Assembly: GCF_000334215.1 (NCBI RefSeq)
Contig: NZ_AMQY01000023.1
Coordinates: forward strand, 310,001 to 374,000
Reading direction: 5' to 3'
Source: Vreelandella jeotgali Hwa
GTDB lineage: Bacteria; Pseudomonadota; Gammaproteobacteria; Pseudomonadales; Halomonadaceae
DNA length: 64,000 bases
The notes beneath the pieces were generated by a model that was not told the DNA's origin, did no database searches, and worked only from the letters and a program-made list of their open reading frames with translations. Positions 1-64,000 of the stretch are shown here, in pieces. Position numbers and translations under genes: made by a program. The stretch's first letter is position 1; each line of letters begins with the position of its first letter.

Positions 1-14
1 GCCCTGGCAGGCCT

Positions 15-1508
15 TTATCCCTCAAACGCCTGGGCGGGCAGCATGGCTTCCACGTACATCACCAGCTCTTCGAGTATCTGCCGGGAACGGTCGTCCAGCG
101 TCTGCTGGTTGTAGTGCTCGATCTCCCGGGCGAAGTCCTTGAGGGTAAAGCCGGACAGCGCCGGGTTGTTCAGGCGCTCCCAGCGAAACGCTTCCCACTG
201 CGCCAGCTCGTCGCCTTCGAGGGTTTCCGGGTAGCTGCGCGCGCGATAGCGAAACAGCATCTCTTCCAGGCGGGGGTCCTGAAAGGCAAAGCGCTGGCCA
301 ACCAGATCCCAGGCCGGCGTCTGGCGCACGCGCTCCATCTGCTGACGGTCGGCGGGGGAGAAAAAGCCGCCGGAATACAGCATCAGGTCCGGGTCGGCGA
401 CCTCTTCGGGGTAGGGCGCGGCAAACACCTCGGCTACCCTGGCCGCCACGTCCGGCGCCTCATGCAGCGCTTTCCAGTGGCGTCGACAGGCGGCCATGTT
501 CATCCCCAGGCGCGCGACAATATCGCCGTACTCGCCCTTGTGCGGGCCGTCCACGTCCTTGAGAAAGCCCGCGGGAAACACCACCGGGCAGCGGTTGATC
601 TGAATAACCTTGAGCGGGATGCGGGTTTCGCCTTCGCTGAGGTCGGCCTGGCTGACAAACACCCGTTCGCGTATCTGCTCCGCCGTCATCGCCAGCATGT
701 CACCGGGGTCCACGCTCAGGTCGTAGACGATCACGCCGTTGGCATTGGTGGGATGTTCGGCCAGCGGCATCACCAGCGCGCTACAGGCACGGCTGGCCGG
801 GTAGCGACGGGACACATGCAGCAGCGGTTTGGCGCCGGGCAGGTCCAGCTGACGCGCCACGGCGCGCTTGCCGCGCAGCGCCAGCAGGTAGTCGAACAGC
901 CCGGCGTTCTGCTCGCGCAGCAGCCGGGCCAGGGCAATGGTGGCTCGCACGTCGGCCATCGCATCGTGAGCGCCGGCGTGGTCGATACCGTTGGCCGCGG
1001 TCAGGTCTTCCAGCTTGAAGCTGGGCGCTCCGTCATCGCGCAACGGCCACTCGATGCCGTCGGGGCGCAGCGCATAAAACGCCCGCACCACGTCGATGAG
1101 ATCCCAGCGCGAATTGCCGTTCTGCCACTCTCGGGCATAGGGGTCGATCAGGTTACGATAAAACAGCTGCCGGGAAATCTCGTCGTCAAACCGCAGGCTG
1201 TTGTAACCCGCCACGCAGGTGCCCGGCTCGCTCATGTGGCGCAGCACCTCGGTGGCAAATTCGGCTTCGGGCAGGCCGTGGCGCTGCGCCTTTTGCGGGG
1301 TAATGCCGGTAATCAGGCAGGCCACCGGATGCGGCAGGTCGTCATCGGCCGGGCGGGCGTACAGCTCCACCGGCTCGCCGATTTCATTGAGCTCGGCATC
1401 GGTGCGTATGGCGGCAAACTGCGCCGGGCGGTCCCGACGCGTATCGGCACCGAAAGTCTCGTAATCGTGCCAGAGAAAGCTGGCCGGCGCGGTATTGGAT
1501 GTCGCCAT
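15..1508 (-). CDS. sbcB: Exodeoxyribonuclease I
   Basis: Single-strand-specific 3'-to-5' DNA exonuclease (ExoI) acting in recombination and mismatch repair. Seen: the DEDD-family first motif HDYETFG near the N-terminus followed by RPAQFAAIRTD, which is near identical to the E. coli enzyme; the second motif YNSLRFDDE; and the third motif HDAMADVRATIALA around residue 180. The C-terminal SH3-like and helical regions follow at the normal family length (about 497 aa). The ATG at 1508 is preferred over an upstream TTG at 1532 because GGAGAGG sits nine bases before it. The gene lies downstream of minE on the same strand, about 110 bp away; nothing shows that they are co-transcribed. Confidence 0.96.
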   Translation of the reverse strand: MATSNTAPASFLWHDYETFGADTRRDRPAQFAAIRTDAELNEIGEPVELYARPADDDLPHPVACLITGITPQKAQRHGLPEAEFATEVLRHMSEPGTCVAGYNSLRFDDEISRQLFYRNLIDPYAREWQNGNSRWDLIDVVRAFYALRPDGIEWPLRDDGAPSFKLEDLTAANGIDHAGAHDAMADVRATIALARLLREQNAGLFDYLLALRGKRAVARQLDLPGAKPLLHVSRRYPASRACSALVMPLAEHPTNANGVIVYDLSVDPGDMLAMTAEQIRERVFVSQADLSEGETRIPLKVIQINRCPVVFPAGFLKDVDGPHKGEYGDIVARLGMNMAACRRHWKALHEAPDVAARVAEVFAAPYPEEVADPDLMLYSGGFFSPADRQQMERVRQTPAWDLVGQRFAFQDPRLEEMLFRYRARSYPETLEGDELAQWEAFRWERLNNPALSGFTLKDFAREIEHYNQQTLDDRSRQILEELVMYVEAMLPAQAFEG

Positions 1509-1619
1509 GAAAAGTCGCCTCTCCCTGTTCAAACTTCAATCTGTCAAATGAGGGTCAACCTCCAACCCGGGGTCCAGCTCAAACCGAGGGGCAAGCGCAG
1601 AGCCGGCCCCCGGGCAGGC

Positions 1620-1871
1620 TCATTCCCTGGGCAGGGTTACGTTCAATTCCAGCACCGAGCAGCTATCTTCGCTGTCCATGGAAATCTGCACGGCATCGTC
1701 GTCAACGTCGACATAGCGCCGAATCACTTCCACCAGCTCGCGCTCCAGTTTGGGCATATATTCCGGCTGGCCCTGCTGGCTGCGCTGGTGCGCCACGATA
1801 ATCTGCAGACGCTCTTTTGCCACCGGCGCCGATTGTTTACGCTCGCGTTTCAGGAAATCCAGCAGCTTCAC
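1620..1871 (-). CDS. minE: Cell division topological specificity factor MinE
   Basis: MinE displaces MinC/MinD from the membrane at mid-cell by stimulating the MinD ATPase, which drives pole-to-pole oscillation. The 83-aa product has the family length. It has the N-terminal membrane-contact segment MKLLDFLKRERK, the MinD-binding stretch around KERLQIIVAHQR, and a C-terminal topological-specificity domain rich in beta strands (QISMDSEDSCSVLELNVTLP). Its start overlaps the end of minD by four bases, so it is translationally coupled as the last gene of minCDE. Confidence 0.97.
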   Translation of the reverse strand: MKLLDFLKRERKQSAPVAKERLQIIVAHQRSQQGQPEYMPKLERELVEVIRRYVDVDDDAVQISMDSEDSCSVLELNVTLPRE

Positions 1872-2686
1872 CGGTGACCTCCTCCAAACATACGGCTCAA
1901 CAGGCCCTTTTTCCGGGCTTCGTGAAAGCGCAGCGGCACATCCTCGCCGATCAGCCGCGATATGGCGTCGGCGTAGGCCAGGCCAGCATCGCTTTCGGCA
2001 TCATGGGTGACCGGCACGCCCTGGTTGGAGGCGCGCAACACCGCTTCGGACTCGGGAATCAGCCCGAGCAGGTCAATTGCCAGAATCTCGCGGATATCGT
2101 CCAGCGTCAGCATATCCCCGCTATCCACCCGGTCGGGGTTATAGCGAGTAATCAGCAAGTGCTCCCTGACCGGTTCATCCGCCTGCTCGGCGCGCCGGGT
2201 CTTGGCCGACAGCAGCCCCAGGATACGGTCGGAGTCGCGCACCGAAGAAATCTCGGGATTGGTCACCACCACAGCTTCGTCAGCATGGTACATGGCCAAT
2301 TGCGCGCCGCTTTCAATCCCCGCCGGCGAGTCGCAGATCACGTAGTCAAAATCTTCCTTGAGCTGCGCCAGCACCTCGGCCACGCCTTCCGGCGTCAGCG
2401 CTTCCTTGTCGCGGGTCTGCGAAGCGGGCAGGATAAAGAGATTATCCACTCGCTTGTCGCGGATCAGCGCCTGATTCAGTCCGGCCTCGCCCTGGATGAC
2501 GTTGACCAGGTCATACACCACGCGGCGCTCGCACCCCATCACCAGATCCAGGTTGCGCAGCCCCACATCAAAATCCAGCACCACGGTTTTCTTGCCGCGC
2601 AGTGCCAGACCGGTCGACATGGCCGCTGCGCTGGTGGTCTTGCCGACCCCGCCCTTGCCTGACGTTACTACAATGATTTTAGCCAA
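1868..2686 (-). CDS. minD: Septum site-determining ATPase MinD
   Basis: Membrane-associated ParA-type ATPase that recruits MinC and oscillates with MinE. The 272-aa product has the deviant Walker A motif KGGVGKTT at residues 11-18, a switch-like VVLDFDVGLRNLD, and DSPAGIESGAQ for Walker B. The C-terminal amphipathic membrane-targeting helix LRFHEARKKGLLSRMF is intact. It lies 96 bp downstream of minC and overlaps minE. Nothing is unusual. Confidence 0.98.
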   Translation of the reverse strand: MAKIIVVTSGKGGVGKTTSAAAMSTGLALRGKKTVVLDFDVGLRNLDLVMGCERRVVYDLVNVIQGEAGLNQALIRDKRVDNLFILPASQTRDKEALTPEGVAEVLAQLKEDFDYVICDSPAGIESGAQLAMYHADEAVVVTNPEISSVRDSDRILGLLSAKTRRAEQADEPVREHLLITRYNPDRVDSGDMLTLDDIREILAIDLLGLIPESEAVLRASNQGVPVTHDAESDAGLAYADAISRLIGEDVPLRFHEARKKGLLSRMFGGGHR

Positions 2687-2782
2687 AGTTTATATCCTTT
2701 AACGATGCAATGACCTCGACGGTATGGCCGTTGTTGATAGCGCTGTTATGTCGTTGGGTGCTTCTTTGGTTAAGCGCGGCGC

Positions 2783-3535
2783 TCAGCCCAGCGGCTTGAT
2801 CTCAAGCTGCTGGCGATGAAAGTGGACCTCCACCGACGCATGCAGCAGCTGCGGGTCAATATCTTCCAGACGCTTGTAGTTGCCGGCCACGGAGAGCAGC
2901 TCGGCTTTCAGCTCGCGGCAGAAAATGCCCGCGTCCGGATTGCCGTGAATCCCCGCCAGCGCGCGCCCGCGCAGTGCGCCATAAACATGGATATTGCCCG
3001 CCGCCAACACCTCGGCTCCGGCGTTTACCGCACCGACGACCACCAGATCCCCTTCCGCCGCGCTGACCTGTTGACCGGAGCGCACGGTGCCACGATACAG
3101 CCGAGTCGCTCCCTCGGCGGGGGCCGCCTCTTGCTGTGCCGGCGGCTCGGTGTCGTCTTCCGGCGGCTCGGTGGCCTGGTCAACGCTCGCCAGCGAACGC
3201 ACGCGCTGGGTCTCAAGGGGCGCAAACCAGCCCAGCCCCAGCGCCCAGGCCGACTGACGAACCGGATCGGCGCCGCCGCGCACGGCCACCGGCAGCAGTT
3301 TGTGATCCCGGCAGACCGCGCAGATACGCTCCAGCGCCAGATGCGGCTCGTCGAGCTTTTCCACGCTCAACACAACCGGCGTATGCTGGAAAAACGCCGG
3401 CGAATGGGTACGCTTGTTCCCCAGCTGCAGGCGAATGCGCTCGGGATCGCCCGTCTCCAGCTCCATGATGGTCATGGGCAGCATACCGCCTTTAAAAGTA
3501 AACGCCTCGTCGGCACTATCCCTATGAAGACTCAT
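2783..3535 (-). CDS. minC: Septum site-determining protein MinC
   Basis: Inhibitor of FtsZ polymerisation, first gene of minCDE. The 250-aa product has an N-terminal FtsZ-interacting domain (residues 10-115), a Pro/Glu/Ala linker (120-145) and the C-terminal beta-helix domain. That domain carries the MinD-contact motif RSGQ at 152-155 and the glycine-rich turns VVGAVNAGAEVLAAGNIHVYG. The open frame extends further upstream, but the ATG at 3535 has GGAG nine bases before it and gives the family N-terminus, so it is chosen. The gene is divergent from the DUF349 gene. Confidence 0.95.
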   Translation of the reverse strand: MSLHRDSADEAFTFKGGMLPMTIMELETGDPERIRLQLGNKRTHSPAFFQHTPVVLSVEKLDEPHLALERICAVCRDHKLLPVAVRGGADPVRQSAWALGLGWFAPLETQRVRSLASVDQATEPPEDDTEPPAQQEAAPAEGATRLYRGTVRSGQQVSAAEGDLVVVGAVNAGAEVLAAGNIHVYGALRGRALAGIHGNPDAGIFCRELKAELLSVAGNYKRLEDIDPQLLHASVEVHFHRQQLEIKPLG

Positions 3536-3817
3536 GGCCGAAACTCCGTAGCTGGGTGGATAAAAGACAGGCAGCCTGCCCGTGGCGCGGTACACATTGC
3601 CGGCTGGGGCCTGCACACTGGCTGACTGTTCTACACGACGGCGCGCTGCCATGATACACAGGACCCTGAGACTCAGGATAATAACGCCACCGGACAACGC
3701 TCACCATAAACGCCGACCATGCCAGGGGCAAAGCTAAGCGAGAGCGTCGGTGTCTGCAACCGCCGCCCCGGATTCGCTGATTTTTTTCACGTTTTGTCTT
3801 ATTTCGCAGGATACATC

Positions 3818-6733
3818 ATGCAAGGACTGTTTCGCCGCCTGTTTGCCCCTCGCTGGCAGCACCCGCGCGCCGACATACGCCGCCAGGCACTCGACCAGCT
3901 GGACCCCGAGCGGGCCGACCAGCGCCGAGCACTGGAAGCCCTCGGCGACGACCGCCAGGCCGATATCCGGCTCGCCGCGCTGTGCCGCCTTGAGGATCTT
4001 GATGCCCTGCTGCGTGCTTTTCTCCAACAGCGCGACACGCTTTCGGACCGGCACGATACCCCGACCGCTACCCGGGACTCTGCTGATACCCACACCTCAA
4101 CGAATACCGACATCCAGGCCTGGCGCGACACCCTGGCCCGGCGGCTCAGCGGCCGCGACGGCCAGCACGATCTGGCCACACGCCAGGCCCGGGTTGGCGA
4201 GCTCGACGACACCCCGCTGCTCATCCGCGTGGCGCTGGAAGGCGACAACCTCGATTTACGCCTCACCGCGCTACAGCGCCTGAGCGCGGAAGGCGACCTC
4301 ATCCATCAGGCCTGCCACAACCGCATCGCCGCGGTTCGCCGGGTAGCGGCGGAGCGCGTCACCAGCGAAGCGGGGCTCAAGCGGCTGCAGAAGGAATCGC
4401 GCCGCGACCGCCATGTCACGCGGCTCGCCCGGGAGCAGCTGAATCGCCTCAAGGCCGACGCCCAATGGGCCAACGAGCAGCAACAGCGCCGCACCGAGCT
4501 GCTGGAACGGCTGGAGCAGCACGCCCGCGCCGTCTGGGACCCCGCGTACGACGCCCGGCTGCGCCACATCAAACACCAGTGGGAAGCGCTATCACAGCGC
4601 CCCGATGCCGACCAGGAAGCGCGCTACCAGCAAGCGCTCCAGCACTGCGACAAAACCCTTCATGACCACGCCGCCGACGAGCACGCCCGGGAGCAACAGG
4701 CCCGGCGCCAGCGCGACGCCGACCAGGAGCGCGAAACGCTGCTGAATGCGCTGGAAACCGCGCTGGACGACCTTGGCCAGAGCCCCGCGCCCAACGCCCA
4801 GACATTCGACAGCCTGCGCGCCCAACGCCAGCTGGCCGGGCAACGCTGGCAAGCGCTTTCCGATACCTACCCGCCCAGCGACGCGATAAACGCCCGCTAC
4901 GCCAGCGCGATTCAGCGCTACGAACGCGACAGCGCCGCCTGGCTACGCTACCTGGACGCCTATCCCGAACTGGAAACCGCGCTGGACAACGACGATACCG
5001 CCGCCCTCGATCGCCTCGACCGCGCCTGTCAGTGGCCCGACGACCTGCCGCGCCCGGCGCTGCTGGCACAGGCCCGCTCGCGCCTCGACGCCCGGCAACG
5101 TCAGGACGCCAGCGATGCCGCCAATGCGGACGACAGCCGCGCCACGCTCGAACAGGCGCTCGACCGCCTGGAAAAACAGCTCGGCAACGGCGCCTTTACC
5201 GAGGCCAACCGGCTGCACCAATGGCTCAAACCGCGGATTGACGCCCTCCCCCGGGGCAACGGCAATGCCCTCGGCTCCCGTCTGAAGCACCTTGGCGCCC
5301 GGCTGGCCGAACTCCGCGACTGGCGTGGCTTTGTCGCCGGCCCCAAACGCGAACAACTCTGCGACGGCATCGAAGCTCTGGCCGACAACACCGACCTGGC
5401 CGACGCCGCGCTGGACCGCCGCCATCGCCAGCTGATCAAGGAATGGAAAGCCCTGGGCAACGCCGCCGCTACCCGGATACTATCGCACCGCTTTCGCACC
5501 GCCTCCGAGCGCATTCACGAGCGGCTCGCCCCCTGGCGCGAACGTCTCGACCAGCAGCGCGACGCCAACCTCGCCGCCCGGCAAGCGCTGTGCGACCAGT
5601 TGGAAATGCTACTGGAGCAGCCCGCCGACAACGCCGACCCCGACGCCCTGCGCCAGATCCGCGACCGCTCGCGCCAACAGTGGCGCGATGCCTCCCCGGT
5701 GCCGCGCCGCCAGGCAGATGCCACCGGCCGCCGCTTCACGCACCTGCGCCACCGCCTGCAAGCGCTGATTGACCGCCGCGCCCGGGATATCGCCGCGCAC
5801 AAGCGCAACCTGGTCGAACAGGCCGACGTCCTGGCCGCCAACACCCGGGAGCCGCTTGACGACCGCATAGCTCAGGCCAAGGCGCTCCAGCGGCAATGGC
5901 GCGAACTCGGCCGAGCCCCCAAAGGCGACGAACAAACGCTGTGGCACGCCTTCCGCAGCGCCTGCGACCGCCTGTTTGCCGAGCGCGACGCCTATCGCCA
6001 CGAACGCGCCGAGCACCAGCAGCAACGCCTGATCCAAATGCAGACCCTCATCGACCGTCTCGACGCCTGGCAACCCGACAGCGCCGCCGACGTCGATACC
6101 CTGGACGCCTGGCAGCAGGAGGCCGCCGCGCTGGAACCGCTGCCCCGCGGCCGGCGCAGCGACGGTATGCGCAAACGCCTGGACGGCATCGTGCGCCAAC
6201 GGCGCGAACGCCTCGCCCAGTTGGAAACCGACGCCGTCATCACCCGCTGGCAGCAAAGCATCCCGCTGCTCAACGCCCACCTGGACGCCGATCAGCAAGC
6301 GCTGGAAGGCGGCCCGGCCCAGGATGTCGCGGCCCGGCAAACGCCGGACACCCCGCTGACCTCACGCCTCAACGAGGCCCATCAGCGGCGCAACGCCAGC
6401 CGCCAGGCCGCGGCCAACCTCGACGCCGACAGCCGCGAACAGCAGCGTCAGCGCCTTGACCGGCTGCGCGTCCACCTTTCGCTGCTGGCCACCGGCCAGG
6501 TGCACCAGGACGACGAACCGCTGCGCCTCGCCATCCAGGTCGAACGCCTCAACCACGGCATCCACGCGGCGCCGCACCCCGCCGACGAGCTGAGCGCCCT
6601 GCTTGCCGACCTGCTCGCCCTCGGGCCCATGCCCCGCGACCTCTGGGACGCCAGCGTCAACGACCTCGACGGCCTGGTGCACCGGCTCGCCAGCGACCCT
6701 GCTCCCGCCACCGATACAGCAGACAATAGTTGA
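3818..6733 (+). CDS. DUF349 domain-containing coiled-coil protein
   Basis: Large cytoplasmic protein (971 aa) of unknown biochemical role, made of repeated DUF349 helical units. Seen: an N-terminal HEAT-like segment (about residues 10-110) and then recurring blocks of the type W..L....K.....LW..F, for example QWRELGRAPKGDEQTLWHAF, spread over residues 180-800. The composition is very rich in Arg, Asp, Ala and Gln, and long helices or coiled coils are likely. The ATG at 3818 is chosen over 3719 because AGGA lies seven bases upstream and the extension is not family-like. It is the gene immediately before tRNA-fMet. Proteins of this type are common next to minCDE or tRNA genes in Halomonas relatives (recollection, not checked). 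Confidence 0.85.
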   Translation: MQGLFRRLFAPRWQHPRADIRRQALDQLDPERADQRRALEALGDDRQADIRLAALCRLEDLDALLRAFLQQRDTLSDRHDTPTATRDSADTHTSTNTDIQAWRDTLARRLSGRDGQHDLATRQARVGELDDTPLLIRVALEGDNLDLRLTALQRLSAEGDLIHQACHNRIAAVRRVAAERVTSEAGLKRLQKESRRDRHVTRLAREQLNRLKADAQWANEQQQRRTELLERLEQHARAVWDPAYDARLRHIKHQWEALSQRPDADQEARYQQALQHCDKTLHDHAADEHAREQQARRQRDADQERETLLNALETALDDLGQSPAPNAQTFDSLRAQRQLAGQRWQALSDTYPPSDAINARYASAIQRYERDSAAWLRYLDAYPELETALDNDDTAALDRLDRACQWPDDLPRPALLAQARSRLDARQRQDASDAANADDSRATLEQALDRLEKQLGNGAFTEANRLHQWLKPRIDALPRGNGNALGSRLKHLGARLAELRDWRGFVAGPKREQLCDGIEALADNTDLADAALDRRHRQLIKEWKALGNAAATRILSHRFRTASERIHERLAPWRERLDQQRDANLAARQALCDQLEMLLEQPADNADPDALRQIRDRSRQQWRDASPVPRRQADATGRRFTHLRHRLQALIDRRARDIAAHKRNLVEQADVLAANTREPLDDRIAQAKALQRQWRELGRAPKGDEQTLWHAFRSACDRLFAERDAYRHERAEHQQQRLIQMQTLIDRLDAWQPDSAADVDTLDAWQQEAAALEPLPRGRRSDGMRKRLDGIVRQRRERLAQLETDAVITRWQQSIPLLNAHLDADQQALEGGPAQDVAARQTPDTPLTSRLNEAHQRRNASRQAAANLDADSREQQRQRLDRLRVHLSLLATGQVHQDDEPLRLAIQVERLNHGIHAAPHPADELSALLADLLALGPMPRDLWDASVNDLDGLVHRLASDPAPATDTADNS

Positions 6734-6770
6734 CAGCTGAAAAATAACCGGTATAGTACGCTTCTGTTGA

Positions 6771-6847
<77 letters not shown>

Positions 6848-6858
6848 CGATTTTGAGA

Positions 6859-6891
6859 GGCAGATCAGTAACTTACTGGTCTGCCTTTTTT
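6859..6891 (+). terminator. Rho-independent terminator after tRNA-fMet
   Basis: GGCAGATCAGTAA pairs with TTACTGGTCTGCC (12-13 bp with one G-T pair, short loop) and is followed by six T residues, 12 bases after the tRNA CCA. Confidence 0.9.
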
Positions 6892-7107
6892 GTTGCCTAT
6901 CCCCTCGATTCTCTCTGTGCCCAAATTGTGCCCGTGCTGTGCCCAAAGGTTATTTTTACTCGGGTGGACCCAATCAGTTGCCGGTCGATTTCGATCAGAT
7001 CCGGTGGCATTACGCCGGCATACATGACCTCAAAAACTTGGCTGAAGGCATCCGGAATCCGGCAGGTGGTGGGTTTTCTCGGAATACAGCCCGGCAGAGC
7101 CACTCAG
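6892..7107. other. Spacer after tRNA-fMet with GTGCCCA repeats
   Basis: No convincing gene. Three copies of a GTGCCCA-like heptamer occur at about 6918-6945 (in GTGCCCAAATTGTGCCC and then CTGTGCCCAAAGG). Short open frames run through on both strands, but none has a recognisable domain or a good ribosome site. Part of this stretch resembles the spacer at 18393-18425. It may be the scar of an element once integrated beside the tRNA; this is inference. Confidence 0.4.
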
Positions 7108-8475
7108 TCAGAATACCGCGTGTGCGACAAGTGCGATAACCGGCAAGGTGACCAGCGTACGCAGCAAAAAGATGACAAAGAGCTCAATCACGTTGACCGG
7201 CAGCTTGCTGCCCAGCAGCAAGGCGCCCACTTCCGACATATAGATCAGCTGGGTGACGGAGAGCGAAGCAATCACAAACCGGGTCATCTCGTTGTCGATG
7301 GAGCTTGCCAGAATCGCCGGAATAAACATATCGGCAAAGCCGACCACGATGGTTTGCGAGGCAGCGGTGGCTTCGGGAATGTGCAGCCACTCAAGCAGCG
7401 GCACAAACGGCACACCCAGCCAGCTGAACAGCGGCGTTGTTTCAGCGATAATCAGCGCCAGGGTGCCAAACGCCATCACCACAGGCAGTACGCCCAATAC
7501 CATGTCCAGCGCATTACGAATGCCGGTAAGCCCCACTTGTTTCAGGCTTTCGACCTTTCCCGCCCGCGCCAGGGCAAGCGCATAGCCGTGGCTTAATCGC
7601 GAGTATCCTGCCGGCGTGACTTCGTTATCAGTCGGGCGAGACTCGCCGTTGATAAAGACGTCCTTTTTCCAGCTGAGCGGCGGCAAGCGCGGCACGACGA
7701 TGGCGGCAACAATACCCGCCAGACACACGGCAAAATAGAAAGGTAAAAACAGGTGTTCCAACCTGACCTGCGCCAATACCACCAGGCTGAAAGTGATCGA
7801 CACCGCCGAGAACGTAGTGCCGATAACCGCCGCTTCGCGCTGGGTATAATGGCGTCCTTCATACTGTTTGCTGGTGAGCAGAATGCCTACGCTGCCATCC
7901 CCCAGCCAGGAGGCAATGCAGTCGATGGCTGAGCGCCCGGGCAGACCAAACACCGGCCGCATAATACGAGTCAGCAAGGTTCCCACCAGCTCGAGCAGGC
8001 CAAAATCGAGCAAAAGCGGCAGCAGCAAGCCGGCAAACACAAACACGGCAAACAATACCGGCAAAAGGTCGTTGAGTACCAGGCCGCCGGTATCATCACC
8101 ATACAAGATATCGGGCCCTATTCGCGCGTAAACCAGCACGACAAATACCGCGCCCACCAGTCGGCTGATCAGCCACACCGGGCTGGTATTGAACAGAGCG
8201 TTTGGAAAGGGACGCTTTACTACCGACTTCGGCTTGAACACCGTGGCGAATAAAGACAACACCGCCGACACGACGATCAATGCCGTGACAATACTTGGCA
8301 GCGCGCCTGCCAACACCGCCTGAAGAATTTTTGCCAGCACCGCTATCATGATAGTGAGGTCGCCATCGTAGTTGACCGGCGTCATGAACAGGAAAATACC
8401 CAGCAGTGAGGGCAGGAAAAACATCAGTACGTTACGCTTGCCGGGCTTCTGCTGTTCGGCCGGTGTCTCTTTCAT
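7108..8475 (-). CDS. YjiH family nucleoside-recognition (Gate) membrane protein
   Basis: Polytopic inner-membrane protein (455 aa) of the YjiH/Gate family; the substrate is not established. Hydrophobic helices start at about residues 15-35 (FFLPSLLGIFLF) and recur to the C-terminus, with about 10-11 in all. The Gate-type segments are GLPGRSAIDCIASWLGDGS and, near the C-terminus, ATAASQTIVVGFADMFIPA, and they form two similar halves. The ATG at 8475 has GAGGGAG six bases upstream; the longer open frame upstream has no such signal. It is downstream of, and in the same direction as, the AraC gene, with a 210-bp gap that shows no clear feature. Confidence 0.85.
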   Translation of the reverse strand: MKETPAEQQKPGKRNVLMFFLPSLLGIFLFMTPVNYDGDLTIMIAVLAKILQAVLAGALPSIVTALIVVSAVLSLFATVFKPKSVVKRPFPNALFNTSPVWLISRLVGAVFVVLVYARIGPDILYGDDTGGLVLNDLLPVLFAVFVFAGLLLPLLLDFGLLELVGTLLTRIMRPVFGLPGRSAIDCIASWLGDGSVGILLTSKQYEGRHYTQREAAVIGTTFSAVSITFSLVVLAQVRLEHLFLPFYFAVCLAGIVAAIVVPRLPPLSWKKDVFINGESRPTDNEVTPAGYSRLSHGYALALARAGKVESLKQVGLTGIRNALDMVLGVLPVVMAFGTLALIIAETTPLFSWLGVPFVPLLEWLHIPEATAASQTIVVGFADMFIPAILASSIDNEMTRFVIASLSVTQLIYMSEVGALLLGSKLPVNVIELFVIFLLRTLVTLPVIALVAHAVF

Positions 8476-8686
8476 GGTTACTCCCTCAAACAGGCTCGGC
8501 CCACCAGCCCGGGCAAATATCAAGCATGTTGGTTTATTCAAATCATGCACGATGACGCATAAAAAAGGCACTGGGCATCGAGCCACAATGCCGAATAATA
8601 TGCTGTAAAATCATTATTTTATATCAAATATTATTTTCCATAAAGGGAAAGCGAGAGTTTGGCCGCAGAAACTGTAGTCCGTCCGC

Positions 8687-9583
8687 TCATGATACTTGCA
8701 GGGCACGCTCTGCCTTGCGGTGCCGCAGAGGCGAGGTGCCGAAACAGCGTTTGTAATCACGGCTGAACTGGGAGGCGCTGCGATAACCGACTGTCTCGGC
8801 AATCTGATTGACATTATGTCTATCCTGAACAAGCAGCTGCTGCGCTTTTATCAGACGCAACCGCTTGAGATATTGCAGCGGCGAGGCCTGGGTAATCTGC
8901 TTGAAATGCTGATGGAAAGTCGAAGGGCTCATATTGGCCTGACGTGCCAGGCGCTCCACCGACACTTCCTCCGCATAGCTGGCGTGGAGGCATGAGAGTA
9001 CCTGGACAATTTGCGAATAGTGCCCCTGATGATGCACCAGCGCACGCAGTGCCGCGCCCTGTTGCCCCTTCAACGCCTCAAACACCACGTCACGCACGCG
9101 CAGTGAGCCCATGGCTGCACTTTCGCCGGCATCATGCAGCGTCTGTAGTAGCCGCACCACGGCACCCTGCATACGGTCGTTCATCGACACCGACGCCATG
9201 GGCTCGGGCGATATTTCATCCGGGGCATCGCTGTCCCCCATGGCCGCTACCAGCTCTCCCAGCAGCGCCGGCTCAAGGCGTATTGACACACCCAGTAACG
9301 GCGACTCGACTGACGCCCGGGTTTCGCACTCGAAAGGCAGCGGCAACGTCTGTACCAGATACTGCCCCGGGCCGTAGTGAATCTCGCGATTGCCAAGATA
9401 ACCGACCTTGTCGCCCTGGGCGACGATATGCAGGCCAGGTTCGTATATCAGCGGTGTTCGTGGAACGGGCCGATGTAGCGCCATCAGCGTCACCGATGGC
9501 AACGACGTCGCGGTGTATCCATCACGCTCGACCAATGGGGTGATCAAATCGATCAGCACATCGCTCGGTGCGGTTGTGGCCAT
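8687..9583 (-). CDS. AraC family transcriptional regulator
   Basis: 298-aa regulator with an N-terminal AraC_N-type cupin region (about residues 20-175, containing YEPGLHIVAQGDKVGYLG) and a C-terminal AraC DNA-binding domain. The first helix-turn-helix is VERLARQANMSPSTFHQHFK. The second is NVNQIAETVGYRSASQFSRDYKR with the family GYRSASQFSR signature, ending FGTSPLRHRK. The start at 9583 has AAGGAG seven bases before it. It is divergent from the semialdehyde dehydrogenase gene. Relatives with this N-terminal domain (YqhC type) often activate aldehyde-handling enzymes, so it probably controls that neighbour. Confidence 0.93.
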   Translation of the reverse strand: MATTAPSDVLIDLITPLVERDGYTATSLPSVTLMALHRPVPRTPLIYEPGLHIVAQGDKVGYLGNREIHYGPGQYLVQTLPLPFECETRASVESPLLGVSIRLEPALLGELVAAMGDSDAPDEISPEPMASVSMNDRMQGAVVRLLQTLHDAGESAAMGSLRVRDVVFEALKGQQGAALRALVHHQGHYSQIVQVLSCLHASYAEEVSVERLARQANMSPSTFHQHFKQITQASPLQYLKRLRLIKAQQLLVQDRHNVNQIAETVGYRSASQFSRDYKRCFGTSPLRHRKAERALQVS

Positions 9584-9657
9584 TATGGACTCCTTGATGC
9601 GGGGCGGGACGATTATGCCAATTTTACCGCGCATCACCCTAAAGGTCGCCTTCATTT

Positions 9658-9690
9658 CGTAGAAACGTGCAAAAAGCCCGTAGAAACGTG
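9658..9690. promoter_or_regulatory. Direct repeat, probable AraC-family operator
   Basis: CGTAGAAACGTG occurs twice, identically, at 9658-9669 and 9679-9690. The start-to-start distance is 21 bp, two helical turns. It lies in the divergent region between the AraC regulator and the dehydrogenase, where direct-repeat half-sites for AraC proteins are expected. Confidence 0.65.
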
Positions 9691-9872
9691 GCTCACATTA
9701 TCCGACGCCACTGCCTATAATGCTTGTCATTACCGCCTGATCATCAACACGGCATCGCTTGGATACTGAGGCGGCCGGCTTCAGATGGAGTGCCGTATTC
9801 GGGAGAACGGGGATGACGTCAGAACCCCGTTCCAGGCGGATTCCATAAACCATTGCCAAAAGGATGAATGAC

Positions 9873-11249
9873 ATGGCGAAGACGCATCAGACCATCAACC
9901 CAGCCTCCGGCGAGGTGATCGCCACCTACGACCTGATCAGCGACGACCAGGCAGTGCAGGCAGTGCGTGACTCGCACCAGGCTTTCCTCGAATGGCGCAC
10001 GACCAGCCTTGAAGAGCGTGGCAACATCCTGCGTGAGATTGCCAGGCGACTGCGGGCGAAAAAGGATGAATATGCCGCATTGATGACGCGGGAAATGGGC
10101 AAGCCGATTGCCCAGGGCGGTGATGAAATCGAACTCTGTGCCGCGATCTGCGAGTACAGTGCCGATACCGCTCCCGATGAATTGGCGGACGAAGAGCGCG
10201 AACTCGACGGCGGCCGTGCGCTGGTCAGCTATCAGCCGATGGGCGTGATTCTGGGTATCCAGCCCTGGAACTTCCCGTTTTATCAGGTCATTCGCTACAG
10301 CATTGCCAACATCATGGCGGGCAACACCGTGCTGCTGAAGCACGCCCCCAACGTCTGGGGATCGGCGCTGGAGATTGAGAAAGTCTTCATGGAAGCCGGT
10401 CTGCCGGAGAACGTCTTCCGCAATCTGCTCATCGACGCGGACCAGGTCAATCAGCTTATCGAGCACGAACACGTGCGCGGCGTGACTCTGACCGGCAGCC
10501 CGCGCGCCGGCAGCGCCGTAGGGGCCAAGGCGGGCGAGTACCTGAAGAAATCCGTACTGGAGCTGGGCAGTAACGACGCCTTCCTGGTGCTGGATGACGC
10601 GGATATCGACCTGGCAGTCAATACCTGCAGTCAGGCACGTACCTTCAATAACGGCGAAACCTGCGTGGCCGCCAAGCGCTTTATCGTGGTGGATGCCGTC
10701 TATCAGCAGTTCCGCGACAAGTTCGTCGAGAAAATGCGCCAGATCGAATACGGTGATCCCGCCGACAGGAACACCATGCTTGGCCCCATCGCACGCGACG
10801 ACTTGCGGGATACGCTGCATGACCTGGTCAAGCGCTCCGTTGACGCTGGAGCAACCTGCGTCTTCGGCGGCGAAATCCCCAACGGCCCGGGTTATTTCTA
10901 CCCCAGTACCGTACTGGAAAATCTGAAGCCCGGCATGCCCGCCTACGACGAGGAACTGTTCGGCCCGGTCGCGTCACTGATTCGTGTAGCTGACGAGGAT
11001 GAAGCCATTCGTGTCGCCAACGATTCGCGTTACGGCCTCGGCGGCGGCATTTTTTCCAGCGACGAGAAACGTGCCATCCATATCGCCCGCAACCTGTTCG
11101 ATACCGGCATGGTGAACGTTAACGGCTACCGTCTCGCCCAGCCGCAACTGCCCTTCGGCGGTGTCAAGGACAGTGGCTACGGCCGTGAGCACGGCGGCTT
11201 TGGCATGAAGGAATTCGTCAACATCAAGTCGGTGATGATAGTGGAATAA
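9873..11249 (+). CDS. NAD(P)-dependent succinate-semialdehyde dehydrogenase (Sad/YneI type)
   Basis: Aldehyde dehydrogenase (458 aa) oxidising succinate semialdehyde or a similar short aldehyde to the acid. Seen: the Rossmann and substrate segments GVILGIQPWNFPFYQ (residues 124-138) and NTVLLKHAPN, the cofactor glycine loop TGSPRAGSAVG, catalytic Glu230 in LELG, and catalytic Cys264 in FNNGETCVAAKR. The short length without an N-terminal extension and the LELGSNDAFLV variant fit the E. coli YneI/Sad branch more than GabD. The start at 9873 has AAGGA at normal spacing; an ATG three codons upstream is less well placed. Confidence 0.9.
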   Translation: MAKTHQTINPASGEVIATYDLISDDQAVQAVRDSHQAFLEWRTTSLEERGNILREIARRLRAKKDEYAALMTREMGKPIAQGGDEIELCAAICEYSADTAPDELADEERELDGGRALVSYQPMGVILGIQPWNFPFYQVIRYSIANIMAGNTVLLKHAPNVWGSALEIEKVFMEAGLPENVFRNLLIDADQVNQLIEHEHVRGVTLTGSPRAGSAVGAKAGEYLKKSVLELGSNDAFLVLDDADIDLAVNTCSQARTFNNGETCVAAKRFIVVDAVYQQFRDKFVEKMRQIEYGDPADRNTMLGPIARDDLRDTLHDLVKRSVDAGATCVFGGEIPNGPGYFYPSTVLENLKPGMPAYDEELFGPVASLIRVADEDEAIRVANDSRYGLGGGIFSSDEKRAIHIARNLFDTGMVNVNGYRLAQPQLPFGGVKDSGYGREHGGFGMKEFVNIKSVMIVE

Positions 11250-11403
11250 ATCATCTGGATGTGTGGCTCCGGAGGGCAATGGTTCAGGGTATAAACCCTT
11301 GATCATGGTGATGGCTGAAGCATTTCACCGGCGCCCCGACATTCGGAAAGATATATGGTGGTCCAGTGTGACGGCCACGATTTCCCGGCGCCATACACCT
11401 GAA

Positions 11404-11438
11404 GCCCGCTCATGCACCATAGGCTGAGCGGGCCAGTT
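11404..11438 (+). terminator. Rho-independent terminator after the dehydrogenase gene
   Basis: GCCCGCTCA pairs perfectly with TGAGCGGGC across a 12-base loop and is followed by CAGTTTTAT. It lies between convergent genes, about 150 bp after the dehydrogenase stop. Confidence 0.75.
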
Positions 11439-11474
11439 TTATATAGGTCATTGATCTTGATGAATTAGACCACT

Positions 11475-12029
11475 TCAATTCGTACCGAAGCGCCCTGAGG
11501 TCATACGCACAAGCGTATCGTCATGCTTGATGAAATGGTGATAAAGCGCAGCTCCCAAATGACCTATCACCAGAGCCACGAATAGCCAGGAAATCGGTGC
11601 GTGCGACTCGCCTAACAGGATCGCCCAGGACATTTCGGCATCGCGCTCGGCGAGAAGCTGGAAGCCGAAAAACGCCAGGGAGTGGCCCTCGCCCACCATA
11701 ATCAAAAGGCCCGTCAATGGCATCAATACCATGCAGGTATATAGCAAGAGATGCCCGCCTTTCGCCAGCAGCTGCATTGGACGATGACCATGGGGTTCGG
11801 GGCGCTGCTCCCGCTGCCCGAGCATCCAGAGGAGACGAAGCGATACCAGGACGAGGAGCAATAAACCAATATCGACGTGCCAGGGAACAATGGTGTTGCC
11901 GATCCAGTGTTCACCGTCATTGATATAGCCGCCAAGCGCCATGAATTGGGCAATAATGAGAAGCGCCATCGTCCAGTGAAACAAAAGGCTAACGGCGCCG
12001 TAACGCCGAGGGGTATCGTGAAACGTCAT
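11475..12029 (-). CDS. Cytochrome b561 family protein
   Basis: Di-haem four-helix inner-membrane cytochrome b (184 aa), probably passing electrons between quinol and a periplasmic or membrane partner. Four hydrophobic helices are visible. Candidate haem-ligating His residues are in LLFHWTMALL (helix 1), VPWHVDIGLL (helix 2), GGHLLLY (helix 3) and VIGHLGAALYHHFI (helix 4), which is the CybB pattern. The start has TCCTCC in antisense just upstream, a good ribosome site. It faces away from the small membrane-protein gene and the two-component system, which it may serve. Confidence 0.9.
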   Translation of the reverse strand: MTFHDTPRRYGAVSLLFHWTMALLIIAQFMALGGYINDGEHWIGNTIVPWHVDIGLLLLVLVSLRLLWMLGQREQRPEPHGHRPMQLLAKGGHLLLYTCMVLMPLTGLLIMVGEGHSLAFFGFQLLAERDAEMSWAILLGESHAPISWLFVALVIGHLGAALYHHFIKHDDTLVRMTSGRFGTN

Positions 12030-12266
12030 TTATTCCTCCTGTTGCAGATACCATTTTTCATAGCAGAATGAAATTAAAGACCGCTACATGATGGACTTTA
12101 ATAATAGCTATACTCACTGCCTCAGAGTGCACAACTGTTGGCATAGCCAGCATCGAAACACATCAATCTGACGCGAACCTTAACGCGAAAAACCCAGGGC
12201 CGATCGCCGTTTCCGGGTGATAGGGCGCCGGTGAGAAAGTCGCATCGGCTGTTTGTCATAACCGGC

Positions 12267-12545
12267 TCAGGCGAGCAAGTGCAGCACGGCGATGGTAGCC
12301 AGTGTTGCCATTGCCAGAATTTGCAATTCATCTGCCAGCTGCGAGGTGTCGGGCGACCTGGCAAGCTGCAGAGAGCAAAGGCTGGTCAGCATGGCCATTA
12401 TCAGCAATTCGCCCTGGATGGTGCCCGGGGTGAACAGGGAGCCGTACAGCAGTGCCAGTATCGCGATAGGCAACATGACAATGCTGTCGCCTTGGTCCCA
12501 TCGCCGACCGACCGGCAAGTCAGGGGAACAGCTGAGCATGGGCAT
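12267..12545 (-). CDS. Small membrane protein of unknown function
   Basis: 92-aa protein with two predicted membrane segments, one around residues 23-45 (MLPIAILALLYGSLF) and one at the extreme C-terminus (ILAMATLATIAVLHLLA). No family is recognised. AAGGAG lies seven bases before the ATG at 12545, which supports translation. It is divergent from the response-regulator gene, and the shared promoter region holds two PmrA-like direct repeats, so it is likely a target of that two-component system. Confidence 0.6.
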   Translation of the reverse strand: MPMLSCSPDLPVGRRWDQGDSIVMLPIAILALLYGSLFTPGTIQGELLIMAMLTSLCSLQLARSPDTSQLADELQILAMATLATIAVLHLLA

Positions 12546-12595
12546 GTATCGTCTCCTTGGTCGAAAGGCGGTAGCCTTCAGACTAACCGGCGTTA

Positions 12596-12612
12596 CTTAA
12601 CAAAAGCTTAGG
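12596..12612. promoter_or_regulatory. PmrA/QseB-like box (degenerate)
   Basis: CTTAAC-N5-CTTAGG. The half-site and 11-bp repeat period match the CTTAA-type boxes bound by PmrA/BasR and QseB family regulators. It is nearest to the small membrane-protein gene. Confidence 0.5.
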
Positions 12613-12689
12613 ACCTGTCTCGGTCTCGCGATTGCTCTGTACGTGTCGCGCGGCATGCATCGCAAGAGCATGACCATGCAAAACGTATG

Positions 12690-12706
12690 CTTAAGCAAAC
12701 CTTAAG
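12690..12706. promoter_or_regulatory. PmrA/QseB-like box (perfect direct repeat)
   Basis: CTTAAG-caaac-CTTAAG, two identical half-sites with a five-base spacer, 43 bases before the response-regulator start. This suggests autoregulation of the two-component operon. Confidence 0.65.
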
Positions 12707-12748
12707 CCCGCCAGCCGACAATCGAGCCGGGACTCGCGAGGATAGACA

Positions 12749-13411
12749 ATGCGCATACTGCTGATAGAGGACGATTCTCTACTGGGAGACGGTGTCAAGT
12801 GTGCCCTGGAGCGCCAGAGCTATGTGGTTGACTGGCTTTCTCGAGGACGCGAGGGCCTTACCGCTCTGGAAAACGAAGACTTCTCGGCGGTAATACTGGA
12901 TCTGGGACTGCCGGATATCGACGGTCTGGAGGTGTTGGCGAGCTTGCGCCGCAAAAGCAATATGCCCTTGCTGATTCTGACCGCTCGAGATGCCGTAGAG
13001 TCGCGTATTCGCGGACTCGATGCCGGCGCAGACGATTACGTGCTCAAGCCTTTTGATCTGCAGGAACTGCTGGCTCGCTTGCGGGTCGTGACGCGGCGCG
13101 CCTCCGGTCGCAGCTCTTGCGAACTCAAGCTTGGCGATCTGTTAATCGATGAGGCCAGCCACAAAGTGTACTGGCGTGACCGGGAAGTTAACCTAAAGCG
13201 GCGCGAATACGCCTTGCTGCTCGAACTGGTACGCCATGCCGATAAAGTCCTCTCGCGTACGCGCCTGGAAAGCCTGCTCTACGGCTGGGGCGAGGGAGTG
13301 GAATCCAACGCTCTGGAGGTTCACGTGCATCACTTGCGCAAGAAACTCGACAAGCAACTGATTACCACCGTACGGGGTATCGGCTACCGGCTGGACAGCC
13401 AGGCGACATGA
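12749..13411 (+). CDS. OmpR-family response regulator (PmrA/QseB-like)
   Basis: 220-aa transcription factor. The receiver domain (residues 1-115) has acidic residues IEDD at 7-9, phospho-acceptor Asp51 in VILDLGLPDIDG, and the conserved Lys in ADDYVLKPFDL. The C-terminal winged helix (about 125-218) has RREYALLLELVRHADKVLSR and the recognition segment SNALEVHVHHLRKKL, ending in GIGYRL. Its stop overlaps the kinase start by four bases. The CTTAAG direct repeat in its own promoter fits the PmrA/QseB/BasR branch. The signal is unknown. Confidence 0.95.
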   Translation: MRILLIEDDSLLGDGVKCALERQSYVVDWLSRGREGLTALENEDFSAVILDLGLPDIDGLEVLASLRRKSNMPLLILTARDAVESRIRGLDAGADDYVLKPFDLQELLARLRVVTRRASGRSSCELKLGDLLIDEASHKVYWRDREVNLKRREYALLLELVRHADKVLSRTRLESLLYGWGEGVESNALEVHVHHLRKKLDKQLITTVRGIGYRLDSQAT

Positions 13412-14814
13412 TTTCGATACGCCGCTATCTGATTCGCACGTTGGCTATCACGCTTATAACGATTAGCGCGCTGTCCGTTATCGCGGCATACCTGATTTCC
13501 GAGCACGAGCTTGAAGAAATTCTCGACGCTCAGCTTAGCCTCGAAGCGCGTGTTGTGACGTCTTTTCTGCCATCTTCCCCGGATACCCAGGTGTATCGCG
13601 CACTGTCCCGGCAGCTGAGCCAGCCGGATCATCCGGCTCAGCTAAATGACGATCAGTTGACCGGTACAACAACGCAGACACCAGCAGGCGACCTTTTTCA
13701 TCATGAAGAAAAGAAGATGGGCCTGGGCTTCTGGAACGCGCAGGGCCGTCCGCTCATGATCGGGCCACGCTGGCACGCAACGTCCGCCTTCCCCGCCCCG
13801 CAGGAAGAAGGTTTTCGCTGGGTCGACTATGAAGGCCAGCGCTGGCGAGTCTTCAGCCTATTTGATAGCAACAGCCAGACTTGGCTACGTATCGGCCTCC
13901 AGCAGCGCTTTCATCAGTCCATCGTCAACCGCATCACGATCAACCACCTCTGGCCGATGCTTTTGCTCATGCCGCTGGCGCTGTGGTTGATGATGCGCGC
14001 GATTCGACGTGGGCTTATCCCCATTGAGCAATTATCACGACAGGTAAACGGCCGGGATCAAATAGATCTGAGTCCCATCCAGCTGTCGGTACCGCGCGAG
14101 CTTGGCGGCCTGCATCGCGCCCTCAACGATTTTATCACCAGGCTCGGCGAAGCCTTGCAAAAGGAGCGCCGCTTTACCGCCGACGCCGCTCACGAACTGC
14201 GCACGCCCCTGGCCGGACTGAAGATCCAGCTGGATAACGCCGTCGAGGGCGAAGCGGCATCGCTGGACAAGGCCAGGATCGGTATCGAGCGATTACAGCG
14301 CGTGGTCGAGCAGCTATTGATATTGGCGCGTTTGGATCAGCGTCAGCAGCACAACGTCGAGCAGGTTGACCCGGGGCTACTAGTGGAAGACCTCGCAGCG
14401 GAACTCTGGCCGTTGGCCGAGTCGCGCGGGCAGACATTGGAAATCGCCGGGACGACTCGCGCCAGGGAAGCGCAGTGCTATGTAACGGCCAATGCCACCG
14501 AGATTGGCATTCTGATACGCAATCTGTTGGACAACGCGCTGCGCTACACGCCGGATCAAGGCCGCGTCACGGTCTCTCTCGACAAAGCGCCTCAGGGACT
14601 CCAGCTGATCATACGCGATACCGGACCGGGGATACCCGAGGCTTTGCTTGGCGCAGTGACCCAGCGTTTTCGGCGCGCCTCTTCGCAGGACATTGGCGGC
14701 AGCGGCCTGGGGCTATCGATCGCCGTCGCGTTGGCGGAGCGGCAACATGCCGAGTTGCGGTTGAGAAACCACGAGTCGGGAGGTCTTGAAGTGCGAATAA
14801 CGTGGTACGACTGA
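13408..14814 (+). CDS. Sensor histidine kinase (PmrB/QseC-like)
   Basis: 468-aa membrane kinase partnered with the upstream response regulator. TM1 is at residues 10-30 and TM2 at about 178-198. Between them is a periplasmic sensor region of some 145 residues holding a His/Glu-rich patch (LFHHEEKK, residues 97-103). The HAMP-like region is followed by the H-box AAHELRTPLAG with His262, then the N-box IRNLLDNALRYTP, the G1 box DTGPGIPE and the G2 box GGSGLGLSIA, all intact. The periplasmic HHEE patch could bind a metal, as in iron or zinc sensing, but this is only suggestive. Confidence 0.94.
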   Translation: MISIRRYLIRTLAITLITISALSVIAAYLISEHELEEILDAQLSLEARVVTSFLPSSPDTQVYRALSRQLSQPDHPAQLNDDQLTGTTTQTPAGDLFHHEEKKMGLGFWNAQGRPLMIGPRWHATSAFPAPQEEGFRWVDYEGQRWRVFSLFDSNSQTWLRIGLQQRFHQSIVNRITINHLWPMLLLMPLALWLMMRAIRRGLIPIEQLSRQVNGRDQIDLSPIQLSVPRELGGLHRALNDFITRLGEALQKERRFTADAAHELRTPLAGLKIQLDNAVEGEAASLDKARIGIERLQRVVEQLLILARLDQRQQHNVEQVDPGLLVEDLAAELWPLAESRGQTLEIAGTTRAREAQCYVTANATEIGILIRNLLDNALRYTPDQGRVTVSLDKAPQGLQLIIRDTGPGIPEALLGAVTQRFRRASSQDIGGSGLGLSIAVALAERQHAELRLRNHESGGLEVRITWYD

Positions 14815-15102
14815 ATGCCTCCGATTCCCCCTGAGTATCCCGATAACCGTCAACTTCCATGTGCAACACGGCTCTTCCTCGATGGGAAGCCAAACCGTCA
14901 TACGTGCCATGACGGCCTATGGGCGTTGTAGACCCTCCTGGTGTCACCGAACACGCTGCTTTCAGCGGTTTCGCGGATTGTATGGACCCGGCGCTTGAGC
15001 AGCTGAAAGAAATCTTCATGAACCGGGAGTGATTCAGGCTGCTGTCAGGAGATCGACCTACTCTGCAAGCGTTGATCCAACTGAACGCACTCGGAGAAAA
15101 CC
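14815..15102. other. Spacer between kinase and PepSY gene
   Basis: 288 bp. Only one small open frame is notable: 14919-15032, 37 codons on the plus strand, ending PALEQLKEIFMNRE. It has no clear ribosome site and may be a remnant. The region presumably holds the promoter of the PepSY-DUF2271-reductase operon, but no regulatory motif was recognised. Confidence 0.4.
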
Positions 15103-15510
15103 ATGAAAACGCCCCTGGTTATCACCACCGCGCTGGCCGCCACCCTGACGGCCGCCATAACCCTTGCCGATGACGACTGCCACGACCCGGCAGCCGACTG
15201 GCAGCCTCGCGACGTCCTGCGCCAGCAGGTCGACGCCAGGGGCTGGGAGGTTCACGGCATCAAAATCGACGATGGCTGCTATGAGGTCAAAGGCTTCGAT
15301 CAGGACGGCAACAGGATCGAAGGAGAATTTGCCCCGGCATCGCTACGCCTGCGCAAGCTGGAAACCGAATATGACTATAACGACGAGGAAAACGACAGTT
15401 TCGATAACGATGATGACGACAGCAGGGAAGATACCCGTCGACGCACGGAGTCCCGTCCCACTTCCAATAGCGGCATCGTCAGCGACAAACGATCCGTGAG
15501 CATCGACTGA
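15103..15510 (+). CDS. Periplasmic PepSY-domain protein
   Basis: 135-aa exported protein with a signal peptide (cleavage after about residue 22, TLA-DD) and one PepSY-like domain (residues 30-90: WQPRDVLRQQVDARGW, then VHGIKIDDGCYEVKGFDQDG). Two Cys residues (CHD near the N-terminus and CYEV) could form a disulfide. A very acidic tail follows (about 95-112, Asp/Glu/Asn runs) and then a Ser/Arg-rich end. GGAG precedes the ATG. It is the first gene of an apparent operon with the DUF2271 and reductase genes. Close in pattern to the proteins at 20277 and 22973. Confidence 0.85.
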   Translation: MKTPLVITTALAATLTAAITLADDDCHDPAADWQPRDVLRQQVDARGWEVHGIKIDDGCYEVKGFDQDGNRIEGEFAPASLRLRKLETEYDYNDEENDSFDNDDDDSREDTRRRTESRPTSNSGIVSDKRSVSID

Positions 15511-15628
15511 TTCATTGTGCCGCAGCCCTGGGCCGACGACGGACCAAACGGATTTTCTTCCCGCCTTCAGGCGGCCGTCAGCCAGCGGTGCCAGATTGTC
15601 CCTATCCACTCGTCATGGAGAACAAACG

Positions 15629-16105
15629 ATGAAAAAGCTCACTCTTGCTCTGGCACTCGGCCTTGCCGCCGCTATCGCGCTGCCGGCCCTCGCCCAGGCA
15701 CGCGAGGTAACCTTCACCACCGAGCTGCAAGACTACAACGGCGATGGCGCCTACACGGCGCTCTACCTGACCGATGCCAACGGCCGCTACCAGGGCACGC
15801 TCTGGGTCGCCGGTGAAAAATCAAAATACTACAAGCACCTGCGTGGCTGGGCACAGGGCAGCGGCTTGCGCAGCAATGAATACGATGGCCTGACAGGAGC
15901 TACCGTCGGCAGTGGCCGTTCCATGACCCTCACTCTCGATCTTTCCGACGAGCTGATCGATGCCGGATACGAAGTGCGTGTGGATACCGCTGTCGAGGAC
16001 AGGCGCGACAATCGCGCCGACGCCGTCATCCCGCTGACCACCGATGGTGCGGGCCAGCCGGTCTCGGGCCGCGGCTACGTTCAATCGCTCCGCTACACCT
16101 TCTGA
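15629..16105 (+). CDS. DUF2271 protein with covalent-flavin (ApbE) motif
   Basis: 158-aa periplasmic protein: signal peptide of 24 residues (ALAQA-RE), then a DUF2271 beta-rich domain (TELQDYNGDGAYTALYLTD, WVAGEKSKYYKHL). Residues 86-92 read DGLTGAT, matching the D-x-x-[ST]-G-A-[ST] motif at which ApbE attaches FMN through the last Thr (here Thr92). It is therefore probably a flavinylated electron carrier working with the PepSY reductase encoded 28 bp downstream. No ApbE gene is in the window. The start at 15629 has GGAG nine bases before it. Confidence 0.82.
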   Translation: MKKLTLALALGLAAAIALPALAQAREVTFTTELQDYNGDGAYTALYLTDANGRYQGTLWVAGEKSKYYKHLRGWAQGSGLRSNEYDGLTGATVGSGRSMTLTLDLSDELIDAGYEVRVDTAVEDRRDNRADAVIPLTTDGAGQPVSGRGYVQSLRYTF

Positions 16106-16133
16106 TGCTGATCGAACAGGGAGCATAAATACC

Positions 16134-18359
16134 ATGCTACGCCAGCTTCATTCGCTGCCCGGCCTGATCGCGTCGCTATTCGCCATTGTCCTCACGGTAA
16201 CCGGAGCGGTCCTGTCGCTCAATCCGGCGCTTGAGCGGGCGGGAACCGCGGTGCCCGATGCCGGACAGATTAGCGTCGCCAAGCTGGCCGGCAGAGTAGC
16301 GCAGCATTACCCGGGGGCCGAGCAGATCGAACGCACGCCCTCGGGAACTCTCATCGTCTACTACACTCGCGACAACCAGGTAGGCGCCGATCGCGTGGAT
16401 CCGCGCAACGGGCAGGCCATCGCGGCCTACGAGCCCTCGCAATTCTCGCGCTGGGTAAAGAATCTGCACCGCTCACTGCTGCTCGACACGCCCGGTCGCG
16501 CAGCGGCGGGCACCGCGGCACTGGCGATCGTCGTGCTGGCGATCTCGGGCGCCACGCTATTGATGACTCGCCTGGGCGGATGGCGCCAGCTGCTGCGCCC
16601 GGTGCGCGGCAGCCTGAGTCAGCGGCTGCATATCGAACCGGGCCGCGCGGCGCTTCTCGGCCTGCTGCTGTCGGCGCTAACCGGAACCTATCTTTCCGCC
16701 ACCACTTTCGGCCTGGCCCCTGAGGGCATGGAGGCCGAGCCCGACTTCCCGTTGGAGGTCAGCGGTGGCACCCCCGCCGCTATTGACACCCTGACGGCCT
16801 TGAAGGCAACGGACCTGAGCGACCTGCAAGAGCTGGTCTACCCCTATCCGGGCGACCCCACCGGGACGTACTCCCTGAACACCGATCAGGGCGCCGGCTA
16901 TATCGACCCGGCCAGCGGCGAATGGCTCTCCTACCAGCCTCATGGCACCACCCACAGGCTCCATGAGCTCATCTACAGGCTTCACACCGGTGAAGGCTTC
17001 TGGTGGCTCGGCCTGACTCTTGGCTTGGCCGCTCTGACAGTGCCGGTAATGGCCGTAACCGGCCCGCTTATTTGGTGGAAGCGCCAGCGCTCGAAGCCCA
17101 GGATCGCCGCCAACAGCAGGCCGAACGCCGCGGACAGCGTGGTCCTCGTCGGCAGCGAAAGCAACACCACCTGGGGGTTTGCCAGGGCCCTGCACGACAG
17201 CCTGACCAGTGCGGGCCAGCGCGTGCATACCGCCCCCATGAACCAGCTGGCCCCGCACTACCGCAGCGCGAAACAGCTGTTCATCCTCACTGCGACCTAT
17301 GGGAACGGCAAGGCGCCAGCCTCGGCCAGCCGCTTTCTGGCGCGTCTGAAGAAGATCACCAAAACGCCCGAGCTTCCAGTGGCCGTGCTGGGCTTCGGCG
17401 ATCAGCAGTTCCCGCATTTCTGCGGCTTCGCGAAGGACGTCGAGGTGGCACTCACTGCCAGAAATTGGCCGCGGCTGCTGCCACTCGACACGATCGACCG
17501 ACAGTCAGCCCAGGCATTCGCCCGCTGGGGCCACGCCGTGGGCAAGGCGCTCGGCATCGACCTGACACCAGTCCATACCCCGGTACATCCGCGCACCACC
17601 GCGCTGAAACTCGCCGAGCGGATCGATTACGGCGCCGACGTTCACGCCCCCACCGCTGTGCTGCGTTTCACGGCGCCCGGCGGTGGCAGAAAGAGCGGCT
17701 TGCCAAGCCGCTTGCCGGGACGCAGCGGCCTACCGCACTTCGAGGCCGGCGACCTGGTCGGTATCCTGCCGCCGGGCAGCCCGGTGCCACGCTTCTATTC
17801 GCTGGCCTCGGCCTCAAAGGATGGCGTACTGGAGATCTGCGTACGCCAGCATCCCGGCGGCCTGTGCTCGAACTTCCTGCATGCGCTGCCGGTAGGCGAC
17901 ACCATCGACACCTTTATTCAGCCCAATCCCGACTTTCGCCCCGCCTCCAGCAAAGCGCCGGTGGTGCTGATTGGCGCGGGCACCGGCATTGGGCCGCTGG
18001 TCGGCTTTATCCGGCGCAACAGAGCGCACCATCCCATGCACCTCTACTGGGGCGGGCGTAATCCGCAATCGGACTTCCTCTATGAAACCGAACTGAATGC
18101 CTATCTCGCGGACAGGCGACTAACAGAGCTGAACGCGGCCTTTTCCCGCGTCGATGAGGGTGCCTATGTGCAGGACAGGATTGCCGTGGACGGCGTGGAA
18201 CTGCGCCGGCTGATCGAGAAGGGCGCGCAGATCCTGGTCTGCGGCGGCAGAGACATGGCGGCAAGCGTCCTGGCGACGCTGAACGAGGTCATCGCGCCGC
18301 TCGGCATGGACGTGGCGACGCTCAAGGCCCAGGGGCGCTATCGTGAAGACGTTTATTGA
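16134..18359 (+). CDS. PepSY-TM / flavodoxin / FAD-NAD(P)H reductase fusion
   Basis: 741-aa transmembrane electron-transfer protein. The N-terminal PepSY-associated membrane region (residues 1-325) has four or so helices around 8-28, 120-145, 165-190 and 290-312. A flavodoxin-like domain starts near 333 (VVLVGSESNTTWGFARAL), with the FMN loop TATYGNGKAPASA. The FAD-binding region contains RFYSLASAS, and the NAD(P)H domain contains GAGTGIGPLVGF (about 611) and ends in CGGRDMAASVLATL, as in sulfite reductase flavoprotein or CPR. It likely moves electrons from cytosolic NAD(P)H through the membrane to the flavinylated DUF2271 protein. Confidence 0.88.
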   Translation: MLRQLHSLPGLIASLFAIVLTVTGAVLSLNPALERAGTAVPDAGQISVAKLAGRVAQHYPGAEQIERTPSGTLIVYYTRDNQVGADRVDPRNGQAIAAYEPSQFSRWVKNLHRSLLLDTPGRAAAGTAALAIVVLAISGATLLMTRLGGWRQLLRPVRGSLSQRLHIEPGRAALLGLLLSALTGTYLSATTFGLAPEGMEAEPDFPLEVSGGTPAAIDTLTALKATDLSDLQELVYPYPGDPTGTYSLNTDQGAGYIDPASGEWLSYQPHGTTHRLHELIYRLHTGEGFWWLGLTLGLAALTVPVMAVTGPLIWWKRQRSKPRIAANSRPNAADSVVLVGSESNTTWGFARALHDSLTSAGQRVHTAPMNQLAPHYRSAKQLFILTATYGNGKAPASASRFLARLKKITKTPELPVAVLGFGDQQFPHFCGFAKDVEVALTARNWPRLLPLDTIDRQSAQAFARWGHAVGKALGIDLTPVHTPVHPRTTALKLAERIDYGADVHAPTAVLRFTAPGGGRKSGLPSRLPGRSGLPHFEAGDLVGILPPGSPVPRFYSLASASKDGVLEICVRQHPGGLCSNFLHALPVGDTIDTFIQPNPDFRPASSKAPVVLIGAGTGIGPLVGFIRRNRAHHPMHLYWGGRNPQSDFLYETELNAYLADRRLTELNAAFSRVDEGAYVQDRIAVDGVELRRLIEKGAQILVCGGRDMAASVLATLNEVIAPLGMDVATLKAQGRYREDVY

Positions 18360-18636
18360 CCTCCCAAATAGGCGCAAAACCGTGCATGTCCATGCTGTGC
18401 CCAAGGTTGTTTTTCGACTGCAGTTGCCACTTTCTACCCCTATCTTCGAAAGTCCTTGTCGACGCGCTCTCGCCAGCTGGGTCACTGCCCCGGCCTGACG
18501 TGTGAATCGTACGTATGAGTGATTCGGCCAGGCAGCACAGGCCTTGCTGTGGTAGGTTGGTGGCCAACACCAGCGATCATGACGCTGGATATCCCGATGT
18601 CAGAAACCCAAACGACAGAGATACCGGAGGCCATGT
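18360..18636. other. Spacer before uspA-like gene
   Basis: 277 bp without a supported gene. It contains CTGTGCCCAAGGTTGTTTTT at about 18395-18414, which resembles the spacer after tRNA-fMet (see 6892-7107). Confidence 0.4.
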
Positions 18637-19071
18637 ATGTATCAGTCCATTTTGGTGCCCGTTGACGGTTCGGATCAGTCCCGCGCCGCGCTTGAAGTTG
18701 CTGCCAAGCTGGTAGCGAGCGAAGCCGGCAACCTGTACGTGCTGAACGCTCAGGAAGCACCGCCTGCCGAGGATGGCATTGGCAAGGTCGCCGGGATGCC
18801 CGCACTCAACGCCGATGAGCTCGTACAAAAGCAAGGGCAGGAGGTTATCGAGCAGGCGTGCCGGCAGGTCAAGCTCGACAGCGAGCAGGTGGAACCCATT
18901 GTGCGTGCCGGCAAGCCGGCGCATGTCATCCTCTCGGAAGCCAAGCGCCTGGGCGTTGACGCCGTGGTGATGGGCAGCCGTGGTAACAGCAACATCAAGA
19001 GCCTGGTGGTCGGCAGCGTTTCCTATCGCGTGATGCACGTTGCGTCCTGCGCGGTGATGGTAGTCGGGTGA
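18637..19071 (+). CDS. Universal stress protein (UspA family)
   Basis: 144-aa cytoplasmic Usp. It starts YQSILVPVDGSDQSRAALE and carries the ATP-binding signature G-x2-G-x9-G-S in MGSRGNSNIKSLVVGSVS near the C-terminus, so an ATP-binding Usp is likely. GGAGG is six bases before the ATG. It is monocistronic, with its own terminator hairpin at 19115. Confidence 0.94.
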   Translation: MYQSILVPVDGSDQSRAALEVAAKLVASEAGNLYVLNAQEAPPAEDGIGKVAGMPALNADELVQKQGQEVIEQACRQVKLDSEQVEPIVRAGKPAHVILSEAKRLGVDAVVMGSRGNSNIKSLVVGSVSYRVMHVASCAVMVVG

Positions 19072-19114
19072 AGCGCTGTCGGCGCGGGACGCTTCCCGGC
19101 ATTGCCGATAGCAT

Positions 19115-19145
19115 TCAGGGGCGGTGACGCCCCTGATCATGCGTT
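19115..19145 (+). terminator. Terminator hairpin after the Usp gene
   Basis: TCAGGGGCG and CGCCCCTGA pair perfectly around a GTGA tetraloop. A T-rich stretch begins ten bases later. Confidence 0.7.
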
Positions 19146-19340
19146 TTTATCTTTCTGTTTTAGAACCCGTTTTTATACGCCCCTCTTCTCCCTTTGCTAA
19201 CTCCCCGTTTCTATACCCGTTCCTATCTCCCCGTTCCTGCCTATCCCCCTTGCCTATTACGCTATTTCTCTCATGCGCCTTTTTCTCATGGACTCTGTCC
19301 CGCACGCTTCCTGTGAAACCGCCCTTTCAGTGCGCAATAA
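19146..19340 (+). other. Pyrimidine-rich, G-poor spacer
   Basis: About 120 bp are almost purely C and T on the plus strand, with repeated CCCCGTT / CCCGTTCC / CTATCCC words. No gene is seen. Such C-rich, G-poor tracts can serve as Rho loading sites on the transcript. The tract at 23870-23970 is similar. Confidence 0.45.
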
Positions 19341-19673
19341 CTATTCTGGCTGATCAACAGGGTCTCGCTGATCAACAGGGCCGTGATTGATCCGCGACAG
19401 GGGTTCGTTGACGGTAAAAATCCGTGCTTCGATGCCGGCCACGCCCATGTCGTTCAAACGCGCGCGGTGTTTTGCCAGATAGGCCTCGGCACTGGCGATA
19501 TCGTCGAACAGGTAGACGCCACCCGCTTCATATCGCTCGGGCGACTCGGTCCACAGCTTCCAGCGCAGGCCGGGCTCGTCATTGATGCTGGCGGCGAGGT
19601 CGGCCATCGCCTCGCTCATGGCGTCGCCAAAGGGGCCATTGAAGGGGAAATGAATTTGCAGTATGGCAGGCAT
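19341..19673 (-). CDS. YdhR family putative monooxygenase
   Basis: 110-aa dimeric alpha/beta-barrel-type protein related to E. coli YdhR, whose in vivo substrate is unknown. Family features: [13 protein letters not shown] at the N-terminus, [21 protein letters not shown] in the core, and [16 protein letters not shown] lies eight bases before the ATG. The C-terminal tail [12 protein letters not shown] comes from a 14-nt repeat (GCTGATCAACAGGG at 19349-19362 and 19367-19380) and is probably a recent in-frame duplication beyond the family core. Confidence 0.85.
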
Positions 19674-19689
19674 GGGCAGCTCCAGTGAG

Positions 19690-20166
19690 TCACAGTCGTT
19701 TTACCGTCGGCTGTTTGCGTTGGCGGGTATCGTCGGCCTTGCGGTTTGCGTGGCCGGCACCGACGGGAAACAGGGCATCGTACGCCCAGTTGAAGACGAA
19801 GGCGTAGACCACATAAAACATCGAAAACGAAATATCCATGCGGAAGGCCTCCACCACGCCAACGCCGAGATACCAGGCGATAAAGGGCAGCAAGACAATC
19901 AGCAGGCCGGCTTCAAAAACAATGGCGTGAAAGACCCGAATCGCCAGGGTTTTGCGCACATCGCCCCGCAGGCGCTGCATGGCGTGGTCAAACCCCAGGT
20001 TGTAGAGGTAATTCCAGCCGGTAGCCAGGGTCGCGCCCACCACAGCGACCATGCCGATCGCATCCACGGGCTGGTCGAACAGCCAGGCGCCCATCGGCGT
20101 CACCAGCAAAAGGCCGATGATTTCAAACGAGAGCGCGTGGCGAATACGATCCTTGACGGTGCGCAT
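19690..20166 (-). CDS. PACE family (AceI-type) efflux transporter
   Basis: 158-aa inner-membrane protein made of two tandem bacterial transmembrane-pair (BTP) domains, each with an R..H...FE signature: [14 protein letters not shown] near residue 7 and [13 protein letters not shown] near residue 78. The first Glu is the coupling residue in AceI. Four TM helices are visible, with a polar C-terminal tail. The family exports biguanides and short-chain diamines. The start at 20166 follows AAGGAGG. It lies 16 bp upstream of the YdhR gene, so the two are probably co-transcribed. Confidence 0.9.
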
Positions 20167-20276
20167 TATGGGGTCCTCCTTATTGGGGGCCTCCTGGTGA
20201 GGCCCTCCACGTTGGCGCCCCATTCTGCCCGGATTGGCGCGTTCTGTCACAAGGCACGGCGCGAGTGTCCGGCAGT

Positions 20277-20615
20277 TCAGTCGGCGTCCGTCTGCTCCCT
20301 GATGCGGTAGCGTTCAAGGCCATCGGGCAGGGTTGCACCCGGCGATATCTCCAGCTCCAGCTTGCGCAGGTGCAGCGAGGCCGGGGCGTATTTGGCTTCA
20401 ACGTCATTGCCGTGAGCATCCTGCCCCCGGGCCTCGTAACAGCCGTCATCGACCTTGATACGGCGCACATCCCAGCCGCTGGCCTCAAGCGCCTGGCGCA
20501 AGGTGTCTCGTGGCTGCCAGTCGGCGACCGGGTCGTGGCAGTCATCGTCAGCGTGGCCGACAACCGCGGTCAGCGTGGCCGCCAGGGCGGCAGCGAATAT
20601 CAGGGGTGTTTTCAT
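20277..20615 (-). CDS. Periplasmic PepSY-domain protein
   Basis: 112-aa exported protein: signal peptide of about 22 residues (AVVGHA-DD), then WQPRDTLRQALEASGWDVRRIKVDDGCYE, nearly the same as the PepSY protein at 15103 but without its acidic tail. Two Cys residues sit at matching positions. GGGAG is nine bases before the ATG. It is divergent from the second two-component system and probably under its control; it is a paralogue that belongs to the duplicated PepSY/cytochrome theme. Confidence 0.82.
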   Translation of the reverse strand: MKTPLIFAAALAATLTAVVGHADDDCHDPVADWQPRDTLRQALEASGWDVRRIKVDDGCYEARGQDAHGNDVEAKYAPASLHLRKLELEISPGATLPDGLERYRIREQTDAD

Positions 20616-20737
20616 GGTCGTTATCTCCCGGGTGATAATGGCAATAGCGGTGTTGATAACCGATCATACTGGCGACTTAACCTGACTGTCAGCTGAACGA
20701 CAGCGGCGAGACAACGGCATTGGCAGCCTTCAGCTTA

Positions 20738-20763
20738 TCGTCAGCCTGTGTCGTTAGCCTGTG
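20738..20763. repeat. 13-bp tandem repeat in promoter region
   Basis: TCGTCAGCCTGTG followed directly by TCGTTAGCCTGTG (12 of 13 identical), between the PepSY gene and the response-regulator gene. It may be an operator of that regulator; no protein is identified. Confidence 0.45.
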
Positions 20764-20832
20764 GCGCGGAAAGCCTGTTTTTTGGATCAGCTCAAGGCCC
20801 CGGATCAGCAAAGGGCAAAAGGGAGAAAAACG

Positions 20833-21492
20833 ATGCGTGTGTTGCTGGTGGAGGATGCCGCGCTACTCGGCGAGGCGGTGCGCGATCAGATCAGCGAAGA
20901 TGGCCATGCGGTCGACTGGGTGCAGTGCCTTGATCATGCGACGGCGGCGCTGGCCACCACGGCTTACGACCTGATACTGCTGGATTTGATACTGCCCGAC
21001 GGCCAGGGGCTGGATCTGCTCAAGCGCCGGCGCCGGGGCGGCGACAGCACGCCGGTGATCATCCTGACGGCGCGGGATCAGCTATCCGACCGTATCGACG
21101 GTTTGAACGCCGGGGCGGACGATTACCTGGTCAAGCCCTTTGATCTGTCGGAGCTTTCCGCGCGGGTAGCGGCCGTGGCGCGACGCTATGCGGGCAATCC
21201 GAACCCGCTGATCCAACTGGGCGAGCTGGACATTGACCTGGCCAACCATTCGCTGACGCGTGCCGGGCAGAACGTGGCGCTGACCGCCCGGGAGTGGGCC
21301 TTGCTGGAAGCGCTTCTGCAGCGCCCCCACGCCCTGCTGTCGCGGTCGCAGCTGGAAGACCGGCTCTATGCCTTCGGCGCCGAAATCGAGAGCAACACCA
21401 TCGAAGTGCATGTCAGCCGCCTGCGCAAAAAGCTCGGGCGCCACGTTATCGAGACCGTACGCGGCATGGGCTATCGGCTGGGGCAGGCCTGA
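20833..21492 (+). CDS. OmpR-family response regulator
   Basis: 219-aa regulator. Receiver: MRVLLVEDAALLGEAV, phospho-acceptor Asp51 in LILLDLILPDGQGL, and the conserved Lys in ADDYLVKPFDL. Winged helix: TAREWALLEALLQRPHALLSR and ESNTIEVHVSRLRKKL, ending GMGYRLG. The ATG at 20833 gives the family N-terminus. Its stop shares one base with the start of the kinase gene. It is the same subfamily as the regulator at 12749 (QseB/PmrA-like) but without CTTAAG boxes upstream. Confidence 0.94.
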   Translation: MRVLLVEDAALLGEAVRDQISEDGHAVDWVQCLDHATAALATTAYDLILLDLILPDGQGLDLLKRRRRGGDSTPVIILTARDQLSDRIDGLNAGADDYLVKPFDLSELSARVAAVARRYAGNPNPLIQLGELDIDLANHSLTRAGQNVALTAREWALLEALLQRPHALLSRSQLEDRLYAFGAEIESNTIEVHVSRLRKKLGRHVIETVRGMGYRLGQA

Positions 21493-22832
21493 TGCGCACG
21501 CCCAGCCTGCAACGTCGTCTGGGCCTGGGCCTGACGCTGGGCGTCACCCTGCTATGGCTGGTGGCGACCGCCGTGACCACGCTGATTGTGGAACGCACCC
21601 TCGATAAAACCCTGGACAGCGCCCTGGAAGAAACCGCCCAGCGCATCCTCTCGCTGGCGGTGGTCGAGATCATCAACCGCGAGGATAGCGACCTGCTACA
21701 GCAGGTGGCGTCGTTCAGCGCCCACGAGGAATACATTACCTACCTGGTGCGCGGAATGGACGGCGAGCCGCTGCTGGTGTCCCACGATATCGACCTGTCG
21801 GTCTTCCCCGAAACGCCCCAAACCGGGCTGCGCAGTACCGCCACCCATCGGATTTACGGCATTTCGGCGGTCAGCGATACGTTTTTCATCGAGGTGGCCG
21901 AGCCCCTGTCGTCACGGCGCCAGGCCAAGTGGCAGACCATCGGCCTACTGCTGTTGCCGCTGGCGGGGCTGATTCCGCTGATGCTGGCGGGCATCTGGTG
22001 GCTGGTGCGCTACAGCCTGCGCGGCGTTCGAGCGTACCGCGACGCCCTGGAATCCCGCGGGGCGGGCGATCTGTCGCAGGTTGCGGGGCAGGATCTGCCC
22101 GCCGAGCTGCTGCCGGTGGCCAACGCCGTGGATCACCTTCTGGAGCGCTTGCGCCGCACGCTCGAGGCCGAGCGCAGCTTTACCGCCAACAGCGCCCACG
22201 AGCTGCGTACGCCGCTGGCCTCAACGCTGGCTCAGCTACAGCGCCTGCGCCGCGAGGCGCCCGACGGCCCGGTGCAGGAACGAGCCCGGCATATCGAGGC
22301 CTCTCTGCACGACCTGTCGCGGCTGTCACAAAAGCTCATGCAGCTGGCCAGGGCCGATAGCGGCCGCTTTCTCAGCGGCACCCCTCAGGATGTCGTGCCG
22401 CTGGTGGCTCATCTGGTGGACGATTTTCAGCGCACCTCGGCGTCGCCCGTGGAGCTCTCGCTGCCCGACGACGGGCCGGTGATGGCCGCCATCGAGGCGG
22501 ACGCGCTGGCGATTCTGCTGCGCAACCTGATCGAAAACGCGCTCACCCACGGCCAGCCGGACTCCCCTGTTGAGGTGTCGCTGAACGCTACCGGCAGGCT
22601 GCGCGTGGTTAACGCCGGGCCGGTGGTGCCGGGCGCCGAGCTGGCGCGGCTAACAGAGCGTTTTCAACGCGGCGGAAGCCCTGCCGGCGGGTCCGGCCTG
22701 GGGCTTGCCATTGTCCGGGCGATTGCCGAGGGCGCGGGAGCCGAGCTGACGCTGATGTCGCCGGCAGCGGACCGCTCCGATGGCTTTGAGGCGCGTCTGC
22801 AGCTGGCGATGCCCGCGTTCAGCCTCCCGTAA
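21492..22832 (+). CDS. Sensor histidine kinase with altered G1 box
   Basis: 446-aa membrane kinase. TM1 is at about residues 10-32 and TM2 at 150-170, with a periplasmic loop of about 115 residues between them. The H-box SAHELRTPLAS has His236, the N-box is LRNLIENALTHG, and the G2 box is GGSGLGLAIV. The G1 box reads VVNAGPVVPGAEL where D-x-G-P-G-I is usual, so the conserved Asp is Asn. This may weaken ATP binding or be tolerated. It pairs with the upstream regulator and is followed by PepSY and cytochrome b561 genes. Confidence 0.92.
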   Translation: MRTPSLQRRLGLGLTLGVTLLWLVATAVTTLIVERTLDKTLDSALEETAQRILSLAVVEIINREDSDLLQQVASFSAHEEYITYLVRGMDGEPLLVSHDIDLSVFPETPQTGLRSTATHRIYGISAVSDTFFIEVAEPLSSRRQAKWQTIGLLLLPLAGLIPLMLAGIWWLVRYSLRGVRAYRDALESRGAGDLSQVAGQDLPAELLPVANAVDHLLERLRRTLEAERSFTANSAHELRTPLASTLAQLQRLRREAPDGPVQERARHIEASLHDLSRLSQKLMQLARADSGRFLSGTPQDVVPLVAHLVDDFQRTSASPVELSLPDDGPVMAAIEADALAILLRNLIENALTHGQPDSPVEVSLNATGRLRVVNAGPVVPGAELARLTERFQRGGSPAGGSGLGLAIVRAIAEGAGAELTLMSPAADRSDGFEARLQLAMPAFSLP

Positions 22833-22972
22833 GGTCGGGATGTTGTGATGGTGACCATGCCGAAACGGCATACAGGATCCTCTACCGGGATCACCACACA
22901 AACGCTGCCAAAAAACGCGCCAAACAGGCCATCAAACCCGGCCTGCGCGAACGGCCCTCGAAGGAGATTCCC

Positions 22973-23248
22973 ATGAAAATCGATGCCATCATCGCGGCTG
23001 CCCTGTTGACCACCGCTGCCGGCGCTGCCGTTGCCGGCCCGCAGTGCACCGAGGCGCCGTCATCGGACTGGATGGACCAGGACGCCTTTCAGCAGGACCT
23101 GAAGGATCAGGGCTACAGCATCGACAAATTCAAGGTCACCGACGGCCAGTGCTTCGAGATCTACGGCGAGGACAAGGATGGCGTCAAGGTCGAGATCTAC
23201 TTCAACCCGGTCAGCGGCGATGCCGTGAAGGCCTACCGCAATGAGTAA
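22973..23248 (+). CDS. Small periplasmic PepSY-domain protein
   Basis: 91-aa exported protein: signal peptide to about residue 21 (AAVAG), then SSDWMDQDAFQQDLKDQGYSIDKFKVTDGQCFEIYGEDKDG, a single PepSY unit with two Cys residues as in its two paralogues. GGAG lies six bases before the ATG. Its end overlaps the cytochrome b561 gene by eight bases, so the two are translationally coupled and the products probably work together. Confidence 0.87.
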   Translation: MKIDAIIAAALLTTAAGAAVAGPQCTEAPSSDWMDQDAFQQDLKDQGYSIDKFKVTDGQCFEIYGEDKDGVKVEIYFNPVSGDAVKAYRNE

Positions 23249-23792
23249 AGCGCAACAGCCAAACGCCTCCGCCGATGGCAGCCAGGTCAAGGTCTGGGAC
23301 CCGGCGGTGCGCCTCTTTCACTGGGGGCTGGTGGCGGCGTTTGCCGCCGCCTGGTTCACTGCGGATGACTATCGCAGCATCCATGAGTGGGTCGGCTATG
23401 TCGCGCTGGGGCTGGTGGCCTTTCGCCTGGTTTGGGGGCTGATCGGCAGCCGCCATGCACGCTTCGGCGATTTTGTCCCCGGCCCCGGGGAGCTGACGAG
23501 CTACCTGCGGCGCACCCTGAAACACCGGCAGCCGCGCTACCTGGGCCACAACCCTGCCGCTGCCGTGATGATTCTGTTTCTGCTGCTGGCGGTTATCACC
23601 ATTGGCGCCAGCGGCTGGCTAATGACCACCGACTGGGGCTGGGGCAGCGAAAGCCTCGAAGACTTCCACGAAACGGTGGTGAACATCACCCTGGTGGCGA
23701 TTGCGCTGCATGTCGCGGGCGCGATTGTGGAAAGCCGCCACCACCGGGAAAACCTCGTCCGCTCGATGGTGACCGGCTACAAACGCCGCTGA
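23241..23792 (+). CDS. Cytochrome b561 / Ni-Fe hydrogenase-type b cytochrome
   Basis: 183-aa four-helix membrane cytochrome b. It opens VWDPAVRLFHWGLV, the typical first haem-ligand helix, followed by HEWVGYVALGLVAFRLVWGLIG, a third helix AAVMILFLLLAVITIGASGWLM, and DFHETVVNITLVAIALHVAGAI with two further His residues. This branch often transfers electrons between quinones and soluble or membrane redox partners. It overlaps the PepSY gene upstream, and a hairpin follows at 23829. Confidence 0.9.
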   Translation: MSKAQQPNASADGSQVKVWDPAVRLFHWGLVAAFAAAWFTADDYRSIHEWVGYVALGLVAFRLVWGLIGSRHARFGDFVPGPGELTSYLRRTLKHRQPRYLGHNPAAAVMILFLLLAVITIGASGWLMTTDWGWGSESLEDFHETVVNITLVAIALHVAGAIVESRHHRENLVRSMVTGYKRR

Positions 23793-24086
23793 GATGCGCC
23801 GGTAGCGATTACCGATCGCAAGGCGTAAGGCTGCCTGGCTGTTTCGGGCAGCCTCCGGCGCGCTCATCATTTCTCAAGTTCGCTTTCTCACGCTTGCTTT
23901 CTTCTCGTCTGCCTTTCCCCACCCGCTTTTCCCCACCCGCTTTTCCTCGCCGGCCTTTCCTCACAGGCTTTGCCGCGCCGCCTGCGCTAATCCTGATTTA
24001 TCCGTTTCCGGTGTCCGCGACCCGCCGGTTTGAAAATAATGTTGCGACTGACTCTCATTTATAGGTATGATCATTTCGTAATCACT
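23793..24086 (+). other. Hairpin plus pyrimidine-rich spacer before ftrA
   Basis: A 7-8 bp hairpin (GGCTGCC...GGGCAGCC at about 23829-23853) is followed by a strongly pyrimidine-rich stretch at 23870-23970. The stretch contains a tandem TTTCCCCACCCGCT repeat. No gene is supported. It is likely a termination region, possibly Rho-dependent. Confidence 0.45.
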
Positions 24087-24103
24087 ATGATAACCGTTAT
24101 CAT
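24087..24103. promoter_or_regulatory. Fur-box-like palindrome before ftrABCD
   Basis: ATGATAACCGTTATCAT is a perfect inverted repeat except for the central base and resembles the Fur consensus GATAATGATTATC. It ends 11 bases before the ftrA start codon, so binding would block transcription or initiation under iron sufficiency. Confidence 0.75.
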
Positions 24104-24114
24104 GAGGAGTCCGG

Positions 24115-24630
24115 ATGAAACGTCTTGCACTTGTCGCACTGCCGCTGACCGCGTTTGCCACCCAAGCGCTGGCGCTTGAATATCCCATCGGTGAGCCGAA
24201 GCTGGAACATGGCATGGAGATCGCTGCGGTCTACCTGCAGCCGGTAACCATGAAACCGGCCGGCGAGCTGCAGGCGGACCAGGCCGACATACACCTGGAA
24301 GCGGATATCCACGCGCTGGAGGATAACCCCAACGGCTTTGCGCCGGGCGCCTGGGTGCCTTATCTGGACGTCGACTACGAGCTGACCAAGAAAGGCAGCG
24401 ATAGCGTTATTGACGGCAGCTTTATGGCGATGATGGCCAACGACGGCACCCACTACGGCGCCAACGTCAAGCTGGATGGCCCGGGTGAGTATCACTTGAC
24501 CTACACCATCCAGGCGCCGCAGCTGCAGCGCCATATCGACAAGGAAACCGGCGTCGCCGAATGGTATGACACCTTTGAAGTGGACTACGACTTCGTTTAC
24601 GCCGGCACCGGCAAGAAAGGCGGCTACTAA
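24115..24630 (+). CDS. ftrA: Periplasmic ferrous-iron binding protein FtrA (P19 family)
   Basis: 171-aa periplasmic protein of the P19/Tp34 iron-transport family. It has a signal peptide of about 20 residues (TQALA-LE) and then a domain with metal-ligand candidates EHGMEIAAVYLQPVTM and DQADIHLEADIHALE, followed by FAPGAWVPYLDVDYEL. FtrA binds iron and copper and feeds the FtrB-FtrC-FtrD uptake system known from Bordetella and Brucella. It is the first gene of the operon, behind a Fur-like box, with GAGGAG before the ATG. Confidence 0.92.
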   Translation: MKRLALVALPLTAFATQALALEYPIGEPKLEHGMEIAAVYLQPVTMKPAGELQADQADIHLEADIHALEDNPNGFAPGAWVPYLDVDYELTKKGSDSVIDGSFMAMMANDGTHYGANVKLDGPGEYHLTYTIQAPQLQRHIDKETGVAEWYDTFEVDYDFVYAGTGKKGGY

Positions 24631-24729
24631 AGCCTGACCCGACGGCAAAGCCGCTGATTCTCGCCTTATCACCCTTTTGACTCGGCGTGGCCGATGCGCG
24701 CCGAGTCTACCGCACCCGGGCACAGACGC

Positions 24730-25086
24730 ATGAAAACACCGACTCTCGCCCCCACTGGATTGCAGGCCGCACTATGCGGCCTGGCGCTGCTGGTGTTCGC
24801 CGCCGTGGCTCAGGCCGGCAGCTTGCCGGCCTACGACCTGGACCTGCACAACGGCGAGCTCAAGCCCGACGAGCTGCATGTCGAGGCCGGCGAGCGCTTC
24901 AAGATCAACCTGCACAATACCGGCAACACACCGGTGGAGTTTGAAAGCCGTTCCCTGCGCAAGGAGAAGGTGATGGGGCCGGGCGTTGACTCCTTTGTGG
25001 TGATTCACCCGCTCAAGCCGGGGGAATATGATTTTTTTGACGAGTTTCATCTGCCGGACGCTCGCGGCCTGGTCATCGCCGAGTGA
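24730..25086 (+). CDS. ftrB: Cupredoxin-domain protein FtrB
   Basis: 118-aa exported cupredoxin. The signal peptide covers about residues 1-33 (AVAQA-GS). The domain LDLHNGELKPDELHVEAGERFKI...NTPVEFESRSLRKEKVMGPG follows, with the KPGEYDFFDEFH loop near the end. In FtrABCD systems this small cupredoxin is thought to oxidise Fe(II) for the Ftr1 permease. The ATG at 24730 gives a normal signal peptide; the upstream ATG at 24694 would add 12 atypical residues. It lies 27 bp before ftrC. Confidence 0.88.
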   Translation: MKTPTLAPTGLQAALCGLALLVFAAVAQAGSLPAYDLDLHNGELKPDELHVEAGERFKINLHNTGNTPVEFESRSLRKEKVMGPGVDSFVVIHPLKPGEYDFFDEFHLPDARGLVIAE

Positions 25087-25113
25087 CCTGACCGCCACCC
25101 ATAGGAGGCACGC

Positions 25114-25977
25114 ATGAACGAACAGGTTCTGTTTATCGTCTGGCGCGAGAGCGTCGAGGCGATTCTGGTCGTGGGGATTGCCTACGCCTGGCTCAAGCAA
25201 TCGCAGGCGCGCATGGGGCTACGTTATCTGTGGCTCGGGGTGCTGGGCGGGCTACTGCTCGCCGGGCTGATGGGCGTGGGCCTGATGAGCGCCGGCAGCT
25301 TTCTGCAGGGCCAGGCGCAAGAGGTCTTTCAGGCCGCGATGGTGTTGATTGCCTGCGTGCTGATTGTGCAGATGGTGGTGTGGATGCGCACGCACGGGCG
25401 CACGCTCAAGGCGGAGATGCACCAGGGGCTGGCAACCTCCATGGCAGAGTCGCGCTATTGGGGCATTGCCCTGCTGGTGGCCATCGCCGTGGCTCGGGAA
25501 GGCTCCGAAACCATGGTATTTCTCTACGGCATGGGCATGGTGCAGCTGCAGGCCGGCGGGATAACCGGCTTTGTGCTCTCCGCGCTGGTCGGCTTCGGGC
25601 TGGCGCTGGTAACCTTCTGGGTGCTGCAGATGGGCACGCGGATCTTTTCCTGGAAGCTGTTTTTCCGCATTACCGAAGTGCTGCTGCTGTTTCTTGCCGC
25701 CTCACTGTTTGTCTCCGGCCTGGAACGGCTGTTGGGGCTGGGCGTGCTGCCCGCCGGCCCGGACCCGCTGTGGGATACCAGCGCCTTGCTGGATGACGGC
25801 AGCGGCATCGGCGGTATTCTGGCAGCCTTTGCCGGCTACCGCGCCTGGCCGCCGTTCACCGTGGTGGCCGGCTACGCGGCGTATTGGCTGGTGGTCGTGG
25901 GCCTGTTGCGCTGGCAGCGCCAGCGTGCCGCGCCGGCTTCCTCCGGCTCGCATCGGGTAAGCGCGGAGCAGGCCTGA
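25114..25977 (+). CDS. ftrC: Iron permease FtrC (FTR1 family)
   Basis: 287-aa inner-membrane permease with seven helices. It carries both iron-translocation motifs of the FTR1/EfeU family, RESVE in the first helix (residues 10-14) and REGSE in helix 4 (about 129). It moves oxidised iron inward, coupled to FtrB oxidation. AGGAGG is five bases before the ATG, and its stop overlaps the ftrD start by one base. The C-terminus is polar. Confidence 0.93.
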   Translation: MNEQVLFIVWRESVEAILVVGIAYAWLKQSQARMGLRYLWLGVLGGLLLAGLMGVGLMSAGSFLQGQAQEVFQAAMVLIACVLIVQMVVWMRTHGRTLKAEMHQGLATSMAESRYWGIALLVAIAVAREGSETMVFLYGMGMVQLQAGGITGFVLSALVGFGLALVTFWVLQMGTRIFSWKLFFRITEVLLLFLAASLFVSGLERLLGLGVLPAGPDPLWDTSALLDDGSGIGGILAAFAGYRAWPPFTVVAGYAAYWLVVVGLLRWQRQRAAPASSGSHRVSAEQA

Positions 25978-27401
25978 TGGGCGCCTGTCAGGCTCAAAGC
26001 GCCGGCGCCGCACCGCGCAACCCCAGGCTGGCAGCGCTGGGGCACGCCATGCAGCGCAACCGCAAGACCATCCAGATCATTCAGTGGGTGGTGGTCGCCT
26101 TTTATGCGTTTCTGCTGCTGGTACCCGCCTGGCTGCCTCTGCCGGGCTATCAGGCGCATATCCTCTCCAATCTGACCGTGTTTGCCGCCTTTGTCTTCTG
26201 GGGTATCTGGTGGCCGTTCGTGCTGGTCAGCATGGTGCTCTTCGGGCGCCTCTGGTGCGGGGTGTTCTGCCCCGAGGGCTCGCTTTCCGAAGCGGCCAGC
26301 CGGGTGGGTCTGGGCCGGCCCATTCCGCGCTGGATACGCTGGAAGGGCTGGCCGTTCGTGGCCTTTCTCGGCACCACGCTGTACGGCCAGATGGCCAGCG
26401 TTTACCAGTACCCGACCGGCGCGCTGGTGGTGCTCGGCGGCTCCACCGTCGCCGCCGTGGTCGTGGGACTGATCTACGGCAAGGGCACCCGGGTATGGTG
26501 TCGCCACCTTTGCCCGGTCAACGGCGTGTTCGCGCTGCTCGCCAAGATAGCCCCGGTGCACTACCACACCGACAAGGCCGCCTGGGAAGACTTCAACCGC
26601 CGCGCCCGCCAAGGCGAGGTGGCCCGGCATGCCGCGCCGGATTGCGCACCGCTGATTCCGCTCAAGCAGCTCGACAGCACCAGCGACTGCCACATGTGCG
26701 CGCGCTGCAGCGACTACAAGGGCGCCATTCAGCTACAGGCGCGCAAGCCGGGCAGCGAGCTGGTCACGCCCAGCCGCGACCGCCCCGCCACCGGCTGGGA
26801 GTTTGCGCTGCTGGTCTTCGGCTTGCTGGGCATCGCCATCGGCGCCTTTCACTGGACGGCCAGCCCCTGGTTTGTGCAACTGAAACAGCTCAGCGCCACC
26901 TGGCTGGTCAGCCACGGCTGGCTCTGGCCGCTGGAAACCACCGCACCCTGGTGGGTACTCACCAACTACCCGGGGCAGAATGACGTCTTCAACCTCCTCG
27001 ACGGCACCCTGCTGGTCGGCTACATCCTCGCCACGGGGCTGGTCATGGGGACGCTGTTGAGCCTGAGCCTGTCGCTCGCCAACCGCACGCTGGGCGCCTG
27101 GTCCTGGCAGCGGCTGTGGCACCTGGGCTACGCGTTGATCCCGCTGGGCGGGCTCGGGGTGTTTCTCGGCCTTTCCACCGTGACGGTAACGCTGCTGCGC
27201 GGCGACGGCCTGAGCATGCTCTGGGTCAACGACGCCCGAGCGGCACTGCTGGCCGCCACCAGCAGCTGGTGCCTGTATCTGGGCTGGAAGATTCTCGGTC
27301 ATTACGCGGCGGGGCTACGCCGCGTGCTCGCCCTGAGCGGCATCGCGCTGGCCATCGGCGTGGTGCTGTTTGCCTGGTGGCTGCTGTTCCTGGGCTGGTA
27401 G
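25977..27401 (+). CDS. ftrD: Polyferredoxin-like membrane protein FtrD
   Basis: 474-aa membrane Fe-S protein of the NapH/CcoG-like group. Seen: CGVFCPEGSLSE and CRHLCPVNGVFALL, each with Cys pairs on cytoplasmic loops, then CHMCARCSDYKGA. About ten hydrophobic helices lie throughout, the last ending at the C-terminus. In Bordetella FtrD is proposed to take electrons produced by FtrB iron oxidation. It begins directly on the ftrC stop codon and is the last gene of the operon. Confidence 0.88.
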   Translation: MGACQAQSAGAAPRNPRLAALGHAMQRNRKTIQIIQWVVVAFYAFLLLVPAWLPLPGYQAHILSNLTVFAAFVFWGIWWPFVLVSMVLFGRLWCGVFCPEGSLSEAASRVGLGRPIPRWIRWKGWPFVAFLGTTLYGQMASVYQYPTGALVVLGGSTVAAVVVGLIYGKGTRVWCRHLCPVNGVFALLAKIAPVHYHTDKAAWEDFNRRARQGEVARHAAPDCAPLIPLKQLDSTSDCHMCARCSDYKGAIQLQARKPGSELVTPSRDRPATGWEFALLVFGLLGIAIGAFHWTASPWFVQLKQLSATWLVSHGWLWPLETTAPWWVLTNYPGQNDVFNLLDGTLLVGYILATGLVMGTLLSLSLSLANRTLGAWSWQRLWHLGYALIPLGGLGVFLGLSTVTVTLLRGDGLSMLWVNDARAALLAATSSWCLYLGWKILGHYAAGLRRVLALSGIALAIGVVLFAWWLLFLGW

Positions 27402-27451
27402 CTTTTACCGGGCTGGAAAAGGTCTCCACACAGGGCAGCTGGACCTCGCAC

Positions 27452-27483
27452 AAAAAACGGCGGCAGGCCGAACCTGCCGCCGT
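27452..27483 (-). terminator. Terminator of the betaine-type binding protein gene
   Basis: ACGGCGGCAGG pairs perfectly with CCTGCCGCCGT (11 bp, five-base loop). On the minus strand it is followed by TTTTTTG, just after the stop at 27509. It may also stop ftrD transcription. Confidence 0.85.
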
Positions 27484-27508
27484 CGCGGTGGTAACGCTCA
27501 GCGATATA

Positions 27509-28390
27509 TTACTTGCCCAGCATGGCGTCTACCCGTTCGCGGTTGTCGTCGATCCACTCGGCGGCAGACGTCTCGAATGGCACGCCGTCATCTTCGTATG
27601 CGGCCATCATGGTTTCCAGCGCTTCCACGCTGATGTGCCACTGAGACATGATGTCGTAGGCGCGCGGATATTTGTCCTCAAGGCCTTCGTAGGAGAGCAC
27701 AAAGACGCTGTCGTATTTGAAGTGGCCTTGGGTATCTTCCAGAAACTTGAGGTCGAACTGGGAGAACATGGAGTGCGGCCGCCAGCCGGTGATAATAAAC
27801 GGCTCCTCGTCGGGCACCTTCTCGCGGATCACCCCCATCATCGCCGCCTCGCTGGTATAGGCGTGCTGATAGCCGTCGAGGTCGTAGTCCTCGTCCGCCA
27901 TGACCTCTTCGGAGATATCCACGATCCCCGCGCCGACGCCGATGGTCACCACGCGGCCGTCAAACTTATCGGCCTTGCCCGCCAGATCGTCGATGGTTTC
28001 CTCTTCTACGTAGTCGGGTACTACCCAGCCCAGCGGCACATCTTCATAGCTTGTGGCGACTTTTTGCAGGTCGTCCTGGTAGTCATTCCACAGCGCTTCC
28101 TCGGTGTAGGGCAGCCAGGCATCCATGAAAAAATCGATCTGCTCGGCCTGCATGCCCTGAAAGATCGCCGGCTGGGCAAGCAGCTTGGTTTCGACGTTAT
28201 AGCCGGCTTCTTCCAGAATCTGCCTGGCGATGGTCGTCGGGGCTTCGGTGCTGGTCCAGGCCGGCATGCCGAAGGTGATGGTCTTGTCGTCAACGCCTTC
28301 GGCGGTCAGCGGCGGCTGCTCGGCAGCGTGGGCGCCCGCGGCGATCAGCGCCGAGGTGAGAAGCGTGGCGGATAAGCGCAAGTAAGGCAT
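27509..28390 (-). CDS. Glycine betaine/choline-type ABC substrate-binding protein
   Basis: 293-aa periplasmic binding protein of the OpuAC/ProX-ChoX family. It has a signal peptide of 22 residues (AGAHA-AE), then ITFGMPAWTSTEAPTTIARQIL, QIDFFMDAWLPYTEEALWNDY, and FIITGWRPHSMFSQFDLKFLED. The Trp residues at these places usually form the aromatic cage for quaternary amines. No permease or ATPase gene lies nearby, so it is an orphan here. GAGGAG precedes the ATG. The neighbouring GbsR-type regulator suggests choline or betaine control. Confidence 0.9.
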   Translation of the reverse strand: MPYLRLSATLLTSALIAAGAHAAEQPPLTAEGVDDKTITFGMPAWTSTEAPTTIARQILEEAGYNVETKLLAQPAIFQGMQAEQIDFFMDAWLPYTEEALWNDYQDDLQKVATSYEDVPLGWVVPDYVEEETIDDLAGKADKFDGRVVTIGVGAGIVDISEEVMADEDYDLDGYQHAYTSEAAMMGVIREKVPDEEPFIITGWRPHSMFSQFDLKFLEDTQGHFKYDSVFVLSYEGLEDKYPRAYDIMSQWHISVEALETMMAAYEDDGVPFETSAAEWIDDNRERVDAMLGK

Positions 28391-28477
28391 GGTATCTCCT
28401 CTTTTTGCTTGTCTTGACTACTGTTGATCTTCGGCTTTTGCGTGTTGTGATCGGTTGTCGTCGTGAAAGGCGCTGGC

Positions 28478-29146
28478 TTACGACGAGGGCGCGACGAGCT
28501 TGCCGAACGTCTCGCGTAGCGTTTCCGGCTCGAAGGGCAGCGCGTCGGCCTCGCTTGCCTGCCAGGCGGTATAATCGCCGCCGCCCACCCGAGCGATTGC
28601 GTTGTCGGTATCCAGCACTTCCAGGGCATATACCCAGTTGGCCATGATCGTCAGCGCGGCCATGTGGGCGCCCTCGTTGGAAGCGGTGCACATGTCGTGA
28701 ACCAGCTGGAGACGGTAGTCGCGGAAATAGGCATCGAATACCGACGTCATCAGGCAGCCGTCGGTCACCACGCCGCCGATGATCAGATGTTTCACGCCGA
28801 GGCTTTTCAGCATCAAATCCAGGCTGGTGTCGAAGAAGGCGCTCCAGCGGTATTTATCGATCACGATATCGCCGTCCTCGGGCGCCACCTCGTCCAGAAT
28901 GTCGATGCTGTCGCGGTTATCGGCGTAGAACTGCGGTTCACCGCTGGCGTGCCGGGGCTCGTCGAGCGAAAGCCCGACGCCGTCGTGGCGGTTGATCTGG
29001 CGGGTATAGATCACCGGAATGCCCGCCGCGCGGCAGGCCGCGATCGTGCGCCGGGTATTGCGCACCACCGCGTCCATGCCGAACAAACCAAATCCGCTTT
29101 CCTTCTGCAGGTCGATGACCACCAGGGCCGTGTCGGTTGTCGTCAT
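28478..29146 (-). CDS. Isochorismatase-family cysteine hydrolase
   Basis: 222-aa cytoplasmic hydrolase. The catalytic triad is visible: Asp in LVVIDLQKES, Lys in IVIDKYRWSAFF, and Cys in VTDGCLMTSVFDAYFRDY. The GGVVTDGC segment includes the usual cis-peptide loop. Family members hydrolyse amides, ureido or N-carbamoyl compounds; the substrate here is unknown. Its place between a betaine-type binding protein and a GbsR-like regulator points to breakdown of an osmolyte-related nitrogen compound. The ribosome site is weak. Confidence 0.85.
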   Translation of the reverse strand: MTTTDTALVVIDLQKESGFGLFGMDAVVRNTRRTIAACRAAGIPVIYTRQINRHDGVGLSLDEPRHASGEPQFYADNRDSIDILDEVAPEDGDIVIDKYRWSAFFDTSLDLMLKSLGVKHLIIGGVVTDGCLMTSVFDAYFRDYRLQLVHDMCTASNEGAHMAALTIMANWVYALEVLDTDNAIARVGGGDYTAWQASEADALPFEPETLRETFGKLVAPSS

Positions 29147-29195
29147 GCTGTCTTGTCTCTTGTCAGAATCGTCTCTTTGTCAGAGTCGTTGCTTT

Positions 29196-29771
29196 TCAGG
29201 ATTCGCGCCCCGCAGAGCCTTCGTCGGACTCGGGCCGGGGAAAGTGCGCAAAGATATCGCCGGACTCCATAGCGTTGGCCAGCCGCATGATCCACGTCAG
29301 ATAGGCTTTCGAGCCGTTCACCAGCTCGGCGTCCTTCGCCGCGATTTCCCGGGTCTCGCTGTCGGCGGCGTTGTCGGCCAGATCGCGCATCTGCGGCTCT
29401 ACCTGCTCGACCGCCTTGTAGAGGACACCGCGCTCAAGGCGCAGCATCTTGACCATGAAGCTCAGAAAGTTCTGAAAGAAATCCCGCTCGGCGATGTAAT
29501 GGTCCTTGCGATCGCCTTTCTTCCACACCTTGACCACCATGCCGGTATCCATCAGTTCGCGGATGCCGGTGCTCACGCTGGCCTTGCTCATGGCGACTTC
29601 GTCCTTGATGTCATCGAGGGTCATCGGCGCCTCGGCGAAATAGAGCACGGCGTAAATTCGCCCGACCGAAGGCGTCACGCCATAGGCCACCATGCTCTGG
29701 GCAATGGCGCTGATCATCACGTCGCGCGCTTCCTGCAGGCGCTGGGCATCGGTTTCGGGCATGGCACTCAC
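29196..29771 (-). CDS. GbsR/MarR-family transcriptional regulator
   Basis: 191-aa winged-helix repressor of the GbsR type, which senses choline or betaine. Seen: VGRIYAVLYFAEAPMTLDDIKDEVAMSKASVSTGIRELMDTGMV (wing helix, residues 35-80), then KKGDRKDHYIAERDFFQNFLSFM and a long helical C-terminal half for dimerisation. The start is either GTG at 29771 or ATG at 29762; neither has a strong ribosome site. A perfect 16-bp palindrome lies just upstream, so it probably regulates itself and the genes downstream (hydrolase, binding protein). Confidence 0.88.
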   Translation of the reverse strand: MSAMPETDAQRLQEARDVMISAIAQSMVAYGVTPSVGRIYAVLYFAEAPMTLDDIKDEVAMSKASVSTGIRELMDTGMVVKVWKKGDRKDHYIAERDFFQNFLSFMVKMLRLERGVLYKAVEQVEPQMRDLADNAADSETREIAAKDAELVNGSKAYLTWIMRLANAMESGDIFAHFPRPESDEGSAGRES

Positions 29772-29774
29772 TTA

Positions 29775-29790
29775 TTCAATAATTATTGAA
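29775..29790. promoter_or_regulatory. Palindrome, probable GbsR-type operator
   Basis: TTCAATAATTATTGAA is a perfect 16-bp palindrome adjacent to the regulator start, with a further TTGAAC-like half at about 29795. It is AT-rich against a GC-rich background. Confidence 0.65.
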
Positions 29791-30029
29791 CATTTTGAAC
29801 AAAGTAAATAAAGAGGCGCACTCGGTCAACAGCATCGCGCGGCTGGCACCGGGACAGAGACAAGTCGACTTGCAGCGGCATCCACGCTGACGGGGACTAA
29901 ACAGGCGCGTACGCGCCGTGGCTGATAGACTGGGCGCTTTCCACCATCGGGCGGCTGCCTTGCTTCGTCCCGCTTTCATGACAATCAACCCATGCAGGAG
30001 ACCCCGTCCATGCGCAGGAGAGCCACGCC

Positions 30030-30602
30030 ATGCGAGTGATTCAAGTCCACGATGCCGATCAGCGTGAAGCCTGCCTGGCGCGGCTGTGCGCCGAGGCGTT
30101 CGGCGATAACGCCGGCCTGACGCCGCTGCTGCGCTTTGCCGGGGTGACCGCTGTGCTGTTTGAACAGCAGGCGGCACGCGTCTTTGCGCTGGCGGACGAT
30201 GATGGCCGACCGCTGGCGCTGGCTCTACTGGTGCTGGACAAGGACAACCAGGGCATGACGCCCGTGCTGATGGGGGATCTTGACGCTGCGAACGGCGAAT
30301 CACCTGCCATGCGGCTACTCGGTGAACTCGCCCGGCGCGCCCCGCTGTGCATGGAGGCCGGCGATGCCGCCGAGCAGACACGCCTCGAAAGCGCCGGCAT
30401 CACCCGCTGGTTTGACGACTCCCGGGGGCGCCGTATTGGCCTGAATGCCCGACACCCGGCCACCACACGCGAAGAGATCGCTCCCGTGCTCGGCGTCGAT
30501 GACGCCGCCGTGGCCCAGAACCTCAAGCAGAACCGCCCGCTGTTCGACGACTATAAGCAGCGTTTTATCAACGGCCTGGCGGCATTTCCGGCGACGTTGT
30601 AA
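30030..30602 (+). CDS. Conserved hypothetical protein, possibly GNAT-like
   Basis: 190-aa cytoplasmic protein with no signal peptide or TM. It begins MRVIQVHDADQREACLARLCAEAFG and has alternating strand/helix segments (ALADDDGRPLALALLVLD, TPVLMGDLDAANGESPAMRLLGEL) that recall a GNAT acyltransferase fold, but I see no clear acetyl-CoA loop. The C-terminal part contains VAQNLKQNRPLFDDYKQRF. AGGAGA is well placed before the ATG. It lies 25 bp before the PLD-family gene and is probably co-transcribed with it. Confidence 0.6.
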   Translation: MRVIQVHDADQREACLARLCAEAFGDNAGLTPLLRFAGVTAVLFEQQAARVFALADDDGRPLALALLVLDKDNQGMTPVLMGDLDAANGESPAMRLLGELARRAPLCMEAGDAAEQTRLESAGITRWFDDSRGRRIGLNARHPATTREEIAPVLGVDDAAVAQNLKQNRPLFDDYKQRFINGLAAFPATL

Positions 30603-30627
30603 GCACCAACACCGGCGAGGACCCCGC

Positions 30628-32076
30628 ATGTGGCGATGGCTACTACTGCTACTGCTTCTGGCCTGGCTGGCCATGGGCATCTGGCAGCGTTACAAGCCCC
30701 TGCCCGACGGCACGGGCGTGGCCTGGCCTCAACGCGAGGCCGATAATGTCCGCCTGCTCACCAATGAAACCTGGTACGACGCCAACGGGCAGCGGCATTA
30801 TCAACAGGCCATTTTTGATGAAGCGCTGGCCATGATTGGCCAGGCCCGGCGGCGGGTCATGGTGGACATGTTCCTGTTCAACAATTTTGCCGCCGACGCC
30901 AACAACGCCGACATGCGCCCGCTCTCCGGCGAGCTTACCGAGGCGCTGATAGCGCAGAAAACCCGGCACCCGGGCATGACCGTGACGCTGATCACCGACC
31001 CGCTCAATACGCTTTACGGCGGCCTGATGCCGAAACATCTGGCGCGGCTCAAGGATGCCGGCGTTGAGCTTGTAATCACCGACGTCGCGCGGCTTCGGGC
31101 CTCCAATCCGCTGTGGTCGGGCCTTTGGCATCTGGGCCTGAACCGCCTGGGCAACAGCAGCGACGCCGGCTGGCTGCCCAACCCGCTGGGCCAGGGCACC
31201 ATCACCCTGCGCAGCTACCTGGCGCTTGCCAACTTCCGCGCCAACCACCGCAAGACGCTGGTGGTCGACCACGGCGACAGCTGGGCCGGGCTGGTGACAA
31301 GCGCCAACCCTCACGACGCCAGCAGCCGGCACGATAACGTCGCCCTGCGCTTTGACGGCCCCGCCGCTCTGGATCTGCTGGCGTCCGAGCGCCTTCTGGC
31401 CCGGTGGTCCGGCGGAAGCGAGGCGGCCATCAAGCCGGCCGCACAGCGCCCCGCCTCTGAGCCGGCGAAGAGCCACGCCCCGCGGCTGCGTATTCTCACC
31501 GAAGCGGCCATCCGCGATGCCCTGCTTGACCGTATTCGGCAGGCAGAACCCGGCGAGCGGCTGGATATCGCGGTGTTCTATTTATCCCACCGCCCGCTGA
31601 TAGAGGCGTTGAAAGCGGCCCGCCGGCGCGGCGTCGAGGTGCGGGTGCTGCTCGACCCCAACCGCCAGGCGTTCGGTATTGCCAAAAGCGGCGTGCCCAA
31701 CCGGCCGGTGGCCGCCGAGCTGGTGGAGGCCGGCATCAAGGTGCGCTGGTGCCTGACCCGGGGCGAGCAGTGCCACACCAAGCTGCTGCTGCACCGGCCA
31801 GGCCCCGAGGCGGCAACCGACCGCGCTTCGATGATCCTCGGCTCGGCCAACTTCACCCGCCGCAACCTGGACAACCTCAACCTGGAAACCAGCGTGGAGC
31901 TGACCGGCCGCCCGCACACCCCGGCCATTGCCCGGGCCACCGCGCTGTTTGAACGCCAGTGGCAGCCTCGGGAAGACCACCGCACCAGCCAGGCGTTGGC
32001 CCCCGATAAAGCCCCCGGCCCGCTCACCTACTGGCGCTACCGGATCATGGAAGCCACGGGGCTGTCGACGTTTTAG
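30628..32076 (+). CDS. Phospholipase D-like (cardiolipin-synthase fold) membrane-anchored protein
   Basis: 482-aa protein with an N-terminal anchor helix (residues 3-17, Leu-rich) and two PLD domains. The first domain has an intact HKD motif NHRKTLVVD (about residue 207), followed by ANPHDASSRHDN. The second has CHTKLLLH, in which the Asp of H-x-K-x4-D is replaced, followed by LGSANFTRRNLDN. Active PLD enzymes use two HKD motifs, so activity may be altered. It could act on phospholipids or related phosphodiesters at the membrane surface. The start at 30628 has GAGG upstream. Confidence 0.85.
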   Translation: MWRWLLLLLLLAWLAMGIWQRYKPLPDGTGVAWPQREADNVRLLTNETWYDANGQRHYQQAIFDEALAMIGQARRRVMVDMFLFNNFAADANNADMRPLSGELTEALIAQKTRHPGMTVTLITDPLNTLYGGLMPKHLARLKDAGVELVITDVARLRASNPLWSGLWHLGLNRLGNSSDAGWLPNPLGQGTITLRSYLALANFRANHRKTLVVDHGDSWAGLVTSANPHDASSRHDNVALRFDGPAALDLLASERLLARWSGGSEAAIKPAAQRPASEPAKSHAPRLRILTEAAIRDALLDRIRQAEPGERLDIAVFYLSHRPLIEALKAARRRGVEVRVLLDPNRQAFGIAKSGVPNRPVAAELVEAGIKVRWCLTRGEQCHTKLLLHRPGPEAATDRASMILGSANFTRRNLDNLNLETSVELTGRPHTPAIARATALFERQWQPREDHRTSQALAPDKAPGPLTYWRYRIMEATGLSTF

Positions 32077-32109
32077 GCCGCCATTAAGCGCCTCTTTATG
32101 GTCCCCAGC

Positions 32110-32135
32110 GCCGTTTTCATCGCCTATAAAACGGC
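32110..32135. terminator. Bidirectional hairpin between convergent genes
   Basis: GCCGTTTT and AAAACGGC pair perfectly (8 bp, ten-base loop), placed where the PLD gene and the VWA gene converge. It overlaps the last codons of the minus-strand gene. Confidence 0.55.
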
Positions 32136-33395
32136 TATCTCGGTGCCCCAGTCCACCGGCCGGCGGCCGCGCTCGGTCAAACACCAGAGCACCGGGTAGC
32201 CGGGCACGTTTTCCGGGGCGGCGATGTGGCCGTCGGTGAAAGCCACCAGCACGTCGGGCGGGGTGGTTTTCAGCGCGGTAAACACCGGGCGGATGTCACT
32301 GCCGCCGCCCCCGTGGCATTCCCACTGGCTCAGCCGATAAAGTTCGCTTTCATCCAGCGTTGTGCGCCGAGCCACCTCGGCATCAAACTCCAGCACATCG
32401 AGGCTGACCCGGTCGCAGGCGCCGAGAATCCCCGCCAGCTCGCTTAAAAAGTGCGGCAACGCCTGCTGGCAGCTGCCGCTGGTATCCACCGCTACCGCCA
32501 GCGACAGCGTTTGGCTGCGCTGGCTGGGCAGGTAGAGGCCGGCATGCACATGGCGGCGAGACGGCGGTAGCCACTGGCGGCTGCCGCTCAGCGTGGTTTG
32601 TATGAAAGTGGCCAGCACCTGCTGCCAGGCGACGACCGGCCGGCGCAGGCGTTCGATCAGGGTGCGAAGTTGTGCCGGCAGGCTGCCCTGCCCGTGCTGA
32701 CGCTCGACCTGCTGGGCGGTGGCCACCAATCGCTGCTGCCAGCGCCGGGCGTTATCCGCCGTCACCGGGCGCGGACTGAAAACCGGATCGTTGACGCTGC
32801 CGCCGTCGCCCAGCACGCCGGTCAGGTCGTGCACGTCCAGCTGTCGGCGGCGTGACCCCGAGCGGGTGCGCCGTCGGGGCGGCGTGCGAGCCGCCAGCCG
32901 AGGATAAATCTGCTCGGCGGATTGCCCCACAAAGCCGGCTTTATACAGCGCCTCCGCGGGGCAGTGGCCCAGCATGCCTTTCAGCAGCGCGTTGACCTCG
33001 TAGTCGCAGGCGTGGTTCCAGCGCTCCGGCTCTCGGCTCAACTGGCGGCGATGGTGGCCCAATGCGCAGTGCCAGACCTCGTGGGCGAGGATAAAGCGCC
33101 GATCGGCGTCGCTGCGCAAGGCCATGAAGTCCGCGTTGAGAAAGACGGCATCGCCGTCGGTGCCCGCCGTGGGCAGGCGGTCGTCGACTACCGCCACCAG
33201 GTTGAGCTGCATCATCAGCCGGGCGGTAAACGGCTGGCGGGTCATCAGCCAGGCGCGGTCATCTTCGCAAAGCTGCTGCACGCGGCGCTTGCGCTGCTGT
33301 TCGTCGGCGTTGGGTGCTCGCGGTGATAACGCACCGCGAGACGCATCAGAGTCGGAAACGGAGCCGGAAGCGGAAAGCGGGGTCGGGTTAGCCAT
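32124..33395 (-). CDS. DUF2201-type metallopeptidase-like/VWA protein
   Basis: 423-aa cytoplasmic protein. The N-terminal putative metallopeptidase half has HEVWH at residues 105-109 in FILAHEVWHCALGHH. The C-terminal half is a von Willebrand A-like domain with the MIDAS-like DTSGSCQQAL, the acidic SLDVLEFDAEV, and FTDGHIAAPENVPG. Proteins of this class are encoded next to MoxR ATPases, which probably remodel a target recruited by the VWA domain. The start overlaps the end of the MoxR gene by eight bases. The role is unknown; it is part of the system at 32.1-38.7 kb. Confidence 0.87.
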   Translation of the reverse strand: MANPTPLSASGSVSDSDASRGALSPRAPNADEQQRKRRVQQLCEDDRAWLMTRQPFTARLMMQLNLVAVVDDRLPTAGTDGDAVFLNADFMALRSDADRRFILAHEVWHCALGHHRRQLSREPERWNHACDYEVNALLKGMLGHCPAEALYKAGFVGQSAEQIYPRLAARTPPRRRTRSGSRRRQLDVHDLTGVLGDGGSVNDPVFSPRPVTADNARRWQQRLVATAQQVERQHGQGSLPAQLRTLIERLRRPVVAWQQVLATFIQTTLSGSRQWLPPSRRHVHAGLYLPSQRSQTLSLAVAVDTSGSCQQALPHFLSELAGILGACDRVSLDVLEFDAEVARRTTLDESELYRLSQWECHGGGGSDIRPVFTALKTTPPDVLVAFTDGHIAAPENVPGYPVLWCLTERGRRPVDWGTEIAVL

Positions 33396-34566
33396 TCAAC
33401 AAGCCCTCCTGGCGGCTAGCGGCGGGCACGGCATCGCCGGCCGCGCCCATCCGGGCGCTCAGGTGCTGGTAGAACACCTCGCCGTGCTGCTGACTCCAGG
33501 CGGTGAAGTCGGCATGCCCCAGCAACGCCAGGGTGCGCCGCTGGGTGGCGGCCTCGTCCGGGCCCTGCAACGCGTCCAGCAGGCAGAGAGTGGCGAAGTC
33601 GGCGGTCAGCTCGCGGCTGATGGCAAAAAAGCGTCCCAGCCGCTTTTGCGTCATGGCGTCTTCGGTCCGGGCATCGTCCAGGCCTTTCCACAGCGCATGG
33701 GCCAACCCGGCGCAGAAAGCGTAGCGCTGGTCGGCGCGCTCGGGGATGTCGACAGGCGCCTGACCGGCGAGCATGGCGGGAATATCCGGCAGCTGGCGCG
33801 CCCATTCACGAAACGCCAGAAACTCGGTGCCCGCACCCTCGCCCACCAGGCCGTGAACGATCAGCGCCTGCACCTCGGCGGGCAGCGCGGCGCCGTGCGC
33901 CAGCGATTGCGCCACCCGGGTCCAGCTGCGGGGGCTGGGCCAGCCCTGCTCGACCGTGCCTTCCATGTCGAAAAAGCACTCCGGGCGAAAACGCAAAAAG
34001 GCGATGACATCCGGATGCAGCCCTTGAGCGCTGGCCCAGCGCGTCCAGGCGTCCGCATCCGGAGCCAAATCGAGGTGGCAAAAACGGTTGGCGAGCGCGC
34101 TGGAAAACGTCTGAGCCACGGCGCGATCCGCCTGACGGTTGCCCGCGGCGACCACCAGCCAGCCCGGCGGCAGGCAGTACAGATCGCCCAGGCGGCGATC
34201 GAGAATCAGCTCGTAGGCGGCAACCTGAAGGCTGCGGTCGGCGGCAGTCAACTCGTCAAAGAGGATAATGCCGCGGCTGTCGGGGTCCCGGGGCCACTCG
34301 CCGGCAAGCAGCCAGTCGACGACGCCGCGTTCACGGTCCGGTACCGGCAGGCCGCGCAGGTCCACCGGCTCGCGCTGGGCCAGGCGAATGTCGATAAAGC
34401 CGATACCTTCCTGCTCGGCCACCTGGCGCACTATCGAGCTTTTACCCACCCCGGGCGCGCCCCAGAGCATCACCGGCGGCAGTTCGGCGGCGAGCTCGGG
34501 GTGGTCGTGAAGCTGGCGCAGCTGGTGGGTCAGCAGGGTGTTGACGTTATCCGGCGTGGCGTACAT
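33388..34566 (-). CDS. MoxR-family AAA+ ATPase
   Basis: 392-aa cytoplasmic AAA+ protein. Walker A is GAPGVGKSS at residues 36-44, Walker B is GIILFDELTAAD (about 105), and sensor-like VVAAGNRQADRAVAQ and the Arg-finger region FSSALANRFCHLDL follow. MoxR ATPases act as chaperones for VWA partners, and here the partner is encoded directly downstream and overlapping. AGGAGG is seven bases before the ATG at 34566. A TGCGACA-N5-TGTCGCC palindrome at 34649 lies 83 bp upstream, so this two-gene unit likely has its own WYL-controlled promoter. Confidence 0.9.
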   Translation of the reverse strand: MYATPDNVNTLLTHQLRQLHDHPELAAELPPVMLWGAPGVGKSSIVRQVAEQEGIGFIDIRLAQREPVDLRGLPVPDRERGVVDWLLAGEWPRDPDSRGIILFDELTAADRSLQVAAYELILDRRLGDLYCLPPGWLVVAAGNRQADRAVAQTFSSALANRFCHLDLAPDADAWTRWASAQGLHPDVIAFLRFRPECFFDMEGTVEQGWPSPRSWTRVAQSLAHGAALPAEVQALIVHGLVGEGAGTEFLAFREWARQLPDIPAMLAGQAPVDIPERADQRYAFCAGLAHALWKGLDDARTEDAMTQKRLGRFFAISRELTADFATLCLLDALQGPDEAATQRRTLALLGHADFTAWSQQHGEVFYQHLSARMGAAGDAVPAASRQEGLLNG

Positions 34567-34648
34567 GGGCGGGCCTCCTGGCACAGGATTCGAGAAGCGA
34601 GCAGTTCAATGAACGCTCGAACAGCATGGGAGCAGGTTACGCGGCTAC

Positions 34649-34667
34649 TGCGACATTTCGTGTCGCC
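34649..34667. promoter_or_regulatory. WYL-type palindrome, copy 1 (MoxR promoter)
   Basis: TGCGACA-tttcg-TGTCGCC, an inverted repeat with a five-base spacer. It has the same half-site and spacing as the copies at 36545 and 48714. It lies in the 180-bp gap upstream of the MoxR gene. Confidence 0.75.
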
Positions 34668-34745
34668 AAGCGCCTGGTTGCCAAGTGTCTGGTTACAAAG
34701 TCCTAGTCACAAAGCTCCCGGTCGCACAGCAACGGGCAAACGGGT

Positions 34746-36497
34746 TCACGAAACGGGCATCAGCGCCATCTGCACCCATTGCTGCCGAGCGGCCTGGCGC
34801 TGCTCATCGGTGGGATATGTTTCCGGCAGGCGCCAGCTCAGCCAGTCATCCGGCTGGCGGGAAAGGCTCATCAGCAGCGCCCGGGTTTGGCCCGGTGCCA
34901 GCCGCAGCAGGGTCGTCAACTGGCGCTGCCACTGCGCCCAGGGGGTCAGCTCCGCAATGGCGCACAGCACCGCCTGATACTCCGCCACGGTGATGGGTGC
35001 AGCGGAAAGCAGGCGCGGCAGATACCCGGTCAGCCCCTGGTGGGCGCGGTCGAACGATGCCCGGGGCCAGGCATCGCTGCCGTAGAGCGAGCTCAACACC
35101 TCAAGTGTCAGGCGGATCAACACCGGCTGCGCCGCGTCGGCCGTGGCGGCACGCAGCACATACGCCAGGCGATCGTTCCGGCCACGCTGGCAGGTCGCGT
35201 CGCGCAGCGTGGCCGTGTAAGACTTGGCGGCGGCGCTGGACTCAACGCACAGCGCCCACAGCCGCAAATCAGCCAGCATGCCTTCGTCCTGGCGGTCAGC
35301 GGGCAGCTCCCACTGCCACCGGGTATCGGCGCGGTGGTAGTGGACATCCTGCAGTTCGGCCGGCTGGCGCTTGCGGCGGCTGCGGCAGTGCCAGGCGCTC
35401 AGCGTGCGGCGGCACTCCCAGAGATCCGCCGGTGCGATGCCGCTTTCGGCCAGGCGCACCAGCGCGGTCAGGCCATGAAACGCGGCCTGGGCGGTGTAGC
35501 GACGGGACAGCACCTTGAGCACGCCGCCCAGCAGATCGGTTTCGCCGGCCTCGATGCGGCTCAGGGTTTCGCTGAGGGTGGCTTCATCCATGAAAAAGCG
35601 CGCCTGATGCAATAGCGGCGCGGGCACGCTGCCGTAGCAGTCCACGGCCTGGCCATTGGGCAAGGCTACTTCGTCCAGATAGCGGCAGTGGTGCAGCACC
35701 AGCTGGCGCGCCCGGTCCAGTGCCAGGCGTCGTAGCTGCGGCGTATGCAGCTGAACGTCATCCCAGCCGCCGGTCAGCGTCAGCGAAGCCGTGTTGCCGC
35801 GCAGCGTCACCTGGTAGCCGGCCTCTTCATCCTCGGCGGCCGATGAGCCAACGCTGAACAGTGCGCCGGCTCCCTGGACGTCGACCGCGCTCGGCGCCTT
35901 CAGTGCCAGCGATGCCAGCGCGCCGGTGTTATCCAGCCGGACTCGTGGCGGGCCATGAACCACGCAGCGCTCAAGTGGGCCGGCATCGGCCAGCAGCCAC
36001 TCTTCCGTCCCTGTCAGTTCCAGAGCGACGGGCAAAACGGTCGGATTCATCACCACCGCCAGGGAGCATTCGGCCTCTTGCCGCGACGCCAGGTCCGCCG
36101 TGTTGGCGTTCCGGCCCAGCAGTCGCGCACCGTGCCACGCTCGGTGGCGCGCCGCCAGGCGCAGCGTGCCCGCCTGCCAGTCGGCGTCCAGCTCGGCGAT
36201 GGCGCCGTGAATCTTTAGCGTCGGCGGCAGCTCAAGGTGAAACAGATGAATCACGGCGCCCTCCGCCAGCTCGGGCAGATAAATCTCACGCAGGGCCGGC
36301 AGCTGGCTGAGCTGTAAATGCAGAGCGTCCTGCGGGCCGCAGTCGCGCAGGTCGAGCACTTCCAGCCGTGAGTCTTCGTGAACATCCAGCGCGTGCAGTC
36401 CGGGCTCGGCAAGCGTTAGCCGACGGCCCGCATCGGCATGGCCGCAGGGGCCAAAAAGTGCCGTGCCGCCGTTGCTGTCCAGGTTCAGTGTGCCCAT
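34746..36497 (-). CDS. Unrecognised 583-aa protein with leucine-rich N-terminal half
   Basis: No family recognised. No signal peptide or TM is seen, so it is probably cytoplasmic. The first 330 residues consist of short hydrophobic steps at near-regular spacing (LHALDVHEDSRLEVLDLRDC, LSQLPALREIYLPEL, LRRLALDRARQLVLHHCRYL), suggesting a leucine-rich-repeat or beta-solenoid recognition scaffold. The C-terminal 250 residues are helical and Arg/Trp/Gln-rich. The ATG at 36497 has GGGAGG five bases before it. It is co-oriented with the MoxR gene and divergent from the two-AAA gene. It could be the target-recognition part of the system (inference). Confidence 0.75.
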   Translation of the reverse strand: MGTLNLDSNGGTALFGPCGHADAGRRLTLAEPGLHALDVHEDSRLEVLDLRDCGPQDALHLQLSQLPALREIYLPELAEGAVIHLFHLELPPTLKIHGAIAELDADWQAGTLRLAARHRAWHGARLLGRNANTADLASRQEAECSLAVVMNPTVLPVALELTGTEEWLLADAGPLERCVVHGPPRVRLDNTGALASLALKAPSAVDVQGAGALFSVGSSAAEDEEAGYQVTLRGNTASLTLTGGWDDVQLHTPQLRRLALDRARQLVLHHCRYLDEVALPNGQAVDCYGSVPAPLLHQARFFMDEATLSETLSRIEAGETDLLGGVLKVLSRRYTAQAAFHGLTALVRLAESGIAPADLWECRRTLSAWHCRSRRKRQPAELQDVHYHRADTRWQWELPADRQDEGMLADLRLWALCVESSAAAKSYTATLRDATCQRGRNDRLAYVLRAATADAAQPVLIRLTLEVLSSLYGSDAWPRASFDRAHQGLTGYLPRLLSAAPITVAEYQAVLCAIAELTPWAQWQRQLTTLLRLAPGQTRALLMSLSRQPDDWLSWRLPETYPTDEQRQAARQQWVQMALMPVS

Positions 36498-36544
36498 ATA
36501 GCCTCCCGTTGCTGATATCCTCGGCGTCCAGTCTGGGGCCGCTA

Positions 36545-36563
36545 TGCGACACATTGCGTCGCA
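36545..36563. promoter_or_regulatory. WYL-type palindrome, copy 2 (divergent promoter)
   Basis: TGCGACA-cattg-CGTCGCA, one mismatch from a perfect palindrome, with the same spacing as copies 1 and 3. It sits between divergent start codons at 36497 and 36608, so one site can serve both genes. Confidence 0.75.
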
Positions 36564-36607
36564 CGATGGCGATATCATGGGCTTATACCGCAATACAGGA
36601 GACGGCC

Positions 36608-38734
36608 ATGCAGTGGGGACAGATCATCGATATCAACACGGCGCCTGACAGCGAAGAGCCGCATAGTGCCGAGGAGCGCCTGTTTGCCCAGCTGACCTGT
36701 GTGCGCCTGGTGATATTTCTGGGCAGGAACAGCACGCTCGACGATGACGACTGGCACAACCTCCTGGCCTGGCTGGACATGCCCGTGCCCGAGGAAATCG
36801 CCGGCAGCCGCCGCCACGAGGACTACGCACCGCTGCTGAAACGCTGGTGGCGCGAGACGACCGCCGAGCTGTCGCCCGCCGAACCGATACGCTGCACCCT
36901 GGTCACTTTCTGCGAGCATCTGTCTGACCTGCTGCGGCTCGGCCCGCTGGAGCAATACCTGCTGACGCTGGCCTGGCTATGGCTGCGCCACCCGCAGATG
37001 AACCCGATTCTGGCCTGCGTGGAAGAAACCCGCGCCAAAAAACTCCTGGCGCAGATGACCGGCTACGGCAACGACGAGCTCGAACACTGCCTGCACGAAC
37101 GCAGCCGCCTGAAGCTGCTCGGCCTGCTGCGTGGCCAGCGCAGCAACAACACCTTCACGCTGCTGGACATGGACGACGTGCTCTCCGCCGGCCCGCTGCT
37201 GCGCGGCCTGGCGCCGCTGATCAATCACGATGCCGCGACGCTGTCTTCCCGGGGGCTGCGCGAACACCTGGCCCGGCACCTGATGAGCCTCTGCCCCCGG
37301 GAGCCTGTTGCCCACTTTGGCCTGGCCGATTTTGATGCGGTCCCCCTGCGTCAGCTGGCGGTGGATTACCTGCAAAAGGCGCTGAACCACCGCCAGCAAG
37401 GCGCCAATGTGCTGATTCACGGCGCGCCCGGTGTGGGCAAGACCGAGCTGGTCAAGGCGCTGGCCGCCCAGCTGAACGTCCCGCTTTACGGCGTGCCGGT
37501 GGTGGACAAGGACAACGAGGTGCTGACCCCGAGCAAACGCCTGAGCCGCTTTCAGGTCGTCCAGCAACTCATCGACCACCAGGCCGCGCTGGTGCTGTTT
37601 GACGAGATCGAAGACGTCATGCACGACGAAGACGCCCTGCCCAAGGGCTGGATGAACCAGCTGCTGGAACAGAACACGGCGCCGGGCATCTGGGTCAGCA
37701 ATAGCGTGGACTGGCTCGACCCGGCCTATCTGCGCCGCTTTGACCTGATTATTGAAGTGCAGGCCCAGACCGGCCAGCAGGCCCGGGCGCACTATCGCCA
37801 CCTGCTGCAAACGCTGCCGGTGACGCCCGACGGACGCCGCCAGCTGGCCGCCCAGCCGTGGATGACCCCGGCGACGGCTCAGCAGCTGTGCCGCCTGGGC
37901 ACGCTGTTCAATCCGCGCACGCCCCAGCGCAACGAACAGCACATCGATACCTTGATGAGCCACCGCCTGAATGCCCTGGGCGAAACCCACAGCGACGCCA
38001 TCGCCGCGCCTTCCGCGCCCGGCGGGCCCGCCATGCCCGACTATCGGCTTGAATGGCTGCATACCCGCCCGGGGCTGGAGAGCATTGTCGCGCGGCTTAC
38101 CCGCCGCCAGCGCGGGCGCCTCTGCCTACACGGTCTGCCCGGCAGCGGCAAGACGGCGCTGGCCCAACACCTGGCCGAACGCCTCGACCGCGAGCTGGTC
38201 ACCGCCCACGCCAGCAGCCTGATGGATAAATACGTCGGCGGCACCGAGGAAAAACTGGCGGCGCTGTTCCAGCAGGCCCGCCAACAAAACGCCGTGCTTC
38301 TGCTCGACGAGGTGGATACGCTACTGATGCAGCGCGACAACGGCATGCAAAGCTGGGAAATTTCCCACACCAACGAGCTGCTAGTGCAGATCGAAAACTT
38401 CGACGGCATTCTGCTGGCCACCACCAACCGCGTGGATAGCCTCGACCGCGCGGTGATGCGCCGCTTTGACCTCAAGGTCGAGTTCCTGCCGCTGCCCCCG
38501 GCGCCGCTGCGCGACCTACTCAAGGCCGTGCTGCCCGAACGCGATCACTCTCGCCTGGCGGCCCTGCCGGATGCCCAACTGGACCGCCGCCGCGTCACCC
38601 CGGGCAACGTCCGCACCGCGCTGGACCAGCTCGACCTGCGCGGCCTGCCCGTGCGCCTGAGTTCCCTGCTCGACGCGCTCATCCACGAAGAACGCGAACA
38701 GCACGGCAACCAGCGGCCCATAGGGTTTGTTTAA
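36608..38734 (+). CDS. Protein with two AAA ATPase domains
   Basis: 708-aa cytoplasmic ATPase. The N-terminal helical region (1-240) is unrecognised. AAA-1 has Walker A GAPGVGKTE (272-280), Walker B LVLFDEIED (329-337) and an Arg finger in LDPAYLRRFDL. AAA-2 has Walker A GLPGSGKTA (509-517), the pore-loop-like KYVGGTEEK, Walker B VLLLDEVDT and an Arg finger in DRAVMRRFDL, as in Vps4/FtsH-like unfoldases. Two intact domains suggest a protein-remodelling machine. It is divergent from the other three genes of the system. The ATG follows GGAGACGG. Confidence 0.9.
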   Translation: MQWGQIIDINTAPDSEEPHSAEERLFAQLTCVRLVIFLGRNSTLDDDDWHNLLAWLDMPVPEEIAGSRRHEDYAPLLKRWWRETTAELSPAEPIRCTLVTFCEHLSDLLRLGPLEQYLLTLAWLWLRHPQMNPILACVEETRAKKLLAQMTGYGNDELEHCLHERSRLKLLGLLRGQRSNNTFTLLDMDDVLSAGPLLRGLAPLINHDAATLSSRGLREHLARHLMSLCPREPVAHFGLADFDAVPLRQLAVDYLQKALNHRQQGANVLIHGAPGVGKTELVKALAAQLNVPLYGVPVVDKDNEVLTPSKRLSRFQVVQQLIDHQAALVLFDEIEDVMHDEDALPKGWMNQLLEQNTAPGIWVSNSVDWLDPAYLRRFDLIIEVQAQTGQQARAHYRHLLQTLPVTPDGRRQLAAQPWMTPATAQQLCRLGTLFNPRTPQRNEQHIDTLMSHRLNALGETHSDAIAAPSAPGGPAMPDYRLEWLHTRPGLESIVARLTRRQRGRLCLHGLPGSGKTALAQHLAERLDRELVTAHASSLMDKYVGGTEEKLAALFQQARQQNAVLLLDEVDTLLMQRDNGMQSWEISHTNELLVQIENFDGILLATTNRVDSLDRAVMRRFDLKVEFLPLPPAPLRDLLKAVLPERDHSRLAALPDAQLDRRRVTPGNVRTALDQLDLRGLPVRLSSLLDALIHEEREQHGNQRPIGFV

Positions 38735-38744
38735 CCCTCATAAC

Positions 38745-38919
38745 TCAAGCTTTTAACTGCTCGACCACCTGGCGGAAGCTGTTGAGCCCGGCCTCCAGGT
38801 TTTCGACGATATCGCTGGCCAGCTCATCCGGCTCCGGCAAATTGTCCAGATCGGTCAGGCTTTTGTCTTTCAGCCAAAAAATAGCTCCAGACACGGGAGA
38901 TAATCGCGGAAGTGCTCAT
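38745..38919 (-). pseudogene. hsdM: hsdM remnant: both ends joined by an internal deletion
   Basis: Only the extreme N- and C-termini of a type I methyltransferase subunit remain. The start MSTSAIISRVWS matches the usual HsdM opening. After about 36 bases the sequence jumps to WLKDKSLTDLDNLPEPDELA and ends FRQVVEQLKA, the usual HsdM C-terminus, now in a different frame. Some 1.4 kb or more has been lost at about 38884-38888. The ATG shares a base with the stop of the AlbA gene (TAATG), showing that this was a coupled operon. Confidence 0.8.
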
Positions 38920-40488
38920 TAATCGGTTTCCTTGAGGGCAAGCAGCTGCCTGCCCAGCGGGGTTAAGCGGTATTTTTGCGTAGGGCTGCGGGGAGAGTCC
39001 GGCTGGGTCATGGCGACCAGCTCGAGCGCCTGCGCAGGCAAGAGATAATTGCGGGTAAACGTCGGCCGGTGGCTTAACCGCAGCGCGTTCATCAGCGCTT
39101 TAGCCCCGAGTTCTTCCGTCTGCAAGACACGCAACAGCCGCATTACTTGATCGGTTACTTGGTCGGTTACTTGATCGGTTACTGGATCGCCGGATTGTGG
39201 AACCGCAGCGGCAGCGCTTGATGGCTTCTCCATGAACCCCGCATGCAGCGGCAGCCGTACCAGCATATAGCTGTGCTCGTCGTCCGCCTCAAATACCGGT
39301 GCGGGCGAGCCGTTGGCGCGCATGGCCCTCAGTATTTTGGGAATGCCGGTGGAGCGGCCTTCGGTCAGCTCCAGCTCCTTGAGAAACTCGCCGATACGGC
39401 GGTTGCGATAGCGGCGGCTGACCGCCCGGCCCGCCTGCAAGTCCTGCAGCCGAATGGAGCGATCCGGCCCGGGGAAGCTCAGCACCACCAGCTCTTCCGG
39501 CGTAATGCGTACCTCAATGGGTTCGCGGATCTCGTAGGAACGGTGATACACCGCATTCACCACGGCCTCTTCAATCGCCGCCAGCGGATAATTCCAGAAG
39601 CGCTCGGCCTCCGGCCGGTCAGGATGTTTTACCACCGCTTCCTGCACATGATGGGCGGCAATGTAGCTGAGCGATTCCCGGGTCATCCGGCCCAGCGGGC
39701 CGCGAAAAATCTTCTCTTCAAAGCGGTCGCCGCCGGCCCCGTCGGGGAAATAGACTACGTCGATTTGGGTTACCGGAAAAAAACCGCTCGGGGTGTTCGT
39801 TGAAAAACAGCAGCCCGACGTTTTTGGGCAACGCCATCTCGGCGGGGCCGCCCACCACGTTCATGCGCCGCCCAAGGGCTTCTCTGTCCAGCTCCCGCGA
39901 TTCGCTCGCCAGGCCGCTTTTGACCTGCTCGAGAAACTCACGCATCAGGTACGGCGAAAGATCCTCCAGGGTTGCCGTCTGCCGGTAGCGGTCGTCAAAG
40001 GGCACGGTGGCGGCCAGGCTCATCAGCTCGCGTTCGTTATCGCCTGCGGCCTTCACCGTGCTGGTGTGTTTGCGCAGGTAATAGGCCCATTCGGCCTTTT
40101 TATCGCTGAGGCTGGTTTTGGCCTTGTAGGGCCGGGTTTCACCGCCGGGGGCCCAAAGCACCAGAATCGTTTTGCCCTGAATATCGTAGGTGGCCGTCAA
40201 GGGGTGGAACGGCGGCGCAATGGCCGAGTGCCCCAGGTTCATCAGCTCTTTTTGTATGGCGTCGATCTGCTCGGGGGCAAGCCCTGCCGGCGGTAGCCGG
40301 GGCTGGCCATTTTGTTCCGCGACACCGATCACCACATAGCCGCCGCCAAGGTTATGAAAGTCGTTGGCGAAGGCGCAGAGCGTGCGCAAAATAGTCTCGG
40401 GGTTCCACCCGGCCTTGTACTCGATGCGCTCGTCTTCCACCGTGCGGCGGTGCAGCAGGTCATCAATGTTGATGGGCAGCTTAGGCAT
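38919..40488 (-). pseudogene. AlbA_2/Schlafen-type ATP-binding protein, frameshifted
   Basis: Companion gene often found inside type I R-M loci; it may modulate the system. From ATG at 40488 the reading frame holds MPKLPINIDDLLHRRTVEDE and the AlbA_2 core (EYKAGWNPETILRTLCAFAN, GGGYVVIGVAE) as far as FFNEHPERFF. There a run of seven T residues (coding strand; positions 39777-39783) shifts the frame. Removing one T restores PVTQIDVVYFPDGAGGDRF and continues through NYPLAAIEEAVVNAVYHRSY (HATPase-like) to the C-terminal winged helix. The repaired protein would have about 522 aa. It carries a VTDQ repeat near residue 410. Confidence 0.82.
39155..39190 (-). repeat. 12-bp in-frame tandem repeat (VTDQ)
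   Basis: Three consecutive 12-bp units of the type GGTTACTTGATC code for VTDQVTDQVTDQV in the AlbA-type gene. The units differ by one base or so. Copy-number change would stay in frame and alter a linker between domains. Confidence 0.7.
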
Positions 40489-41320
40489 GGCGGGCGACAC
40501 TCGTGCGCGACGCCTTGGCGCTGCATGTGGCGGCGGGCTTTTTATTCGCTGCTTTTTTGGCGGCTTGCTCTGCGGCCTGGCGTTCGGCCTTTTCCTGCTT
40601 GATGCGGGCCAGCAGCTCGCTAGCGGGCTTGTCGTTGGCATTTTTTGCCACAAGAAACAGGATATGCCGGGCACTTACCGGCTCCTTGAGCAGTCGATAG
40701 CTGGCGGTAATGGCGGTAAAAGTCTTGCCGGCGCCGGTGGCCATTTGCACCAAGGCACGGGGCCTGTCCTGCTTTAGCGATTCATCCAGGTGGGTAATGG
40801 CGTCGATCTGGCACTGGCGCAGGCCGTCGGTATTCAGCGGCGGCATGGCCTGCAAACGGCCGCGCAGGCTTTGCCTTTGCGCTCTTCATTTGGCAAGCGT
40901 TGCGGGCTGATGGAAATTGAACGCTTCGCGCGAGCGCGGGAAAGGGTCAAGCCCGTCGGTAAAGCGTGTGATTACCCCCGTGCTTTCATACACAAAGCGC
41001 AGTGGCTGACGGTTTGTTATCCACTTGAGAGCGGCATTGGCGTAACCCGACGATTGATCTTCCACGGTGGTGATTTTTTCACCCCAGGTGTCGGGCTTGG
41101 CCTCAATCACGCCAACGGGCTGCTTGTTAACAAAGAGAACGTAATCGGCCGGGCCAACTTCCGTCTGGTATTCGCGCACCGCCACGCCCAGACCGGCAGA
41201 AAAATCGATGCGTTTCTTGTCCTGCACCACCCAGCCTGCTTTTTCCAGCTGGGCATCGATGGCATCGCGGGATGTCTGCTCCGGCGTCTGGTTGGCCATG
41301 GTCATTCTTCCCTGAAGCAA
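40481..41320 (-). pseudogene. hsdR: hsdR remnant fused to the hsdS 3' end
   Basis: Begins as the type I restriction subunit: MANQTPEQTSRDAIDAQLEK with the N-terminal nuclease region (IDFSAGLGVAVREYQTEVG, VGVIEAKPDT). An in-frame TGA at 40886-40888 interrupts it. The same frame resumes with LQAMPPLNTDGLRQCQIDAI and the helicase Walker A ATGAGKTFTAI. After RHILFLV the sequence changes to NDKPASELLARIKQEKAE, which is the usual C-terminus of the specificity subunit HsdS. So the rest of hsdR and most of hsdS have been deleted. The end overlaps the AlbA gene start by eight bases. Confidence 0.8.
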
Positions 41321-41584
41321 AACGTGTACACGGTGCGACTATCGCGCAGGTTATCTTCCCCGCTTTATATACCAAAATAAAGCCACGGGCGGGATAAAAG
41401 CCGCTCCCACTTGCATACAGCCGTTTCGGTGCAGAATCAGGGTTGTGCCAGGCAGTTCTCCACCGGGTTGAACCCCTCTGGCGGATACGTCACCCTTTCT
41501 GCATCATGTCGGCGTTTTGTGTATGAATCGGCTGAATGGCCATCGCCGAGAAAACGCCATCCTTCATTCGACAAGAGCAGCGTA
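41321..41584. other. Divergent spacer between hsdR remnant and OmpA gene
   Basis: 264 bp. A half-site TGCGAC lies at about 41335, but the second half of the WYL palindrome is missing. No other motif was recognised. Confidence 0.4.
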
Positions 41585-42031
41585 ATGCAAAAACCGATGC
41601 GTGGCTGGGGCAAACGCCTGTCAGGGCTATTGATTCTGGCAGTGACCGCGGGCGCCTCACTGCTGTTCAACAGCATGGGGCAGGCGGAGCAACCAGCGGT
41701 TTATCACCTGGATTTTCGCCGTGGCGTCCAGCCGGGTGAGGGTGCCGACACCGAGCTGGCCCGGATCGTGCGCGACGCGGTAGCGCGTGACCAGGCGGCG
41801 ATTATTGTCACCGGCCATACCGGCACTCTGGGCGATACCCAGGCCAACCAGGCGCTGTCGGCGCGGCGTGCCCAGGTGATCGAGCAGCGCCTGACCGACG
41901 AAGGCGTGGACGCCGACCGCATTACCACCGGGGGTGTGGCCGGCGCCGAGCCGCTGGAGCGCCGCGATGACGAGAGCGACCGGGCCTATCAGCGCCGGCT
42001 TGCGCGGGTAGACGTGACGGTTCGCCCCTGA
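41585..42031 (+). CDS. OmpA-family peptidoglycan-associated protein
   Basis: 148-aa envelope protein. The N-terminal hydrophobic segment (residues 12-28) is a signal or anchor. It is followed by an OmpA-C-like domain: YHLDFRRGVQPGEGADTELARIV, IIVTGHTGTLGD and LSARRAQVIEQRL. The Arg near the end (LARVDVTV) fits peptidoglycan binding. The ribosome site is modest. It is the first gene of a six-gene run through telA and is 42 bp from the next start. Confidence 0.85.
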   Translation: MQKPMRGWGKRLSGLLILAVTAGASLLFNSMGQAEQPAVYHLDFRRGVQPGEGADTELARIVRDAVARDQAAIIVTGHTGTLGDTQANQALSARRAQVIEQRLTDEGVDADRITTGGVAGAEPLERRDDESDRAYQRRLARVDVTVRP

Positions 42032-42073
42032 CCGATGCCCTTCCCCCAACGACCAACGACGAGGATGCGAGCC

Positions 42074-43822
42074 ATGTTCGCCACACGACCCCTGACGGTG
42101 CTGGTCAACCTGCTGGTGGCAGGCACCGCCCTGGTTGCCGGCCCGGCGGCGGCAGCCGATGATGCCAAAGCCAACAACAAGCCTCTGGCGGACAGCCTGT
42201 CGCCGCGGGTGGAAGCCTGCCGCAGTGAAGACTCGCTTACCGTGCCGCTGCGGACATCGGGCGTTGATGTCGTGCCGCTGGCGGCAAACGGCTATGCCCT
42301 TGAGACTCAGGACGACAGTCCCTTTGCCGACGCGGGGCTGGACGTCACCCTGGTGCCGGAAAACGACATCGCCCGCCAGGTGCAGGATTACCTCTCATGC
42401 GACATGCCGATCATGCGCGGCACCCAGGGCATGATCAACGCCGTGGCCGATCTCACCGAGAACGACGAACGCACCCGGGTGGTGGGGCTTTACCAGCACG
42501 GCTTTTCCAACGGCGGCGATGCCCTGGTCGTGCGCCCCGGGATTGATAACCCGGCAGATCTGTCCGGCGCCACCCTCGTCACCCAGGCGCAGGGGCCGCA
42601 TCTGTCGTACATGAACCGTATTCTGGCCGATGCCCGCAAAACGCTTGAAGACGACGGCGGCACCTGGCAGGCACCGGATATCCGCTACACCGAGGACCTT
42701 CGCGGGCTGGGCGGCGATACCCCGGCCAGCGCCTTTCTCGACGATGCCGATATCGACGCGGCCTTCGTCATCGCGCCCGATGCCCGGGTGCTGACCAGCG
42801 ACGGCACCACCGGCACCGGCGCAGAGGGCTCGGTCAAGGGGGCGCAAACCCTGCTCTCCACCCGGTCAGCCAACCGCGTGATCTCCGAGGTCTACGTGGT
42901 GCGCGCGGACTACCTTGAAGCCAATCCCGACCAGGTGCGGCGTTTCGTCGATACTCTGTTCAGCACCGAGGAAAGCGTACGCGAGGACGTGGTCAAGCAA
43001 ATCATCGACTGGGGCGCCGTGGGTCAATATCTGCTCGACGACGCCGGCGCGACCCAGGCCGCCGAGCAGATGTGGGGCGACGTGGAAACCGCCGGCCTCC
43101 AGGGCAACATCGACTGGGCCAACCCTGACAAGCCGCGTTCGTGGAAGTCGATCAACGACGAGATTCAGAGCGGTCTGGTACGCCGCAACCTGATGCAAAG
43201 CGCCTACTCGCTCAAGCTGGCCGACCTGGACTACGCCAGCCTCGGCGATGACCTTTTCGACCAGCGCCGTGCCAGCCTGCCCGGCTTTGACAGCGACAAG
43301 ACCACCCAGGTGGTCGAGGATCTGAACGAGTCCGGCGATCTGGATCAAAAAGCATTGATCGACTTCGACATCCACTTCAAGCCCAACCAGACCGCCTTCC
43401 CGCCGGCTGAATACCGCCAGCAGTTCGAGCGCGTGGCCGAGCTGGCCTCAACCTACGGCGGCGCGGTAATCAGCGTGGAGGGGCACTCCGACCCGCTCAA
43501 CTACCTGCGGCAAAAGCACGACGGCGCCAGCCAGAGCAAACTGCGCTCGATCCGCCAGGCCACGCGCAACCTGTCGATGAACCGCGCGATTGCCGTGCGC
43601 GATGCGGTCATGGCGTTTGCCGACGACCAGGGCGAGGCGATGGATGAAAGCCAGTTCGTGACCCTGGGGCACGGCATCTCCGAACCCAAAACCGGCATGT
43701 GCGGCGGCGATCCCTGCCCGCCGGACACCGAGGCGGAATGGCTGTCCAACATGCGCGTCACCTTCCGCATGGTGAACGTCGAAGCCGAGGCCTCGTCGTT
43801 CACGCCGGCCAATTCCTGGTAA
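42074..43822 (+). CDS. Periplasmic substrate-binding protein fused to OmpA domain
   Basis: 582-aa exported protein: signal peptide to about residue 27 (GPAAAA-DD), then a type-II binding-protein fold like the NrtA/taurine/phosphonate SBPs (residues 45-390: GYALETQDDSPFADAGLDVTLV, ISEVYVVRADYLEANPDQVRRFVDTLFST). The C-terminal OmpA domain (about 430-565) has IDFDIHFKPNQTAFPPAEY, VEGHSDPLNYL and MNRAIAVRDAV. So a ligand sensor is tethered to peptidoglycan. There is no transporter gene nearby, which points to sensing rather than import. A start at 42065 is possible. Confidence 0.85.
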   Translation: MFATRPLTVLVNLLVAGTALVAGPAAAADDAKANNKPLADSLSPRVEACRSEDSLTVPLRTSGVDVVPLAANGYALETQDDSPFADAGLDVTLVPENDIARQVQDYLSCDMPIMRGTQGMINAVADLTENDERTRVVGLYQHGFSNGGDALVVRPGIDNPADLSGATLVTQAQGPHLSYMNRILADARKTLEDDGGTWQAPDIRYTEDLRGLGGDTPASAFLDDADIDAAFVIAPDARVLTSDGTTGTGAEGSVKGAQTLLSTRSANRVISEVYVVRADYLEANPDQVRRFVDTLFSTEESVREDVVKQIIDWGAVGQYLLDDAGATQAAEQMWGDVETAGLQGNIDWANPDKPRSWKSINDEIQSGLVRRNLMQSAYSLKLADLDYASLGDDLFDQRRASLPGFDSDKTTQVVEDLNESGDLDQKALIDFDIHFKPNQTAFPPAEYRQQFERVAELASTYGGAVISVEGHSDPLNYLRQKHDGASQSKLRSIRQATRNLSMNRAIAVRDAVMAFADDQGEAMDESQFVTLGHGISEPKTGMCGGDPCPPDTEAEWLSNMRVTFRMVNVEAEASSFTPANSW

Positions 43823-43837
43823 GCGGGAGAGTCTGCA

Positions 43838-44611
43838 ATGTATTACCTGATTGCCAGTGCGCTGATCGCGCTCCCGCTGGCGCTGGCCGGCTGTAGCGAC
43901 AGCGACGACACCAACAATCCGACAACCGCCGAGCCGGCGACCGTGAGCGAGGCCGGCCAGGCCGTCTGGCCGCCCGACAACGGCGACGCGCCGGAAACGC
44001 TCGACACTCATCTCACCCGCACCAACTACATGGTGGTGCTGGACATGAGCGGCTCGATGTCCCGGGATAACTGCTCCGGGAGCTACCCCAACAAGGCCGT
44101 GGCCGCGCGTACCGCGCTGGGTGCCTGGCTCGACGGCGTTGGCCGGGAAGACAACCTGGGGCTGGTGGTGTTCGATAATCGCGGCGTCAACGTCACCGTG
44201 CCGCTGGGCCGCCACAACCGCGACCACTTCCGCCAGGCCGTTGACGAGGCCTACCCCAACGGCGGCACGCCGCTTTACGATGCCGTGGAGATGGCGCGCG
44301 GGCAGCTGGCCACCCAGGCCGAAGCCCAGCAGGGCTACGGCACCTACCGCCTGGTGGTGATTACCGACGGTCAGCACAGCGAAGGCCAGAACCCGACGCC
44401 ACAGATCAACGCGATTCTGGAAAACCCGGCCAACCCGGTGGAGATCCACACCATCGGCTTCTGCATCGAACGCTCGGCGCTCAACCAGCCCGGCCGTACG
44501 GCGTATCAGAGCGCCAAAAACCCTGAAGAGCTGGCCGACGGGCTGAACAGTGTGCTGGCCGAATCACAAAGCTTTGACCCGATCAAGGAGTTCCAGGCCG
44601 ATGACGACTGA
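43838..44611 (+). CDS. VWA-domain lipoprotein
   Basis: 257-aa lipoprotein. The lipobox LALAGC puts the modified Cys at residue 19. A low-complexity linker (residues 20-60) precedes a VWA domain with the MIDAS DMSGSMS (about residue 69), the conserved Thr in GGTPLYDAVEMA, and Asp in VVITDGQHSEG. All metal-site elements look intact, so it may bind a protein ligand through Mg2+ at the membrane surface. It overlaps the next gene by 11 bases. Confidence 0.9.
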   Translation: MYYLIASALIALPLALAGCSDSDDTNNPTTAEPATVSEAGQAVWPPDNGDAPETLDTHLTRTNYMVVLDMSGSMSRDNCSGSYPNKAVAARTALGAWLDGVGREDNLGLVVFDNRGVNVTVPLGRHNRDHFRQAVDEAYPNGGTPLYDAVEMARGQLATQAEAQQGYGTYRLVVITDGQHSEGQNPTPQINAILENPANPVEIHTIGFCIERSALNQPGRTAYQSAKNPEELADGLNSVLAESQSFDPIKEFQADDD

Positions 44612-45500
44612 TACCCATCGCCGCCTCAACGGCGGCTGTAAAACGGCGCTGGGCACCGGCCTGCTGGCGCTGGCGCTGACTGCCCCCACCGCCGGTGCCC
44701 GTTCGGCCGATCCTGACCTGACCATCGGCTGGACCGCCTGGGACGATGCCGAAGTGGTGTCCAAACTTGCCACCCTCATCCTCGGCCAGGGCATGGGCTA
44801 CGATGTCGAGCTCACCCTGGCGGATATCTCCGTGCAGTATCGCGGCGTCGCCGACGGCGATCTCGACGCCATGCTGATGTCCTGGCAGCCACTCACCCAT
44901 GAATCGTATCTGGAGCGCTACGGCGACCGCACGGTGGATCTGGGGCCGATTTACGAAGGCGCCAACCTAGGGCTGGTGGTGCCGGATTACATTCCCGAGT
45001 CCGAGGTTTCCGAGATTGGCGACCTGGCCAACCCCGACGTGCGCGACAAACTGGACGGCAGGATTCAGGGCATCGAGCCCAACGCCGGCATCATGTCGCT
45101 TACCAACAAGGCCATGACGGCGTATGACCTGGACTACGAACTGCTGACCGGCACCGGGCCGAAAATGACGCAGCAGATCGGCCAGGCCACCGAGGACGAC
45201 AGCTGGTTTGTGGCCACGGGCTGGCGCCCGCACTGGATGTTTGCCACCTATGGCCTGCGCTACCTGGATGATCCCGATAACGTCTACGGCGACGCCGAAT
45301 CCGTGCACGCCGTGGTACGCCAGGGGCTGGAAGACGACTACCCCGATGCCGTGGCATTCCTGCGCCGCATGCAGTTTTCCATCGACGAGCTGGAGTCGCT
45401 GATGGCCCGGGCGCGCGAAACCTCCAACCGCCAGGCCGCCTATGAGTGGATCGAAGCTCACCACGACACCATTGCCCGGTGGATGGGGCAGGCGCAATGA
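44601..45500 (+). CDS. Glycine betaine-type substrate-binding protein
   Basis: 299-aa periplasmic binding protein of the OpuAC family: signal peptide to about residue 32 (APTAGARS-AD), then IGWTAWDDAEVVSKLATLIL, DAMLMSWQPLTHESYLERYG, ATGWRPHWMFATYGLRYL. The aromatic residues for a quaternary-amine site are present. It is a paralogue of the protein at 27509. The start overlaps the VWA gene, and the stop overlaps the XpaC gene start. There is again no permease or ATPase gene, so it is probably a sensor part of the TelA cluster. Confidence 0.88.
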   Translation: MTTDTHRRLNGGCKTALGTGLLALALTAPTAGARSADPDLTIGWTAWDDAEVVSKLATLILGQGMGYDVELTLADISVQYRGVADGDLDAMLMSWQPLTHESYLERYGDRTVDLGPIYEGANLGLVVPDYIPESEVSEIGDLANPDVRDKLDGRIQGIEPNAGIMSLTNKAMTAYDLDYELLTGTGPKMTQQIGQATEDDSWFVATGWRPHWMFATYGLRYLDDPDNVYGDAESVHAVVRQGLEDDYPDAVAFLRRMQFSIDELESLMARARETSNRQAAYEWIEAHHDTIARWMGQAQ

Positions 45501-46147
45501 GCCAGGCACGCTCGGCTTTGGGTATCAGCGAGACCGCACGCTCGCTGCTGGCCGGCGCCGTGGCGTCGGCCACCTACCTGGCGGCGCTCCATGGGCTGAC
45601 CATGCCCGCCTGGCAGCCGGCGTACGCGCTGACGCTGGCGCTGGGCAGCTTTGTTGGCGTCAGCCTGCTGCTGCCGCGACGGGCATCGCTGACCGAACAG
45701 CTGTCGACCCTGAACGACGACTGGGATGGCGATGCCTCCGGCGCGGCCGACGTGATCGCTACCTGCCGGGCGCGTATCGAGCGCCTCAGAGCCGCCGGCG
45801 AGTCCCTCGATGGCACGCTGCGCGAACGCACCGACGGCGTGATCAGCGGGGCGGAGCGTATCGTTGATGGCTTTGTCGAGGACCCGCGCGACATCCGCCA
45901 CTCCGCCACCTTCGAGCGCTACCTGGGCGCTGCCGCCGATATCGCCGAAAAATGCGCCGGTCTCGACGACAAGACCGACAGCGACGCCGTCCAGGCGGTG
46001 CTGACCCGCAGCGACAACGCCCTGAGCGATATCGAAACGGCCTTCGGGCGCCAGTACGAGCGCAACCTGAGCAACGACATTCTGGACCTGGACGTCGACC
46101 TGGACGTCCTGACCCAAACCATCAAAAGCGAGGAACCACGCCCATGA
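45497..46147 (+). CDS. XpaC-like (halogen hydrolase family) membrane protein
   Basis: 216-aa protein with two close TM helices (about residues 15-33 and 42-60) and a helical cytoplasmic C-terminal region (LTEQLSTLNDDWDGDASGAA...LDLDVDLDVLTQTI). It matches the architecture of XpaC-type proteins that are encoded beside telA; the original enzymatic name is not a proven function. It overlaps the preceding and the next gene by four bases each, so it is tightly coupled to telA. Confidence 0.75.
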   Translation: MSQARSALGISETARSLLAGAVASATYLAALHGLTMPAWQPAYALTLALGSFVGVSLLLPRRASLTEQLSTLNDDWDGDASGAADVIATCRARIERLRAAGESLDGTLRERTDGVISGAERIVDGFVEDPRDIRHSATFERYLGAAADIAEKCAGLDDKTDSDAVQAVLTRSDNALSDIETAFGRQYERNLSNDILDLDVDLDVLTQTIKSEEPRP

Positions 46148-47286
46148 ACGCAACAACACAGAACGTGGAAGATCCCGCCGGCACCGTGCTCAAGGACGTC
46201 AGCGAAGCGGGCGCCGGGGTGCTGGCCGAATCCGGTGACGGCAAGCAGCTGGCCGACCTCCCCGACGCCGAGCGCCAGCAGGTAGAAACGCTGATGGCCG
46301 AGATCGAAGTGGGCAACAGCCAGTCGATCATCGGCTTTGGTGCCGCCGCCCAGCGCGAGGTGACTCAGGTATCGGAAAACATGCTCGAAGGCGTGCGCAA
46401 CAAGGACACCGGCAAGGCCGGCGAAGCACTCAACGACATGACCGCCGGACTCCGCGGGCTGGATACCCAGGAGCTCAAGGACGGCAAATCACCGGGCTGG
46501 TTCAAGCGACTGTTCGGCGCCGTGGCGCCCATCACCAAATTCATCCAGCAGTATGAAAGCGTCAAATCGCAGATCGAGTCCATCGTCCGCCAGCTGGAAG
46601 AGCACAAGCACGCGCTGCTCAAGGACGTCACCATGCTCGACCGGCTGTACAACACCACCCTGGACTACTTCCGCGATCTGGAGTTTTACATCGAGGCCGG
46701 CGAGCTGAAAATCGCTGATATCGACGCCCACGCGATTCCCGACGCCAGGGCTGAAGCCGAGCAAAGCGACGATGCCATCAAGGCCCAGCAGCTACGCGAC
46801 ATGCAGACCACGCGCGAAGACCTGGAGCGCCGGGTACACGACCTCAAGCTCACGCGGCAGGTCGTCATGCAGTCGCTGCCCTCCATCCGCATGACCCAGG
46901 AGCTGGACAAGAGCCTGGTCAACAAGATCCAGAGCGCCGTGATCAACACCGTGCCGCTGTGGAAAAACCAGCTCGCCCAGGCCATCACCGTCTACCGCAC
47001 CCGGGAAGCCGCCTCGACGCTTAAAGACGTCTCCGACCTCAACAACGAGATGCTCGAAGCCAACGCCGAAAACCTCCAGAACGCCAACGCCGAAGTCCGC
47101 CAGGAAGTCGAACGCGGCGTCTTTGCCATTGAATCCATCGAAAAGGCCAACCAGAGCCTGATCGACACCATCAACGAATCCATCGACATCGCCGAACAGG
47201 GCCGCAGCAAACGCAGCGAAGCCGAAGGCCGCCTGACCGAATGCGAAAACCAGCTCAAGCAAACCCTCCGGCAGGCAGCGGAGTAA
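46144..47286 (+). CDS. telA: TelA family toxic-anion-resistance protein
   Basis: 380-aa soluble helical protein of the TelA/KlaA family. Seen: the N-terminal helical region, SPGWFKRLFGAVAPITKFIQQY (about 118-140), the central coiled coil VESIVRQLEEHKHALLKDVTMLDRLYN, and the well-conserved RMTQELDKSLVNKIQSAVINTVPLWKNQL (about 250-280). The C-terminal part is rich in Glu, Asn and Ala. TelA-XpaC pairs are linked to tellurite and to cell-envelope stress. It is the last gene of the cluster and is followed by a strong terminator. Confidence 0.93.
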   Translation: MNATTQNVEDPAGTVLKDVSEAGAGVLAESGDGKQLADLPDAERQQVETLMAEIEVGNSQSIIGFGAAAQREVTQVSENMLEGVRNKDTGKAGEALNDMTAGLRGLDTQELKDGKSPGWFKRLFGAVAPITKFIQQYESVKSQIESIVRQLEEHKHALLKDVTMLDRLYNTTLDYFRDLEFYIEAGELKIADIDAHAIPDARAEAEQSDDAIKAQQLRDMQTTREDLERRVHDLKLTRQVVMQSLPSIRMTQELDKSLVNKIQSAVINTVPLWKNQLAQAITVYRTREAASTLKDVSDLNNEMLEANAENLQNANAEVRQEVERGVFAIESIEKANQSLIDTINESIDIAEQGRSKRSEAEGRLTECENQLKQTLRQAAE

Positions 47287-47342
47287 GACCCGGTTGCCGG
47301 CGGCGGGCACCAGGCCATGCCGGTACAGCACCTGTAACGCTC

Positions 47343-47385
47343 AAAAAAGGCCGGGGCAACTTACGTTACCTCGGCCTTTTTTTAT
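47343..47385. terminator. Bidirectional terminator after telA
   Basis: AAAAAAGGCCG...CGGCCTTTTTTT; a GC-rich stem flanked by A and T runs. It serves telA on the plus strand and the membrane coiled-coil gene on the minus strand. Confidence 0.85.
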
Positions 47386-48595
47386 TCTTCTATTTTTCGC
47401 AGACTGGCATATTCATCCTTCACCCATTTTCTGGGATCAACACCCCATATATATTTAAACCCCTTCAGGAACAGCATCAGGAAAACCAACGGCATAATCA
47501 GCGTCTTGAACATAAAGGCTGCCATCAGCCTCAAGAGCGATGGAATAATATCATCCAGGGTGCTGGTAACACGCTCCCATTTTGCCATATCCCGAAATTC
47601 GGATATCTTATTCTTCATCCCTGTTATCCACCCCTCATCTACATTCTTGCCTGCCAAAACATCATTGGTGTTCTCAATATCATTTTTTATTTCCTGACTC
47701 CTTTCTTCCAGATCGCCTATTTTTCTTTAAAACCATCAATTTTCGCCTGTGCCAGGTCCAGGTTTTCTTTTGCTTCATTATATTCATCCTTGCGCGAAAA
47801 AACGTTGAGCTTTTGTATCGTACCCATTTCGTCTTTCATGCTATCCACCCGGCTTCGGATCGGCTGAATCGCTTCTTTTGATGCCTCCAGCGATTGCTGG
47901 TTGTCTACTATATCCTCTTTTACCTGCATACGCTTTTCGGTGAGGTCATCGCGCATCTCGATCAACCCCTGCCTTTTATCCTCGCTCAGCTCATTATCTG
48001 ACGCTGTTTCCTCGGATAATTCATCAGAAGCTGCCTTAACCTCTTCCATATGAGGTGTGATGGCCTTGTCCACAAAAGCCTGATCCACTACCCCATTCAT
48101 CATTATGACCATGATCAGCAAAAAACGAATCAAGGCAAAAAAAGCAAAAAGGCGGAAAACAAAAAATGAATATGCGCCATCCTTGAAATAAATAGAGGCG
48201 ACAAAAACAGCGCCCAAAACAGTCAGAATAACCTTGAAGAAAATAGTAGAAACCGCTTCCACTATTATTTTCTGGATTACCAGGGATGAGATAGCAACTT
48301 TCATTGCTGAGCTATAATCTTCCACCAGATCACTGATGGGCTCCAGGATCTTAAAGGGATGAACATCAAACCCAATGCCCAAGGATGCACTTATGTTAAC
48401 GGATGATGCCAGTGAAACCGCTGCATTAAAAACTCGCGCGGTTCCATAAGCCGCAAATGCTTGCAGCGTTGAAGCGTCAACATACTCCCTGGAGAGTAAA
48501 TCTATGATACCTGTCCACGACAAAAGTACAACAAAAGCTGCAGCAACGGAAATCGCCAGCCTTCTTTTGTGGCTCATCTCCTTGAGGTCCATCAT
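47382..48595 (-). pseudogene. AT-rich membrane/coiled-coil protein, split by a frameshift
   Basis: No family recognised. The ATG at 48595 (MMDLKEM) has GGAG upstream. The protein has TM1 at residues 10-32, a hydrophobic middle (95-170, three or so helices) and a long coiled coil (180-292: ELSEDKRQGLIEMRDDLTEK). It stops at 47717, just after GFKEK. The reading frame continues after one missing A in a run of five (47720-47724) as IGDLEERSQEIKNDIENTND and ends at 47382 after another TM helix. The repaired length is about 404 aa. GC content is much lower than the flanks, a sign of transfer. Confidence 0.65.
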
Positions 48596-48923
48596 ACCCT
48601 TTTCTCCATTGATACATTGCCATCATTTTTTTCTCTTTCGAAATGCTTGAAGCATCTCTTTGTCAGCTTGAAAAAATATGAGTAAAGAAGCAAGTGATAT
48701 CATACCAATAAAATGCGACAATTAGTGTCGCATTATGCTGTCAGATATTGAGTCTCATTCGATTGCCCAGCTTATCAATCCGCGGTTTTATAAGGGGTAG
48801 CATGGGTATCCGTTGCAGCGGAGACACTTCACGTTACAGCCCATGCCAAGCCAGGGTCGTCGTCTTTTACGCTTCGCGCTAGAGTGAGCACACGTCTACC
48901 TACCGGCCCAACAAGGTGCTTGC
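48596..48923. other. Divergent spacer before the WYL gene
   Basis: 328 bp, AT-rich in its first half. It holds the promoters of the membrane coiled-coil gene and the WYL regulator and the palindrome at 48714. No gene is seen. Confidence 0.5.
48714..48732. promoter_or_regulatory. WYL-type palindrome, copy 3 (WYL promoter)
   Basis: TGCGACA-attag-TGTCGCA, a perfect inverted repeat with a five-base spacer, extended by flanking A/T to a 9-bp stem. It lies about 190 bp before the WYL regulator start. This is the best of the three copies. Confidence 0.8.
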
Positions 48924-49943
48924 ATGTCTGAACTGCGCGACACGCTTTTTCGCTATTTGACCCTGCTGCAGCTGATTCCACGCTATCCCGGGCGTATTGC
49001 CACGCCAGTATTAAAGGAGAAGCTTGCCGAGCGTGGTTTTCGGATTGACACCCGCTCGCTGCAGCGCGACCTGCGCGATCGCCTTTCGGTGCATTTTCCG
49101 CTGATCTGCGATGATAGCAGCCGGCCTTATCGCTGGTATTTTGACCGCGATTTTCACTGCAATCTGCCGGCGCTTGACGTACCCAGCGCGCTGACGCTGG
49201 TGTTGGCGGAAGAGTATCTGAAGGGGTTGCTGCCGCCGGTGGTGATCGACCAGCTGGCACCGCAATTCCGCGATGCCCGGGGGCTACTGGATGATCTCGC
49301 GCAGAACGGGCTGAGCCGCTGGGCGCGCAAAGTCCGCGCGATCCCCAACGGCAAGGCACTGCTGCCGGCACCGCTGAGCGAGGCGACCTGGCAGACGGTG
49401 TCCGAGGCGCTGCTGGCGCAAGAGGCTATCCGTGTAACGTACCTGTCGCGCAGTGCGGAGAAGCACAGACGTTATACGCTGCATCCGCAGGGGCTGGTCA
49501 GTCGCCATAGCGTGACCTACCTACTGGCAACGGTGAACGATTACAACGACATTCGTCAGTTTGCCATGCACCGCATTGTGGACGTTGAGGGCAGCGATGC
49601 CCCTTGGCGGGAGACCGTCGGATTTGACCTGGATGATTATATTGCTCGGGGTGCCTTTGGCTATCTGCAAAGCCGCGAGCCGGTTCATCTGGTGGCCAAC
49701 ATCTCGCCACAGACCGCCTGGCTGCTCAGCGAGACGCCGCTTTCCCGGCGGCAAACGCTGACGGCGCTCCCTGACAGCGACTGGCAGAGGCTGGAAGCCG
49801 ACATCCCCGACGACCAGCAAACGCTGTGGTGGTTGATGGGCATGGGCGCCAACGTCGACGTACAGGCGCCGGCAAGCTGGCGCCGCGAAATTTACGCCGC
49901 TGCCAGCACTATTGTGGCGCGCGGGCAAGCACCGGACGGTTAG
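48924..49943 (+). CDS. WYL-domain transcriptional regulator
   Basis: 339-aa regulator. The N-terminal winged helix (residues 1-80: LFRYLTLLQLIPRYPGRIAT, RGFRIDTRSLQRDLRDRL) is of the YafY/DeoR-like type. The WYL domain (about 150-215) contains QEAIRVTYLSRSAEKHRRYTLHPQGLVSRHSVTYLLATV, and a WCX-like C-terminus follows. Such proteins (BrxR, CapW and relatives) are repressors of phage-defence genes and may sense nucleic acid. AAGGTG precedes the ATG. Its end overlaps the end of the ligase gene on the other strand by four bases. It probably binds the TGCGACA palindrome. Confidence 0.9.
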   Translation: MSELRDTLFRYLTLLQLIPRYPGRIATPVLKEKLAERGFRIDTRSLQRDLRDRLSVHFPLICDDSSRPYRWYFDRDFHCNLPALDVPSALTLVLAEEYLKGLLPPVVIDQLAPQFRDARGLLDDLAQNGLSRWARKVRAIPNGKALLPAPLSEATWQTVSEALLAQEAIRVTYLSRSAEKHRRYTLHPQGLVSRHSVTYLLATVNDYNDIRQFAMHRIVDVEGSDAPWRETVGFDLDDYIARGAFGYLQSREPVHLVANISPQTAWLLSETPLSRRQTLTALPDSDWQRLEADIPDDQQTLWWLMGMGANVDVQAPASWRREIYAAASTIVARGQAPDG

Positions 49944-51280
49944 CTTGGGTCGTCCGGCGAGGCGGGCGCGAACGCTGGCCAGTCGGTATCCTTGCCCATG
50001 GCATTGACGGGTAACGCCGTGCCGAACGTCAATGCCGCCGGGGTTTGTGCCGCGCTGAGATGCTGGCGGCACCACTGCCAAAGCGACGCTTCCAGTGCCG
50101 AGCGATCGTTTTGCGCGTCGGACGCCGGCACGATAAATGCCTTGAGCCTGTCACCTTCGCGCGGGTGCATCAGCCGCACTTTGGCCTGAGCGACTTCCGC
50201 CAGGGCTTCCAGCTGCTCGGCAATGGCGGCGGGATAGACGTTGGTCCCGGCAACCGAGACGGCCTTGTCGTGACGACCGCCCGGATAAAACGTCCGCTCA
50301 CTGACCCAGTCAAGACTGTCGGGCGCTTCCACGGTGTCGGTCGAATCGTCGGCTGGCCTCAGCGCCTCGGGGTGCTGACCGCGCTGCCAGCGAGGAAACA
50401 GGGTAAAAGGCGCGTCGTGATGATCGCGCCAGCCGATACCCGAGGTATCGCTTGACCCGTAAATCTCGATCAACCCCGCTATACCGCTCTGCTCGATGCG
50501 CCGAGCCGTTGCCGACGGCAGCGGCCCCGTGGAGGACAGCGCCACGCAGCCATCAGGCAAATTGACGCCGGCCTCGACCCAACGCTGCCAGAACCACGGG
50601 AATCCCACTACCACGTCACCGTGCTGAAGGCGGCCACTCTGGGCTCTCATCATCGCAGCGCTGCCGGACAGCGTTGGCACCTGGCAGAGCTGCGGCAACA
50701 GCACGCCGAACAAAAAGCCGTAAATATGATGCGAAGGCACGCAGGTGACCACACGCTGCACCGCTCCGCCCGTGCGCGTCTGACCCAGCCTGGCCTGACA
50801 CAGATCGGCCACAAACCGGACTTCCTCGTATAGCGCTGACCATTCATGCCGGTGGATGACCGGCTGCCCGGTGCTTCCCGAGCTGGCAAAGGCCAGGGCC
50901 CGCGCGCCTTCCTGCCGCGACCCGGCAATCACCTCAACCCAGTCACCCAGCGTCCGCGCGCGCAGCAGGTAATCTTCCAGACCGCTATCGGGCACCTGGA
51001 AAAACCGGCTAATCGTCATGGATAGCTGCAGCGTTTCCAGCGAGTCAATATCCAGGCACACCCCGTCCATCGATGGACGGACAGCGGCAGCTGCATTGTC
51101 GGATACATTGTGGCCGCCCGACCGTAAGCGCGTATCAGGCCGCCAGGAGTCGGACGCCAGATCCTGCGGGTCGCAACCGCGCATCTGCGCCAGCTCGGCG
51201 CTTACCAGCGAGACCATGCAACGGAAAAGCGCTCCATGATCCAGCGGATCATGGAGCGTGCAGGAGTGGAAGTGAGTCAT
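49940..51280 (-). CDS. p-Coumarate (PYP chromophore) CoA ligase-like enzyme
   Basis: 446-aa AMP-forming acyl-CoA synthetase, probably the ligase that activates p-coumaric acid for attachment to photoactive yellow protein. Seen: the phosphate-binding loop FASSGSTGQPVIHRHEW, adenine-site IEIYGSSDTSGIGWR, the hinge-like FYPGGRHDKAVSVAG, and the catalytic Lys region in LPVNAMGKDTDW. At about 450 aa it is shorter than typical 4CL (about 550), as known PYP ligases are. Its ATG shares a base with the PYP stop codon, so the two are coupled. No tyrosine ammonia lyase gene is near. Confidence 0.85.
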   Translation of the reverse strand: MTHFHSCTLHDPLDHGALFRCMVSLVSAELAQMRGCDPQDLASDSWRPDTRLRSGGHNVSDNAAAAVRPSMDGVCLDIDSLETLQLSMTISRFFQVPDSGLEDYLLRARTLGDWVEVIAGSRQEGARALAFASSGSTGQPVIHRHEWSALYEEVRFVADLCQARLGQTRTGGAVQRVVTCVPSHHIYGFLFGVLLPQLCQVPTLSGSAAMMRAQSGRLQHGDVVVGFPWFWQRWVEAGVNLPDGCVALSSTGPLPSATARRIEQSGIAGLIEIYGSSDTSGIGWRDHHDAPFTLFPRWQRGQHPEALRPADDSTDTVEAPDSLDWVSERTFYPGGRHDKAVSVAGTNVYPAAIAEQLEALAEVAQAKVRLMHPREGDRLKAFIVPASDAQNDRSALEASLWQWCRQHLSAAQTPAALTFGTALPVNAMGKDTDWPAFAPASPDDPS

Positions 51281-51657
51281 TACAAACGCTTGACGAAGAT
51301 CCAGTAGGTATCGCCGGAGATGGCTTTCTTCATGTGGACGCGCACTTTGGTAGGGGTCATGCGGTAATCGAAGACGTATTCAAACATCGTGCTCAGGTTG
51401 TCCTGACGCACCCCTTCCTCGAAGCGACCCCGGAACTCCGGGCGATCCGTACAGGGAGCCACTTCGCGGAAGAAGTTTTTGCCGATCACGTCGCTGGAAG
51501 CGCGGCCGGTGATATCACTTTCGGCAGCGTTATAACGCAGGATCTTGCCCTGGGCATCCACCTCGATGGCACCGAAGGCCAAATCATCGAGCTGGTTTTC
51601 CGACATGCTGGACAGCGTGTTTTCAACGTCGTCCGAACCGAATTTTACCATTTCCAT
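51280..51657 (-). CDS. pyp: Photoactive yellow protein
   Basis: 125-aa PAS-fold blue-light receptor, the same length as the Halorhodospira halophila protein and very similar throughout. All key residues are present: Tyr42, Glu46, Thr50 and Arg52 around the chromophore, and Cys69 (in VAPCTD) for the thioester to p-coumaric acid. The core [11 protein letters not shown] and the end [16 protein letters not shown] are typical. AAAGG lies seven bases before the ATG. It is the first gene of a two-gene operon with its chromophore ligase. Confidence 0.96.
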
Positions 51658-51700
51658 ATCTTGTACCTTTTATTGGACATGCGTTGTACAAAATGACGGA

Positions 51701-52018
51701 TCAATGCGCGCGATGCAACCCCCGCCAACGTTTGGTGGCTATCCGGCACAACGCCCGGCCTTCTACGCACGCATGCAGCAGATTCAGACCTGGCGAGAAA
51801 CCGGTAGTTGTCAAGAAACCACGCCTTGCATGAATAGGTGCTAAATCGTGGATTGGAAAAATACCGGGTTGCAGGTTATAACTTTTACGTACTCCGGTAT
51901 CGACACCGGGAGATACGCCAGTAACGACAGAATACAAAATCTCACTTCCGGATACTCGAATAGCAAATTGTTGTTGTTTATCGCCATGATTGATAAAATC
52001 AACTGCTAATATTTTCAT
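51701..52018 (-). CDS. Doubtful small ORF upstream of pyp
   Basis: 105-aa open frame, MKILAVDFINHGDKQQQFAI..., in an AT-richer spacer. The first half looks protein-like (LYSVVTGVSPGVDTG), but the second half is Arg/His/Cys-rich and less so. No family is recognised, and the ribosome site is poor (GGA only three bases from ATG). It may be a remnant with a random tail. The surrounding 543-bp gap (51658-52200) otherwise holds only the pyp and srfA promoter regions. Confidence 0.3.
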   Translation of the reverse strand: MKILAVDFINHGDKQQQFAIRVSGSEILYSVVTGVSPGVDTGVRKSYNLQPGIFPIHDLAPIHARRGFLTTTGFSPGLNLLHACVEGRALCRIATKRWRGLHRAH

Positions 52019-52200
52019 AATTCCAAACAGTTTTGTAACGCCGCCTCCATTGGCTTTTTCCGGTTTGCCGATTCAGGGAAGATCGTTTTGCAAGGACACC
52101 CCAATACTTCGCCGGGGCAATCATTACCCGTGCTTCAGGCTCTGCATGCCCAAATGCCGACTCCCCTCTGCCGCACCTCCGGTATGTGCGGGGAGCTTTC

Positions 52201-53679
52201 ATGAGCACACCATTACTTCGCAGTGGCAGAATCGAGGATTTTCGTGCCCTGGGTGATACCGGGCAGCCTGCCTATCAGTCGGCCGATCAGCTACGCATGG
52301 TTATTGCCCGCCGGCTGCGCGGAAAAGAGCGGCATCTGGCACGCCCCCAGCGTGACCAGCAAGGCACCCATATTGACTGGTACAGCCCGGTGGATGGCGA
52401 TATTACGCCCTGGGAAGAAGCCACCGAGGAACAGCGTGACGCCGGCCGTTCTCAGCTAGCGGCGTTTCAGCAGGAACTGGCAACACTGGCGCCAGGCGAT
52501 AACACGGCGTCCGGAGACCATGAAGTGTTTTCGCGTCTGGCCCAATGGGTCTGCCATTTTCCCGATGAAAACCACGTTTATCTGGTAGGCGATACGCCGG
52601 TACTGACGTTCTGGAGCTTTATTCATGCGGGAGCGAGCCGCCGGACCGACCCGCTTCGCTGCCTGTACCCCGCTGAAACACCCCGGCCCGAGCCGGTTTC
52701 GCCGCCGCCCACGCCTCCGTCGGCAGCCGCCAGCCCCGTTGCACAACAAACCTCATGGTGGCGACGCTGGTGGTGGCTTCCGCTACTTCTGCTGCTGGCT
52801 CTGCTTGCTCTGCTGTTCGGTCTACGCTCGTGCACGGGGCCCGGCGTGCCGTTGCCCGGCACAGATACTTCCAATACCGGCACCCCCGAGCATGATGCCG
52901 GTAGCAAGGACACATCCAACAACACTTCACCCGACACCGCTGGTTCGGGCGGGGGGCTGGACATACCCTCAACGGGCCAATGGGCGCTGCTTTCCGGTAG
53001 TGGGACTATCGGAGGGCTGGCCTGGCCGGCTATTGGCGGTTTGCCCGATATGGCGGGGATGGGCAAGGCGCCCTCATTGCCTGATATGCCCGGTGCGCCC
53101 GACATGAGTGGCGCAGGCGTTGGCATGGCCGATAGCGGAATGGATAGTGGCGGTGGAGGCGCCGGTGGCGGGGATGGTCCTGGTAGTGAAGCTAGTGGTG
53201 GTGGCGATGGCGGCGCCGGCAAGGGCGCGGCCCCTGCCGATAGTAACGCTACGGCTGCTCCCCCGGCGCCACCTGAAGGCCCGGCATTGCCTGAAATGGA
53301 GCCACTCACCATTCCGGAAGACGCCGAAGAAGGCAAGGCGACCTTTCTGAACGGTGACTGGGCTGCCGCCGGCATCATGGATACACGAGACAGCCGGCCG
53401 CTGAAAGTTTCCTATACCTTTGAAAAGGGCGATGGCGACATGCATATCCGGCGTGGCGGGAAGGACGGGGTTACTTGCAGTGGCCCGGTCCAGGCTGTCT
53501 TCGAGCAGGAGTCGCTGAACATTGATGCGCATCAACAGGCCAACTGCAGCGACGATAGCCACTATGAAATGCCCAGCGTGACGTGCCAACGCCAACAAGC
53601 CGACGAGGAAAAAATGGCCAACTGTACGGCACGCTACGACGATGCGCCCTTCCCCATGGAATTATGGCAGGTCAAATAA
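52201..53679 (+). CDS. srfA: SrfA-family protein
   Basis: 492-aa protein, first gene of a Srf cluster. N-terminal cytoplasmic domain (1-160), Pro-rich linker (160-185), a TM helix at about 190-208 (Trp/Leu-rich), a long Gly/Ser/Asp-rich spacer (215-375, with GGGGAGGGDGPG) and a C-terminal extracytoplasmic domain (about 390-492: KATFLNGDWAAAGIMDTRD, four or more Cys). This SrfA-like topology spans the inner membrane. In Salmonella srfABC is SsrB-activated, but the function is unknown. GGGGAG is six bases before the ATG. Confidence 0.78.
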   Translation: MSTPLLRSGRIEDFRALGDTGQPAYQSADQLRMVIARRLRGKERHLARPQRDQQGTHIDWYSPVDGDITPWEEATEEQRDAGRSQLAAFQQELATLAPGDNTASGDHEVFSRLAQWVCHFPDENHVYLVGDTPVLTFWSFIHAGASRRTDPLRCLYPAETPRPEPVSPPPTPPSAAASPVAQQTSWWRRWWWLPLLLLLALLALLFGLRSCTGPGVPLPGTDTSNTGTPEHDAGSKDTSNNTSPDTAGSGGGLDIPSTGQWALLSGSGTIGGLAWPAIGGLPDMAGMGKAPSLPDMPGAPDMSGAGVGMADSGMDSGGGGAGGGDGPGSEASGGGDGGAGKGAAPADSNATAAPPAPPEGPALPEMEPLTIPEDAEEGKATFLNGDWAAAGIMDTRDSRPLKVSYTFEKGDGDMHIRRGGKDGVTCSGPVQAVFEQESLNIDAHQQANCSDDSHYEMPSVTCQRQQADEEKMANCTARYDDAPFPMELWQVK

Positions 53680-53698
53680 ACAGGACGAGCGTTGTATT

Positions 53699-56600
53699 AT
53701 GCTACCCGACATCACCCCGTTTGAAGACGTTGTCACTCTTGTCAGCCATTCCGGCGTTCAGTTTCTGGATTTTGGCCTGACGCTGGACCCGGCCAACGAA
53801 GCTGCCGGGGAGTTCGTGTATCTTGACGACGCCAAAAAGACGCTGGCCCGCCTCAAGGTGGACAGCAAGGACGATTCGCTGTTTTACGATACCGGTGATG
53901 GTGAGGTCGAATACGTCAAAACCCCCCGGTTCGAAATGGGTATGGATAAAAGCTTGAGCCAGCTGGACCGTACCTGGCTGCCCTTGCCGGTGTTTCGCTT
54001 TCGCCCGCCGCAGCGTTTTGATGAGGGGCCGGGTAACTGGGCGCGCATGCGCATTGCCGCTCTGGACAAGCCCGACCTGCACGGCCACACACACCGCCTG
54101 ACGTTGGCTTTTGATACCCGCACCATGCCGCGCCACGGCAACACCGCGTACCTGGCGCCGGTCGACGAGGACGTACGTTCGGGAGCCAGTTTCCGTATCG
54201 CCAACCAGGCGCCTCAAACCGGCTGGTTTACCGATCAGGCCTGGGTACGGGCCTGGCTGACCGAGCTGTATCATGACGCCAACCCGCAGATGGATAGCCG
54301 GGACCGCGATGCGGCGCTGGATCAGAGCGAACACCTGGCCCACTACCTCAACCTGCTGAGCCTGATGCACACCGACACCACCGGTGACGCCGGTGCCTCG
54401 CGGGTCACCTTGCCCGAGTTCCGCGTTATCGCACAGTCGGATGCCCCCATTCCCGTCGACTTTGTGCTCGACGTGGGCAACTCGCGTACCTGCGGCATCA
54501 TGATTGAGGACCACGGCAAGTCCGGCGCCGGACTGCAAAACAATTACACCCTTGAGCTGCGCGACATGCTCGACCCCGAGCGCCTCTACCGTCAGCCGTT
54601 CGAAAGCCGGATAGAGTTTTCACAAACCTTTTTCGGCAAGGATCACCTGTCGATCAAAAGCGGCCGCCACGATGCCTTTCTATGGCCAACCATAGCCCGC
54701 GTAGGCATTGAGGCCGGGCGCCTGGCAAGCCGCCGCAGCGGCACCGAGGGTTCCACCGGGCTGTCCAGTCCCAAACGCTATCTCTGGGATGAAACCCGCT
54801 ATGATCATGGCTGGCGCTTCAATAGCGCTTACGTCCACACCGAAACCGAGCCGCTGGCAACGGCGGCGCCCTTCTCCAACCTGATCAACGAGCTGGGAAA
54901 TGCGCTCTATACGTTGGAGGAAGACGACCAGATGCCGGTCTTCAAGCCCCACTATTCGCGCAGCTCGCTGATGACTTTCATGCTTTCCGAGGTGTTGGCC
55001 CAGACGTTGATGCAGATCAACAGCCCGGCACAGCGAGTGCTACAGGGCCACACGCACCGCCCGCGCCAATTGCGCTCGATTACGCTGACCGTCCCACCGG
55101 CCATGCCGCAGGCAGAACGCAGCCTGCTGGAATCGCGCATGCGCCAGGCTATCGCACTTATCTGGAAGAGCCTTGGCTGGCATGACGGCGAAGAAGAGGC
55201 CGACCCGTTCAGCGAAGCAGAGACCCACGCCCTGACGGTGCCTACTCCTCAACTGCGCATCGAGTGGGACGAGGCCTCTTGCGGGCAGCTGGTGTATCTG
55301 TATACGGAAGTGCAGGAAAAGTTTGCCAGTCATCCCGAGGAATTTTTTCGCACCCTGGCACGCCCCAACCGCTCATCCAGCGAGCTGGTTCGCCTGGCCA
55401 CCGTGGATATCGGCGGCGGCACTACCGACCTGGTGATCAATGACTATTCGCTTGACCGCAGCAATGCCAGCAGCAGCGGCAGTAACGTCGTTATCGAGCC
55501 CAGCCAGCGCTTTCGCGACGGTTTTCGAGTGGCCGGCGACGATATTCTGCTTGATGTCATCCAGCAATTTATCCTGCCCAGCTTCAAGGCAGCGCTCAAG
55601 CAGGCGGGCGTGGCCAACCCCGATGCCATGATGTCACAGCTTTGCGGGCAGGACGGCGCAAATGCCCAGCAACGAGTGCTGCGACAACAGCTCAACCTCC
55701 AGGTATTCACCCCGCTGGGGCTTGCACTGCTGAGTGACTATGAAGACTTTGATCCCGAAGCGCCCACGCCTCCTGAAACGCTGACCTACGGCGAAAGGCT
55801 CGGCGACCATGCCGTCACCCATGCGGTAGTGCGCTATGTAGAAAATGCCGTGCGCAAGGAAGTCGGACATGGCGCCCATTTCGACTTACGTGATATTTCG
55901 CTGAGTATAAACCTGTGGAACATCCACCAGGCGCTGCTCAGTGGGCAGTTCAACATCTGCAAAACGCTGGATGCCCTCGCCGAAGTCACCTTTCAATACC
56001 ATTGCGACATGCTACTGCTTACCGGGCGCCCTTCGCGCCTGCCCGGTATTCAGGCCTACATCCGCCAGTTGTTGCCGGTGCCGCCCGGACGCATCCTGTC
56101 CATGCACGGCTATCAGACCGGCAGCTGGTATCCTTTCCATCGCAACGGCAGGATTCAGGACCCCAAAAGCACGGCATCGGTGGGGGCCATGCTCTGTTTG
56201 ATGGCTGCCAAAACCAGCCTGCCACGCTTTTTCTTCCGCGCCGGCCGGCTGCATCCCTACTCCACCATTCGCCATATCGGGCTGATTGACGGTAATAACA
56301 CCATCCCCGCTGACGACGTGATTTATTGCAATATCCAGACCAACGAAGCCGGCGATGCGATTGAGCTTCCCGCCGTGAATGACGACGGCACGGTACCCAG
56401 CTTCAAAATGCCCGGCCCGCTTAACCTGGGCTTTCGCCAGCTGTCATCCGAGCGCTGGGCAGCCTCACCGCTGTATACCCTTGGATACAGCGAAAGCGGC
56501 CGCCGGAAACTGGCGGAGGAAGAAGCCAGGGGCCGCCATACGCCGGTGCTGACCGTTACCCTTGCGGTTGATACACGCGCGGGAAAAGGCAGCCTGATCA

Positions 56601-56749
56601 GCGACCAGCTGAAAGTTGACAAGGTCGAAAGCGACACCGAGAAATCATTCAGCCCTCGCGATCTGTTTTTACAGCTCAATACCCTTAACGACGCCGGGCT
56701 GGGCGATACCAGCTACTGGCTGGACAGCGGGAGTGTAAAACGCACATGA
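53699..56749 (+). CDS. srfB: SrfB-family protein with actin-like ATPase motifs
   Basis: 1016-aa cytoplasmic protein. Two phosphate-binding motifs of the actin/Hsp70 fold are visible: FVLDVGNSRTCGIMIE near residue 260 and TVDIGGGTTDLVINDYS near 569. A possible adenosine loop LLLTGRPSRLPGIQAY lies near 775. The N-terminal 250 residues and the C-terminal 200 are family-specific. It probably binds ATP and may assemble or act as a chaperone. The stop overlaps the srfC start (ATGA). Family known as 'virulence factor SrfB'; the role is unproven. Confidence 0.88.
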   Translation: MLPDITPFEDVVTLVSHSGVQFLDFGLTLDPANEAAGEFVYLDDAKKTLARLKVDSKDDSLFYDTGDGEVEYVKTPRFEMGMDKSLSQLDRTWLPLPVFRFRPPQRFDEGPGNWARMRIAALDKPDLHGHTHRLTLAFDTRTMPRHGNTAYLAPVDEDVRSGASFRIANQAPQTGWFTDQAWVRAWLTELYHDANPQMDSRDRDAALDQSEHLAHYLNLLSLMHTDTTGDAGASRVTLPEFRVIAQSDAPIPVDFVLDVGNSRTCGIMIEDHGKSGAGLQNNYTLELRDMLDPERLYRQPFESRIEFSQTFFGKDHLSIKSGRHDAFLWPTIARVGIEAGRLASRRSGTEGSTGLSSPKRYLWDETRYDHGWRFNSAYVHTETEPLATAAPFSNLINELGNALYTLEEDDQMPVFKPHYSRSSLMTFMLSEVLAQTLMQINSPAQRVLQGHTHRPRQLRSITLTVPPAMPQAERSLLESRMRQAIALIWKSLGWHDGEEEADPFSEAETHALTVPTPQLRIEWDEASCGQLVYLYTEVQEKFASHPEEFFRTLARPNRSSSELVRLATVDIGGGTTDLVINDYSLDRSNASSSGSNVVIEPSQRFRDGFRVAGDDILLDVIQQFILPSFKAALKQAGVANPDAMMSQLCGQDGANAQQRVLRQQLNLQVFTPLGLALLSDYEDFDPEAPTPPETLTYGERLGDHAVTHAVVRYVENAVRKEVGHGAHFDLRDISLSINLWNIHQALLSGQFNICKTLDALAEVTFQYHCDMLLLTGRPSRLPGIQAYIRQLLPVPPGRILSMHGYQTGSWYPFHRNGRIQDPKSTASVGAMLCLMAAKTSLPRFFFRAGRLHPYSTIRHIGLIDGNNTIPADDVIYCNIQTNEAGDAIELPAVNDDGTVPSFKMPGPLNLGFRQLSSERWAASPLYTLGYSESGRRKLAEEEARGRHTPVLTVTLAVDTRAGKGSLISDQLKVDKVESDTEKSFSPRDLFLQLNTLNDAGLGDTSYWLDSGSVKRT

Positions 56750-59445
56750 GTCAACTGACCCCTGAACAGACACACCTCCAGCAACGCTGGCTCGCCCTGC
56801 ACCAGGGCGCAGGCGAAGCGATCAGCTGGATTGACGATGTTCGCCATCTTTCTCCGCGTATTGATAGCGAGGCGGACTCGCTCAAGATGGATCTGTACCG
56901 CAAGCGAAACCTGGCCACCAGCCTCTCGCATGTCGCGACAACACCGATGACGGTCGGCTTTTTTGGTTTGTCCCAGGCGGGCAAATCCTACCTGGTATCA
57001 GCATTGGCTGCCGGTGACAACGGCGCACTGGAAACCCGTTACAGCGGCCAACATCTGGATTTTCTTGAAGACATCAACCCGGTAGGCGGTGGCAAGGAAG
57101 CCACCGGCCTGGTAACGCGCTTCAGCCGTGCCGTGCCGTCCGGCGAGGGCGACTTCCCCGTGACGCTCAAGCTGTTCAGCGAGGTCGATATCGTCAAGGT
57201 ACTGGCCAATGCCTGGTTTGAAGATTTTGACCATAAGCGCGGCACGCCAGCAGATATCAGGACTCAGGATATTGAGCAGCACCTGAACGCTTTCGCCCGG
57301 ACTTCCGGCGAGCGTCAATCGGGCATGACGCCGGAAGATATCGTCGATCTTCAGGATTATCTGAACGATAGCTTTCCCAAACCGGTCGCCGCGCTGGCCG
57401 CGCATTACTGGCCGCGTGTTATCGAGTTGGCTCCCGGTCTCGACGTCCGGCAACGCGGTGAATTGCTGTCGATTCTCTGGGGCAAACAGCCCGAATTCAC
57501 GCGGCTCTATGTCTCCCTCGCCAGCACGCTGGGCCAGCTGGGTCACACCACCGACGTACAGGCACCGCTCACCAGCCTGGTTGCCGGCGAGCATAGCCAA
57601 CAGCCGCATCGCAGCATTATCAACGTCGATACCCTGGAACATCTGGAACAGCCGGACGATACATGCCTGACGGTCTGCCCGGTGCACCAACAGGGTCCGG
57701 GGGAGCCGGTGGAGATGATGCTCGCACAGCTAACGGCGCTAACCGCTGAACTGGTGGTGCCGCTGACCGAGGCCGCGCGCAATCACCAGGTCGAGGACAT
57801 CGACTTTCTCGACTTCCCCGGCTATCGCGGCCGTTTGAACCTGACCGAAATTGGCGAGCCCGGCAGTCAAAACGGTATTGCTCAGCTGTTTTTACGCGGC
57901 AAGGTTGCCTACCTGTTCGAGCGCTACACTGATACCCAGCAAATGAACGGGCTGGTGGTATGTACCAGCTCGGAAAAACAAAGCGACGTGTCAAGCGTGG
58001 GGCCGGTGCTCAATCGCTGGATCAGGAAAACCCAGGGCGCCACGGCCGAAGAGCGCGGAGCCCGTACCCCCGGACTTATCTGGGCACTCACCATGCTCGA
58101 CAAGCGCATCAGCACCTCGCTTGATCATACGCCGGCCCAGCTGGAAGAAGGCTTTGAAGGCATGATCAAGATGACGCTGCTGGAGCGCTTTGAGAGCTAT
58201 GACTGGCTGCAACAGTGGGCACCCGACCAGGCGTTCAACAATACTTTCCTGGTACGCAAACCCCATATGAAAGCTCCCTTTCTGGATATTCGGGAAGGCC
58301 GCGAACACGCCTTTGCCTCCGAGGCTGCCGACTCGCTTGATGCAATGAAACGTGCCTTTATCGATAGTCCAGGCGTCGGTCGTCATGTCCATCGGCCCGC
58401 GGATGCCTGGGATGCCATGCTCACTCTGGGCGACGGCGGCATGGCACGTATCAGCGCGCACCTCGAACGTATTGCCGGCCTTGACTACAAGCTGGCGCGC
58501 ATAAACGACCAGCTGGAACATAGCCTTGCCACCCTGGTCACTCACGGTCTGGGCCGTTGGTACCATGAAGACGGCGATGGTGAACAGGAAGCCAAACGCC
58601 GTCTTGCCGAAGACTTCATACAGCGCTTGCAAACCCCCGCGCTCAGCGAGCTTTTGCATTATATGGCGCTGCCCGAAACCACAGTGCGCGAACTGTATTT
58701 AAGCGATAACGAAAGCGCGGACCACAGCACTCCGGAAGAAGAGTCGGCACCTGCCACTCAAGCCCCGCAAAACCTGTACGGCTCTGGCATGTCAGGCGGT
58801 TTTTTCTCCGGTCAGCCGGGTGGTCAGAACAGCCGGCCTGCGCCAACACCCGGAGCGAAAACAGCAGTGCAGGAAGGCGCCGACCATCGCTTTGCCCGAG
58901 CGGTTTTCCATCGCTGGGTTGACCACATGCGCACACTGCCGCGTCGTGAGGCGCTGCTGGCCATGCTGGGGCTGGATCAGCATACGGTAGAAAACCTCTG
59001 CGACGAGCTCATTACCGGCGCAAACCGTCTGAAAATTGATGAAAAACTACAGCAGGCCCTGCTGCAACGGGTACAAAGTGGTGCCCGGCGTGAACGCCTG
59101 GTCGATCGCCAGGTCCTCACCGCTCAGCTGATCCTGAATGACTTTATCGCCTGGCTGGATCTTCAGGAGCGCTCCATGGACCAGCGGCCTCACAATACTG
59201 CCAACGGTGGCCAGCCCCTGTTTGGCTATGAGCAGGACGGCATTGCACCGGGAGCCGAACCCCAACTTCCCCAACACCCAACCAACCAGGCCATTCGATA
59301 CCTGGGCGACTGGCTGCTGGGCATTTGCGACATGACGCGAGAAAACGCCGGTCATAGCGGCGGGCGCGAGCTGAGCGTGGCGCAAAACGCCCGCCTGGGG
59401 GGCATTCTCGATACGCTGACCGCCAAGGAGTTAATCAATGGCTAA
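56746..59445 (+). CDS. srfC: SrfC-family protein with P-loop GTPase-like domain
   Basis: 899-aa cytoplasmic protein. The P-loop GFFGLSQAGKSYL is at about residues 67-79, and a G3-like DFLDFPGYRG lies near 352, suggesting a dynamin-like or other GTPase module, though I do not see a clear NKxD. Long helical regions follow, and the segment SGMSGGFFSGQPGGQNSRP (about 680) is a flexible linker. It overlaps srfB at its start and the next gene at its end by eight bases, so SrfB and SrfC probably act together. Confidence 0.86.
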   Translation: MSQLTPEQTHLQQRWLALHQGAGEAISWIDDVRHLSPRIDSEADSLKMDLYRKRNLATSLSHVATTPMTVGFFGLSQAGKSYLVSALAAGDNGALETRYSGQHLDFLEDINPVGGGKEATGLVTRFSRAVPSGEGDFPVTLKLFSEVDIVKVLANAWFEDFDHKRGTPADIRTQDIEQHLNAFARTSGERQSGMTPEDIVDLQDYLNDSFPKPVAALAAHYWPRVIELAPGLDVRQRGELLSILWGKQPEFTRLYVSLASTLGQLGHTTDVQAPLTSLVAGEHSQQPHRSIINVDTLEHLEQPDDTCLTVCPVHQQGPGEPVEMMLAQLTALTAELVVPLTEAARNHQVEDIDFLDFPGYRGRLNLTEIGEPGSQNGIAQLFLRGKVAYLFERYTDTQQMNGLVVCTSSEKQSDVSSVGPVLNRWIRKTQGATAEERGARTPGLIWALTMLDKRISTSLDHTPAQLEEGFEGMIKMTLLERFESYDWLQQWAPDQAFNNTFLVRKPHMKAPFLDIREGREHAFASEAADSLDAMKRAFIDSPGVGRHVHRPADAWDAMLTLGDGGMARISAHLERIAGLDYKLARINDQLEHSLATLVTHGLGRWYHEDGDGEQEAKRRLAEDFIQRLQTPALSELLHYMALPETTVRELYLSDNESADHSTPEEESAPATQAPQNLYGSGMSGGFFSGQPGGQNSRPAPTPGAKTAVQEGADHRFARAVFHRWVDHMRTLPRREALLAMLGLDQHTVENLCDELITGANRLKIDEKLQQALLQRVQSGARRERLVDRQVLTAQLILNDFIAWLDLQERSMDQRPHNTANGGQPLFGYEQDGIAPGAEPQLPQHPTNQAIRYLGDWLLGICDMTRENAGHSGGRELSVAQNARLGGILDTLTAKELING

Positions 59446-60553
59446 AGTCACACTTCGCCCGCTGGATAATAACGCGCCCGGATTCGGCAATCTGACCCTT
59501 ACCGGGGTCCGGGACGGCGCAACGGTGGCAAGCCTGGCCATTCAGCGCAATCAGGACGAGCTGTTTTTACAAAAGGATGGGCAATGGGAAAGCCAGCCAT
59601 TCCCCTTCGGATTGCCGGCCACAACCCGCGATGACGACAGGACTCAAGCTGCCGAAATAGGCCCCGAGCTTGTTGACCCGCTGCTGGAAAATCCGCACAC
59701 CACCTATCGTGCCGTGCTTTACAGCGCCGATGAGGCCGGATTGGGTGAAGCATCGCTGAAGATAAAGGACGGCCTCATGGCATCCAGCGCCAGCGGCCAT
59801 ACCCCAACCACAGCGGCGGAAGAAACGACGTTGTCGCCGGCGGCAATGCCACCCGACCCGGCGGAAGAGGAAATAGAAGAAAAGAAAGAAGAGCAGGAGC
59901 GTGAACCGGCGCAAGAACAGCCGGCAGCGCCCTCGGAAGACACCACGCCACCTGCCGACACTTCCTCCGAGCCGGGGCCGCGCAAAAAGCGTAAAGTCTG
60001 GCCTTTTGTTCTGGTGGGTATCCTGCTCTTGCTGGGCCTGCTTTTTGGCGGTGCCATGCTGCTGGGCTCGGGTGCATTGGACTCGTGGAAGCCCGGCTTT
60101 GGCGGCGATGACACCGCCCGTACGACATCCGATCAAAAGGACTCGGCATCCGAGCCCGGGACGGCAACCGAGATGCCGGAGGCTCCCTCCTCCAGTTCCC
60201 CGGCACAAACAGGCGCTCCCTGTTCGCTGAGCAGTATGGAAAGCGCCGACGAGCTGGCTTTTGTACAAAGCTGCACGTCAAGCGATAGCAACGACATGAT
60301 GGCGGTCATCAACCAGGCCATGAAAAGCGAACACTGCAACATAGCCCGGCGCCTGTATGCCCACGAAGCGCTGGATGGCAATGCGTCAGTCGCCATGGCA
60401 TACGCTCGCGAGTTTGATCCACAGACCCACACCGACAGCGCCTGCTTTCCCCAGGCCGATGCTGAAACCGCCGTGTTCTGGTACGAGACTGCTCTGGAAA
60501 CCGACCCGGACCAGGCCGATGCCGGCAACCGTATAGAGGAGCTCAAGCCATGA
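59438..60553 (+). CDS. Single-pass membrane protein of the srf cluster
   Basis: 371-aa protein, not recognised beyond the context. N-terminal cytoplasmic beta-rich domain (1-115: VTLRPLDNNAPGFGNLTLTG), a very acidic linker (125-180, Glu/Pro-rich), basic PRKKRKVW and a TM helix at about 188-210. The periplasmic C-terminus has Cys residues and a repeat-like end (ARRLYAHEALDGNASVAMAYA..AETAVFWYETALETDPDQADAG) resembling Sel1/TPR helices. The topology matches SrfA. It overlaps its neighbours on both sides by four to eight bases. Confidence 0.75.
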   Translation: MAKVTLRPLDNNAPGFGNLTLTGVRDGATVASLAIQRNQDELFLQKDGQWESQPFPFGLPATTRDDDRTQAAEIGPELVDPLLENPHTTYRAVLYSADEAGLGEASLKIKDGLMASSASGHTPTTAAEETTLSPAAMPPDPAEEEIEEKKEEQEREPAQEQPAAPSEDTTPPADTSSEPGPRKKRKVWPFVLVGILLLLGLLFGGAMLLGSGALDSWKPGFGGDDTARTTSDQKDSASEPGTATEMPEAPSSSSPAQTGAPCSLSSMESADELAFVQSCTSSDSNDMMAVINQAMKSEHCNIARRLYAHEALDGNASVAMAYAREFDPQTHTDSACFPQADAETAVFWYETALETDPDQADAGNRIEELKP

Positions 60554-62586
60554 TAGGGACCATCACGCTGTGGCGCCATTCACGGGCAACGTGGATACCT
60601 TGCCTGGCCGCTGCCGGTATCGCCTGCGCCGGCCTTGCCCAGGCCAGCGATACCGCTCCGCTGACCATGGCCGGCAAGGAAAACCTCCAGCAGCGCGTGC
60701 TTACTACGCCTGGCTGCCGATTGACGCCTCAGCCGGGCGGAAAACCCGGTGAGGCACTGCCGGCTTTCAGCCGCTTTTATGTTTATCAGCGCAGCGAGCA
60801 GGACGGTGATAAATGGCTCAAGGTAGGGCCGGACAGCTACGGCAACGTGACCGGCTGGCTGCCCGAAGACTGCACGGTAGATTGGAAAATGCAGATGACG
60901 TTGGCCTTTACCAACCCGGCCAACCGTGACCGCCTGATGTTTTTTCGCCAGCGCGATGATCTCACCTCGATCCTGGACGAATTCGAACCGTCCAGCGAAG
61001 TGGCACCGCTACGCGGGCAGCTGGAAAAGGACGGCCAGGCCCCGAGCGTCGTCGCCAGGGAGCCGGAATATTACGTCGATCTGCAGGAGCAATTTTATCT
61101 TCTGCCTATCCTGGAAGGCGAAGAAATCATGACCGAAGCCGGCTTTCGCACGCGCCTGCTCAAGGTCGCCTCGGTCAGCGCCGATGAGGATGTACTCGAC
61201 GAGGCCGAGGACGACGCCGACTCGTCGTCCAACGGCTCATCGCAGCTGCGCGAATTCAACGCCGGCGTCGTCTTCGTGGTTGATTCGACCATTTCCATGG
61301 GGCCCTATATCGAGCGCACTCGCGAAGCCGTCAGGCGCGTTTATGGCCGGCTCGAGGAAGAAAACCTGACCGACAAGGTGCGCTTTGGCATGGTGTCGTT
61401 TCGGGATAGTGTCGAGGCAGCACCCGACGTTGAATACACCACGCGTCTGTTTGCCGATCCCAACGAAACGCAAAACCGTGAAGACTTCATGTCAAAAGTC
61501 GCCTCGCTTGAAGAAGCCACGGCTTCCACCCAAGGCTGGGAAGAAGACGCCTACGCCGGAGTAATGCAGGCAGTTGATGACATCAACTGGGGCAACTTCG
61601 GCGCGCGCTATGTGGTGATGATTACCGATGCCAGCGCCGTAGAGGGCGATAACCCGCGCAGCGCAACCGGCTTTGATGCCGACCAGGTACGTCTGGAAGC
61701 TGCACGACAAGGCATCGCGGTTTACACCCTTTATCTGCAAACGCCGGAAGGCAAGGAACGCGGCGACAACGTGACCGCCGACACCCAATACGGCAACCTT
61801 TCCACCTTCACTGGCACCAACACGTCGCTTTATTATCCGGTCGATGCCAGCAACCTTGAAATGTTTGGCCAACGTGTCGACGCCCTGGCCAATGCCATTA
61901 CCGGCCAGGTACACAGCGCCTACATGGGCGATGAAGCTATTGGCAGCACGCTGAATGCCGAACCGTCAGCAGATACCCAGGCCGGGAACACCGGTACGGA
62001 AGACAGCAAAGCGCAAAAAATGCGCGAAGACACCGAGCTTGTGGGTCATGCCATGCAGCTGGCCTATCTGGGCCAGCGCAACAAAACGCAGGCACCACCG
62101 GTATTCAACGCCTGGATCAGTGACCGCGATCTGATCAAGCAGAACGTGCCCACGACCGAGGTCCGTGTACTCCTGACCAAGGGACAACTCAGCGACTTGA
62201 GCGACGTGGTCAGTGAGATTCTGCACGCCGCCAACACGGGGCTGATTTCTCCTGCCGACATGTTCGAGCAGCTACGCTCCGTCGCCGCTGCTACGGGCAC
62301 CGACCCCAACCAGGTCAGCGAAGACAGCGGCCGACAGCTGGGCGAGATGGGGTTGATGGGCGAATACCTCAAAGATCTGCCGTATCAAAGCGAGGTGCTC
62401 AACCTGGATGAAGCCACCTGGAGCAGCTGGAACGGGCTCCAGCAGGAGCGTTTCATTCGCGGCCTGACGACCAAGCTGCGCCATTACCAGCGCTATAACG
62501 AAGACGTTGACCGTTGGATTTCGCTGGCGCCGGACGCCGACGCGCGCGACAACGTCTATCCGGTACCGCTGGAAATGCTGCCCTGA
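60550..62586 (+). CDS. Periplasmic SH3-like/VWA protein of the srf cluster
   Basis: 678-aa exported protein. The signal peptide is about 32 residues (GLAQA-SD). The SH3-like segment (70-115: YVYQRSEQDGDKWLKVG, GNVTGWLPEDC) is followed by a VWA domain starting near 238 with the MIDAS-like DSTIS (Asp245) and MITDASAVEGDNP (about 359). The helical C-terminal region has YLGQRNKTQAPPVFNAWISD and resembles the C-terminal part of PpkA-type proteins in type VI secretion loci. It overlaps the preceding gene by four bases. Confidence 0.83.
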   Translation: MIGTITLWRHSRATWIPCLAAAGIACAGLAQASDTAPLTMAGKENLQQRVLTTPGCRLTPQPGGKPGEALPAFSRFYVYQRSEQDGDKWLKVGPDSYGNVTGWLPEDCTVDWKMQMTLAFTNPANRDRLMFFRQRDDLTSILDEFEPSSEVAPLRGQLEKDGQAPSVVAREPEYYVDLQEQFYLLPILEGEEIMTEAGFRTRLLKVASVSADEDVLDEAEDDADSSSNGSSQLREFNAGVVFVVDSTISMGPYIERTREAVRRVYGRLEEENLTDKVRFGMVSFRDSVEAAPDVEYTTRLFADPNETQNREDFMSKVASLEEATASTQGWEEDAYAGVMQAVDDINWGNFGARYVVMITDASAVEGDNPRSATGFDADQVRLEAARQGIAVYTLYLQTPEGKERGDNVTADTQYGNLSTFTGTNTSLYYPVDASNLEMFGQRVDALANAITGQVHSAYMGDEAIGSTLNAEPSADTQAGNTGTEDSKAQKMREDTELVGHAMQLAYLGQRNKTQAPPVFNAWISDRDLIKQNVPTTEVRVLLTKGQLSDLSDVVSEILHAANTGLISPADMFEQLRSVAAATGTDPNQVSEDSGRQLGEMGLMGEYLKDLPYQSEVLNLDEATWSSWNGLQQERFIRGLTTKLRHYQRYNEDVDRWISLAPDADARDNVYPVPLEMLP

Positions 62587-62591
62587 CGGCC

Positions 62592-63290
62592 ATGCTCTCG
62601 CTTCGTGATCTGTACATCACACGCGGCCGGGGCCATGAGCGCTACGCGGTTCATTTACCCGAGCTCAGGCTTGACGCCGGTGAGGTGGTGGCCGTGGTGG
62701 GTCCCAGCGGCTGTGGCAAAAGCACACTGCTGGAAGCGATTGGCCTGCTGCTGGAGCCCGACAGGCCAGGGCATTTTACCCTGGGCCGGCAAAAGCAGGA
62801 TTTGGCCAGACTTTGGCAACAGGATGACGCCGCTGCGCTTGCCACCGTTCGCTCCCGCGATATGGGCTTTATGCTGCAAAACGGCGGGCTACTGCCGTAC
62901 CTTAGTGTGCGCGACAATATCGCCCTGCCCCGTCAGCTGCTGGGCCTTACGGCAAAAAGCGCCCGGGTAGATCACGCCTGCGAGACGCTGGGGCTAACGC
63001 CGCTGCTGGATAAGCGCCCGGCGGCCCTTTCCATTGGTGAGCGTCAGCGCAGTGCCTTTGTGCGCGCGATTGCCCATGAGCCCGCCCTGCTGCTGGCCGA
63101 TGAACCTACCGCCGCCCTTGACCCACACGCCGGAGCCCGACTGTTTGGCGTGATGACGGCGCTGGTCCAGGAGCTGGAGATGGCCGCGCTCGTGGTATCT
63201 CACGACCGTGAACTGGTGGCAGAGTTTGCGCTACGCCGGATGGTGGCGTCATTGACCACGGAGGGATGCCGTTTTGACGCTGCTCCCTAA
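62592..63290 (+). CDS. ABC transporter ATP-binding protein (LolD/MacB type)
   Basis: 232-aa cytoplasmic ATPase. Walker A GPSGCGKST (about 39), Q-loop MLQNGGLLPYLSV, signature LSIGERQRSAFVRAI (varied from LSGGQ), Walker B LLLADEPTAALD and the H-loop His in VVSHD. This size and the following permease fit lipoprotein-release or MacB-like systems. The ATG is five bases after the VWA stop, and the gene overlaps the permease start by 17 bases. It is the likely energy source for the srf-associated complex. Confidence 0.9.
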   Translation: MLSLRDLYITRGRGHERYAVHLPELRLDAGEVVAVVGPSGCGKSTLLEAIGLLLEPDRPGHFTLGRQKQDLARLWQQDDAAALATVRSRDMGFMLQNGGLLPYLSVRDNIALPRQLLGLTAKSARVDHACETLGLTPLLDKRPAALSIGERQRSAFVRAIAHEPALLLADEPTAALDPHAGARLFGVMTALVQELEMAALVVSHDRELVAEFALRRMVASLTTEGCRFDAAP

Positions 63291-64000
63291 GCGCGCGGCG
63301 CTGATATTACGTCTGGCCGTACAGGACCTCTGGCACGAACGCAAAATGTCGCTTTGCATTACCGCCTCGCTGGTGGCCGTCATTGCACCATTATTGCTGT
63401 TGTTCGGGCTCAAGCACGGCGTCGTCACGCAACTGCAAAACGAGCTGCTCAACGATCCGCGCAACATGGAGGTACGTATGCTGACCACCGCCAGTTACGA
63501 TGCCGACTGGATTCATGCTCTGCAAAATCGCCCCGACGTTGGCTTTGCGGTGGGTAAAACCCGCTCGCTGAACGCCCAGGCCGACCTGTACAACGATGAG
63601 CGCCGATTTCTCGACAACGCCGAGTTGATTCCGTCAGCGAGCGGTGATCCGCTGCTGCAGGATCTGACGGTTTTTCCTCAGGGCAATGGCGTGGTTCTGA
63701 GCGCTTCGGCGGCCAGGCAACTGAAAGCCGAAGCCGGAGATAGCCTCACACTGGCGGTTAACCGTCGACTGAACGGCGAACGCGAACGCGGCACGATGAA
63801 GGTTCAGGTGCTGCAGCGCCTGGCGCCTTCCCGCTTTCCGCGTCCCGCCGCATTGATTGACGTCGACACCCTGATCGAGCTTGAACGTTTCCGCGACGGC
63901 GATGCCAGCCGCCTGCTGGGTGTCACCACCGGCGCCGAGCGCGATGACCATCCGGTGCACTACTCACGCGCACGCCTCTACGCCAGCGATATGGATGCCG
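63274..64000 (+). CDS. ABC transporter permease, truncated by the window end
   Basis: Open reading frame from a TTG at 63274, preceded by GGAGG at eight bases, running to the end of the window (at least 242 aa). A first TM helix is at about residues 28-48 (ITASLVAVIAPLLLLFGLK), followed by a periplasmic domain of MacB/FtsX-like type (NDERRFLDNAELIPS, VVLSASAARQLKAEAGDSL). It partners the ATP-binding protein upstream. Confidence 0.8.
   Translation, partial: MTLLPKRAALILRLAVQDLWHERKMSLCITASLVAVIAPLLLLFGLKHGVVTQLQNELLNDPRNMEVRMLTTASYDADWIHALQNRPDVGFAVGKTRSLNAQADLYNDERRFLDNAELIPSASGDPLLQDLTVFPQGNGVVLSASAARQLKAEAGDSLTLAVNRRLNGERERGTMKVQVLQRLAPSRFPRPAALIDVDTLIELERFRDGDASRLLGVTTGAERDDHPVHYSRARLYASDMDA

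Follow-up and report, generated by a model that had tools for sequence, protein, structure and literature searches.

Three copies of a 19-bp palindrome, TGCGACA-N5-TGTCGCA, lie in the 64-kb stretch of DNA analysed here (hereafter, the window), near the genes for a WYL-domain regulator, a MoxR-VWA pair and a protein with two AAA domains. The locus raises the question of whether these palindromes are sites of the WYL regulator and, if so, whether they mark repressed or activated promoters, and how far the set extends.

Palindromes in the window and in the genome

The copies are found at 34649–34667 (one mismatch), 36545–36563 (one mismatch) and 48714–48732 (perfect), all with the five-base spacer and all intergenic, as the original prediction had it. 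At up to two mismatches the window holds exactly these three, against 0.41 expected, a number reached in none of 100 shuffled sequences. The first copy (GGCGACA-N5-TGTCGCA on the minus strand; promoter matrix score 30.1, see below) is followed after nine bases by a predicted −10 hexamer, TAACCT (34634–34639, minus strand). It precedes the minus-strand genes for a MoxR-like AAA ATPase (33391–34566, from an internal ATG at 34566; a weak Pfam AAA match of 23.1 bits, cut-off 21.2) and for a protein with DUF2201_N metallopeptidase-like and DUF2201 VWA-like domains (32124–33395; PF13203, 9e-34; PF09967, 3e-19); the same MoxR-upstream site is found in three relatives (G007, G016 and G027). The second copy is common to two divergent promoters (scores of 29.1 on the plus and 29.7 on the minus face), with predicted −10 hexamers TATCAT (36573–36578, plus strand) for the two-AAA ATPase (708 aa; 36608–38734, plus strand, ATG at 36608; PF00004 in two stretches, 1.6e-41) and CAGACT (36530–36535, minus strand) for a 583-aa protein (34749–36497, minus strand, ATG at 36497). 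The ATG positions bear out the placement originally proposed for both copies, upstream of MoxR-VWA and between the two-AAA gene and its divergent neighbour. The 583-aa protein, predicted to be rich in β-strands in its N-terminal half and helical in its C-terminal half, has no match in Pfam, PADLOC or NCBIfam, and its model (pLDDT 81) has no PDB fold match at E<=0.001.

The third copy lies between a minus-strand gene for a 291-aa protein of no family (47720–48592; membrane- or coiled-coil-like, judged by reading of the sequence), a relative of which is near such a site in G016, and the plus-strand gene for the wHTH-WYL-WCX regulator (48924–49943; PF13280, 3e-15; PF25583, 1.2e-10). It had been taken to precede the WYL gene; it is indeed intergenic and before that gene, but its strong face (predicted −10 TATGAT, 48699–48704, minus strand; score 33.5) aims at the divergent gene, and the side facing WYL is weak (CAGATA; 19.2).

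No BREX or CBASS genes were found among 20 window proteins searched with Pfam or 10 searched with PADLOC, the BREX of the host genome being located on contig C1; nor did PADLOC give a defence-system match for the MoxR, VWA and 583-aa proteins, or for the PcfJ, DUF2201_N and 1554-aa products introduced below. Membership of the two-AAA protein in IetAS was rejected (112.8 bits against the IetA cut-off of 510, NCBIfam), and its best stretch in PADLOC was confined to the AAA part. A MoxR ATPase paired with a VWA protein is also a feature of the MoxR-VWA-VMAP ternary conflict systems (PMC7159879, from the portion of the article available). Here, however, no VMAP or effector domain was found and the VWA partner bears DUF2201_N; DUF2201 does not appear in the main text of that article. 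As the 583-aa neighbour and two homologues are without a Pfam match, membership in the VMAP systems was rejected.

In the whole genome (2.85 Mb), the palindrome occurs six times at up to one mismatch, against one in the reversed control, and all six sites are upstream of genes; one of them (C14:299416) also overlaps a mechanically called 71-aa ORF on the other strand. At up to two mismatches, the count is 15 against 14 in the control, so that this level is by itself uninformative, and eight of the nine sites with exactly two mismatches are inside mechanically called ORFs. Copies outside the window, on which the original prediction would have failed had they been many and in unrelated places, do exist, but the good ones precede genes of related families (DUF2201_N and PcfJ), an ORF of 1554 aa without a family and possibly recC. 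As the sites are spread over contigs C1, C14 and C23, the 14-kb extent first proposed for the regulon is far too small: the palindromes are part of a genome-wide regulon. A search of the host genome with the full promoter pattern (see below) at up to three mismatches gave 21 matches against 17 in the control, and only the best stand out. Being coding, and present also in G060, a genome without WYL, a site inside brxB (C1:31200; L053:5856) was not assigned to the regulon. The housekeeping recC genes of 13 other genomes (L273–L277, L289–L293, L297–L299) have no site scoring >12.3, which leaves a single site as the basis for proposing control of the resident recC.

Promoter architecture and the mode of regulation

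Across this bacterium and its relatives, 143 palindrome records (up to two mismatches) were collected, which gave 96 orientation records passing a start-codon and ribosome-site rule; from these, the 75 with the start codon 38–70 bp away were drawn, and removal of those at least 70% alike downstream of the palindrome left 53 promoters. In 51 of these 53 dissimilar promoters, a TAnnCT −10 element begins exactly nine bases past the palindrome (scored as A30 and T34). The same two bases are found in seven of 49 opposite faces (excluding four sites that contribute both faces to the set), in one of 16 sites within ORFs, and in 28 of 72 contexts in a mixed control (loci L105–L133) in which real and chance sites are unsorted. 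The best −35 match is at chance level (2.64 vs. 2.81 matches); the palindrome itself occupies the −35 position and leaves the −10 uncovered. A scan with a matrix of the whole promoter gave 200 matches at a score of >=17 against one in the reversed sequence, a count that includes the training promoters and overlapping loci; 25 of the 171 distinct sites are without an assigned ORF, and the 31 clusters with a single member include several that are short ORFs or the weak opposite face of a site already counted. In this bacterium and its relatives, the palindrome forms the upstream half of a promoter of distinctive type, and what is new here is the fixed −10 spacing after it, without a −35, which matches the geometry of promoters used by WYL activators.

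The host genome yielded no PF13280 protein other than the WYL regulator. In profile searches the best PDB match of this regulator was PafBC (9e-7), followed by DriD (2e-4 to 7e-4), and neither BrxR nor CapW appeared at 0.01; with a model of modest quality (pLDDT 74; TM about 0.33 to DriD), Foldseek ranked DriD (6e-13) and PafBC (4e-12) above CapW (5e-9) and BrxR (7e-8). The wHTH, WYL and WCX set of the activators DriD, PafBC and SiwR is present, the last two domains by Pfam and the N-terminal wHTH from the model and its full-length Foldseek alignment to DriD only. Arg44 and Arg48 are invariant in 12 homologues and resemble by sequence, the helices not being structurally aligned, Arg44 and Arg48 of PafB, which are conserved and lie in the recognition helix (PMC6789036). 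Arg211 and Arg217, also invariant in the 12 homologues, align with the R-x-F/W-x-L-x-R motif of PafBC and DriD, and binding of single-stranded DNA by the WYL domain is putative.

In the 51 promoters the site is at the −35 position or slightly downstream of it, the distance to the −10 is constant and the −35 is poor, as in the layout of the activators DriD, PafBC and SiwR. DriD of Caulobacter crescentus, a WYL activator of an SOS-independent damage response, has a wHTH-WYL-WCX chain of similar length and, in the available part of PMC12340889, a comparable site position, a constant distance to the −10, poor −35 elements and several unlinked targets; those targets (bapE, didA, recJ and dnaG), however, do not belong to the gene families found here. 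The mycobacterial P1 (RecA-NDp) promoters of PafBC, given as tTGTCRgtg-8nt-TannnT in the available part of PMC5656591, have the TGTCR core at the same distance from TAnnnT as here, and PafBC shares with this system the two conserved recognition-helix arginines and a large dispersed regulon. PafBC differs in that it is a heterodimer of which only PafB reads the site, and that site is non-palindromic; the two-fold palindrome here suggests, from its symmetry, a homodimer. SiwR of Mycobacterium smegmatis, as described in the available part of PMC10693628, is a single-chain activator with a 19-bp imperfect palindrome upstream of the −10 and a required −26 region; one adjacent operon is described for it there, whereas targets here are many and dispersed.

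The original prediction had likened the WYL protein to BrxR and CapW, self-regulating repressors of BREX and CBASS. Such a repressor would block polymerase at the −35 region until a phage-made ligand frees it. BrxR and CapW do have palindromic operators near defence-gene promoters, defence-like genes are among the targets here, and the site covers the −35 position; since BrxR, too, has a site over a −35 with half-sites 5 nt apart (PMC9122589, available part), position alone is no proof of activation. There is, however, no −35 above chance to block, a repressor would not need a single exact −10 spacing over 53 promoters, the regulon is dispersed rather than local, and the operator of CapW overlaps the −10 (PMC9122588, available part), unlike the site here; the structure and profile rankings also place DriD and PafBC first. 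The promoters are not otherwise complete ones blocked by an operator, and no BREX or CBASS operon was found beside the WYL gene among the window proteins scanned. A free −10 at one fixed distance, without a −35, is the layout of DriD, PafBC and SiwR promoters, and the BrxR/CapW analogy is therefore unsupported; we regard such repression as unlikely and favour activation.

Association with WYL in relatives

Among 82 congeneric genomes, a two-AAA gene was present in 15 at E<=1e-60, a limit that excludes the fragments in G015, G028 and G007, and all 15 genes have the palindrome 43–60 bp before the ATG; sites are kept at fixed places in relatives. The palindrome heads the DUF2201_N-WYL operon at 16 of an initial set of 20 WYL loci and, in a wider set, at 48 distinct promoters of the same operon; the regulator thus usually belongs to its own regulon. 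WYL genes were classed by hand as full-length (26 genomes), fragments (10) or none (46, including G021 and G102 with distant matches only). The 26 genomes with a full-length WYL hold 68 sites (mean 2.6; control 17) and the 46 without it 32 (0.7; control 41), a difference with p=3e-5, or p=2e-9 for the full promoter motif; these and the other p values given here were computed ignoring phylogeny. The proposal that one motif links the WYL gene with the MoxR-VWA and two-AAA genes is thus supported. Among the targets found in relatives are SIR2, ADP-ribosylglycohydrolase, PcfJ and additional (second) copies of RecBCD.

Co-occurrence of the two-AAA gene with a full-length WYL is weak (8/15, p=0.049); seven of the 15 promoters are in genomes with no match (G018, G025, G035, G070) or fragments (G007, G077, G080), and they score lower (26.2 vs. 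31.4; seven and eight cases, p=0.014), although most are still good. Conversely, G019 has a DUF2201_N-WYL pair without a palindrome within two mismatches. A second, divergent WYL-like gene (28%) adjoins targets in G007, and such a gene lies between targets in both G007 and G016; the same R-x3-R spacing is present in its presumed recognition helix, so that another protein may read the site. Such a reader, this one or an unrelated factor, would make WYL one target or one of several readers. Against it, WYL presence predicts site number across the 82 genomes, no further PF13280 protein was found in the host, the WYL operon itself usually carries the site (see above), and in one case a WYL paralogue (G002; 53% identical) adjoins a symmetrically changed site, TGCGTCA-N5-TGACGCA; we consider this reading improbable. 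In 10 out-group loci (Zobellella, Oceanimonas, Oceanisphaera, Nitrincola, Ectothiorhodospira), a dyad search (6/7 paired bases and a matching −10) found no site directly before WYL; three Nitrincola two-AAA genes have a variant (scores 17–20) and two Ectothiorhodospira loci a site at two mismatches. That the palindrome is a functionless recurrence in GC-rich DNA, as the genome-wide count at two mismatches and the conserved coding site in brxB could suggest, has a negligible probability and is refuted by the excess at one mismatch, the 15 two-AAA genes, the fixed −10 and the 200 matrix matches against one.

A proposed WYL-dependent regulon

We therefore think it probable that the palindrome is the box of the WYL protein encoded at 48924–49943, set in a stereotyped promoter (the 19-bp box, nine bases, a TAnnCT −10, no −35) through which one regulator switches on dispersed repair-like and defence-like genes. 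A WYL dimer would occupy the place where σ4 would read a −35, and would recruit or remodel the housekeeping RNA polymerase in the manner of DriD, PafBC and SiwR. Expression of the target genes would be low until the WYL domain detects its ligand and would then increase in concert; homology points to single-stranded nucleic acid, produced by damage or phage attack, as the putative ligand. In the host, its members would be MoxR-VWA, the divergent pair formed by the two-AAA and 583-aa genes, the 291-aa gene opposite WYL and, from other contigs, the DUF2201_N and PcfJ genes, the 1554-aa ORF and perhaps recC.

More tentatively, and with somewhat less than even confidence, these promoters may define an undescribed SOS-independent, nucleic-acid-triggered regulon of halophilic gammaproteobacteria, in which a WYL activator drives a distributed defence-and-repair set (second RecBCD, SIR2, ADP-ribosylglycohydrolase, PcfJ, DUF2201_N, MoxR-VWA and two-AAA) from a WYL box that replaces the −35 and a fixed −10; the TGTCR core and spacing common with mycobacterial PafBC promoters would imply that WYL activation in different phyla goes back to one ancestral mode. 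The rule TGCGACA-N5-TGTCGCA-N9-TAnnCT would find co-regulated genes anywhere in the genome and place a set of uncharacterised genes in the context of a response to damage or phage. WYL regulators beside defence genes need not be repressors, and how WYL activators replace a −35 becomes testable in an easily grown group of gammaproteobacteria.

Distribution of the palindrome in the window and the genome

The original prediction was that a 19-bp palindrome, TGCGACA-N5-TGTCGCA (hereafter the box), recurs in promoter regions of the window; all three copies (34649-34667, 36545-36563 and 48714-48732) were found, all intergenic, against 0.41 expected, and none of 100 shuffles gave three. Among the neighbouring genes, that of a MoxR-like ATPase precedes that of a DUF2201_N/VWA protein, and the genes of a two-AAA ATPase and of a 583-aa protein without known family form a divergent pair; 10 kb further on comes a WYL/WCX regulator (48924-49943, + strand; hereafter WYL), to which a 291-aa gene is divergent. 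WYL was the only PF13280 protein found in the genome. A scan of the whole 2.85-Mb genome allowing one mismatch gave six boxes against one for the reversed control. Outside the window, these lie upstream of a DUF2201_N gene (contig C1:13901), upstream of a PcfJ gene with an uncertain start codon (C14:289894) and 55 bp upstream of a 1554-aa ORF with no family match (C14:299416). At two mismatches, 15 sites were found against 14 in the control, and eight of the nine with exactly two mismatches fall within called ORFs; on these counts, the good matches are real sites, and most of the poor ones are noise.

Within the window, the region 41411-47286 (+) carries a row coding for OmpA, an NMT1-like/OmpA-like fusion (its OmpA part scoring below the cut-off), VWA, an OpuAC binding protein, Halogen_Hydrol and TelA. 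Adjoining WYL (49940-51657, -), a 125-aa PAS protein lies beside an AMP-binding enzyme, a pair that we presume to resemble photoactive yellow protein and a chromophore-activating ligase. At 52186-62586 (+), SrfB (PF07520) and Virul_Fac (PF10139) genes are preceded by an unnamed gene and followed by another and by a VWA protein gene, a row that we take to be an Srf-type operon. The DUF2201_N gene missing beside WYL in the window has a relative, with its own box, in the C1 island (L005:2611-19001, L007:1-8316), which starts at the tmRNA gene and also holds an ORF that by reading resembles an integrase, Fic and transposase-like genes, and the BREX genes for BrxA, BrxB, BrxC, PglZ and BrxL.

Promoter anatomy and kinship of the regulator

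The only criteria for choosing promoters were the palindrome and a ribosome site with its start codon; removal of similar ones left 53. Of these, 51 have A in column 30 and 52 have T in column 34, which gives a predicted -10 hexamer, TAnnCT, in columns 29-34, nine bases past the palindrome. A30 and T34 occur together on 51 of 53 promoter faces but on only seven of 49 opposite faces of the same sites, in one of 16 in-ORF sites and in 28 of 72 of an unsorted mixture of real and chance sites. The -35 position is the centre of the palindrome, and no -35 above chance was detected (the best matches average 2.64 of 6, compared with 2.81 for other upstream anchors). A matrix built from these promoters gave, at scores of at least 17, 200 matches against one in the reversed sequence (3.9 Mb, both strands; fetched stretches, partly overlapping, with the training promoters included). 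In the window, it scored 30.1 for MoxR, 29.1 for the two-AAA gene, 29.7 for the 583-aa gene and 33.5 for the 291-aa gene; the face toward WYL is weak (19.2). Allowing one mismatch, the box with the -10 pattern has four matches in the genome, every one within the window; when three mismatches were allowed, 21 were found against 17 in the control. A near-match to this pattern inside the brxB coding sequence (L007:7215, equivalent to C1:31200, and L053:5856) is present in several genomes, one of them without WYL (G060), and is probably coding conservation.

DriD sites stand at a fixed distance from the -10, in promoters with a poor -35 (PMC12340889). PafBC promoters read tTGTCRgtg-8 nt-TannnT (PMC5656591), and SiwR recognises a palindrome of 19 bp upstream of the -10 (PMC10693628). 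In CapW promoters, by contrast, the -10 itself is overlapped by the box (PMC9122588), and the BrxR box overlaps a -35 (PMC9122589). In our alignment the spacing is as in PafBC promoters, with TGTCG from column 13 and TA from column 29. A profile search with WYL placed PafBC nearest (9e-7), followed by DriD (2e-4 to 7e-4), and found neither BrxR nor CapW at E<=0.01. In a predicted-fold search, DriD (6e-13) and PafBC (4e-12) ranked above CapW (5e-9) and BrxR (7e-8), with low TM scores and a WYL model of pLDDT 74 in which domain placement is uncertain. Arg44 and Arg48 of WYL are invariant in 12 homologues; the recognition helix of PafB likewise has two invariant arginines numbered 44 and 48 (PMC6789036), a likeness of residue number rather than of structurally aligned helices.

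Association of the box with WYL in relatives

Any match to WYL was found in 24 of 58 genomes, and full-length WYL occurs patchily, in 26 of 82 congeneric genomes, with at most three per genome. Of the first 20 WYL loci retrieved, 16 have a DUF2201_N-WYL operon preceded by the box, which commonly lies at a distance of 47 bp to the start codon; the G019 operon has no box, nor was one found upstream of two distant or partial WYLs, and the third WYL of G002 has an altered one. AIG2-like (12/20) and OGFr_N (13/20) genes follow downstream. The G002 WYL (53% identical) adjoins a symmetrically altered box, TGCGTCA-N5-TGACGCA; this single case is what co-variation of protein and box would produce.

Sites with at most one mismatch number 68 in the 26 genomes with full-length WYL (control 17), 12 in the 10 with fragments (control 7) and 32 in the 46 without WYL (control 41; p=3e-5, own genome left out, phylogeny ignored). 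For the full promoter motif at up to two mismatches, the counts are 149 (control 74), 21 (control 28) and 55 (control 159; p=2e-9, phylogeny likewise ignored). In WYL-less genomes the control exceeds the count, and the background is therefore over-estimated; at least one match occurs in 26/26 genomes with full-length WYL and in 31/46 without, so that single matches mean little.

MoxR relatives have the box in G007, G016 and G027, while those of at most 53% identity (G009, G011, G017) have none within two mismatches. In the 82 genomes, every one of the 15 two-AAA genes found at E<=1e-60 carries the box, 43-60 bp upstream of its ATG. Seven of these are in genomes lacking full-length WYL, with no match (G018, G025, G035, G070) or fragments (G007, G077, G080), some of these assemblies being in many contigs. 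The boxes of these seven have lower scores (26.2 against 31.4, p=0.014), as would be expected of decay once the regulator is lost, but several are still strong. G025 has a perfect match to the box with its -10 (L262:8948-8981; C42:195947), and no PF13280 protein was found in its genome. In G007 (L253:10008-10943) and G016 (L254:6755-7732), a divergent WYL-like gene (28% identity), absent from the corresponding place in the window, lies between the two-AAA and 583-aa genes; its product may read the box there. At the G016 locus the two-AAA gene is broken and MoxR is in two pieces; at that of G007 a two-AAA fragment lies beside the box, with an intact copy elsewhere.

Targets of the putative regulon

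At scores of at least 16, the matrix gave 171 distinct sites, 146 with an assigned ORF. Counted as promoters rather than genes, they comprise DUF2201_N-WYL (48), two-AAA (15), MoxR, PcfJ and a small Cys-Cys protein (seven each), ADP-ribosylglycohydrolase (6), the 583-aa family (5), calcineurin-like phosphoesterase (4), RecC (3), SIR2 (two, and a third on a weak face in Nitrincola), an SNF2 helicase with an Eco57I-type methylase after it (1), and further small clusters and singletons, some of which are probably spurious.

The recC of G085 has a box (score 25.0), and in G002 recC-recB-recD lie downstream of WYL, co-directional and with overlapping ends. A second recC is limited to genomes with full-length WYL (5/26 against 0/56, p=0.0024); G006, G032 and G098 were rejected as further cases, their two matches being adjoining pieces of one gene. 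The sole recC of our genome has a site scoring 21.5, 252 bp upstream (L288:4433-4466; C23:24432), which overlaps the start of a neighbouring divergent 560-aa gene; in 13 other genomes, no site at the housekeeping recC scored above 12.3.

Such a regulon is not announced in the titles or abstract openings of the best-matching literature on WYL domains and WYL activators, most subscription papers lying outside this scope. We regard it as a regulon probably of the WYL-activator type, with an unusual and largely uncharacterised target set. Judging by homology and by the kinds of genes that it contains, WYL might sense single-stranded DNA, and the regulon might serve a response to damage or phage.
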